Source of the DNA: Acetobacteraceae bacterium
GTDB taxonomy: Bacteria > Pseudomonadota > Alphaproteobacteria > Acetobacterales > Acetobacteraceae
Direction: 5' to 3'
DNA length: 36,601 bases
NCBI GenBank assembly: GCA_031291795.1
Contig: JARLIJ010000302.1
Location: forward strand, 1-36,601
Part shown: positions 1 through 36,601 of the stretch, one piece after another
How positions within the stretch are numbered: the first letter of the stretch is position 1
Layout: every line of letters begins with the position of its first letter
Notes under the pieces: generated by a model
The model's database searches: none
What the model was told of the DNA's origin: nothing
Seen by the model: the letters and a program-made list of their open reading frames with translations, nothing else
Made by a program: the position numbers and the translations under genes

Positions 1-2
1 AC

Positions 3-110
3 GCGCCGGTGCAGGCCTTCGTGCTGCTGATGGCGATGATTTTTGTCCTCGTGAACGTGGTGATCGACGTGCTGTACGGCATCGCCGACCCGCGGGTGTC
101 GGTCGAATGA
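3..110 (+). CDS. ABC transporter permease, C-terminal end (DppB-like, partial)
   Basis: Only the last 35 codons are inside the window; the gene starts upstream. The reading frame ends at a TGA whose first two bases form the ATGA overlap with an ATG of the next frame. The visible peptide is a hydrophobic stretch (residues VLLMAMIFVLVNVVIDVLYG) followed by ADPRVSVE. That last-helix-plus-DPR tail is the usual C-terminus of DppB/OppB-type inner-membrane permeases of peptide/nickel ABC importers. The following genes (second permease, double ATPase) fit. The substrate cannot be told from this piece, and the solute-binding protein would lie upstream of the window. Confidence 0.8.
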   Translation, partial: APVQAFVLLMAMIFVLVNVVIDVLYGIADPRVSVE

Positions 111-175
111 ACGCCGCGGCCCAAGCCCTCAAGGGGAGAGGGAGATCCTTTCTCGCCGTCCGTCTGGAGTCCCGC

Positions 176-1042
176 ATGAGCTCGACTGCCACCCAGCGCG
201 GCGGCACTCTGCGCCATATCAGCTTCGTGCTGCGCGGCAACCCGGTCACCGCCCTGGCCGCGGCGGGGCTTGCGCTGGTGGTGCTGGCCGCGCTGCTTGC
301 CCCCTGGATCGCGCCCTACGACCCGATTGCCTCCGACGTGCCGCAGGCCCTGCAACCGCCAACCGCCGCCCACTGGGCCGGCACCGACCAGCTCGGCCGC
401 GACATCCTGAGCCGCATCGTGATGGCCACCCGGCTCGACCTGTTCATCGCGGTCACCGCGGTCGGCCTGTCCTTCGTCGTCGGTGCGGTGGTCGGCGGGT
501 TCTGCGGCTATCGCGGCGGCCGGCTGGACCGCTGGGTCGGCCGCATCGTCGACGTGCTGATGGCCTTCCCCCTGTTCGTCCTGGCGATGGCCCTGGTCGC
601 CGCCCTGGGCAACCGGATGGAGAACATCATCATCGCCACCGCCATCATCAACCTGCCCTTCTACACCCGCTTCGCCCGCGCCGAGGTCAACGTCCGCCGC
701 AACGCCGGCTGGGTCGAGGCCGCGCGGGCCTGCGGCGAGGGCCATCTCGCGGTCGTGCTGCGCTTCCTGCTGCCCAACGTGCTGCCGGCGATGGCGGTGC
801 AGATCTCGCTCAACCTCGGCTGGGCGATCCTGAACGCGGCGGGCCTGTCGTTCATCGGCCTGGGCGTGCAGGCGCCGACTCCGGAATGGGGGATCATGGT
901 GGCCGAGGGCGCCCACTTCATCACCACTGGCAAATGGTGGCTGGTGGCGTTCCCCGGCTTGGCGCTGATGCTGACCGTGCTGTTCTTCAACCTGCTGGGC
1001 GACGGGCTGCGGGATATCCTCGACCCGCGGATGCGGACGTGA
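176..1042 (+). CDS. Peptide/nickel-type ABC transporter permease (DppC-like)
   Basis: Second inner-membrane permease of an oligopeptide/dipeptide/nickel-type ABC importer, pairing with the DppB-like permease that ends at 110. The N-terminal transmembrane segment is followed by a periplasmic stretch with LLAPWIAPYDP and the GTDQLGRDILSR motif typical of DppC/OppC. The cytoplasmic EAA-like loop (WVEAARACGEGHLAVVLRFLLPN) and the end GDGLRDILDPRMRT are also family hallmarks. I chose the ATG at 176 because GGAG lies six bases upstream and the product (288 aa) has normal length. An ATG at 107, overlapping the previous stop, would add 23 residues that look non-native. The stop overlaps the GTG of the ATPase gene (GTGA), which indicates translational coupling. 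Substrate unknown. Confidence 0.9.
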   Translation: MSSTATQRGGTLRHISFVLRGNPVTALAAAGLALVVLAALLAPWIAPYDPIASDVPQALQPPTAAHWAGTDQLGRDILSRIVMATRLDLFIAVTAVGLSFVVGAVVGGFCGYRGGRLDRWVGRIVDVLMAFPLFVLAMALVAALGNRMENIIIATAIINLPFYTRFARAEVNVRRNAGWVEAARACGEGHLAVVLRFLLPNVLPAMAVQISLNLGWAILNAAGLSFIGLGVQAPTPEWGIMVAEGAHFITTGKWWLVAFPGLALMLTVLFFNLLGDGLRDILDPRMRT

Positions 1043-2772
1043 GCGGGACGCCGGCACAGACCGGGACATCGCTCCAGGGCGCAATACCTCAGGGCGCAAC
1101 ACCGCAGGCCGCCACACTGCTGCAGGTCGAGGATTTGCGCGTCAGCTTCTCCACCCGCAACGGGGTCGTGGATGCGCTGCACGGCGTCAGCTTCGCGCTG
1201 GAGCGTGGCCAGACGCTTGGAATCGTGGGGGAAAGCGGCTCCGGCAAGTCCGTCACCTCGCTGGCGGTGATGCGATTGCTGGACCGCGCCGGCAGGATTG
1301 CCGGCGGCCGCGTGCTGTTCCACGGGCGCGACATCACCCGTGCCGGGGCGGGCGAGCTGCGCAGCCTGCGCGGCGCGGCGATGTCGATGATCTTCCAGAA
1401 CCCGCGCGCCGCCCTGAACCCGATCCGCACCGTCGAGCAGCAGATCGTCGACGTCCTGCGCGCCCACCGCCCGATCGGGAAGCGCGCCGCCCGTGCCCAG
1501 GCGCTGGCCCTGCTGCGCTCCGTCCGGATCCGCGACCCCGAACAGCGGCTGCACGCCTACCCAAGCGAATTGTCGGGCGGGATGTGCCAGCGGGTGATGA
1601 TCGCGATGGCGATCGCCTGCGAGCCGGCCCTGCTGATCGCGGACGAGCCCACCACCGGCCTGGATGTGACCACCCAGAAGGTCGTGATGGATCTGCTGGC
1701 CGGCATCACCGCCGATCGTGGCATGGCGATGATCCTGATCACCCACGACCTCGGCCTGGCCGCGCGCTACTGCGGGGAGATCGCGGTGATGGAGCGCGGC
1801 CTGATCGTCGAACAGGGCGAGACCAACGCGCTGTTTCAGGCAGCGCGCCATCCCTACACAAAGCGGCTGATCGCGGCCTCCCCCACCAGGCGGTCGACGC
1901 TGGCGGACCTCGCGCAGGGTGCCCCGCCGCCGGTGCCGGTCGCGGTCCACCGGCCGCCCGGAACCGGAGCGCTGCTGGAATTGCAGCATGTGGTGAAGAC
2001 GTTCGGCGGCAGCACCCGCGCGGTCGACGACGTCTCGTTCCGCCTGGAGCCGGGCGGTGCCCTGGGCCTGGTCGGCGAGTCCGGCTCCGGCAAGACCACC
2101 CTGTCGCGGATGATCTGCCGGCTGATCGATGCCGATCGCGGCGACATCATCTTCCTGGGCGAGTCCATCGCGTCTGTCCCGTCGCGCGAGTTCCACCGCT
2201 CGCCGCGCCGGCGCGACGTGCAGATCGTCTTCCAGGACCCGAATGACAGCCTCAATCCGCGTTTCACCGCGTTCGACAGCATCGCCCACCCGCTGCGCCG
2301 GCTCGAGGGGTTGCATGACGGCGCCACACTGGACGCCCGCGTGCGGGAGGCCGCGGAGCGTGCCGGTCTGCCCGTCGACCTGCTGCCGCGTTTCCCGCAC
2401 CAGCTCTCCGGCGGGCAGAAAGCGCGGGTGGGGATCGCACGCGCGGTCGCCCCGCGGCCTCGGCTGCTGGTGCTGGACGAGCCGACCGCGGCGCTCGACG
2501 TGTCGATCCAGGCGGTCATCCTGCAACTGCTCGATCGGCTGCGGCGGGAGGACGACATCGCCCTGTTGTTCGTCAGCCACGACCTGAACGTGGTGCGCAT
2601 GCTGTGCGACCAGATGGTGGTGCTGCAGCAGGGCAAGGTCGTCGAGGCCGGCCCCAGCCGCGCGGTGTTCGAGGCACCGGAAGCGGCCTACACGCGGGCG
2701 CTGCTGGACGCGATCCCGCATTTCGAACCGCATGAGACGGCCCCCGGGGAGGCGGCGCGCATTGCCGGATGA
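1039..2772 (+). CDS. Fused double ATP-binding protein of peptide-type ABC importer (DppD-DppF fusion)
   Basis: Energises the import system encoded just upstream, at the cytoplasmic face of the membrane. The 577-residue chain has two complete ABC domains. Domain 1 has Walker A GESGSGKS (about 64-71), signature LSGGM (about 178) and Walker B LLIADEPTTGLD (about 198-209). Domain 2 has GESGSGKTT (about 346), LSGGQ (about 456) and LLVLDEPTAALD (about 476-487). In most dipeptide systems these are two proteins, DppD and DppF; fused forms (YejF/GsiA type) are known. The GTG start overlaps the permease stop by four bases; longer in-frame extensions run inside dppC and look like shadow sequence. Substrate specificity lies in the missing binding protein. 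Confidence 0.93.
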   Translation: MSGTPAQTGTSLQGAIPQGATPQAATLLQVEDLRVSFSTRNGVVDALHGVSFALERGQTLGIVGESGSGKSVTSLAVMRLLDRAGRIAGGRVLFHGRDITRAGAGELRSLRGAAMSMIFQNPRAALNPIRTVEQQIVDVLRAHRPIGKRAARAQALALLRSVRIRDPEQRLHAYPSELSGGMCQRVMIAMAIACEPALLIADEPTTGLDVTTQKVVMDLLAGITADRGMAMILITHDLGLAARYCGEIAVMERGLIVEQGETNALFQAARHPYTKRLIAASPTRRSTLADLAQGAPPPVPVAVHRPPGTGALLELQHVVKTFGGSTRAVDDVSFRLEPGGALGLVGESGSGKTTLSRMICRLIDADRGDIIFLGESIASVPSREFHRSPRRRDVQIVFQDPNDSLNPRFTAFDSIAHPLRRLEGLHDGATLDARVREAAERAGLPVDLLPRFPHQLSGGQKARVGIARAVAPRPRLLVLDEPTAALDVSIQAVILQLLDRLRREDDIALLFVSHDLNVVRMLCDQMVVLQQGKVVEAGPSRAVFEAPEAAYTRALLDAIPHFEPHETAPGEAARIAG

Positions 2773-4183
2773 CGCCCTCGCCGTCCTGACCGCGCGGGCG
2801 CGCGACGACCTGGCGCGCATCGCCCATCCGCGGATGGTGTGGCTGGAGCCGCATCCCGGGCCGGACGGGCAGCCCGCGCTGGATGTGCTGGTCGTCGGCG
2901 GCGGCCAGTCCGGCCTGGCGATCGCCTCGGGGCTGCTGCGGGCACAGGTGTCGAACATCCTGGTGGTAGACCGTGCGCCACGGGGGCAGGAGGGGCCGTG
3001 GCTGACCTATGCCCGCATGCGTACGCTGCGGTCGCCGAAGGACTACACCGGCCCGGACCTCGATCTCCCGAGCCTGGGATATCAGGCATGGCATGAGGCG
3101 ACGTACGGGGCGGCGCATTGGCAGGCGCTGGACCTGATCGGGCGCGAGGACTGGGCGTCCTACCTCGACTGGGTGCGCGACACGGTCGGCGTGCCGGTCC
3201 GGAACGAAACCGAGGTCGTGGACATCGCCCCGGCCCCCGGTGGCCTGCTGGCCGTGACCCTGCGCGACGCTGCCGGCGAGACGCTGCGCCAAGCCCGCAA
3301 GGTCGTGCTGGCGACCGGCCAGGAAGGCGCCGGCCATTGGTGGATGCCGGATTTCGTCACTGCCCTGCCGCCGCATCTGCGCGCCCATACCGCCGACCCG
3401 ATCGACTTCACCGCTCTCCGTCACCGCCGCGTTGCGGTGCTGGGGGCAGGCGCGTCGGCGTTCGACAACGCCGCCATGGCGCTCGAAGCGGGGGCCGAGG
3501 AGGTCGTGCTGTTCTGCCGCCGCGCCGAACCGCAGGTCGTGCAGCCGTATCGCTGGCTGACCTTTGCGGGATTCCTGCGCCATCTATCGGAGCTCGACGA
3601 CGCGTGGCGCTGGCGGTTCATGAGCCACGTCCTGGGCCTGCGCGAAGGCTTCCCGCAGCCGACCTACGACCGCTGCGCCGCGCATCCGGCATTCCGGCTG
3701 CAGGCCGGTGCGCCCTGGACCGCGGCCCGCATGGTCGGCGAGGCGGTCGAGGTCCAGACCCCGCGCGGCCCGTATGTCGCTGACTTCCTGATCTGCGGGA
3801 CGGGCATCGAGATGGATTTCGCCCGCCGGCCGGAGCTGGCCCGCCTGGCTCACAACATTGCCCGCTGGTCCGATCGCTACACGCCGTCGCCCGAGGAACG
3901 CAACGAGCGGCTGGCGCGCTTCCCCTATCTCGCCCCGGATTACAGCCTGTTGCCGCGCGAGGCCGGGCTGACCGACTGGATGGCGGACATCCACATGTTC
4001 AACATCGCCGCGACCATGAGCTTCGGCCCGTCGGGCTCCTCGATCAACGCGATGACCACGGCGGTGCCGAAACTCGTGTCCGGCCTGACGCGCGGGTTGT
4101 TCAACGGCGACCTGGACCGGCACTGGCGGGCGTTGCAGGCTTACGATGTGCCACAGGCGGTCGTGCGAACCGCGGACCCATAG
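2762..4183 (+). CDS. FAD-dependent NAD(P)-binding oxidoreductase (monooxygenase-like)
   Basis: Predicted cytoplasmic flavoprotein with two Rossmann motifs. VLVVGGGQSGLAIASG near residue 42 should bind FAD, and RVAVLGAGASAFDNAA near residue 223 should bind NAD(P)H. The layout resembles class B flavin monooxygenases and the SidA/PvdA-like FAD_NAD_binding group, but I did not recognise a specific enzyme. It overlaps the end of the ATPase gene. I chose the TTG at 2762 because GGGGAGG stands nine bases before it; an in-frame ATG at 2732 has no visible ribosome site and would add RRPPGRRRA-like residues. The next gene begins 16 bases after the stop. The operon context suggests oxidation of whatever the ABC system imports; this is inference. 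Confidence 0.82.
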   Translation: MPDDALAVLTARARDDLARIAHPRMVWLEPHPGPDGQPALDVLVVGGGQSGLAIASGLLRAQVSNILVVDRAPRGQEGPWLTYARMRTLRSPKDYTGPDLDLPSLGYQAWHEATYGAAHWQALDLIGREDWASYLDWVRDTVGVPVRNETEVVDIAPAPGGLLAVTLRDAAGETLRQARKVVLATGQEGAGHWWMPDFVTALPPHLRAHTADPIDFTALRHRRVAVLGAGASAFDNAAMALEAGAEEVVLFCRRAEPQVVQPYRWLTFAGFLRHLSELDDAWRWRFMSHVLGLREGFPQPTYDRCAAHPAFRLQAGAPWTAARMVGEAVEVQTPRGPYVADFLICGTGIEMDFARRPELARLAHNIARWSDRYTPSPEERNERLARFPYLAPDYSLLPREAGLTDWMADIHMFNIAATMSFGPSGSSINAMTTAVPKLVSGLTRGLFNGDLDRHWRALQAYDVPQAVVRTADP

Positions 4184-4199
4184 AACCGAGGAGGCCCTG

Positions 4200-5045
4200 A
4201 TGAAGTCGCTGACGGAGGACCAGGCCAAACGCTACCATGACGAGGGCTTCCTGTTTCCGTTCCGCGCCTTCTCGCCGGAGGCCGCCGCCCGCTACCGCGC
4301 CGACGTCGAACGCACCTGCGGCGAAACCGCCCAGCCGGCGGCGGCACGCACCGGGACCGTGTCGTATCGCGTCAAGCCGTATCTGCTGTTCACCTGGGCG
4401 GCCGACCTGGTCCGCGATCCCGCCATCCTGGATGCGGTGGAGGACCTGATCGGGCCGGATATCATGGTGTTCCACACGACCATGTGGTGGAAGACCAAGG
4501 GCTCGCCGAACCGCGTGCCGTGGCACCAGGACGGCACGTATTTCGGCCTGGCGCCGTTCGAGCATGTCACGGCCTGGGTGGCGCTGAGCCCGAGCAACAC
4601 GCGAACGGGGTGCGTGCGGGTGGTGCCAGGGTCGCATCTTGCAGGCCAGATCCCGCATGCGGATGTGCGCGATTCGACGCTGATGCTGTCGCGCGGGCAG
4701 ACGGTGAACGCCTCGGTCGACGGGTCTCGGGCGGTGCCGATGGTGCTCTCGCCGGGGGAGTTCTCGCTGCACCACACGATGGCGATCCATGCGTCCGATC
4801 CGAATACCGGGGATGACGACCGGATCGGGATCGGGATCAGCTACATCCCGACGCGGGTGCGCCATGTCGGGCCGACGCGGATGTCGGCGACGCTGGTGCG
4901 CGGGCGGGACACCCACGGGCATTTCGACCTGGAGCCTCGGCCGGCGGCGGACCTGCACCCGGATGCCGTGGCGGCGCACCGCGACAGCGACGCGCGGTTC
5001 TGGGAGGCGAGCCGGTCGATCCCGGAAATGGCTGGGATCCACTGA
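4200..5045 (+). CDS. PhyH-family Fe(II)/2-oxoglutarate-dependent dioxygenase
   Basis: Phytanoyl-CoA dioxygenase family enzyme, expected to hydroxylate a small molecule using O2, Fe(II) and 2-oxoglutarate. The facial-triad HxD is WHQDGTYF (His109, Asp111), and the distal His is in HHTMAIHASDPN (His190 or His197). A downstream Arg in DRIGIGISYIP fits the 2-oxoglutarate site, and GCVRVVPGSHLAG is the usual PGSH stretch of the family. The start is the ATG at 4200, with GAGGAGG five bases upstream; an ORF extension to 4146 lies inside the previous gene. At 281 aa it has normal length. It follows the flavin oxidoreductase by 16 bases and probably shares the transporter transcript. Substrate unknown. 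Confidence 0.9.
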   Translation: MKSLTEDQAKRYHDEGFLFPFRAFSPEAAARYRADVERTCGETAQPAAARTGTVSYRVKPYLLFTWAADLVRDPAILDAVEDLIGPDIMVFHTTMWWKTKGSPNRVPWHQDGTYFGLAPFEHVTAWVALSPSNTRTGCVRVVPGSHLAGQIPHADVRDSTLMLSRGQTVNASVDGSRAVPMVLSPGEFSLHHTMAIHASDPNTGDDDRIGIGISYIPTRVRHVGPTRMSATLVRGRDTHGHFDLEPRPAADLHPDAVAAHRDSDARFWEASRSIPEMAGIH

Positions 5046-5218
5046 TGGCGGGCGGGGCGGTTCGGAGGGGCGCGGAGTTCTGGTTGCCGTTCACCCTCGC
5101 CTTGCTTCCTCCGTGGTAGAAAACAACTCCTGCCGTCCAGGTCGGGGACCGCCACTGAGTGCCTTTGGCGTTTCCGGGATTGGGATTTCCGGATCAGCGC
5201 CGCCGAAGACGTCGAGCG

Positions 5219-5677
5219 TCAGCCGCCACCCCACACATATTGCACCTCGGGCGCGCTCTCCGGGTTGCCGCCATCGAGGTAGCTCACGGACCGGAACGCC
5301 CGCAGCTCATAGAACGCCCTGGCTTTCGCATTCCGTCGCGCCGTGAACAGGGACAGGCGCCGTGGGCTCAATTGCTTCGCCTTGGCGAGCAGCGCCGACC
5401 CGATGCCATGACCCTGCCACCCTGGCAGGACATAGAGATGACCCAGGTCGTCGTCCCGCAGCGCCATGTAGCCGAGGATCCGTCCCCGTTGCCGCGCGAT
5501 CCACCAGGCGCCGGGAACGGCACCGACATTGGCGGCGAACCACCCCCTCAACTCATCGTCCGTCAGCGTGTGGCTTGGCTGCGTCATGGTCGCGCGGCGC
5601 GCGCTGAGATGCAAAGCAGCGATCTCCTGCCCGTCAGCCGGTTCCGCTTCCAGTATTATACCAACCGCCGAAGACAC
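5219..5677 (-). CDS. GNAT family N-acetyltransferase
   Basis: Predicted acetyl-CoA-dependent N-acetyltransferase of 152 aa. The acetyl-CoA-binding motif A is LYVLPGWQGHGIGSALL (beta4 plus the Q-x-x-G-x-G loop). It is followed by LSLFTARRNAKARAFYELRAF, the motif B helix, and a C-terminal strand ending VQYVWGGG. I placed the start at the GTG at 5677, because AGGAG lies five bases before it. An in-frame ATG at 5698 lies inside a REP-like hairpin and is less likely. The gene converges on the PhyH gene, with 173 bases between the stops. The substrate cannot be inferred. Confidence 0.85.
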   Translation of the reverse strand: MSSAVGIILEAEPADGQEIAALHLSARRATMTQPSHTLTDDELRGWFAANVGAVPGAWWIARQRGRILGYMALRDDDLGHLYVLPGWQGHGIGSALLAKAKQLSPRRLSLFTARRNAKARAFYELRAFRSVSYLDGGNPESAPEVQYVWGGG

Positions 5678-5696
5678 CGACTCTCCTGCCTTCGTC

Positions 5697-5768
5697 ATGG
5701 CCGGCCCCTGTGCCGGCCATCTGTCGCGGCAGACTGCCTCACGGATGGCCGGCACGGAGGCCGGCCAT
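5697..5768. repeat. REP-like pair of identical hairpins
   Basis: Two hairpins have the same nine-base arms: ATGGCCGGC / GCCGGCCAT at 5697-5705 / 5712-5720 and at 5745-5753 / 5760-5768, each with a six-base loop (CCCTGT and ACGGAG). The pair sits just upstream of the GNAT start and downstream of the DJ-1 gene. Paired palindromes with an ATGGCCGG core resemble dispersed REP/BIME-type intergenic repeats of many alphaproteobacteria. The family assignment is from memory; the inverted repeats themselves are plain in the sequence. Confidence 0.75.
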
Positions 5769-5994
5769 AACGGTTGGGAAGGTCAGTGCCAACGGCCGTT
5801 GGTATTAGACTACCTATGCTTGTCAAATGTCCGCCGATCTTTTGAGATATATCAAATATGCTCGGCGGCTGTACATGGTGCGCGCGCGCGCCCTTACCAG
5901 ATACGATTGCGCAGCGTTCAAGCGATTGTGCACTGCAGCATGAAATTCATGACAAGCACGGGGATAGGTTCGGGCGGTTTTTCCGCACGCCGCC
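5769..5994. other. Intergenic region with two further palindromes
   Basis: With the REP pair this makes a gene-free stretch of 317 bases between the DJ-1 gene and the GNAT gene. It holds a perfect 14-base palindrome, CCAACGGCCGTTGG, at 5789-5802. It also holds a nested inverted repeat: outer arms CCGCCGA 5831-5837 and TCGGCGG 5862-5868, inner arms TTTGA 5841-5845 and TCAAA 5852-5856. The part from about 5800 to 5870 is AT-rich for this genome and may hold a promoter or act as a terminator for the DJ-1 gene. No convincing coding frame. Confidence 0.5.
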
Positions 5995-6666
5995 TCACGA
6001 CCGTCCCAGCGGATCCCGCTGCCAGTTGTATTCCGCCGCCAGCACCGCCCGTTCGGCCACCGCTCGGCCGGCCAGCCGCGCCACCAGGTGGAATGCCATG
6101 TCGGTCCCCGCCGATACGCCCGCCGATGTGACGTATTTGCCGGCATCCACCCAGCGCGACCGGTCGTCCCACAGCACCAGCGGCCCTTGCGTCGCCACCC
6201 AGTCGAACGCCGCATGGTTGGTTGCCGCCGGCATGTCGTCGAGCAGGCCGGCGCGGGCCAGCAAGGCAGACCCGGTGCAGACCGATGCCATGATCTCCAC
6301 TCGCTGGTCCATCGCCCGCAGCCAGTCCAGCCGCGCTTCCAGCACCTCCGGATTGCCGTCCGGGTCGAGCAACGTGTGGGTGCCGAAGCCACCCGGCACC
6401 ATCAGCACGTCGGGCGAATCCTCCAGCGCCTCGGCGCATGTCAGGTCCGGCACCACGTTGGGACCATTGAAACTGCATATTTTTTCGAGCGTCTCGCCGA
6501 TCAGGCCCACCTGGAACGGGCATGCGCCGGCGTCGGCATAGGTCGCTCCCAGGAACCGCGCGATGGTGAAGGCCTGCACGAAACCCCAGACATCGAGCGG
6601 TTCGAAATCGTCGAACACGAAGATGCCGATGCGCCGTGTCGGCGGATACTCGGTCTCGCTGGCCAT
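5995..6666 (-). CDS. DJ-1/PfpI family protein, isonitrile hydratase-like
   Basis: A 223-aa class I glutamine amidotransferase-like fold. RIGIFVFDDFEPLDVWGF at the N-terminus and the nucleophile elbow ASVCTGSALLARAGLLDD (Cys130), followed by ATNHAAFDW, match the DJ-1/PfpI subgroup that includes isonitrile hydratase (InhA) and the N-terminal domains of GlxA-type AraC regulators. There is no AraC DNA-binding domain here, so an enzyme is more likely. The start is the ATG at 6664-6666 (minus), with AGAAGGA about ten bases upstream; longer starts run into the opposite-strand GMC leader. The gene is divergent from the GMC oxidoreductase, with 112 bases between them that may hold shared promoters. 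The exact substrate is unproven. Confidence 0.83.
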   Translation of the reverse strand: MASETEYPPTRRIGIFVFDDFEPLDVWGFVQAFTIARFLGATYADAGACPFQVGLIGETLEKICSFNGPNVVPDLTCAEALEDSPDVLMVPGGFGTHTLLDPDGNPEVLEARLDWLRAMDQRVEIMASVCTGSALLARAGLLDDMPAATNHAAFDWVATQGPLVLWDDRSRWVDAGKYVTSAGVSAGTDMAFHLVARLAGRAVAERAVLAAEYNWQRDPLGRS

Positions 6667-6778
6667 TGGAGGGGAGTCCTTCTCTGCCGAAGCGGGATGA
6701 TTCCCGGTGGCGCCGTGATTGCACTGTCTGCCTCCGCGCGGAAGAGTGGCGCGGAACAGAAGACTGCGGGGAGGCGAC

Positions 6779-8377
6779 ATGGAGGCGGATTATGTGGTGG
6801 TGGGCGCCGGATCGGCCGGTTGCGTGGTGGCCAGCCGCCTCAGCGAGACCGGCGCGAAGGTCGTGCTGCTGGAGGCTGGGCCGCCCGATTCGCTGATGTG
6901 GATCCACATTCCTGCCGGCATGCTCAAGCTGCTGCACCACCCGGTGGTGAACTGGAACTATAGTGCGGAAGGGCCTGCGGGCAGCGGCGGGCGGCAGATC
7001 CACTGGCCGCGCGGCAAGACGCTGGGCGGGTCGTCCTCGATCAACGGCATGCTGTATGTCCGCGGCAACCCCGCCGACTTCGACGGCTGGGCGCAGATGG
7101 GCTGCCGCGGCTGGAGCTTCGACGACGTGCTGCCGTATTTCCGCAAGTCGGAGCACTACGTGCAGGGCGGCGAGAGCGCATTCCGCGGCCAGGGCGGCCC
7201 GTTGAAGGTCGAGGACTACCGCACCATCCTGCCGCTCACCCATCGCTTCATCGAGGCCGCGCAGCAGGCCGGCTTCCCGTTCAGCAAGGACCTGAACGGC
7301 CGCACGCAGGAGGGCGTCGGCTACTCCCAGATGACCCGGCGCGGCAGATGGCGCGGTTCGACCGCGCAGACCTTCCTGCGGGAGGCGAAGGGCCGCCCCA
7401 ACCTGCGTGTGGAAACCGAGGCGCAGGCGGCGAAGCTGCTGTTTGAGGGCCGCCGCTGCGTCGGCGTGACGTTCCGCCAACGCGGCAAGGACGTGACCCT
7501 GCGGGCGGCGAAGGAGGTCATCCTGAGCGGCGGGTCGATCAACTCCCCCCATCTGCTGCAGGTTTCCGGCGTCGGACCAGCCGAACACCTGCAGTCGATC
7601 GGGGTGAAGGTGGTGCACGACCTGCGCGGCGTCGGCGCCAACCTGCAGGACCATTACGTCGCGCGCATCCAGCATCGGGTGAAGAGCGCGATATCGACCA
7701 ACAACCTGGCGCACGGGCTGCGGTTGGCGGGCGAAGTGGCGCGGTTCTACCTGCAAGGCCGCGGCGCGCTGACCTTTGGCGTGACCACCGCCCAGGTGTT
7801 CTGCCGCTCGACGCTGGAAAAGGCGAGCCCGGACCTGCAATTGCTGTTCACCCCCGCCAGCTACGACGCCGCCAAATTCGGCACGCTGGAGCGTGAGGGT
7901 GGCATGACCGTGGCGATCTGCCCGGTCCGTCCCGACAGCCGCGGCACGATCATGGCGCGTTCGGCCGATCCGTTCGAGAAGGCGGTCATCTCGCCGAACT
8001 ACATGTCGGACCCGGCGGACGGGCGGGTTTTGCTCGCTGGTATGCGGTTTGCCCGGCAAATATTTGCCGCCCCCGCGATCGCCCGGCATAGCGTGGTCGA
8101 GACGGCGCCCGGTTCGGACGTGCAAAGCGACGACGCGCTGCTGGATTACTGCCGGCGCTTCGGCACCACGATCTATCATCCGGTCGGAACGTGCCGGATG
8201 GGCGACGGGCCGTCGGCGGTGGTGGATCAGCGGCTGCGGGTGCATGGAATCGGCGGGCTGCGGGTGGTCGACGCCTCGGTGATGCCGACACTGACCACCG
8301 GCAACACCAACGCGCCGACCATCATGATCGGCGAGAAGGGGGCAGCGATGATCAAGGAGGATGCTGCGGCGGGGTAG
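6779..8377 (+). CDS. GMC family FAD-dependent oxidoreductase (choline dehydrogenase-like)
   Basis: A 532-aa glucose-methanol-choline oxidoreductase that should oxidise an alcohol using bound FAD. The N-terminal dinucleotide fold is DYVVVGAGSAGCVVASRLSE. GMC signature 1 is around HWPRGKTLGGSSSINGMLYVRG, and signature 2 around ILSGGSINSPHLLQVSGVG. The C-terminal active site has the His in YHPVGTCRMG (about residue 467) and the partner in GNTNAPTIMIGEKGA. The start is the ATG at 6779 with GGGGAGG just upstream. It is close to choline dehydrogenase/alkyl alcohol dehydrogenases, but no betaine genes are nearby, so the substrate is open. It converges with the dehydratase gene, with 29 bases between the stops. 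Confidence 0.93.
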   Translation: MEADYVVVGAGSAGCVVASRLSETGAKVVLLEAGPPDSLMWIHIPAGMLKLLHHPVVNWNYSAEGPAGSGGRQIHWPRGKTLGGSSSINGMLYVRGNPADFDGWAQMGCRGWSFDDVLPYFRKSEHYVQGGESAFRGQGGPLKVEDYRTILPLTHRFIEAAQQAGFPFSKDLNGRTQEGVGYSQMTRRGRWRGSTAQTFLREAKGRPNLRVETEAQAAKLLFEGRRCVGVTFRQRGKDVTLRAAKEVILSGGSINSPHLLQVSGVGPAEHLQSIGVKVVHDLRGVGANLQDHYVARIQHRVKSAISTNNLAHGLRLAGEVARFYLQGRGALTFGVTTAQVFCRSTLEKASPDLQLLFTPASYDAAKFGTLEREGGMTVAICPVRPDSRGTIMARSADPFEKAVISPNYMSDPADGRVLLAGMRFARQIFAAPAIARHSVVETAPGSDVQSDDALLDYCRRFGTTIYHPVGTCRMGDGPSAVVDQRLRVHGIGGLRVVDASVMPTLTTGNTNAPTIMIGEKGAAMIKEDAAAG

Positions 8378-8406
8378 GCGCCCGAGCGCGACGACGGGGG
8401 AGGGCG

Positions 8407-9255
8407 CTATGCGACGATCGCCTCGGCCTCCATCGCGAGGCTGCCATCGGCATTCCGGGCCCACAAGGCGACCGCACCGCTCGCGCCGGGCTGCCCGCAG
8501 ACCGCGAACGGCGCGATGTCGAAGAGCGGGCTGACGGCACGGAATTTGAAGCTTTTCAGTGGCTTGTCTGTGCTCCGTCGAAGCAGGTCGACCAGCAACG
8601 TCGCGATCAGCGGGCCGTGCACGATCAAGCCGGGATAGCCTTCTTCCTGTGTCACATAGCTGCGGTCATAGTGGATGCGGTGGCCGTTGAAGGTCAGCGC
8701 CGAGTAGCGGAACAGCAGCACCGGGTCCGGCACGATGTCCCGCCGCCAGACCGCATCGGTCGGCGCGGGCTTCGGCCTCGGTGGCGGTTCGTCGGCTGGA
8801 GGCATGTCGCGATAGACGATGTCGTGCTCCTCGGTCAGCGCGAGGCGGTCCGCGCCGGCGACCTCATGGCGCACCAGCACGAAGCAGAGGGGGCCCGTTC
8901 GACCCTCCTTCACCGTCACGTCGGCGATGGTCGAGGTGCGGGTGATCGTCTCGCCGACCCGCAGCGGTGCGTGGAACGCGAACCGGCCGCCCGCCCACAT
9001 GCGGCGTGGCAATTCGACCGGCGGCAGGAAGCCGCCGCGGCGCGGATGGCCGTCCGGCCCGATCGCCGACTGGCGGGCGAGCGGCAGGAAGTACAGCCAA
9101 TGCCAAAGCGGTGGCAGCGCATCACCTACCTGGGGCTGTGGGTCGTCGCGGTCGAGCGTCGCCGACAAGGCGGCAATCGGGACGTCGGTCACGCGGTCCG
9201 TCAGCACCTCCCGGCGGCCGATCCAGGAACGCAAATGGGCGATGTCGAGGGGCAT
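8407..9255 (-). CDS. HTD2/MaoC-like acyl-CoA dehydratase (mesaconyl-C4-CoA hydratase-like)
   Basis: A 282-aa double-hotdog protein with an N-terminal FAS1-type dehydratase domain (WHWLYFLPLARQSAIGPDGHP, LPRRMWAGGRFAF, LRVGETITRTSTI) and a C-terminal MaoC-like domain. The second has FRYSALTFNGHRIHYDRSYV, with the hydratase-type Asn-His / His-Asp signature, and YPGLIVHGPLIATLL. This matches the alphaproteobacterial family often named mesaconyl-C4-CoA or itaconyl-CoA hydratase. The start is the ATG at 9253-9255 (minus), with GGAG about eight bases upstream. It follows the alpha/beta hydrolase on the same strand after 52 bases and is probably co-transcribed. A role in hydrating an acyl-CoA is likely; the exact substrate is not certain. 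Confidence 0.85.
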   Translation of the reverse strand: MPLDIAHLRSWIGRREVLTDRVTDVPIAALSATLDRDDPQPQVGDALPPLWHWLYFLPLARQSAIGPDGHPRRGGFLPPVELPRRMWAGGRFAFHAPLRVGETITRTSTIADVTVKEGRTGPLCFVLVRHEVAGADRLALTEEHDIVYRDMPPADEPPPRPKPAPTDAVWRRDIVPDPVLLFRYSALTFNGHRIHYDRSYVTQEEGYPGLIVHGPLIATLLVDLLRRSTDKPLKSFKFRAVSPLFDIAPFAVCGQPGASGAVALWARNADGSLAMEAEAIVA

Positions 9256-9307
9256 GGTCAGGCTCCGAACTCCGTGCGTTGCTCCCTACACTGGCGCCGC
9301 GCAGCCG

Positions 9308-10222
9308 TCATGCCGGCGCGCTGCCGCCCTGGGGCGCACTGGAGCGATGGCCGGATTGGGCGCCGCCGCCCCGGTCGCGAGGCGGCGCGTCGGCATACCG
9401 GAGGCAGGCGGCGACGAACCCGGCGATGGCGGCGCGCGTCTGGTCGGCGGCTTCGAGATGCGGGGCGTGGCGGGCGCCCTGGATCATCCGGGTCTCGACC
9501 GGCGCGCGCACGTGGCGGGCCAGCGCGTCCAACTGGGCCTCGGTGCCGTATGGATCGTCCTGGCCTTGCAGGCCAAGGACCGGCACGGCGATGCCACGCA
9601 GGTCCCCGGCCAGGTCCAGGGCGCGGAACCGCGGATCGAGCCAGGCGTCGTTCCACCCATAGAACGCGGCATCGACGTCGCGGTGGTAGCGTGCCAGGCG
9701 GCGGCGCAGGTCGCCCTCCTCGTACTCCGTCCTGGCCTGCGCGATGCGGGGAAGGACCGCCTCCTCCACGAAAAAATGCCCTGCAATCAACACCATGCCA
9801 GCCAGCCGAGGATCGTGGGTGCGCCCGCCATGGATGGCCGCGATCGACCCGCCGTCGGAGTGCCCGATCACCACCGCCCGCCTGATACCTGCCGCGTCCA
9901 GCACGCGCGGCATCACGTCCAGCGCCTCATCCTGGAGGTAAGTCATTGGCCGGGGCCGTAGAATCGGATCGGACCGGCCGTAGCCGAAGCGCGACCAGGC
10001 GAACACGCCGCAGCCGGTGGCCTCGACCAGGCGTTCCGGCAGGTCGCGCCACAGGGCGATACAGCCAAGCCCTTCATGCAACAGCACAATTGTGGGCGCT
10101 GCGGCGGGTCCGGCCCCCCACCAGGCGGTTTCCAGGCGGCGGCCGTCCAGCACGATTTCGCCCATCGCCGGCATCAGGCCAGCCGCGGACGGCGTGGCCG
10201 CTCCAGGCACGCATTTGGCCAT
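9308..10222 (-). CDS. Alpha/beta hydrolase
   Basis: A 304-aa alpha/beta-hydrolase fold enzyme. The oxyanion region is IVLLHEGLGCIALWRDLPERL, the nucleophile elbow VIGHSDGGSIA (Ser122), the acid is probably in LGLQGQDDPYG (Asp222/223), and the His in GARHAPHLE (His252). FAWSRFGYGRSDP after the first strand is typical of this group. I used the ATG at 10222; AAGGAG lies 17 bases before it and 11 bases before a GTG at 10228, so either may be used. The gene leads a probable two-gene operon with the dehydratase. A perfect inverted repeat lies 72 bases upstream (10294-10322). Ester or CoA-thioester hydrolysis is plausible; the substrate is unknown. Confidence 0.88.
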   Translation of the reverse strand: MAKCVPGAATPSAAGLMPAMGEIVLDGRRLETAWWGAGPAAAPTIVLLHEGLGCIALWRDLPERLVEATGCGVFAWSRFGYGRSDPILRPRPMTYLQDEALDVMPRVLDAAGIRRAVVIGHSDGGSIAAIHGGRTHDPRLAGMVLIAGHFFVEEAVLPRIAQARTEYEEGDLRRRLARYHRDVDAAFYGWNDAWLDPRFRALDLAGDLRGIAVPVLGLQGQDDPYGTEAQLDALARHVRAPVETRMIQGARHAPHLEAADQTRAAIAGFVAACLRYADAPPRDRGGGAQSGHRSSAPQGGSAPA

Positions 10223-10629
10223 TGCCACATGCCGATGGGCTCCTTCATCATCGTCCCGCGCACCCCGCCGAGCACGCTCGCCTGGCACGATCCTGACACA
10301 AAAAGGGGCAAGTTTTGTGTCACAAGACCGGCCCGCACACCCCCAGGTTACCGCCTTTTCTTCCCATTTAAGATTGAACCCGCCCCATACACCATTGAAT
10401 CTGCGGGAGACACGGCACTGCCGCCGCGCATCAAGCCCTTAGCAGCATAACTTGATTCTACGCCCCTTAGCGACCGCCAAAACGTGCCAGATTGCATTGC
10501 GGCAGGGGCCCAATCCTGCATAATGGCACGGCACGCCTGCAGCCTGGACGTCGTGGTGGGGACTCTCATGGCACTGGTCCGTCGCCCCATCGCCCCGGCC
10601 GCCCCCCCGCCACCCAGGGCCGGCTGACC
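10223..10629. other. Divergent intergenic region between hydrolase and WcbI-like gene
   Basis: About 400 bases without a convincing gene; the open frames across it have no family features. It holds the inverted repeat at 10294-10322 and a moderately AT-rich stretch (about 10360-10460). It must carry promoters for the hydrolase (minus) and the WcbI-like gene (plus), but I could not pick good -35/-10 pairs. Confidence 0.5.
10294..10322. promoter_or_regulatory. Perfect inverted repeat, putative operator
   Basis: Arms TGACACAAAA (10294-10303) and TTTTGTGTCA (10313-10322) are perfectly complementary over ten bases with a nine-base spacer. A second, overlapping palindrome, TTGTGTCACAA, covers the right arm. 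It lies 72 bases upstream of the hydrolase start in a divergent region, so an operator for an unlinked regulator is more likely than a terminator. The regulator is unknown. Confidence 0.6.
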
Positions 10630-11871
10630 ATGCGGCGGATCGTCCTGATCGGCGACTTCCAGGTCCATGCCATGGCGGGCCTGTTCCAGCGCTTCGTCGC
10701 CATCCGCACCGGCGACCGCCTGACCTACATCCCGTTCCATCAGCGAACCGAACAGCCCGCCCAGGCCGCAATCCGCCAGGCCGACCTGCTGGTCGAGCAG
10801 GTCGACACCGCCCCCCTGCCGGCGACCGACGCCGCCTGCCCCAGGGTGCCCATCCCCCGCGTCTCCGCTGCCTTCCTGTGGCCGTTCGCCGGCCAGCCGC
10901 ATCCGCGCAACGCCCCCCACCCGTTCCTGCCGCCCGGCCCCTATGGCGGGGAGGCCGGCGACCGCTATCTGAACGCCCTGATCGCCGACGGCGTCACGCC
11001 CGAGGACGCCTTGGACCGCACTCTGAGCCTGGACGTCGCCCGCCAGGTCGACCTGGACGGCCTGCTGGAGGCGACGCTGACCCGCCAGCGCGCCCGCGAC
11101 GCGGCCTCCGGCTACCGGATCGCCGACGCCATCGCGCACCATTTCCGCCGCGAACCGATCTTCCGCTCCCCCAATCACCCCAACGCCCGCATCGCCCGCC
11201 TGCTGGCGGCGCAGCTGTTCCACCGGCTCGGCGCGCAACCCGCGGAGATCGCGCGGATGGCCCAGGCGACCACCCGATCGCCGTTCCCGCGGGAGGAATT
11301 GCCGGTGCATCCCGCCGTCGCGCGGCATTTCGGCCTGCGCTGGGCCGGCCCGGCGCGGCGCTACCGGCTGCTGAACGAAGGCGATTTCACGTTCCGCGAC
11401 TTCGTCCTGCGCTACATGCGGTATGAGTGGAATGCGGCGCTGGAGGAGGGGCTTGTGCTGTCCCGGTCCGCCGACCTGGCGGCGGCGGAGGGCCGGCTGA
11501 CGGAAGGGCTGGCGCGCAGCCCCGGGTCGGCTGAGGGGCACAATGCGTTGCGGTCCGTGCTGGTTCGGCAGGGCAGGCTGGCGGAGGCGCTGGCGGCCGG
11601 GGCGCGGGCGGTGGCGGCGGACCCGGGGTTCGCTGCGTATCGCGTGGAACTGGCGAATGTGCTGCGCCGAGCGGGACGGATGGAGGAGGCGGAGGGGGAG
11701 TATCGGGCGGCGGTGGCGCTCGATCCGGCCAACGCGACGGCGATGGCCTTGCTGGCGCAGGTGCTGGTGCAGCAGGGGCGGCATGAGGAAGCGGCGGCGG
11801 CGGTGACGGACGCGCTGGAGGTGGAGCCTTACGCGCCGGCGTTGCGGGGGATGCTGGGGGTGCGGACGTAG
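10630..11871 (+). CDS. WcbI-like polysaccharide biosynthesis protein with C-terminal TPR repeats
   Basis: A 413-aa protein. The N-terminal half starts RRIVLIGDFQVHAMAGLF and has PRVSAAFLWPFAGQPHP, GDRYLNALIADGVTPEDAL and FRSPNHPNARIARLLAAQLFHRLG. These correspond to the WcbI domain, a putative acetyltransferase of capsule synthesis in Burkholderia. From about residue 275 to the end are three or so tetratricopeptide repeats (AEGRLTEGLARSPGSAEGH, LAEALAAGARAVAADPG, MEEAEGEYRAAVALDPAN). The start is the ATG at 10630 before the clean MRRIVLIGD start; upstream frame is shadow. It heads the plus-strand half of the glycan locus. Note that WcbI normally opens GNCQ; here the motif is GDFQ, so catalytic competence is uncertain. 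Confidence 0.75.
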   Translation: MRRIVLIGDFQVHAMAGLFQRFVAIRTGDRLTYIPFHQRTEQPAQAAIRQADLLVEQVDTAPLPATDAACPRVPIPRVSAAFLWPFAGQPHPRNAPHPFLPPGPYGGEAGDRYLNALIADGVTPEDALDRTLSLDVARQVDLDGLLEATLTRQRARDAASGYRIADAIAHHFRREPIFRSPNHPNARIARLLAAQLFHRLGAQPAEIARMAQATTRSPFPREELPVHPAVARHFGLRWAGPARRYRLLNEGDFTFRDFVLRYMRYEWNAALEEGLVLSRSADLAAAEGRLTEGLARSPGSAEGHNALRSVLVRQGRLAEALAAGARAVAADPGFAAYRVELANVLRRAGRMEEAEGEYRAAVALDPANATAMALLAQVLVQQGRHEEAAAAVTDALEVEPYAPALRGMLGVRT

Positions 11872-11880
11872 GGGACGGTC

Positions 11881-12927
11881 ATGATTCTGAGAAAGCTGTT
11901 CTTGCTGACGGTTTGTGCAGGATTGCTTGGGTGGTTGGGGCTCACAGCACCCGGTGCGCAGGCTGAAGGCCGGACGCCGCTTTCGGTCTGGTTCGTGCCC
12001 ACGGCCAATAGCCCGGATGTTGGCGATCTCTTCACTAAGCCAAATCAGTGGAACCATGTACGGTCGCTTGTCGATATCGTGGGTTTCGGCCCCGGACAGC
12101 TCGAACCCGCCGGGGGATCGCATACCTCTCTTTTCTCAGGGTTGGTGTCGGTTGATGCATTTCGGCGAATCAAAGAGTGGGGGAAGGACACTGCGATCGA
12201 GGTGCCGGCACTTAAGGAATGGGATTGCTCGGCGCTGCGAACGCCTGCCGTAACGGTCGGGCTGATGAAAGCGGTCTATGCGGCGGGAGGGACCGTGCAG
12301 TTTCTTGCAATGGACGAGCCGCTCATCAGCGCCCTCGGGTTGAACCGTCCGATATGTAAGGAGGGGCTGGATGCGGCCGCAGCCAAAGTGGCAGCCTACG
12401 CACATGCCGTCATGGCCGACCCAGTCGTTCTTTCCAGTGGGATCGTGCCGCAGGTGATCGATACCGAGGCTTATCCCACGCTAACCGTGCAGCAAATCGA
12501 AGCCTGGATTGCAGCGCTCGAACGGCACGGATTCAAGCCCGCGGGCTTTCATCTTGATGCGGACGTGCATGCCATCGATGTCACCCCGAATGGGCGTAAG
12601 CGTGTCGTGGGTGACCTGCAGGATCTCCAGCGATTTCTGCAGCCCGAAAAAATTTCGTTCGGTATAATGATCTGGAGCGGCTACGATCCTGTCAGCTCGG
12701 ATGAGGAATATTACCATCGAACTATGACGTGGGTCCAAACCGTACACAACGCCATCGGTCGACCGGACCGCGTGGTTTTTGAAAGTTGGGTGAAGCGGTG
12801 CCCGAACTCCGATCGCGGTGGGTGCGGAACAATCGGAGTTCCTATGAATCTGCCCGAGGATGGTCCTGTTGCGTTCAGCCATACCAAGCTAATAAATGAC
12901 GCGGTCGCAGTTCTTGGCGGCCAGTAG
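11881..12927 (+). CDS. Secreted protein of unknown family, in glycan locus
   Basis: A 348-aa protein with a clear Sec signal peptide: basic start MILRKL, a hydrophobic core, and a probable cleavage after AQA at about residue 28. The mature part has patterns such as FLAMDEPLISAL, IEAWIAALERHGFKPAGFHLDADVHAID and SFGIMIWSGYDP that would suit a TIM-barrel glycosidase-like fold, with acidic residues at strand ends. I do not recognise a named family. It starts nine bases after the WcbI-like stop. From here the base composition drops compared with the upstream genes. A role in processing or binding a surface or exported glycan is a guess from context. Confidence 0.7.
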   Translation: MILRKLFLLTVCAGLLGWLGLTAPGAQAEGRTPLSVWFVPTANSPDVGDLFTKPNQWNHVRSLVDIVGFGPGQLEPAGGSHTSLFSGLVSVDAFRRIKEWGKDTAIEVPALKEWDCSALRTPAVTVGLMKAVYAAGGTVQFLAMDEPLISALGLNRPICKEGLDAAAAKVAAYAHAVMADPVVLSSGIVPQVIDTEAYPTLTVQQIEAWIAALERHGFKPAGFHLDADVHAIDVTPNGRKRVVGDLQDLQRFLQPEKISFGIMIWSGYDPVSSDEEYYHRTMTWVQTVHNAIGRPDRVVFESWVKRCPNSDRGGCGTIGVPMNLPEDGPVAFSHTKLINDAVAVLGGQ

Positions 12928-13027
12928 ATCTGCGAGGCAGCCAACATACGAGCGTCGTTCGGGTGGAGGTCGTGCACGCCAGTGCGCGAAGCCACCCGAC
13001 ACCTCATTTGGCCATTAGGAGATGAGG

Positions 13028-14707
13028 ATGAGAGTTGCGGCGTTCACTATGGTGTACAACGAGCCCATATTCCTGCCATTATGGTGCGGATACTACGGCC
13101 ACGCTGTCGGTGAAGAAAATCTGTTTGTGCTAGACCACGGATCTAATGATGGAAGTACCGACGATCTTGGAATGGTGCAAAAGGTTCGCATTCCGCGGGT
13201 TGATAAATTCGACGAAGATCACCGGGCATCATTCATAAGCAGATTTCAAGCAACTTTGTTGAGTGCCTATGATGCAGTGGTGTTTTCTGACGTAGACGAA
13301 TTCCTGATTCCTGACCCAGAGAAATTCTCGGGGTTATCCGATTTTATTCAGCACCGATGCCCTCGCTTTGTGAACGCAGTAGGACTGGACTTGCTGCATG
13401 TTCCCGATGAAGAGGCTGGCATCGACCTGAGAGCCCCAATTCTATCGCAGAGGCATTATGTGCGGTTCTCGCCGCGTTATTGTAAGCCTCTGATCTCCAG
13501 AATTCCCCTGCTGTGGCAACCGGGCTTTCATGCTTGCGATTATCCACCAGCTATCGATCCCGATCTTTTCCTTTTCCACCTGAAGCGGATGGACCGTGAC
13601 CTGTCAGTTTCGCGTTTAAGACAATGGCGGGCGATAGAGTGGTCGGACAACTCTCTTTCGAAGGGACATGGTTATCAGACTAGGCTTGATGACCGGGAAT
13701 TTCTCGCCCGCGAGTTTCCCTTCTCAGGTGAATCCATACGATCGGTTCTTGTCGAAGGATTCGATTTTTCACCTGATATTGAGCGGCGTGCTAAATTTAG
13801 TGCCGATCTGCATCTGGACGCAGATTGCCGAATTTCCGTAATTCCCGAGAAGTTCGGGGAAAAGATAGCTATTATCCCAACAGCGTCTGCGAAGGCGTAC
13901 CTGCACCGCGCCCACAATGGCATTGGTACCGAACACGAACGCAATGATGCAGCGTCCGAGCGGCCTGTTTTGCCGCATGGCGAATGGCTACAGGACAAAC
14001 TGGTGGTTGTCGACATCGGTGCGGCGGGTGGGCTGCAACAGCCTTGGACCGGTGTGGAGGATCGTATTGTAGCAGTGATGTTTGAGCCGAATCCGATTAA
14101 GGCTGCTGAGCTACGATCGCAGCCGCATAAGTTCGCTGATCTAATCGTCGTCGAGAGTGCGCTCGGCAACCGCGACGGCACGAGGAAGCTCAACCTTACT
14201 AAGAGCTTTGGCTGTGCATCGCTCCTCACACCCAATCGTCTTTTCCTCCAGGACTATTCCGTGTGCCCTGCATTTGATGTCATCCAGACGCTTGATATCG
14301 AGATAACGTCTTACGGTAGCTTGTTCCGGTCCGGTCGCGTCCCGACTCCTGATGTCATCAAAATCGACACGCAGGGGTTCGAGTTTGAAGTGCTATTGGG
14401 CTTTGGAGATCTGTTGGGATCCTGCTTGGCGGTACAACTCGAAGCACATTTCTACCAGATCTATCAGGGGCAGAAATTGTTTGGAGAGCTTGTTGGTTTA
14501 CTTAAAGAATCTGGCCTCGTACTTAGAAGTATCAAGCCAGTAAACCATTTTGACGGAGATATCGTGGAAATCGACGCCTGGTTCACCATCTCGGAACCGC
14601 GAGAGCGCCAGCTGAGCGACGTAGATAAGTGGAAGTTCTCTGCCATTGAGAATGAGTGGGAGCTTCCCACGCGAACGAAACAATTTGCTCCGACAACCTG
14701 GGATTAG
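13028..14707 (+). CDS. Glycosyltransferase (Glyco_tranf_2_4-like) fused to FkbM-type methyltransferase
   Basis: A 559-aa two-domain protein. The N-terminal part (RVAAFTMVYNEPIFLPLW, LFVLDHGSNDGSTDD, AVVFSDVDEFLIPDP with DxD at residues 88-90) is a GT-A type glycosyltransferase of the group that starts with MVYNE. The C-terminal part from about residue 320 is an FkbM-like SAM methyltransferase: LVVVDIGAAGGLQQPW (motif I), VMFEPNP, and PDVIKIDTQGFEFEVLLGF near residue 444. It should transfer and O-methylate a sugar on a glycan. The start is the ATG at 13028, six bases after AGGAG; an ATG at 13022 overlaps that site. GC is much lower than in the flanking metabolic genes, suggesting transfer. It converges on the next gene across a hairpin. 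Confidence 0.87.
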   Translation: MRVAAFTMVYNEPIFLPLWCGYYGHAVGEENLFVLDHGSNDGSTDDLGMVQKVRIPRVDKFDEDHRASFISRFQATLLSAYDAVVFSDVDEFLIPDPEKFSGLSDFIQHRCPRFVNAVGLDLLHVPDEEAGIDLRAPILSQRHYVRFSPRYCKPLISRIPLLWQPGFHACDYPPAIDPDLFLFHLKRMDRDLSVSRLRQWRAIEWSDNSLSKGHGYQTRLDDREFLAREFPFSGESIRSVLVEGFDFSPDIERRAKFSADLHLDADCRISVIPEKFGEKIAIIPTASAKAYLHRAHNGIGTEHERNDAASERPVLPHGEWLQDKLVVVDIGAAGGLQQPWTGVEDRIVAVMFEPNPIKAAELRSQPHKFADLIVVESALGNRDGTRKLNLTKSFGCASLLTPNRLFLQDYSVCPAFDVIQTLDIEITSYGSLFRSGRVPTPDVIKIDTQGFEFEVLLGFGDLLGSCLAVQLEAHFYQIYQGQKLFGELVGLLKESGLVLRSIKPVNHFDGDIVEIDAWFTISEPRERQLSDVDKWKFSAIENEWELPTRTKQFAPTTWD

Positions 14708-14717
14708 AATACCCACC

Positions 14718-14749
14718 GGCATCCTGCAGTGTGTACACTGTAGGATGCC
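14718..14749. terminator. Long hairpin between convergent glycan genes
   Basis: The 32-base inverted repeat runs from GGCATCCT to AGGATGCC, with inner arms CAGTGT and ACACTG, one G/T mismatch and a two-base centre (GT). It starts ten bases after the stop of the glycosyltransferase-FkbM gene and lies before the stop of the opposing gene at 14866. No T-tract follows, so it may act as a bidirectional RNA-stabilising or intrinsic-like terminator. Confidence 0.6.
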
Positions 14750-14865
14750 ACGGGCAACCCGACCTTCCTGCAACGCCTTGCGGCGCTATGTCCGAGTGCA
14801 TCTCCCCCCTTCTGGTCACTGCTCAAGATAGTGTGTGACCAAAGATCGCCTGTATGGTCTCGCAG

Positions 14866-17751
14866 CTAGGACCGGAATCGGAAGTGCTCGCAAAACAGCC
14901 CCGGTTCACTCGTGATCTTGCTGCTACTCAGCATCGGAAACGAATTCCACAACCGAGCCAGCCCGCTCTCATCTAGAGAAAGCTCGGCGTATCGCTTCAC
15001 GATGCCGTCGAAATTGTACATCAGCTCTGTGGATCTGTTGTTGAGGCCGGCACATAGGACGAGACCAGTTGGCGGGCAATCGAGCAGAATGATGGTTAGG
15101 TCGGGTCGGAACTCGCGAAGAATCGGCAGAATTCGCCAGACGTCACCTGTCCAGAAGGGGCGGGTCGCTGCAGCCTCACTTTCTGGTCCGGCCTCGTGCA
15201 CTCGACCGGCCATCCTTATGTTCAGAGGCAGGCAGTCATGCAGGAGGGCAAGGGACCCAGGATGGGAATGTCGTTCGAAGTTAATGAAATCCTTCAGAAG
15301 GGCCTCAAAGTGATGCAATCCATCAAGGAAACCGAGATCGACGTCACCGACAAATGCTCTCGGATCGTGCTCCGCGAAAAAATCGTCAGACGTCATCTGG
15401 AAAAAGAAAGTTCGTGTTCTTTGCCCAGCGACGTTGCGGTCCACGAGGAATTTCGGATCGATACAGATAGCATCACACGTTATCGCCGCGATGCTATCTC
15501 CCTGATGGGTTCCGATTTCCAGGTAGGTTCGCGGGATCATTTCTTGATCAAGGAACTTTAGGAATTGGCGATAGTCTACACCGGCGTGGACGAGCCCGGC
15601 CGCGTGGTCGCGGCTGTACTTTTCCATAATGTTCCCTAGACTGCCCTTAGACGCCACCATTGGCCTACGCGTCCCCTTTTCCGAAAGCCACCAGTAATAG
15701 TCGGCCCCCTTGTCCCATTTTACCTGAGACACGTAATCGGCGCCAAACGGAATAGCGTCGCCTTCCTCGCCGTATCGATCCCCAATCAAAGTCTTATTGA
15801 TCGAAGTGTATGGGATCAGTGTTTCGATGGGTCGGTAAGGCTGCCCGAGGTATGCTGAGTACGGCTGTGAAAAAAAAGCCTCACAGGATGCGAACTGGTC
15901 TCTGTTAATTATTTGCAACGTACTTTCGGGCCAGCGGTGCCGACCGCACCACAATCCGATCCATCCCCGATCGCACGCATTGAAGAAATCGATCGCACGA
16001 TCGGTAATTAGAAACGCATCCGCTTCGATGTGGATGATCTTATCGAAGCCTTCCCTGATTGCGTACAGGACGGCATGAGAGAACGAGCGATACCACCCCG
16101 GAAACGGTTCGCCGTTGACCCGCTGTCCCCGCCGATCTGAAAAATGGTGAATGCTTACCTGTGTTCCGGCTGAGCCGGGAGCTTCGGCTGCTTCGATTGC
16201 TACATCAGGCCAGCTTGGCAAGACTGGTGAGCCATCATCTACGATGAGGACCTTGTCTGCCTTGATCCCCGAGTTAAGGACTGCCTTCAGCCATCGCTGC
16301 CAACGCTCGTCCCACTTGGCCTCGGTTGCCGCATATGAGGTGCAGAACAGCAAGGTTTTCATGTGCCGATTGTACCTCGTTTGTGACCGGCTGCTAGCGG
16401 CAGGCTCGGTAACTGTTACCACAATGGGCTCCCCGACGCCGCGGGTCTCAGCGAATCCATACTCAACTTCTGCAAGGCGGGCGAGTTCTTCCGCCACACG
16501 TGCATGGCCAGCATCATTGGGGTGTATTCCATCGCTGGAAAGACCCGGGAGGTATGTTCCGGTCAACTCGTCGCCGTCTCGCTGCCCAAGCGCTCGACCG
16601 CCATCGACCAGAAGTCCTCCTTCAGCCTGGAATTGCAGAATCCTGGAGCGCAGATCACGCCACGAATGCAGAACTTCGGCAGTCATTGTTGCCGCATCAC
16701 GGGGGAACGGCGTCAAGAATATGGGTTTCACGCCAAGCGCCCGGCATTTTTGGGCAGCCTGAAGCAGCGAGAAAAAGAATTCGCCATTCGCTTCGGCGCT
16801 GGCATGAACGCCCGCGTAAACCTCATTATAGGTCCAGCCCGGCAGCACGGCGAATGTGGGGCGGATTGCCGGGAGCAACGCGTCGAGGTGTGCAAACATC
16901 TCCTTGGATGCAATGCCCCCCACCGCACAGTTGACGAACCCGAACGGGACTGCACCAGAATACCGCTGGCCAAGGCGGGTCGTGAACTGGGCGAGGAAGT
17001 TGTTAAATCCACTTGTGGTGCCGGTACCGCTGTGGTGGCTGTCGCCAGCCACCATTCCAACAACTCCTGCACGTTCGGTTAGAAATTGCACGATCGCAAG
17101 GGGGGTCCCATTAATGGGGCTGTTGCGCTGGCATAACTCCCAACGCATTTCGCCGTTTATCGGGTTTGTAACGTAATCGGCCCCGTTGTTGTACCCACCT
17201 ATGGCATGGTCGAAACCATGATTGACGTCGATGAGCCCAGTCCAGCCGTGTCCGAGCGTACCGTTGGCATAAGTGAAGAGTTGCCCTGCCGTGGAGTTGC
17301 GCCAGCGGAGCATAAGAACATGCATGCGCGTGGCCGGATCCGGGGTTCCACTCTGCACCGGAGTCCAGTCTGTCCAGGTCCAGCGGGGTGCATTTCCGCT
17401 ACCAGGCAACGCTCCCGCCGCCGCCGGCCAAGCTGTGATCTCAGTTGGGGCTGATAAATCGGAGACGATCTCATCGGATAATGCTCCCTGCCCCGCATAT
17501 GTCAGGTGTCGCCAAGGAGTGCCACCTGTCGGGTTGACGTAATCGTTCCAAGTACTCGACGCGCACGCGGCGATCTTAGCGATGGAGTAAGGCACCATCC
17601 CTGCATTGGGAATGCCGACGCGTACAGCACGGAAGGGCGCCGCGCAGCCAACTGCCAGGACGCCTGTGCCCGCTGGGGTCGGTGCGATTTGAGGCCACCC
17701 ACTCGGTGACCAGCTTATACAATGCGTGAGTTTCGCGCCGAAAGGCCCCAT
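14866..17751 (-). CDS. Three-domain SGNH hydrolase - glycosyltransferase-like - SAM methyltransferase fusion
   Basis: A 961-aa protein. Part 1 (to about 460) is an SGNH/GDSL esterase: GMVAGDSHHSG (GDS at 236-238), the CAVGG glycine block, and SSDGIHPNDAGH (Asp/His at about 407-410). Part 2 starts at MKTLLFCTSY (464) and has VLIVDDGSP and KIIHIEADAF (EAD at 577-579), like a GT-A glycosyltransferase. Part 3 has TYLEIGTHQGDS (about 743-751), VDLGFLDGLHHFEALLKDF and LLHDCLP, like Methyltransf_24-type SAM enzymes. The start at 17751 has AAAGGA eight bases upstream; an ATG at 17787 overlaps the preceding TPR gene and would add 12 residues. Residue 464 could be an internal start (genomic 16362). It probably esterifies or deacylates, glycosylates and methylates a glycan. 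Composition is lower in GC than the flanks. Confidence 0.83.
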   Translation of the reverse strand: MGPFGAKLTHCISWSPSGWPQIAPTPAGTGVLAVGCAAPFRAVRVGIPNAGMVPYSIAKIAACASSTWNDYVNPTGGTPWRHLTYAGQGALSDEIVSDLSAPTEITAWPAAAGALPGSGNAPRWTWTDWTPVQSGTPDPATRMHVLMLRWRNSTAGQLFTYANGTLGHGWTGLIDVNHGFDHAIGGYNNGADYVTNPINGEMRWELCQRNSPINGTPLAIVQFLTERAGVVGMVAGDSHHSGTGTTSGFNNFLAQFTTRLGQRYSGAVPFGFVNCAVGGIASKEMFAHLDALLPAIRPTFAVLPGWTYNEVYAGVHASAEANGEFFFSLLQAAQKCRALGVKPIFLTPFPRDAATMTAEVLHSWRDLRSRILQFQAEGGLLVDGGRALGQRDGDELTGTYLPGLSSDGIHPNDAGHARVAEELARLAEVEYGFAETRGVGEPIVVTVTEPAASSRSQTRYNRHMKTLLFCTSYAATEAKWDERWQRWLKAVLNSGIKADKVLIVDDGSPVLPSWPDVAIEAAEAPGSAGTQVSIHHFSDRRGQRVNGEPFPGWYRSFSHAVLYAIREGFDKIIHIEADAFLITDRAIDFFNACDRGWIGLWCGRHRWPESTLQIINRDQFASCEAFFSQPYSAYLGQPYRPIETLIPYTSINKTLIGDRYGEEGDAIPFGADYVSQVKWDKGADYYWWLSEKGTRRPMVASKGSLGNIMEKYSRDHAAGLVHAGVDYRQFLKFLDQEMIPRTYLEIGTHQGDSIAAITCDAICIDPKFLVDRNVAGQRTRTFFFQMTSDDFFAEHDPRAFVGDVDLGFLDGLHHFEALLKDFINFERHSHPGSLALLHDCLPLNIRMAGRVHEAGPESEAAATRPFWTGDVWRILPILREFRPDLTIILLDCPPTGLVLCAGLNNRSTELMYNFDGIVKRYAELSLDESGLARLWNSFPMLSSSKITSEPGLFCEHFRFRS

Positions 17752-17779
17752 ATTGGCGGTCCTTTCGCTTGGAGACAGC

Positions 17780-18727
17780 TTAATCATTTGTGACGGCGAT
17801 CTGAGAGAGTGCCTCTGAAGGAACATACCGCGCCGCATCTATCAAAACCATCCCAAGTGTCTCTTGGTCTCCCGTTAGTCGCAGAAGCCGTGCGCTATTA
17901 TCGTAGGCTGGAGCGAACGTCGGAAAGCGCCGCCTTACGTCAGCCCATCTTATGATTGCCTCCGAAACATCTCCTCGAAGTTCTGCTATTTGCGCCAGTT
18001 GTGCGCCAACGTCGGGTTCGGACCAGAACGTCCCTTTGATCCTCTGAAGATAAGTCTCAGCGTCATCAAGCTGGCCGAGGGCAATCATTGCGCGTGCTTC
18101 ACCGACGACGCCAAACACATGATGAAAACGTTCGCTTACCTGTCGCCACCGCGACAGCGCCTGTTTCCAGTCACGTGTGGCCTCAGCGATGCGTGCAAAT
18201 TCCAGCCAAGCTTGAATGTTGGCCGGAAACCTGGAGGTGGCTTGATTGATTAACACTTCGGCATCCTCCAAACGCCCGAGTTCCCGCAGACAGCGACCTG
18301 CGTTTACATATGCCGTCCAACGCCTTGGAAATCTCCTGCGCACGCGGCGCCAACGGTCGGTGGCCTCTACCAAATCTCCCCGATGCTCAGCGACCAAGGC
18401 ATAGCCCTCGGCGTAGCGTGCTTCCCGCGGCGCGTGCTTTTGTCCCTCCATCATCATCGCTTCAGCCTCTTCAAACAGCTTGAGGCCGAGGAGGACTTCG
18501 ATAGTAACGGGCGCTTGCTTCACGTAAGTTGGGTATCGTGTCCGCGCGGAGTTCCAATACTCCAAGGCCGACGTCAGATCGCCCAACTGCAAGGCTACCT
18601 TTGCGAGATGTAGCGGGTTGGCATCAGATAGCGCTATCTCCGAAGCTTCCTCCTTCTGAAGCGTGCGCATCTCCTTCATTGCCCTCCGCAATGTCAGCCA
18701 GGTCCGTAAGCTGCCGAACATCTTCAT
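17780..18727 (-). CDS. Tetratricopeptide-repeat protein in glycan locus
   Basis: A 315-aa all-helical protein with several TPR-like units from about residue 40 to the end. Examples are LHLAKVALQLGDLTSALEYWNSARTRYP, RDWKQALSRWRQVSERFHHVFG and GDVSEAIIRWADVRRRFPTFAPAYDN (each a partial reading of a 34-residue repeat). W-R-x-V-R-R-R-F-P recurs at the end of units. No signal peptide is seen. I used the ATG at 18727; a TTG at 18733 and an ATG at 18721 are possible and no site has a strong Shine-Dalgarno. The stop overlaps the ATG at 17787 of the fusion gene downstream, so they are likely co-transcribed. Probably a protein-protein scaffold; exact role unknown. Confidence 0.8.
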   Translation of the reverse strand: MKMFGSLRTWLTLRRAMKEMRTLQKEEASEIALSDANPLHLAKVALQLGDLTSALEYWNSARTRYPTYVKQAPVTIEVLLGLKLFEEAEAMMMEGQKHAPREARYAEGYALVAEHRGDLVEATDRWRRVRRRFPRRWTAYVNAGRCLRELGRLEDAEVLINQATSRFPANIQAWLEFARIAEATRDWKQALSRWRQVSERFHHVFGVVGEARAMIALGQLDDAETYLQRIKGTFWSEPDVGAQLAQIAELRGDVSEAIIRWADVRRRFPTFAPAYDNSARLLRLTGDQETLGMVLIDAARYVPSEALSQIAVTND

Positions 18728-18782
18728 GCGCAATGCGTTCGGGGTCTATAAGCTGCTGGCACGCTAGGCTGCATCGCACCCC

Positions 18783-19817
18783 TCACACCTTCTCATTCAC
18801 ATACACGATGTGACTGCCGTTCTGCTCCAGCCGCACGGGGAAACTGTGCAAATTCCCCACCGCCGCATCAATCGCCGCCCGCCGGTCCGGGGGCGCGATG
18901 ACCAGCAGGAACCCGCCGCCGCCGGCGCCGATGATCTTGCCGCCCCAGGCGCCCGCCTGTCGCGCCTTTTCATACAGCTTGTCGATCTCGGGCAGCGAGA
19001 CCGAACTGGACAGGCTGCGCTTCAGCGCCCACGCCTCATGCAGCAGCGCGCCCCAGCGTCGCATCGCCGCCAGCGGGTCGGTTGCCTCCCGCAGGACCAC
19101 CAGCGCCTCCTCGGCCAGCTCCCGCGTCTGGTCCAGCACCTTCGCCTTGTCCACCATGTTGGCGGGGGAGAACGAGACCTGCTGCACCGCGCTGGACGAC
19201 CGCCGCATGGCGGTGAAATACAGCCAGCAGCTGGCCTCGATCGTCTCGCGCAGCCCGCCTGCGATGCCCAACGGGAACACCTCGAAGTCGTTCTCGCGGA
19301 AGCGCACCAGGTTGAAGCCGCCATATGCCGAGGCCACCTGGTCCTGCCAGCCGCCGACATCGCCCAGCTTCTCGCGCTCGATCAGGATGGCTTTGCGGGC
19401 GAGGTCCTTGGGCGGCAGGTAGACGCCGCACAGCGCATGCAGCGCCTGCACCAGCCCGACGGCAAAGGCCGAGGAGGAGCCGACGCCGGTCCCGGTCGGC
19501 AGGTCGGCATAGGAATGGATGTCGACGAAGTGGTCCTCCAGCAGCGCCTCATACTCGCCCAGCGTGGCGCGGCAGATGTCGTGGCGGATTTCGTCGATGC
19601 GGCTGACCATCTCCAGCTGGGAGTAGGAGATGCGGAAGCGCTTCTCCAGCAGGCGCGGCAGGGAGTTCAGCGCGACGTAGGAGTATTGCTGCACCGACGT
19701 CGCCAGCACCAGGCCGCCGCGCCGGTTGAAATAGCCGGGAAAATCCGTGCCACCCCCGAAGAAGCTGACCCGGAAGGGGGTCGCGGTGATGACGCTGGTA
19801 AGCACCTGGCTGGTCAT
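18783..19817 (-). CDS. hddA: GHMP kinase, D-glycero-D-manno-heptose 7-phosphate kinase-like
   Basis: A 344-aa GHMP-superfamily kinase. ATPFRVSFFGGGTDFPGYF at the start, the phosphate-binding loop PTGTGVGSSSAFAVG (about 107-121), and the C-terminal GAWGGKIIGAGGGGFLLV match HddA/WcbL-type heptose 7-phosphate kinases, which make the 1,7-bisphosphate precursor of GDP-heptose. The start is the ATG at 19817 giving MTSQVLTSVITATPFR; a longer form to 19889 is unlikely. High GC again, unlike the TPR and fusion genes downstream. WcbI and the kinase WcbL occur together in the Burkholderia capsule locus, so their presence here supports a heptose-containing surface glycan. HddC and GmhA are not in the window. 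Confidence 0.85.
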   Translation of the reverse strand: MTSQVLTSVITATPFRVSFFGGGTDFPGYFNRRGGLVLATSVQQYSYVALNSLPRLLEKRFRISYSQLEMVSRIDEIRHDICRATLGEYEALLEDHFVDIHSYADLPTGTGVGSSSAFAVGLVQALHALCGVYLPPKDLARKAILIEREKLGDVGGWQDQVASAYGGFNLVRFRENDFEVFPLGIAGGLRETIEASCWLYFTAMRRSSSAVQQVSFSPANMVDKAKVLDQTRELAEEALVVLREATDPLAAMRRWGALLHEAWALKRSLSSSVSLPEIDKLYEKARQAGAWGGKIIGAGGGGFLLVIAPPDRRAAIDAAVGNLHSFPVRLEQNGSHIVYVNEKV

Positions 19818-19932
19818 GGTCGCGTAGGCCTCTCCGGCGGCCACCGTGGCCGCGGTTGTGTCGTAGGTGATGCACCGGTCCTTGCGCAACCGGGTCTTTG
19901 GCCGGAGGGCGGGGCGGGCGGCCTCCGCGGGG

Positions 19933-20109
19933 TCAGCGCGACAGGAACGGCGTGCCGGTCCGGATGCGCGCCCGCCAGTCGTCCAGCAGGTCGTCCGTCG
20001 TCTGCTCGAAGCTGTGCAGCGGGGCCCAGCCGGTGTGGGCGCGGAACTTGCGGGTGTCCGGCACCTGGCGGTCGCCGGCTCCGGCCGAAGCTGCGGCGGC
20101 GCGTGTCAC
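19933..20109 (-). pseudogene. 3' remnant of an NAD-dependent sugar epimerase/dehydratase
   Basis: On the minus strand a frame ending at the TGA at 19933-19935 reads GDRQVPDTRKFRAHTGWAPL, then a helix with DDLLDDWRARI and the end RTGTPFLSR. The D-T-R-K-F-x-x-x-T-G-W pattern followed by a final helix is the standard C-terminus of extended SDR sugar-nucleotide epimerases/dehydratases. Only about 50 residues remain; upstream the frame runs straight into the stop of the large SGNH-like gene (20106-20108). The nucleotide-binding half and the YxxxK site are missing. So this looks like a decayed or replaced gene between hddA and its neighbour. A GTG at 20109 overlapping that stop could still express a 58-residue peptide. 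Confidence 0.7.
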
Positions 20110-22559
20110 GCCGCGCCGAGAAGGTCGCGGAGCAGGTCGGCCAGGACCGCTGCCGCCACCATGCAGCCGTGATTGTTCGGGTGGCGGTGGTCGCCGCTGT
20201 CGCAGTCCGGGCGATACGCGCGGGGCGAGGCGCCGGCGCCCCAGAGCGCGTCCAGGTCGAGGACCGGCGTGTTCGCGCCCGCGAACCCGCGCACGCGCTC
20301 GATCACCGCACGGCGGGCCGCATCGGCGCGCGCGTCGGCCACCAGCGCCGGGGCGGCGGTCACCAGGATCGGAACGCCACCGAACCGCCGCGTCGCCTCC
20401 GCCAGCGCGATGGCGCGGGCCAGGCCCGCCTCCGCGGAATCCTGGGTCGGCGGATCGTTGGCCGACCAGGTCTGGATCAGCGTCACCTGCGGCTGCAGCG
20501 TCTCGATCGCCCAGCGTCCGGCGCGGGCGTAGCGGTCGGACGCGTGTTCGTCATGGCCCTCATTGAACCAGCTGACCGGCAGGTCCGGCCGGGACACCGC
20601 TGCGCAGGCTCGCATCCCGAACCCGCTGACCTGCCCGGAGGACCCGATCCCCCGCATCACGCCATCGCCGATCCCGACCACGGTCGCGCCGGGCATCGCC
20701 GTGATGTACTGCAGGCCGTGGCACGCCGACACCCGATCGAATCGGTGCCAGGGGCCGTTCCAATCCGGCTGGGTGGCGTTCCCATGGGTCCAGTAGCCGC
20801 CAGCCAGACAGCCCGTTGCCTCGTCCGGTCGGCCGTCGAAGCTGGCGTAGCGCTGCAGGCCGGCACTGTGGCTGCGCACCAGCACCAGGGCTCCGCGGCC
20901 GCCATCCACCCGCGCGGTGCCGGGCAGGCTGACCCAATCCGACACCGCCCGCACCGGATCGGCCGCATCGGTGCAAGCCGGCAGGGCGAGCGTGTCGGCC
21001 CCGGCGTCGATCGGGTCCAGCGGTTCGCCTGCCGGCCCGTGACGGAACGTCAGCCGGTGCCAGGCGGTCGTGCCGTCCTCGGCGCGCGGATCGACCGGCG
21101 TCACCTCGTCATGCGGCGCGCCGGTTACGGCAATGGCGGCGCCGTCGAGGCGGTAGGGCTCGTTCTGGTCGTTGAAGAAGAACAGCCGCGCCCAGAATGG
21201 CGGTGCTTCGAGGTGCAGCAGGTTGGAAAACGACCGGTCCGGCCCGTTGCTGCTTTCGTGACGGCCATTCTGCAGTCGAAACCCCAGCCGGGGTGACAGC
21301 GCCACGCGGCGCGACGAGCGAGGGCCGAACGGCACGCGTGCAACGGCCTCCCCGGGGGCGCTGCCTGCGTCGGATCCCGCGACAGCTGCCATCCCGCTGC
21401 CCGTGCCGGACACCGCAACGGCTGCCGGCTCGCCATTTTCGTCCGACACCGCAACGGCCGCTGTCGCCTTCGTCGCCGCCTGCGGTCCGGCGATTGGTCC
21501 ACCCGGCGCCTCGAACAGGTCCGGCCACACCAGTGCCTGCGCCGCGCGGCAGATCGCCAGCCACTGGTCCGCCAGGAAGTCGTGGGCGTTCTCGCCGGGC
21601 GCGAAGCGCGCGATATGGCCGACCAGGAAGCCGGGTTCGCGGCGCTCGACCGTGCCCGGCGGGTGCGCCGCATCCGCCAGCTTCACGTAAAGCAGCGTGT
21701 TCGGCCCCCAGCGGCGCAGGGCCGGCAGCAGCGGATAGACGATGCTGTCCGGCTCCCCGCCGCGTTCCTTGCGGACGAAGATCTTGTGCCCCGTCTCCAG
21801 GTCCTCGGTCAGTTTGCGGATCAGGAACGGCATGCGGCGGATCTCGCGCCGGTGCACGGCCTCGGCCGGCATCTCCTCGGTCTTCACCCAGGCGTGGTAG
21901 TGCAGCCCGTAGACCCGGTCGGTGACCATGTATTCGCGGCCGTTTTCGGACACCGACACGACCAGCTTGTCCGGTGTCCCCGCGCCCGCGAAGCCGCTGG
22001 CCAGCGCGTGCAGCAGGCTTTGCAGGTTCGTGCTGGCGAACCGCAGCAAGCCGAGCGGCTCTGCGCCGGCGGCGCGCTGGGCGAGGCCGAACTCGCAGTT
22101 CTCGCCCAGGCTTTCGAACCGCAGCAGCGTGGCGCGGTCCGACGGGTCGGTCTCTCCCGGGGGCGCCGGCGCGGCCTCGATGTCCGGCTGGAGCACGATG
22201 GCCCCCAGCGCCACCGGCCCATCGTCGAGATGCAGCATGATCGGCAGCACGGGGCCGCCCGCCAGCAGCGCGGCCGGGATGCGGCCGGCCCCCACGATCC
22301 GGTCATCGACGGTGAACTGCGCCACCTCGCTGCCCCGCACCGACACCCGCACTCGCCGCGGGGTCATGTCCGGGCGCACCAGCATCCGCAGCAGGACGAA
22401 GTGGTCGACCGCCTGGGCCGGGGTCGGCACCACCAGCGTGGCGGTGGGGGCCTTGGTCCAGGTGTCGACCTCGGTGGGCGACTCCCAGTCCTTGCCCAGG
22501 ACCGGCCGAGTGCCGCTGTTCCGGCCCAGATCGTAGATCAAACGTTCGACTGGCGGCAT
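20106..22559 (-). CDS. Large SGNH-like protein with altered GDS motif, glycan-locus protein
   Basis: An 817-aa protein. After an N-terminal region (about 1-140) comes LLRFESLGENCEFG (about 145-158) with LGLLRFAS, a domain seen in alphaproteobacterial glycan-related proteins. A Gly/Ala-rich linker follows. The C-terminal quarter is SGNH-like: VVGIGDGVMRGIGSSG (GDG at 631-633), IQTWSANDPP (Asn of block III) and GDHRHPNNHG (Asp and His of block V). The nucleophile Ser expected in GDS is Gly, so it may be inactive as an esterase. The start is the ATG at 22559, with GGAG six bases upstream; a longer frame to 22907 is the shadow of the phosphoesterase gene. It ends exactly where the epimerase remnant begins. 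Confidence 0.82.
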   Translation of the reverse strand: MPPVERLIYDLGRNSGTRPVLGKDWESPTEVDTWTKAPTATLVVPTPAQAVDHFVLLRMLVRPDMTPRRVRVSVRGSEVAQFTVDDRIVGAGRIPAALLAGGPVLPIMLHLDDGPVALGAIVLQPDIEAAPAPPGETDPSDRATLLRFESLGENCEFGLAQRAAGAEPLGLLRFASTNLQSLLHALASGFAGAGTPDKLVVSVSENGREYMVTDRVYGLHYHAWVKTEEMPAEAVHRREIRRMPFLIRKLTEDLETGHKIFVRKERGGEPDSIVYPLLPALRRWGPNTLLYVKLADAAHPPGTVERREPGFLVGHIARFAPGENAHDFLADQWLAICRAAQALVWPDLFEAPGGPIAGPQAATKATAAVAVSDENGEPAAVAVSGTGSGMAAVAGSDAGSAPGEAVARVPFGPRSSRRVALSPRLGFRLQNGRHESSNGPDRSFSNLLHLEAPPFWARLFFFNDQNEPYRLDGAAIAVTGAPHDEVTPVDPRAEDGTTAWHRLTFRHGPAGEPLDPIDAGADTLALPACTDAADPVRAVSDWVSLPGTARVDGGRGALVLVRSHSAGLQRYASFDGRPDEATGCLAGGYWTHGNATQPDWNGPWHRFDRVSACHGLQYITAMPGATVVGIGDGVMRGIGSSGQVSGFGMRACAAVSRPDLPVSWFNEGHDEHASDRYARAGRWAIETLQPQVTLIQTWSANDPPTQDSAEAGLARAIALAEATRRFGGVPILVTAAPALVADARADAARRAVIERVRGFAGANTPVLDLDALWGAGASPRAYRPDCDSGDHRHPNNHGCMVAAAVLADLLRDLLGAA

Positions 22560-22668
22560 CGGCACTCCACATCGTTGCCCGGGGGCCGGGCAGGTGGCTG
22601 TGCGGTTCTTCTTAAGGGATAAAACGGGTCCTGCGGTAAGTCTGATTGATGGAAGGGACGCGTCGGGG

Positions 22669-23163
22669 ATGACGGTGTTCTTCACGGCCGACACGCATTT
22701 CGGCCATGCCGGCGCCCGCACGCTGTATCGGCGGCCGTTCGCCTCCACCGCCGAGATGGACGCGGCGATGGAAGCGCGCTGGAACGAAGCGGTGGGGCCG
22801 GACGACGAGGTGTGGCACCTGGGCGACTTCGCGCTGCGCATGGTGCCGGAGGCGATGGGGGCGTTGCTGGGCCGGCTGAACGGCCACAAGCACCTGATCA
22901 CCGGCAATAACGATCTGCCGGCGACCCTTGCCTTGGCGGGATGGGACAGCGTGCAGCCCTATGTGGAGCTGGAGCAGGAGGGCATGCGGCTGGTGCTGTG
23001 CCACTACGCCTTCCGCACCTGGAACGGCATGGCCAAGGGCGCGCTGAACCTGCACGGCCACAGCCACGGCCGGCTCAAGCCGCTGCCGCGCCAGGTCGAT
23101 GTAGGCGTGGATGTCTGGGATTTCAGGCCGGTGACGCTGGGGACGATCCTGGCGAGGCGGTAG
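22669..23163 (+). CDS. Calcineurin-like metallophosphoesterase
   Basis: A 164-aa single-domain metallophosphoesterase. The metal-binding motifs appear in order: DTHFGH (Asp8, His10), HLGDFA, GNND in place of the usual GNHD/E, LCHYAF, and HGHSHG. The start is the ATG at 22669 (MTVFFTADTHFGHAG); the longer frame from 22594 lacks support. It is divergent from the SGNH-like gene, with about 110 bases between the starts. The small size suggests a YfcE-like or nucleotide/phosphodiester phosphatase role. The specific substrate is unknown. It converges on the SDR gene across a strong hairpin. Confidence 0.9.
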   Translation: MTVFFTADTHFGHAGARTLYRRPFASTAEMDAAMEARWNEAVGPDDEVWHLGDFALRMVPEAMGALLGRLNGHKHLITGNNDLPATLALAGWDSVQPYVELEQEGMRLVLCHYAFRTWNGMAKGALNLHGHSHGRLKPLPRQVDVGVDVWDFRPVTLGTILARR

Positions 23164-23296
23164 GTGAGTGAAGGCGGCGGGCGCGGGTGAGTTGGACGGC
23201 CTGATGGGTCGAACGCGGCGGTTCGGCTCTGGGCCGCCTTACCGCCCGACCCGGCGGGGTGCCGAATGTCCGATTGTCCCGAAATCGGCTGCAGCC

Positions 23297-23332
23297 CCAC
23301 GGTGCGGCGGCTCTGTCGCCGCCGCACCGTGG
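23297..23332. terminator. Perfect 15-bp stem hairpin between convergent genes
   Basis: The arms CCACGGTGCGGCGGC (23297-23311) and GCCGCCGCACCGTGG (23318-23332) pair perfectly over 15 bases with a six-base loop, TCTGTC. It lies six bases downstream of the SDR stop (minus) and 133 bases after the phosphoesterase stop (plus). No T-tract is seen on either side. It most likely ends transcription of the SDR gene, perhaps in both directions. Confidence 0.75.
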
Positions 23333-23338
23333 ACAGGC

Positions 23339-24208
23339 TCAGGCAGTCGGTCGGAACGTCTCCGGCAACCGCAGATCCGTCCGCGTTCCTTGGGCCGCGG
23401 CCGAGACCGGCGCCCACTTGTCCCAGGTTGCCAGGCGGTCCTCGTAGATCTTGCGCAGCATCGGAACGGCTGTCGCGCCCAGCAGGAGACGTAGCGGCGG
23501 TTCTGCGGCGTCCACCACTGTAAAGATTGCCTCGGATGTCGCCTGGGGATCCCCCATGCTCTCTGCGGCGAACGCCGCGAAAAGCTGTTCCTTGATCGGA
23601 TTGTAGGCCGGCATGGGGGAGGCAGCCCGGATGGAGCTTGGATCGGCGAAATCTGTCGCATAGCCGCCTGGCTCAATCAGCGTGACTTTGATGCCGAAGG
23701 CCGCCACCTCCTGCGACAGGGCGTCCATCAATCCTTCCAGTGCCCATTTGGACGCGTGATACATGCCCACGGTGGGGAACGCGCCCACGCCGCCGATGCT
23801 GGAGACGGCCAGGATATGGCCGGATTTCTGCGCCCGCAGGATCGGCAGCGCCGCCTGCGTCACCCAAAGCGCACCAAACAGGTTGGTCTCGATCTGGGCG
23901 CGCACCTCGGCCTCACTGAGTTCCTCGACGGCGCCAAGCTGGCCGTAGCCGGCATTGTTGAGGACGATATCCAGCCGCCCGAATGCGTCCTTTCCTTTCG
24001 CGACGGCCGCGAAGGCCGCGGTCCGGTCGGTGACATCCAGCGCCAACGGCAGGACCGAATCCCCGTAGGCCGCCACAAGCGGTTGCAGCACAGCCGGATT
24101 GCGCGCCGTCGCGACGACTTTGTCCCCCCGCTTCAGCGCCGCCTCGGCCCAGACCCGGCCGAAACCGCGCGAGGAACCTGTGATGAACCATACTTTTCCG
24201 TCGGACAT
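23339..24208 (-). CDS. SDR family oxidoreductase (classical short-chain dehydrogenase)
   Basis: A 289-aa classical SDR. It has the cofactor motif TGSSRGFG (10-17), NNAG (84-87), the catalytic Ser in AVSSIGG (136/137) and YHASK (Tyr150, Lys154), then the usual IEPGGYATDF. An Arg at residue 36 of ATARNP after the second strand favours NADP(H). The start is the ATG at 24208, seven bases after AAGGAGG on the minus strand; an ATG at 24214 touches that site. It is divergent from the TetR gene, with two palindromes between them, and is probably repressed by it. The substrate cannot be named. Confidence 0.93.
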   Translation of the reverse strand: MSDGKVWFITGSSRGFGRVWAEAALKRGDKVVATARNPAVLQPLVAAYGDSVLPLALDVTDRTAAFAAVAKGKDAFGRLDIVLNNAGYGQLGAVEELSEAEVRAQIETNLFGALWVTQAALPILRAQKSGHILAVSSIGGVGAFPTVGMYHASKWALEGLMDALSQEVAAFGIKVTLIEPGGYATDFADPSSIRAASPMPAYNPIKEQLFAAFAAESMGDPQATSEAIFTVVDAAEPPLRLLLGATAVPMLRKIYEDRLATWDKWAPVSAAAQGTRTDLRLPETFRPTA

Positions 24209-24236
24209 GATCATCCTCCTTCTCAGAAACCCTGAC

Positions 24237-24267
24237 GTCCTGACATTATACGGTATTATGTCAGGAC
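24237..24267. promoter_or_regulatory. Inverted repeat, putative TetR operator 1
   Basis: The arms GTCCTGACAT (24237-24246) and ATGTCAGGAC (24258-24267) are perfectly complementary over ten bases with an 11-base AT-rich centre. It lies in the intergenic region between the SDR and TetR genes, 29 bases from the SDR start. The inner TGACAT / ATGTCA half-sites recur in the second palindrome at 24278-24300. A TetR binding site is the natural reading. Confidence 0.75.
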
Positions 24268-24277
24268 TCTGACGAGA

Positions 24278-24300
24278 TGACATTCCCTGAGGGAATGTCA
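24278..24300. promoter_or_regulatory. Inverted repeat, putative TetR operator 2
   Basis: The arms TGACATTCCC (24278-24287) and GGGAATGTCA (24291-24300) are perfect over ten bases with a three-base centre, TGA. It ends 11 bases before the TetR start codon, a position fit for autorepression. It shares TGACAT / ATGTCA with the first palindrome. Confidence 0.78.
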
Positions 24301-24311
24301 AGATAAGGGGC

Positions 24312-24890
24312 ATGAACGAATCGGCGGCACCCCCATCCAAGCGACAGCGCGCCATCGAGGCGGGCGCGCGCGTCTTCCTGCGCTTCGGCTTCGCGCGGGC
24401 GACCATGGGCGACATCGCGCAGGCGGCCGGCATGTCGCGGCCCGCGCTCTACCTGATCTTTTGCAGCAAGGAGTTGGTGTTCGAGGCCGTTGTCGCCCAA
24501 TGGATCGAGGATAGTCTGGCGCGGATCGCCGCCGGCCTCGCCACCCGCTCCACACTCGGTGAGAAACTCCGCTTCGCCTGCGAGATCTGGTGCGTGGAGG
24601 GGCTGGAACGGGCTCTTGCCAGCCCGGACGTGCGCGACATGAGCGGGCTGCCCGCGGTGCGGAAAAGCTACGCTCGCTTCGAGGCCTGCCTGACCGACAT
24701 CCTGCAGGCGGCAGCCGCGCGGTCGGACCTTGGCATTACGGCCGGTGATCTGGCGCGGGTGATCGTCTCCGCCATGCAGGGTTTCAAACAGACCGCCCGG
24801 AGCGGCGAGGAGATGCGGCACCTGATCGCTGTCCAGATCATGGCAATCGAACGCGCCCTGGTCTCCTGTCCGCGATCAGGCGGACGCTGA
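24312..24890 (+). CDS. TetR/AcrR family transcriptional regulator
   Basis: A 192-aa TetR-type repressor. The N-terminal helix-turn-helix is RAIEAGARVFLRFGFARATMGDIAQAAGMSRPALYLIFCSKELVF (read in pieces, about residues 14-58); the variable C-terminal ligand domain follows. The ATG at 24312 has AAGGGG only one base upstream, an unusually tight spacing, but no better start is in frame. It is divergent from the SDR gene. Two palindromes with shared half-sites in the 103-base gap suggest it represses itself and the SDR gene, with release by an unknown ligand. Confidence 0.92.
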   Translation: MNESAAPPSKRQRAIEAGARVFLRFGFARATMGDIAQAAGMSRPALYLIFCSKELVFEAVVAQWIEDSLARIAAGLATRSTLGEKLRFACEIWCVEGLERALASPDVRDMSGLPAVRKSYARFEACLTDILQAAAARSDLGITAGDLARVIVSAMQGFKQTARSGEEMRHLIAVQIMAIERALVSCPRSGGR

Positions 24891-25160
24891 TCTTTCCCGT
24901 CGGATGATCAACACACGGCTCACCTGCATGTCTCCGGACTGAGGAGTCATTGTCAGGGAGGGCAGAAACACCTCGAGGGTCTGCCTGCCGTCGCACAGGG
25001 TGGGAAGCCGCCGTAATTGCCGTGGTCCGGAAAGGTCTGCTGTGACCACCAATGCGGCCATCCGAATCTTGCCTGGGACTCGATGACACCGGGCAGGCTT
25101 GGCCGAAACAAACTATCTGCTTCTGAGGATATCATCCGAACAGCTGGAATCCTTGCGTCA

Positions 25161-25169
25161 TGCTATAAT
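25161..25169 (+). promoter_or_regulatory. Extended -10 promoter-like element upstream of tcmP
   Basis: TGCTATAAT matches the extended -10 consensus TGnTATAAT exactly and lies 128 bases before the tcmP start. No good -35 box is seen at the usual distance, which extended -10 promoters can lack. In a GC-rich genome such a match is rare by chance, but activity is unproven. Confidence 0.5.
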
Positions 25170-25253
25170 GCTGCCGAATATTGGGAATTTCTTAGTGCGG
25201 CGCTATCAAGATGGAACGGGATAGGACACGTCTTGTTGCCCGATCTTCGATTG

Positions 25254-25268
25254 ATGTTCTCAGAACAT
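25254..25268. promoter_or_regulatory. Perfect palindrome before tcmP, putative operator
   Basis: ATGTTCT (25254-25260) and AGAACAT (25262-25268) are perfect seven-base arms around one base. It lies between the extended -10 element and the tcmP start (25297), where a bound repressor could block elongation or translation. GTTC-N3-GAAC resembles, but does not match, known LexA-type boxes. Confidence 0.55.
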
Positions 25269-25296
25269 GGTACCGTAACAGCAGAGTGACAAACGC

Positions 25297-26229
25297 ATGA
25301 CGAGGGCGGCGGCGGACCGGGGGCATCGGTTCGGAGGTGCGTGGACAGAGGTAAAGCTCGACGCTGTCCACTACTATCTCCGGTTTTTCACGCGAGTACT
25401 GAAGGACCAGCCGACGCCTCACCAGCCTTTCGAACTCTGGTACATTGATGCCTTTGCGGGCAGCGGGTCCCGCCGTATCGATCGTACAACCGGTGGACTG
25501 TTCGAAGGCGAGCCCTTGGGGGAGGAGACGGTCGATCTTGCCGGATCGGTGCTGCGCGCCCTCGACGTCGATCCGCCGTTCAAGCGCCTCGTCTTCATCG
25601 AGGAGAACCGCGACCGCTTTCGCTGCCTGGAGGAGATCGCCGCAGCGTACCCGGAACGGAACATCACACCATTCCGGGGAGACACAAATACCAAGCTGCA
25701 GGAGATCTTCGGCGCGCCGCCTTGGTCTCTGCAGCACGATGGGCGCGGGTCGCATCGTGCAATAGTCTTCCTAGATCCATTTGGCATGTCCGTTAAGTGG
25801 GAGACATTGAAGCAGCTCGCCGAGACCGGCGCCGTGGACGTCTGGTATCTTTTTCCGACAGGCGCAGTGAACCGACAGCTGGCGGGCAACTTCGCCAAGG
25901 TTGACGAGCACAAACAGCGCGCGCTTGACGAGGTGTTCGGCTCGACTGCCTGGCGGGAGGACATCTACAAGGTCAAGACCGATCGGGGGCTGTTCGACGA
26001 AGTGATCACCACCGCCAGCAAGACCTTCACCGTCGACCAGATCGAGCGCTACGCCCAGGATCGATTGAAGATGATTTTTGCGTATGTTTCGGACCCGCTG
26101 CCGCTGCTGAACGATCGGGACTCGAAGATATTCTCACTCTTCTGCCTGTCGAACAGCCCGAGCCAGAAGGCGCTCGGACTCATCAGGAATGGAGTGAGAT
26201 CGGTTCTGAAGAAGTTCGCGGGTCGGTAG
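25297..26229 (+). CDS. tcmP: Three-Cys-motif partner protein TcmP
   Basis: A 310-aa protein of the TcmP family, named because its gene usually sits beside a three-cysteine (Gp37/Gp68-like) protein gene, as here. ELWYIDAFAGSGS (about 47-58) looks like the SAM-binding motif I of a Rossmann methyltransferase, and AIVFLDPFGMSVKW (about 155-168) like the DPFG/DPP motif IV. The family function is not established. The start is the ATG at 25297; ribosome site weak. The stop lies inside the opposing DUF5131 gene (47-base 3' overlap). Upstream are an extended -10 element and a palindrome. A nucleic-acid modification or defence role is inference from motifs and phage links of the partner. Confidence 0.88.
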   Translation: MTRAAADRGHRFGGAWTEVKLDAVHYYLRFFTRVLKDQPTPHQPFELWYIDAFAGSGSRRIDRTTGGLFEGEPLGEETVDLAGSVLRALDVDPPFKRLVFIEENRDRFRCLEEIAAAYPERNITPFRGDTNTKLQEIFGAPPWSLQHDGRGSHRAIVFLDPFGMSVKWETLKQLAETGAVDVWYLFPTGAVNRQLAGNFAKVDEHKQRALDEVFGSTAWREDIYKVKTDRGLFDEVITTASKTFTVDQIERYAQDRLKMIFAYVSDPLPLLNDRDSKIFSLFCLSNSPSQKALGLIRNGVRSVLKKFAGR

Positions 26230-26959
26230 GCATTTCATCATAGGTCCGACCGTTGAACGTGCGGCCGGCCGCCTTCTTGTTCCGGCCGCCCCACTGCTTG
26301 AAGAAGAAGGCCGCGCCGGCGTCGCGGCACAGCTCCTCAATCTCTGACACCCACTCGGCCAGCATTGGTCGCGCGCGCGGGCCGCTCTCCCCGCCCACGA
26401 TCGCCCAGTCGATGTCCCGCAGGTCGGTGCCTGCGACGCTGCCGATCAACGGCTCGAAGGAGATGAACCGGACTGCCGCTGGCGCACGCCGCAATTCTTC
26501 GATGCGGCCGAGCACGGCGTTGTCCTCGATGCTGGTGCCGATCCACACGTTCGGCAGCACCGGAAAGTCCGGACGGGACAGCACCTCGTACATCCGCTCC
26601 GGACGCTTCGTGAGTACCTGGTATGTGTGCTGTGGGGTCGCCTTCATGACCCCCCAGACCTTGGCGATGAACTCCGGCTCTACCGACGCGTGGAAAAGGT
26701 CGGACATGCTGTTGACGAACACCGTGCGCGGTTTGCGCCAAGTCAGGGGCGCCGCTAGCGCTTTCTCGTCTTGCACGACCGTGCCGGTCCAGACGTACCG
26801 CTCGCCGCTCTTCCGTGTTAAGCCCTGATACTTCGGGGTGCCCATCGCCTCCAGCCGGGCGGCCATACGCATGGCATAGCAGTTGGTGCAGCCCGCGGTC
26901 GCGATGGTACAGCCGGCGACCGGGTTCCAGGTGACGTCCGTCCACTCGATCTTCGACAT
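26183..26959 (-). CDS. Phage Gp37/Gp68-like three-cysteine protein (DUF5131)
   Basis: A 258-aa protein starting SKIEWTDVTWNPVAGC with C-x6-C-x2-C (Cys17, 24, 27), then NSMSDLFHASV, YQVLTKRPERM, NVWIGTSIED and ISFEPLIGSV. This is the Gp37/Gp68 family first seen in mycobacteriophages, related in motif layout to radical-SAM-like proteins; its reaction is unknown. The last part has GGESGPRARPM and FFFKQWGG. The start is the ATG at 26959, with GAGG about nine bases upstream; earlier ATGs at 26968 and 26974 are less well placed. It converges on tcmP with overlapping 3' ends. The three cysteines may hold a metal or iron-sulfur cluster. Confidence 0.9.
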   Translation of the reverse strand: MSKIEWTDVTWNPVAGCTIATAGCTNCYAMRMAARLEAMGTPKYQGLTRKSGERYVWTGTVVQDEKALAAPLTWRKPRTVFVNSMSDLFHASVEPEFIAKVWGVMKATPQHTYQVLTKRPERMYEVLSRPDFPVLPNVWIGTSIEDNAVLGRIEELRRAPAAVRFISFEPLIGSVAGTDLRDIDWAIVGGESGPRARPMLAEWVSEIEELCRDAGAAFFFKQWGGRNKKAAGRTFNGRTYDEMPTDPRTSSEPISLHS

Positions 26960-27236
26960 CCGCGTCATCCTCATGGCTCCAGGCGAAGAACGGATAGAGA
27001 ACATAACAGTTTTACGCAGCGTGCCGCACCCTAATTCCGGTCGCGGCTAGGCGCTATGGCAAGAGTTGGGTGGAAGCGGACGTTTCGCTCGCCTCTGAGG
27101 AACGGCGGCTATGGGGCGTCGGCAGGCAATCGAATCACCCCACCGTCAATGGTCCGCGCCACCCCGCCCGATCCGGACCAACGTGTTACCCTCCGCCTCA
27201 GGCACACCCACTCCCGTCCCGTCCAGGAGGCTCCAA

Positions 27237-29255
27237 GTGCAAACAATCCGGACCGTCTGCGCCCATGATTGCCCCGACATGTGCTCGCTGCTGGTGCAGG
27301 TCGACCAGGGCCGCGTCGTCCGCGTGGAGGGCGATCCCGACCATCCCTTCACCGCCGGGTTCGCCTGCGGCAAGGTCAACCGCAACGCGGACCTGGTGCA
27401 CTCCCCGCAGCGCCTGACCACCCCGCTGCGCCGCACCGGCCCCAAGGGCACCGGCCAGTTCGCGCCGATCACCTGGGACGAAGCGCTCGACACCATCACC
27501 GCAAACTGGCGCCGCATCATCGCCGAGACCGGCCCGCTGGGCATCCTCGGCTACGCCTATAGCGCCCATCAGGGCCTGATGAACCGCGGCCTGTTCAACG
27601 GGCTGTTCCATGCCCTCGGCGTCACCCGGCTCTGGGGCGGCACGGTCTGCGATTCCTGCGCCGAGGCCGCCTGGGACGCCGCCGTCGGCCCGATCGGCGG
27701 CGCCGACCCGGACTCCGTCACCGAATCGGACCTGGTGGTCTGTTGGGGCGCCGACCTGCACGCCACCAACGTCCACCTCTGGGCGAAGATCGAGCAGGTC
27801 CGCAAGCGCGGCGTCAAGCTGATCGTGATCGACCCGCGCCGCACCCGCGCGGCCGCCACCGCCGACCTCTACCTCCCCATCCGCATCGGTACCGACGCCG
27901 CCCTGGCGCTCGGCGTCATGCATATCCTGGCGCGCGACGGCAAGGTGGACCGCGCCTACCTCGCCGCCCACACACTGGGCTTCGAGCGCGTGGAAGCCGA
28001 AATCCTGCCGCGCTTCACCCCCGCCTATGTCGCTGCAATCACCGGCCTGCCAATCGCCGACATCGAGCGCTTCGCCGCGCTGTACGGCGATGCCCCGCGC
28101 GCGTTCATCCGCATCGGCTTCGGCATGAGCCGCTTCACCCATGGCGGGCAGGCCCTGCGCACCGTGGCGCTGCTCCCCGGCGTCACCGGCGCCTATGGCC
28201 GCTACGGCGGCGGCGCGTTGGTCGCCACCGCGGCCTCGTTCGGGCTGAACTACAATGCGATCCGCAAGCCGTCCGGCCCGGCCAGCGTGCGCACCATCAA
28301 CCACCTGAAGCTGGGCGAGGCGCTGCTGGAGGCCTCCGCCCCGCCGATCCGCGCGCTGTTCATCGCCGCCAACAACCCCGCCGTGACCAATCCCGACACC
28401 GCCCGCATCCGTGCGGGCCTGGCGCGGGAGGACCTGTTCACGGTCGTCCATGACCCGTTCCTGTCCACCACCGCGCGCTATGCCGACATCGTCCTGCCGG
28501 CCACGACCTACCTGGAGACCGAGGATTTCTACCGCGCCTATGGCACCTACTACATGCAATGGGGCCACCAGGCGGTCGAACCGCAGGGCGAGGCCTGGTC
28601 GAATTTCCGCCTCACCCAGGCGCTGGCCCAGCGCATGGGCCTGAACGATCCGGTGTTCCACATGACTCAGCGGGAGATCCTGGGCGAGCTGTTCCGCGGC
28701 GCCACCGGTCCGTTGGCGAATATCGACCCCGCCACGCTGCCGGATGCCGGCCCGATCTCGATCGGCACGCGGGACGGCCAGGCCTTCCGCACGCCTTCCG
28801 GCAAGCTGGAGTTCTACTCCGCCACGCTGGAGGCCCAGGGCCTGCCGCCGCTGCCCGACTGGCAGCCGGACCCCGAACAGGCAAAGCAGGCCGGGCCGCA
28901 CAGCCTGCAACTGCTGACTACGCCAGGGTATTTCCAGAGCCACACGGCGTTCTCGGGCGTGGCGTTCCTGCGCCAGCGCGAAGGCGCGCCCTGTGCCGTG
29001 CTGCATCCGTCCGATGCGCAGGCCCGCGGCCTTGTCGATGGCCAGAAGGTCAGGCTGGCGAACGACCGCGGCACCGTCGGTCTCGTGCTGCGCGTGCAGG
29101 AGGAGGTGCAGCCGGGCGTCGTCCTGGTACCCGGCCAGCGTCCGGACGAAGACGCGCTGGAGGGCACCGTCAACATGCTCTGCGGCGACGGCATCACCGA
29201 CATGGGGGAGGGCGCGACCTACCAGAGCACCTGGCTGGAAGTGCGCCCCTGGTAA
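27237..29255 (+). CDS. Molybdopterin oxidoreductase (bis-MGD, [4Fe-4S] catalytic subunit-like)
   Basis: A 672-aa DMSO-reductase superfamily protein. The N-terminal cysteines C-x3-C-x3-C-x27-C (Cys8, 12, 16, 44) should bind a [4Fe-4S] cluster. Next come GGTVCDSCAEAAWDAAVG near the active site, SDLVVCWGADLHATNVHLW, KLIVIDPRRTRAAATADLYLPIRIGTD (read in pieces), and ADIVLPATTYLE; the C-terminal molydop-binding domain ends in YQSTWLEVRPW. The start is the GTG at 27237, with AGGAGG seven bases upstream; earlier in-frame codons give non-native residues. No twin-arginine signal and no electron-transfer or membrane subunit gene is adjacent, so it is probably a cytoplasmic stand-alone enzyme. Substrate unknown. 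Confidence 0.9.
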   Translation: MQTIRTVCAHDCPDMCSLLVQVDQGRVVRVEGDPDHPFTAGFACGKVNRNADLVHSPQRLTTPLRRTGPKGTGQFAPITWDEALDTITANWRRIIAETGPLGILGYAYSAHQGLMNRGLFNGLFHALGVTRLWGGTVCDSCAEAAWDAAVGPIGGADPDSVTESDLVVCWGADLHATNVHLWAKIEQVRKRGVKLIVIDPRRTRAAATADLYLPIRIGTDAALALGVMHILARDGKVDRAYLAAHTLGFERVEAEILPRFTPAYVAAITGLPIADIERFAALYGDAPRAFIRIGFGMSRFTHGGQALRTVALLPGVTGAYGRYGGGALVATAASFGLNYNAIRKPSGPASVRTINHLKLGEALLEASAPPIRALFIAANNPAVTNPDTARIRAGLAREDLFTVVHDPFLSTTARYADIVLPATTYLETEDFYRAYGTYYMQWGHQAVEPQGEAWSNFRLTQALAQRMGLNDPVFHMTQREILGELFRGATGPLANIDPATLPDAGPISIGTRDGQAFRTPSGKLEFYSATLEAQGLPPLPDWQPDPEQAKQAGPHSLQLLTTPGYFQSHTAFSGVAFLRQREGAPCAVLHPSDAQARGLVDGQKVRLANDRGTVGLVLRVQEEVQPGVVLVPGQRPDEDALEGTVNMLCGDGITDMGEGATYQSTWLEVRPW

Positions 29256-29259
29256 ACCC

Positions 29260-29282
29260 AACGGGCGAACGCACGGCCCGTT
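29260..29282. terminator. Short hairpin after molybdopterin gene
   Basis: AACGGGC (29260-29266) and GCCCGTT (29276-29282) form a seven-base perfect stem with a nine-base loop, five bases after the molybdopterin stop. An alternative pairing, CGAACG with CGTTCG, overlaps it. No T-tract follows; a weak terminator at best. Confidence 0.4.
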
Positions 29283-29375
29283 CGGCGCGGCGCATGTGCT
29301 GCCAGCAGTGTTATCGTACCCTGTCCGGTCAACCGATGGCCGATCGCCCGCCCGACCGGAAGCAAGGTAACGCGG

Positions 29376-30575
29376 CTACCCCGGCGTTGGCCGCGACGCC
29401 ATCGCCATCGCCACCTGCCCGGCCAATGCCGATACCAGTAGCACAGTCATCACCGGGTAGATCGCACCCGGATGCCAGGTCTCCACCACCACGGTACACA
29501 GCATCCCGTAGCTCATCTGCACGAAGCCGTACATGCCGGAGGCCGCGCCGATCGCGTGCGGGTTGACGCTGACCGCCCCCGCCAATGCGAACGGGCTCGC
29601 CATGCCCGCGCCCACCATGAACAGCGCCACCGGCCCAACGATCGTCGGCACCGTGAGCCACCCCGTGACATCCGCCAGCGCAAACAGCGCAGCCCCGGCG
29701 ATCGCCAGCAGGTTGGCGACGCGCATCGCCGTCCGATTCGCAATCCGCCCGGCCACCCGGTTGGCGCAGAAGCTGCCCAGCCCGACGCCGCCCATCAGCA
29801 CGAGGTAGTACAGCCCCACCTCCTGCGTCGGGCGGTGCAGATAGTTCTCGAAAATGAATGGCGACGCCGACATGAACCCGTAGAACGCCGTGGTCGAGCA
29901 CGCGCCCCCGATCGCGTACCCGCAGAACGCCCGCGAGCCCAGCAGCCGGAAATAGCCGAGGAAGATCGAACTCAGCGGCGCGCCGCTGATCCGGGTGCGG
30001 TGGGTCTCCGGCAGCAACAGGGCCGTCGCCGCCAAAGTCGCGCCGCCGATCGCGGCCAGCAGGACATAGCTCGCCCGCCAATGGACGAACGCCGTGAGGT
30101 AGCCGCCGATCGCCGGGGCGATGGCCGGCACCATGGACATCACCAGGGTCAGCAACGCGAGCTGCCCGGCCGCCCGCTCCGCCGTCGCGCCATCGCGCAC
30201 CGCCGCCCGCCCCAGCACGAGGCCGGCGCAACCGCCGATCGATTGCAGGATCCGCCCGCCGATCAACAGGCCGGCGCTGGGTGCGCAGGCGGTCAGCGTG
30301 CCGGCGACGGTGAACAGCGTCAGGCCAAACAGCAGCACCGGCCGCCGCCCGAACCGGTCCGACATAGGGCCATACAGCAACTGCCCGACCGCAAGGCCGA
30401 CCAGATAGAGCGTGATGGTCAGCTGGACGCTGCCGATCGACATCCCCAGCGCGCGTGCCGTCGCCGGCAGGGCGGGGATGATGATGTGCATGCCCAGGGT
30501 GCCGCAGGCGGTCATCGCGACCAGCAAAAGGAACGGCGCGCGGTCGCGCGAACGCAGTCTGGGCAGAAGCAGCAT
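29376..30575 (-). CDS. MFS multidrug efflux transporter, Bcr/CflA-like
   Basis: A 399-aa inner-membrane proton-driven drug exporter with about 12 hydrophobic segments. Motif A appears as GPMSDRFGRRPVLLFG after transmembrane segment 2. The opening FLLLVAMTACGTLGMHIIIPALPATARAL is typical of the Bcr/CflA (DHA1) group. VLGRAAVRD with preceding GGRILQSIGG is the motif B region. The start is the ATG at 30575, with GGGA seven bases upstream; the frame continues to 30650 without support. It converges on the molybdopterin gene. The exported compound is unknown. Confidence 0.9.
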   Translation of the reverse strand: MLLLPRLRSRDRAPFLLLVAMTACGTLGMHIIIPALPATARALGMSIGSVQLTITLYLVGLAVGQLLYGPMSDRFGRRPVLLFGLTLFTVAGTLTACAPSAGLLIGGRILQSIGGCAGLVLGRAAVRDGATAERAAGQLALLTLVMSMVPAIAPAIGGYLTAFVHWRASYVLLAAIGGATLAATALLLPETHRTRISGAPLSSIFLGYFRLLGSRAFCGYAIGGACSTTAFYGFMSASPFIFENYLHRPTQEVGLYYLVLMGGVGLGSFCANRVAGRIANRTAMRVANLLAIAGAALFALADVTGWLTVPTIVGPVALFMVGAGMASPFALAGAVSVNPHAIGAASGMYGFVQMSYGMLCTVVVETWHPGAIYPVMTVLLVSALAGQVAMAMASRPTPG

Positions 30576-30705
30576 GACGGGTCCCGATCGTATCCCGCAG
30601 TCTGCTGCCAGGTCTGATTGCGCCGCAACATTCGCCCGGCGCACAAGCACGGGATGCGTGCTGTGGCGGGACGGGATGGGAGGATTTGCTCCCGGGAGCG
30701 GCGCC

Positions 30706-31008
30706 CTATGCTTCGTGCTGCTTGGCGCAGACGCCCATCAGCCGCGGATTGCCGGCACGTGACAGCGCGTCGTTACGGTATTTGTCGCAGGTCTCGAAGG
30801 TGCCGAACGCCGCGGGGATGCCGTCTTGCACGACCTTGCAATCGCTGGAGTCCCCCGGCTTCGCACACATGGCGCCGTAATACACCCACACCACACCATC
30901 ATCGCTCGGGGGCTGCGGCGTCTCCGCATGGCCGGAGGCGAGCAGGGCCACAAGCCCGGCGGTCACACCGAACGGCAGGCAAAAGCGCAAGCAGGAACGC
31001 ATCCGCAT
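30706..31008 (-). CDS. Small exported protein of unknown function
   Basis: A 100-aa protein with a signal peptide: MRMRSCLRFCLPFG, a hydrophobic stretch, and a likely cut after GHA near residue 28. The mature part of about 70 residues has four cysteines (in GAMCAKPG, SSDCKVV, FETCDKY and GVCAKQHE), enough for two disulfides, which fits a periplasmic protein. GGAG lies seven bases before the ATG. No family recognised. It is separated from the MFS gene by about 130 bases and from the next gene by 78. Confidence 0.7.
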   Translation of the reverse strand: MRMRSCLRFCLPFGVTAGLVALLASGHAETPQPPSDDGVVWVYYGAMCAKPGDSSDCKVVQDGIPAAFGTFETCDKYRNDALSRAGNPRLMGVCAKQHEA

Positions 31009-31086
31009 GATGGGTCTCCGCGGTCGGGAACGTCTGGAAAGGAGAACGGTCAGGTCCGGGCCTGGTGCCCGGCGAAGGCGAAACCG

Positions 31087-31422
31087 TCAGTAGCGCATGA
31101 GGGAGGGCGGCACAGTCAAGGCCGCCAACCGCCGGCGCACCGCATGCACTGCGTCGCGCAGTGAGCCATAGGCGCCGATCTCGCTGTAGACGTCCCACTG
31201 ATACTGGTCGAGCTGGAACGCACCCGCATGATTGTGCAGCACGAAGGTCGGGCCGATCGCATCATCGGCTGCCTCCGGGATCAGGATCAGGCTGGCTTCG
31301 CCGGGAAACACCTCATGCAACACGACCGACCAGTCGGGCGCGATATCTGCGATCACACCGCTGGCATAGGCCGCGTCGTGGGCGCCGAGGCCGGCCGCAT
31401 CGGAATGAAACTGCGCTTGCAC
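31087..31422 (-). CDS. Hypothetical protein, 111 aa
   Basis: A cytoplasmic-looking small protein (no signal peptide, no membrane segment). VVLHEVFPGEASLILIPEAADDAIGPTFVLHNH and the end DQYQWDVYSEIGAYGSLRDAVHAVRRRLA read like an alpha-beta domain; I do not recognise the family. I placed the start at a GTG at 31422, because GGGAGG stands six bases upstream; a GTG at 31470 has no ribosome site. Coding potential rests on the ribosome site and protein-like composition. Confidence 0.6.
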   Translation of the reverse strand: MQAQFHSDAAGLGAHDAAYASGVIADIAPDWSVVLHEVFPGEASLILIPEAADDAIGPTFVLHNHAGAFQLDQYQWDVYSEIGAYGSLRDAVHAVRRRLAALTVPPSLMRY

Positions 31423-31511
31423 CGCACGCCTCCCAAGAACTGGGCTCGCCGGCCGATCCACCTTCGCCACGTAATCGACGCCGCGCGTCGGTCAACGAAG
31501 CCTGTGACATA

Positions 31512-31526
31512 CCGGAGTAGCTCCGG
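31512..31526 (-). terminator. Hairpin downstream of holA
   Basis: CCGGAG (31512-31517) and CTCCGG (31521-31526) form a six-base stem with a three-base loop. It lies 65 bases past the holA stop, beyond an AT-rich stretch (about 31535-31585) unusual in this genome. It could end the leuS-lptE-holA transcript. The AT-rich stretch could also hold the promoter of the hypothetical gene at 31087-31422. Confidence 0.4.
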
Positions 31527-31590
31527 CATCCTACATAAAATGAGACGGGAAGAAAGTGTTATTAATAAGAATATGTATCTATTTCTGTCC

Positions 31591-32622
31591 CTATCGCCTT
31601 GCCCGCCCTCGCGCGACAGTTGCGGCGGCGCGGCGCGCCAGCGTCAGGATAGCATTGCGGCACAGTGTCGTGTCCGGCCAGCCGGTGCGTTTGCAGCCGC
31701 GCTCCGCCTCCGCCAGGCTCGCAATCGCCGCTGCGAGCGCACCGCTCGGCCACAGCCCCAGCGCGCGATTGAACGGGGCGACGCGGCGGTAGAACAGCGG
31801 CGGGCGCACTGTCTTGGCGGCATCGGCGGCACCAAGGCCCTGCTCGTCCATGGCCAGCCTTGCGCGGTGCAGGCGTTGGAGGTGCCCCAGTCCGACGCGC
31901 AGGACCTGGACGGGGGCCGCGCCCTCGGCCATGGCGAGTTCCAGGGCGCGGTCGGCGGTCGCGACATCGCCCTCGGTCGCGGCAAACAGCGCATCGTCGA
32001 GCGACAGGCCGGCGAGATCGCCAACGCAAGCCATCGCGGCGTCCAGGTCCACCCGCCCGCCGGGGCCGACATACAGCGCCAGCTTCTCCAGTTCGCCGCG
32101 GGTCGAGGCGCGGTCGGCGCCGAGGTGGTCGACGAGCCATGAGGCCGCGTCGGGGTCGATGCCGACCTTGGCGACGGCCAGCGTGCCGCGAATGGTGTCC
32201 TCCAGCGCGCGGCCTTCCTCGGGATAACAGCCGATCGCGGCCCCATCCGGTGCCGCCTCAAGCAGCGTGCGCAGGCGAGAACGGGCCGGCAGCCCGCCAC
32301 CCTCCAGTACCACCAGCGCGGGGGCCTGGGATTTCAGCAGGGTCTGCACCGGGCCGGTTGCCGCGTCGGTGGCATCGCGCACCCGCACCACGCGCCGTCC
32401 GCCGGTCATTGCCAGCCCGGCAGCCTCATCGGGCAGCGTGCCGATCGCCTCGCGCGGCAGTTCGGTCACCAGGAATGGATCGTCGAGCGAGCCGGCAATG
32501 GCGCGCACCAACCCCTCGGCGCGATCGCGGATCATGCCGGCATCGTCGCCGAACAGCAGCACCACCCGCACCGAACCGGGATCGCGCAGGAACGAGGCAA
32601 TCCGCGCGGGGGCGAGCTTCAC
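31591..32622 (-). CDS. holA: DNA polymerase III subunit delta
   Basis: A 343-aa clamp-loader subunit that opens the beta sliding clamp during replication. MKLAPARIASFLRDPGSVRVVLLFGDDAGMIRDRAEGL (read in pieces) at the N-terminus, ALVVLEGGGLPARSRLRTLLE, the helical Arg/Glu-rich middle (STRGELEKLALYVG) and the C-terminal collar region fit HolA. The start is a GTG at 32622. It lies 21 bases after lptE on the same strand, the conserved alphaproteobacterial leuS-lptE-holA order, which supports the call. Length is normal. Confidence 0.93.
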   Translation of the reverse strand: MKLAPARIASFLRDPGSVRVVLLFGDDAGMIRDRAEGLVRAIAGSLDDPFLVTELPREAIGTLPDEAAGLAMTGGRRVVRVRDATDAATGPVQTLLKSQAPALVVLEGGGLPARSRLRTLLEAAPDGAAIGCYPEEGRALEDTIRGTLAVAKVGIDPDAASWLVDHLGADRASTRGELEKLALYVGPGGRVDLDAAMACVGDLAGLSLDDALFAATEGDVATADRALELAMAEGAAPVQVLRVGLGHLQRLHRARLAMDEQGLGAADAAKTVRPPLFYRRVAPFNRALGLWPSGALAAAIASLAEAERGCKRTGWPDTTLCRNAILTLARRAAATVARGRARR

Positions 32623-32643
32623 GGGCGCGTTGCCATGGCGGGT

Positions 32644-33189
32644 TCAGCCGGCGGCGGCGCGTTTGCGGAAATACATCGCGAGCTGGACGGTGATCTGGTC
32701 GGCGAGCGCCTCTGCCACGCGCTTTACCACCGCGGTATTCTCCATGTCGGCCGCAAAGAACTGTTCGTCGATGTAATTGTAGGCATCCACCGCCCGGGCA
32801 CTGCCGCCGGTCACGCGCGTCGGCGGATTCCCGCGGGTCATCAGCGTGAAGGAGGCTCTGCCGATCACCCGCGCACGGGTTGCCAGGTTGTCGCCCTGGA
32901 TGGCGATCGAATCGTTAGACACGCTGAACACCACGGCCAGGTCGTATTGCAACGGGGTCGTGCCGCTGTCGTCGGCGAAGCGTTCCTGCAGCGCCTGCCG
33001 CAGCACCTGGCCCTGTCGTTCCGGTATCACCGGCACGGCGATCGCTGCCAGTTCGCGGGAGGCGGGGCCGGCCTTGCCGGAGGCAGTCGGCATGTAGACC
33101 GGCTGGAAGCCGCAGCCCGCTACGGGCAACAGCGATGACAACGGCAGCAGGGCCGACCATCGCAGCAGGTGGCGGCGCGAGGGGGTCAT
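32644..33189 (-). CDS. lptE: LPS-assembly lipoprotein LptE
   Basis: A 181-aa outer-membrane lipoprotein that plugs the LptD barrel in lipopolysaccharide export. The signal has an RR-rich start ([11 protein letters not shown]), a hydrophobic core and a lipobox LPVAGC with Cys26, followed by GFQPVY, the standard LptE opening. The middle ([26 protein letters not shown]) and the end ([17 protein letters not shown]) also fit. Its ATG overlaps the leuS stop (ATGA), so translation is coupled. Gene order supports the call. Confidence 0.93.
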
Positions 33190-35861
33190 CCCGCGACCAC
33201 GAAATTGACGATGCGGTTCGGCACGTGCACGCGCTTGACGATCCGCTTGCCCTCCAGCGCCTTGGCCACGTTCGGTTCGGCTTCCGCCGCGGCGATCGCC
33301 TGTTCGGCGGGCGAGTCGGGCGGCATCGCGATGGTGCCGCGCAGCTTGCCCATGATCTGGACGGCGATGGTGACCGACTCGGCGACCAGCAAAGCGGGGT
33401 CGGCCTCGGGCCAGGGCAGGTCGGCGACCAGCGTCGCACCGCCGGGATGGAGGCGGATCATCACCTCCTCGGCCAGATGCGGCATCATCGGTGCGCTGAG
33501 GCGGGCGAGCATTTCCACCGCCTCCCGCCGTGCCCAGTCCAGGCCAGGTTCGGCGCTGGCAGCCGCCTTTTCCGCGTCGGAAACGGCGTTGGCGAGTTCA
33601 TAGAGCCGCGCGACGGCGACGTTGAACGCGAAGCTGTCCAGCGCCTCGGTCACCGCGGCGATCGTCCGGTGGGTAACGCGGCGCAAGGCCCGCCCGTCGG
33701 TGCCGAACGCGGTCGGGATGTCGGCCGCAGCGGTGCCGTCCAGCGCCTCGGCCATGCGGTAGACCCGCTGGGTGAAGCGATAGGCGCCGGCGACGCCTGC
33801 CTCGGTCCACTCCATGTCGCGTTCGGGCGGGTTGTCGGACAGGATGAACCAGCGCGCCGTGTCGGCCCCGTATTTCGCGATGATCGCGCCGGGGTCGATG
33901 GTGTTGCGCTTGGACTTGCTCATCGCCTCGACGCGGCCGACTACGATGGGCTCGCCGGTCTCCCGGTGCACCGCGGTGCCGTCGGGGCGCTTTTCGATCT
34001 CTTCCGGGTAGAGCCAGGTGCCGGCCGGCCCCTCGGCGGTGCGGTAGCTTTCGTGCGTCACCATGCCCTGGGTGAACAGGCCGGCGAACGGCTCTTCGAC
34101 CGCGATGTGGCCGGTTTCCTTCATCGCGCGGGTGAAGAAGCGCGAGTAGAGCAGATGCAAGATCGCGTGCTCGATGCCGCCGATGTACTGATCGACCGGC
34201 ATCCAGTGGTCGACCGCCGCGCGCACCACCGGCACGTCGGCCAGCGGCGAGCAATAGCGCGCGAAATACCAGGAGCTGTCGACGAACGTGTCGAATGTGT
34301 CGGTCTCCCGCCGCGCCGGCTTGCCGCAGGCCGGACAGGCGACGTGCTTCCAGGTGGGATGGTGGTCGAGCGGGTTGCCGGGCCGGTCGAACGTCACGTC
34401 GTCGGGCAGCTTCACCGGCAGCTGGTCGTCCGGCACGGGCACCACGCCACAGGCCGCGCAATGGATGACCGGGATCGGGCAGCCCCAGTAGCGCTGGCGC
34501 GACACGCCCCAGTCGCGCAGGCGCCAGTTGGTCACGCCCTCGCCCACGCCACGGGCGGCCAGTGCCTCGATCGCGGCGCGCTTGGCGGCATCGACGTCCA
34601 GCCCGTCCAGGAAGTCCGAGTTGTAGGCGGTGCCGGGCCCGACATACGCCTCGGTGCCCACGGCGAAGCTCGCCGGGTCGGCGGCCGGCGGCAGCACGAC
34701 CGGGGTGACGTCCAGGTCATATTTGCGCGCGAAGTCCAGGTCGCGCTGGTCATGCGCCGGGCAGCCGAAGATCGCGCCGGTGCCGTATTCCATCAGCACG
34801 AAATTGGCGATCCATACCGGGTAGCTGGCGCCCGCGATGAACGGGTGCGCCACCCGCAGGCCGGTGTCGTAGCCTTGTTTCTCGCCGGTCTCGATCGCGA
34901 CCTCGCTGGTGCCCGAGCGGCGGCATTCGGCGATAAAGGCGGCGGCCTTGGGGTCGCGGGCGGCCACCGCGGCGGCCAGCGGATGCTCCGCGGCGATCGC
35001 CAGGAAGGACATGCCGTACAGCGTGTCCGGGCGGGTGGTGTAGACCTCGACCTGCCCGATCCCCGCTTCTGGCGCTGCCAGGCTGAACCGCAGCCGCGCG
35101 CCCTCGCTGCGGCCGATCCAGTTGGCCTGCATCAGCCGCACCCGCTCCGGCCAGCGGTCGAGCGTGTCGAGCGCTGCCAGCAGCTCCGGCGCATACTTGG
35201 TGATGCTGAGGAACCACTGGCTGAGCTGCTTCTTCTCGACCGGCGCGCCCGATCGCCAGCCGCGGCCGTCAATCACCTGCTCATTGGCGAGCACGGTGCC
35301 GTCGACCGGGTCCCAGTTGACCCAGCTCTCTTTGCGCTCGACCAGGCCGGCCTTCAGGAAATCCAGGAACAGTTTCTGCTGGTGGCGGTAGTACTCCGGC
35401 TGGCAGGTCGCGAATTCGCGCGCCCAGTCCAGCGACAGACCCATGCGCTTCAATTCGATGCGCATGTTGGCGATGTTCTCGAAGGTCCACTTTGCCGGAT
35501 GGACACCGCGCTCGCGGGCCGCGTTTTCGGCGGGCAGACCGAACGCGTCCCAGCCCATCGGGTGCAGTACCGCATAGCCGCGCGCCCGCTTGTAGCGCGC
35601 CACCACGTCGCCCAGGGTGTAGTTCCGCACATGCCCCATGTGGATCTTGCCGCTGGGGTAGGGGAACATCTCCATCACGTAGTATTTCGGGCGGCCGTCG
35701 GTCGGCACATCTTCCACCCGGAAGCAGCCGCGCTCCGCCCAGGCAAGCTGCCATCGCGGTTCGGCGGCACGAAAATCGTAGCGCGGCCCTTCCGCGGCCG
35801 CGGGTTCGGCGCGCGGCCCCGCCGCGGCGGTCAGGCCCGCATTCGTCACGCTCTCATTCAT
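33186..35861 (-). CDS. leuS: Leucine--tRNA ligase
   Basis: An 891-aa class I aminoacyl-tRNA synthetase that charges tRNA-Leu. The HIGH motif is [14 protein letters not shown] (HMGH at 74-77) and the KMSKS motif is AMSKSKRN (Met647). The CP1 editing domain has [12 protein letters not shown] and the Asp-bearing [17 protein letters not shown] zinc-type CxxC pair is seen in HCAACG and ACPACG. The start is the ATG at 35861 (NESVTNAG); an upstream GTG at 35897 would add 12 residues. Bacterial-type length. It leads the leuS-lptE-holA operon. Confidence 0.97.
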
Positions 35862-35903
35862 GGGCGGATGTATCGGGCGCGGCGCGCCGGTGTGCAAGTA
35901 CGC

Positions 35904-36362
35904 TCAGTGCACCACGGTGACGGCAACCGGGATGTCCCACGGTTCGGGCGCCGTCAGATGGACCGTGAAGTGGTCCGTCCCGGTGAAGCCGGGTGCCGGC
36001 TTGTAGGCGATGCGCAGCGACAGCCCGACGGACCCCACCATCGCCTCCCCATGCGCCGGCGGCGTCAGGACGGCGAGCGGCGCCTGCAGCGGCTTCTGAC
36101 CCCAGTAATGTTGGAACCGGATCTGGCACCAGCCGCCGTCATCGCCCATGACGATTGTGCCATGGGGGAGCGCGACGAACACGCCGTCGTCCAGCGCGTA
36201 GATCCAGCGTCCGAACGGAGGCAGGCTGCCGACGCATGCCCGCGATGCCGGCAGGGCTTGCAAGGCCGCGAAATCCTGGCCGGGACCCGGCGGCGCCTGG
36301 CATCCGGCGAGGCCGAACAGCCCGATCAGGGCGCCGGCGAACGGGAGAAGGCGCGCGATCAT
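35904..36362 (-). CDS. Putative lipoprotein with cadherin/Ig-like C-terminal pattern
   Basis: A 152-aa protein with a lipoprotein signal: MIARLLPFAGALIGLFGLAGC, Cys21 in the lipobox LAGC. The mature part has RWIYALDDGVFVALPHGTIVMG and ends with PAPGFTGTDHFTVHL and a Val-rich strand, the pattern of bacterial Ig-like/cadherin-like domains (GFTGTDxFT). The start is the ATG at 36362 (MIARLLPF); a longer frame to 36416 is unlikely. It lies 42 bases upstream of leuS on the same strand. Probably an outer-membrane or periplasmic surface-associated protein; function unknown. Confidence 0.72.
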   Translation of the reverse strand: MIARLLPFAGALIGLFGLAGCQAPPGPGQDFAALQALPASRACVGSLPPFGRWIYALDDGVFVALPHGTIVMGDDGGWCQIRFQHYWGQKPLQAPLAVLTPPAHGEAMVGSVGLSLRIAYKPAPGFTGTDHFTVHLTAPEPWDIPVAVTVVH

Positions 36363-36434
36363 GGCGGCGGTATCGCGCGTCGTGCGGCACGGGACAAGGG
36401 ACCATCCGGTGCACAAGCGGATCAGCCGATCCGA

Positions 36435-36481
36435 CCAGGGGGCGCCGCCCCCTGGACCCCTGCCAAGGGCGACGGCCCTTG
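36435..36481. repeat. Tandem GC-rich hairpins, probable dispersed intergenic repeat
   Basis: Two hairpins follow each other. CCAGGGGG (36435-36442) pairs with CCCCCTGG (36448-36455), loop of five. CAAGGGC (36464-36470) pairs with GCCCTTG (36475-36481), loop of four. Strings of this kind (CCAGGGGGCG ... CCCCCTGG then CAAGGGC ... GCCCTTG) are common between genes in Acetobacteraceae genomes, from memory. In this window only this one copy is present. Confidence 0.55.
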
Positions 36482-36510
36482 TGTCTTAAAAATCTGTCAA
36501 AGTGATTGAG

Positions 36511-36543
36511 CCGCTGGGAGTGGTCAGTAGCCACTCCCAGCGG
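36511..36543. terminator. Perfect 13-bp stem hairpin at window edge
   Basis: CCGCTGGGAGTGG (36511-36523) and CCACTCCCAGCGG (36531-36543) pair perfectly over 13 bases with a seven-base loop, TCAGTAG. A short A-run (TTAAAAAT, about 36486-36493) lies on one side, giving a T-run when read on the minus strand, 18 bases from the stem. It probably ends a minus-strand gene beyond the window edge, upstream of the lipoprotein gene. Confidence 0.6.
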
Positions 36544-36601
36544 TGCGATCCGTAGGCCGCGAAGCCCTCGGCGTAAGCCCGTTTCCAAGCAAGGTCACGG
36601 A

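Follow-up and report, generated by a model that had tools for sequence, protein, structure and literature searches.

The association of a three-Cys-motif partner protein (TcmP) with a DUF5131 (Gp37/Gp68) three-cysteine protein is already catalogued by PADLOC as the candidate system PDC-M41, without a described reaction. The literature naming TcmP or DUF5131 consists, in the parts available, of table entries, one of which labels a phage protein as 'ssDNA-annealing protein' with no test there; the available parts of PMC7641849, PMC13381803, PMC10853773 and PMC13384398 yielded nothing on the pair. Described relatives exist for the single components. On the DUF5131 side these are TIGR04471, the 'radical SAM mobile pair protein A' family, and the PA0069 family of radical SAM proteins (NF033668), which we take to be SplB-like; compared with both, DUF5131 has three extra residues between its first and second Cys and a methyltransferase-like protein as its partner. 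TcmP in turn resembles the rRNA methyltransferases RlmJ (PF04378) and RsmD (PF03602), with which motif I, an acidic loop and the D-P motif IV align (with RlmJ also the GS motif), and weakly Trm1 (PF02005), but it possesses DPF/YG instead of DPPY and a C-terminal region of its own, and it nearly always adjoins DUF5131 (29/30). With regard to regulation, genes of the alphaproteobacterial LexA/SOS regulon carry the same GTTC-N7-GTTC box upstream as DUF5131; in the accessible text of PMC12700426 and PMC9578287, GTTCN7GTTC is given as the published SOS box of Caulobacter.

The window analysed here is the whole of contig C131 (36,601 bases) from an incomplete Acetobacteraceae assembly (4.87 Mb, 68.8% complete), and it contains such a pair (Table 1). 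TcmP scores 170.2 bits against TIGR04474 (E 8.1e-50, cut-off 53) and the DUF5131 protein 315.2 bits against PF07505 (E 3.6e-94, cut-off 28.9), while the PADLOC profiles PDC-M41A and PDC-M41B match at 3.7e-77 and 2e-102, respectively. With both family models above their curated cut-offs and the genes adjacent, the locus has the gene content of the candidate system PDC-M41; one of the pair proteins (P0002) shows an additional PADLOC match, PDC-M30B. A first-pass annotation of this DNA had called the pair the most likely undescribed system of the window, a description that is unsupported because PADLOC already lists it. The motifs read there, namely C17/C24/C27 (C-x6-C-x2-C), DAFAGSGS (51-58) and LDPFG (159-163), are all present, and ORF and stop-codon coordinates agree with the reported convergent mutual overlap of 47 bases. 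DUF5131 is read on the minus strand from the ATG at 26959 to the stop at 26183, within a longer ORF that begins at 27004. We interpret the locus, with a probability of roughly 0.45, as a mobile, DNA-damage-inducible two-enzyme module, in which a radical-SAM-like DUF5131 and a methyltransferase-like TcmP would act on one shared nucleic-acid target.

Table 1. Features of the TcmP/DUF5131 locus, in positions of the window.
Feature	Position	Strand	Basis
TcmP (three-Cys-motif partner), 310 aa, class I methyltransferase-like	25297..26229	+	TIGR04474, PADLOC PDC-M41A, RlmJ/RsmD profiles, conserved motifs
DUF5131 / Gp37-Gp68 three-Cys protein, 258 aa, radical-SAM-like	26183..26959	-	PF07505, PDC-M41B, TIGR04471 under cut-off, Cys conservation
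Coding-sequence overlap, tail to tail, 47 nt	26183..26229		stop codons; relatives' overlaps
LexA/SOS-type box GTTCTCTATCCGTTC, starts 43 nt upstream of the DUF5131 ATG (26959)	26988..27002	-	exact GTTC-N7-GTTC; both GTTC halves in L061; same form at own recA (L382)
Travelling unit	25277..27079		blastn and edge alignment against L061

Pairing was evaluated in 385 genomes of the class and in 80 genome loci picked by similarity to the window's TcmP, two samples that may have genomes in common (the contigs of G306:C1 and L074 are equally long). The class sample has 30 TcmP places above cut-off, spread over 29 genomes, six matches below cut-off being excluded, and 58 DUF5131 places, spread over 54. 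Of the 30 TcmP places, 29 have a DUF5131 gene no more than 2 kb away, the sole miss being located at a contig start, and TcmP is found beside 29 of the 58 DUF5131 places. Both genes are likewise present at 76 of the 80 genome loci; three of the misses are cut by a contig end and one is a true absence (L126). Thus, homologues are paired rather than mostly unpaired, the families are usually neighbours as the first-pass annotation had stated, and the pairing is real and forms a unit. The convergent order did not hold up equally well in this neighbourhood survey. The 29 class pairs comprise 20 with DUF5131 first, five with TcmP first and four convergent ones, so that with 25 of 29 co-directional convergence is not the rule, whereas the 76 paired loci chosen by similarity (54 of all 80 being convergent) further include 18 with TcmP first, two with DUF5131 first and two divergent ones. 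A second TcmP gene sits between the two partners in four of the 54 convergent loci, and a long and a short TcmP gene lie near one DUF5131 at seven of the 80 loci (L068, L084, L087, L090, L095, L130, L137), as they do on S. meliloti pSymA (L292). Among 80 viral contigs with DUF5131, TcmP is present in 35, of which 17 are convergent. Over 57 pairs the mean distance is 0.45 for DUF5131 and 0.63 for TcmP, and the two sets of distances are correlated (r 0.27, a value reached in 0 of 999 permutations). Of the two, DUF5131 is thus the conserved protein and TcmP the variable one.

Where the genes converge, they nearly always overlap: 66 of 67 convergent pairs from relatives do so, by 4-89 nt and in all three phases, whereas among the other convergent ORF pairs of the same genome loci 20 of 81 do (Fisher p 9e-23, an optimistic value given related rows and crude ORF calls). 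On a quick tree of 110 DUF5131 rows, in which L130 has a very long branch, orientation changes at least 8 times against a shuffled mean of 38.5, and one clade of 52 rows contains 50 convergent ones. Among the convergent pairs the tree requires at least 40 changes in overlap length and at least 16 in phase, whereas the stretch between the final conserved leucine of TcmP and the final conserved proline of DUF5131 keeps to 74-101 nt across 32 convergent pairs (the window's among them), namely those contained in both protein alignments described below (A3 and A4). Since length and phase drift while the core spacing is steady, the conserved trait is tight packing. The first-pass annotation had instead proposed that the overlap itself regulates, antisense RNA from each 3' end setting the protein ratio. 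Such a dosage control would be in line with the near-universal overlap, the rare changes in orientation and the overlap being free of terminator-like sites (one such site lies at 26310-26333, with 1.8 expected by chance). No known RNA family was found in the overlap. However, an overlap of any length between 4 and 89 nt and any phase, together with the co-directional order of most class pairs, argues against it, and the core spacing leaves scant room without an overlap, so that packing alone is sufficient. Antisense control is therefore unsupported and, in our judgement, highly improbable; geometry largely accounts for the overlap, with some regulatory role being possible.

The assignment of DUF5131 draws on profile comparison and on its cysteines. 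In an alignment of the window protein with 79 of 154 listed DUF5131 sequences (A4), Cys17, Cys24 and Cys27, on whose conservation the first-pass annotation had made its proposal depend, are kept in all 80 rows, Cys211 in 77, and each position of a GGE motif at 189-191 in 79 or 80. The spacing is x6/x2 in 79 of the 80, the remaining one having escaped the search pattern, compared to the canonical C-x3-C-x2-C. All 80 members match TIGR04471 with E ≤0.5 (best 3.7e-31); the window protein does so with E 1.7e-19 and 70.2 bits, which is under the cut-off of 355. In hhalign, the DUF5131 profile reaches 65.5 with the PA0069 radical SAM family and 0.31 with MoaA, two families that reach 93 with each other, and the PA0069 alignment lays NPVAGC-TIATAG-CTNC of DUF5131 on NPYRGC-EHG-CVYC, the three Cys thereby falling on CxxxCxxC. 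The C-x6-C-x2-C motif may thus, though less surely, correspond to the CxxxCxxC of the radical SAM family. Because of the disparate values for PA0069 and MoaA we refer to DUF5131 as radical-SAM-like at the profile level, its Cys motif being longer by three residues, and do not count it among the proven members.

TcmP shows the motifs of a class I SAM methyltransferase, i.e. a motif I glycine loop (DAFAGSG, 51-57), an acidic residue at 102 and a motif IV with D-P (LDPFG, 159-163). In an alignment of the window protein with 97 of 120 listed TcmP sequences (A3; long TcmP and near copies excluded, and both the TcmP and the DUF5131 list already without short or split sequences), G55, E/D102, D160, P161 and F/Y162 are kept in 98 of 98 rows and D51 in 97, and hence the SAM-pocket residues, the second point on which the earlier proposal hinged, are conserved. 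The TcmP profile aligns from motif I to motif IV with RlmJ (hhalign probability 93.9) and RsmD (93.3), compared to 17.8 for the N6/N4 DNA methylase control and 0.07 for PA0069 and MoaA. The window protein itself gives no methyltransferase match in Pfam, PF04378 included, and along with its DPF/YG motif in place of DPPY this places it outside the RlmJ family. When the 98 TcmP members were scanned one by one against Pfam, RlmJ matched four (best E 5.6e-4), Trm1 five (best E 0.05) and RsmD three, the unrelated family BTG matching equally many members, namely five. A search of solved structures, by sequence and by profile, gave nothing significant (best E 0.13); the two best matches of the profile were 2oo3 (E 0.13), presumably RlmJ-like, and the methylase 2fhp (0.3). 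At the profile level TcmP thus appears class I methyltransferase-like. Of the enzyme pair suggested in the first-pass annotation, the methyltransferase half is upheld at this level, and the radical SAM half likewise but less surely.

The kinship to RlmJ and RsmD raises the possibility of an RNA-directed function, in which damage-induced base methylation and radical modification of rRNA or tRNA would slow or reprogram translation. These two rRNA methyltransferases are TcmP's best profiles among those tried, and the weak member matches to RlmJ and the tRNA enzyme Trm1 point in the same direction. The substrate cannot be read from profile kinship, however, and DNA methylases recur near unpaired viral DUF5131 genes, where 150 of 158 neighbour ORFs were scanned (PF00145 four, PF02086 two and PF01555 two of the 150); the same ORFs also include AAA_25 (five), DnaB (four) and integrase (four). 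We consider such an RNA-directed module unlikely.

The closest TcmP relative in the genome collection belongs to an Acetobacteraceae metagenome bin (L061) and is 80% identical. Of the stretch 23001-29300, only the block 25277-27079 is common to L061 (82% DNA identity by blastn), the flanks being unmatched; therefore, the pair moves as a unit of about 1.8 kb and has been transferred without its flanks. Direct or inverted 9-base repeats were not found at the edges of this unit, 8-base ones being present. The pair is absent from the two other genomes of the family that hold the orthologues closest to the downstream oxidoreductase, but these were rejected as a clean empty site since the other window neighbours sought there are absent too. 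Ten plasmid records and two cyanophage records carry the pair, and in cyanophage Yong-M2-251 the annotated pair genes converge and share 46 nt at their 3' ends.

Such a distribution bears on phage defence, the strict sense of PDC-M41, in which the pair would mark, sense or alter invading or host nucleic acid and thereby halt phage replication, SOS being one trigger. Both proteins are in PADLOC, their spread is patchy (TcmP above cut-off in 29 of 385 class genomes), and they occur on plasmids and viral contigs. On S. meliloti pSymA, a TcmP gene lies directly downstream, on the same strand, of an 852-aa ORF, which is presumably hna, a validated defence gene, given that PMC12445080, in the part available, lists SMa2245 Hna beside SMa2243 TcmP; a protein 46% identical to this presumed Hna comes after the pair in L116. 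Yet Hna is unrelated to TcmP and DUF5131, and a Hna-like protein is found near only 1 of 160 loci. The defence-island survey suggested in the first-pass annotation returned few defence matches: among 139 flanking ORFs of 80 loci (ORFs >900 aa excluded, no control set), each PADLOC family has at most two matches, as judged from 25 of the 65 matching families, and the Pfam matches, again counted without a control set, are mixed and many of them metabolic. Moreover, two phage records themselves carry the pair. Taken together, defence in the strict sense is conceivable but doubtful.

The comparison with L061 also revealed, on the side of DUF5131 that faces its promoter, a GAAC-N7-GAAC with both halves kept and the middle (N7) diverged. 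When the upstream 150 nt of DUF5131 genes from Alphaproteobacteria (39 genes, that of the window among them) are scanned for tetramer dyads, overlapping GTTC-N7-GTTC forms rank top if upstream bases alone are used; with 20 nt of coding sequence, start-codon words rank first. The exact box is present in 12 of these 39 upstreams compared to 11 of 336 other upstreams (p 1.8e-7), whereas spacers of N3-N6 and N8-N14 give 0 or 1 site each, and without the two discovery loci (window and L061) the count is 10 of 37 (p 4e-6). A second, Pfam-chosen sample that excludes the window has the box in 11 of 29 upstreams, against a mean of 0.11 and a maximum of two in 1000 shuffles. Combined, 23 of 68 genes, all encoding different proteins, carry the exact box and 45 lack it (p is 3e-12 in comparison with the 336; setting aside the window and L061 leaves 21 of 66); genes with <100 nt of upstream sequence were excluded from the counts, and all of these p-values are optimistic owing to related rows. 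The box occurs in several clades, with at least 13 changes on a quick tree. For 17 of the 23 sites the start falls within -45 to -26, and 21 run in the direction of the gene.

The same form, GTTCTCTTATAGTTC, is found upstream of recA in the window's own genome (L382). Of 29 Acetobacteraceae genomes, the window's among them, 15 have this site at recA, and at lexA it is seen in at least 13 of 20 class loci, a lower bound because several lexA loci match the model only partially. In the own genome the lexA start is at a contig edge. In L011, where TcmP leads the unit, the box precedes TcmP, and in the convergent L062, L063 and L073 it precedes both genes. The window TcmP has a one-mismatch site upstream and no exact box. 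The alphaproteobacterial box is present in 1 of 81 viral DUF5131 upstreams, whose hosts are unknown, and in none of four unpaired class loci. An exact E. coli-type SOS box was not found in 17 beta/gamma loci, and with one mismatch it occurs at 1 of 17 DUF5131, 1 of 22 TcmP and 1 of 130 other upstreams. A Bacillus-type GAAC-N4-GTTC at non-alpha genome loci (TcmP 3 of 43, DUF5131 1 of 36, others 2 of 290) was dismissed as too weak (p 0.017 for TcmP). Two further candidates were discarded, a GTTC-N7-GTTC at 26203-26217 inside the overlap, which is missing at that place in L061 and is of a kind to be expected by chance (97 in 2.0 Mb of loci), and an imuA-imuB-dnaE2 cassette at the right end of the window, whose tested frames gave no Pfam match. 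The DUF5131 transcription unit is probably repressed by LexA in many Alphaproteobacteria including the window's, where a box of the regulon's type lies in the promoter region at 26988-27002. Our literature search found no paper linking the pair or DUF5131 to LexA. The first-pass annotation makes no mention of a likely LexA/SOS control.

A LexA-type box would equally suit DNA-lesion processing, in which the SOS-controlled pair would work on the model of spore photoproduct lyase, reversing damage to a base or allowing it to be tolerated, and TcmP would serve as the partner protein. Besides the box, the match of the DUF5131 profile to PA0069 but not to MoaA, the two radical SAM families tried, is consistent with this idea, and SplB-like radical SAM proteins are known from SOS gene neighbourhoods according to the accessible part of PMC3765255. 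The patchy, mobile and phage-borne occurrence of the pair and the fast evolution of TcmP do not fit well with a repair function, and no repair family is prominent among the neighbour families listed. On balance, lesion processing appears to us an improbable explanation, and the inducible two-enzyme module remains the preferred reading.

According to this reading, the mobile module of about 1.8 kb would encode DUF5131 and TcmP, both acting on the same nucleic-acid target. LexA repression of the DUF5131 unit would be lifted in the SOS response to damaged DNA. SAM bound at a [4Fe-4S] cluster held by Cys17, Cys24 and Cys27 of DUF5131 could then give rise to a 5'-deoxyadenosyl radical that acts on a base, and TcmP would methylate that base or one next to it. 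The conserved core of the module is DUF5131, the variable TcmP probably setting its target, and the convergent overlap would represent compact packing inherited by this branch. Presumably, carrying the module would benefit the host. The more specific proposal, that an SOS-inducible radical SAM and methyltransferase pair jointly installs or removes an undescribed DNA or RNA modification, in bacteria and viruses alike, is put forward only tentatively.

What is new here is the likely LexA control, the pair itself being already known as PDC-M41. The LexA-type box predicts the circumstances in which the genes should be active, and hence those in which to seek their product, which makes an orphan pair testable. 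Both families are common, with any TcmP match in 35 and DUF5131 in 54 of the 385 class genomes. Should both enzyme roles, radical SAM and methyltransferase, prove right, the pair would represent new nucleic-acid chemistry tied to DNA damage, and if the whole reading is true, it would bring new chemistry into the DNA-damage and phage response.

Two further features of the window are listed in the table below. The first, of low GC content, encodes a glycosyltransferase/FkbM methyltransferase protein, a GDSL/methyltransferase protein and a TPR protein, and looks like an acquired glycan cluster. For the second, an open reading frame of 933 aa, searches against Pfam and PADLOC returned no matches at the limits used.

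Further features of the window
Feature	Position	Strand	Composition
Low-GC stretch	11881-18733		ORF GC 51-58% vs 66% for the window
933-aa ORF	20109-22907	-	GC3 0.88, coding-like

Among the relatives, a Bacillus-type motif, GAAC-N4-GTTC, is found 5' of the TcmP gene in L123 (Bacilli), L100 (Chloroflexota) and L139 (Myxococcia), where, with weak statistics, it is suggestive of an SOS-like site. On pSymA of S. meliloti (L292), the gene immediately after the presumed Hna defence gene encodes TcmP; in a Bdellovibrionales bin (L116), TcmP-DUF5131 is followed by a protein 46% identical to this presumed Hna.

In the 45 viral loci (among L141-L220) that carry DUF5131 without TcmP, many of the DUF5131 proteins are longer, with a maximum of 391 aa. 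DNA methylases of the C5, D12 and N6/N4 types turn up repeatedly among the neighbours, in small numbers. Seven other loci (L068, L084, L087, L090, L095, L130 and L137) hold one short and one long TcmP gene near a single DUF5131 gene, which would fit a role of TcmP as an interchangeable module for targeting.
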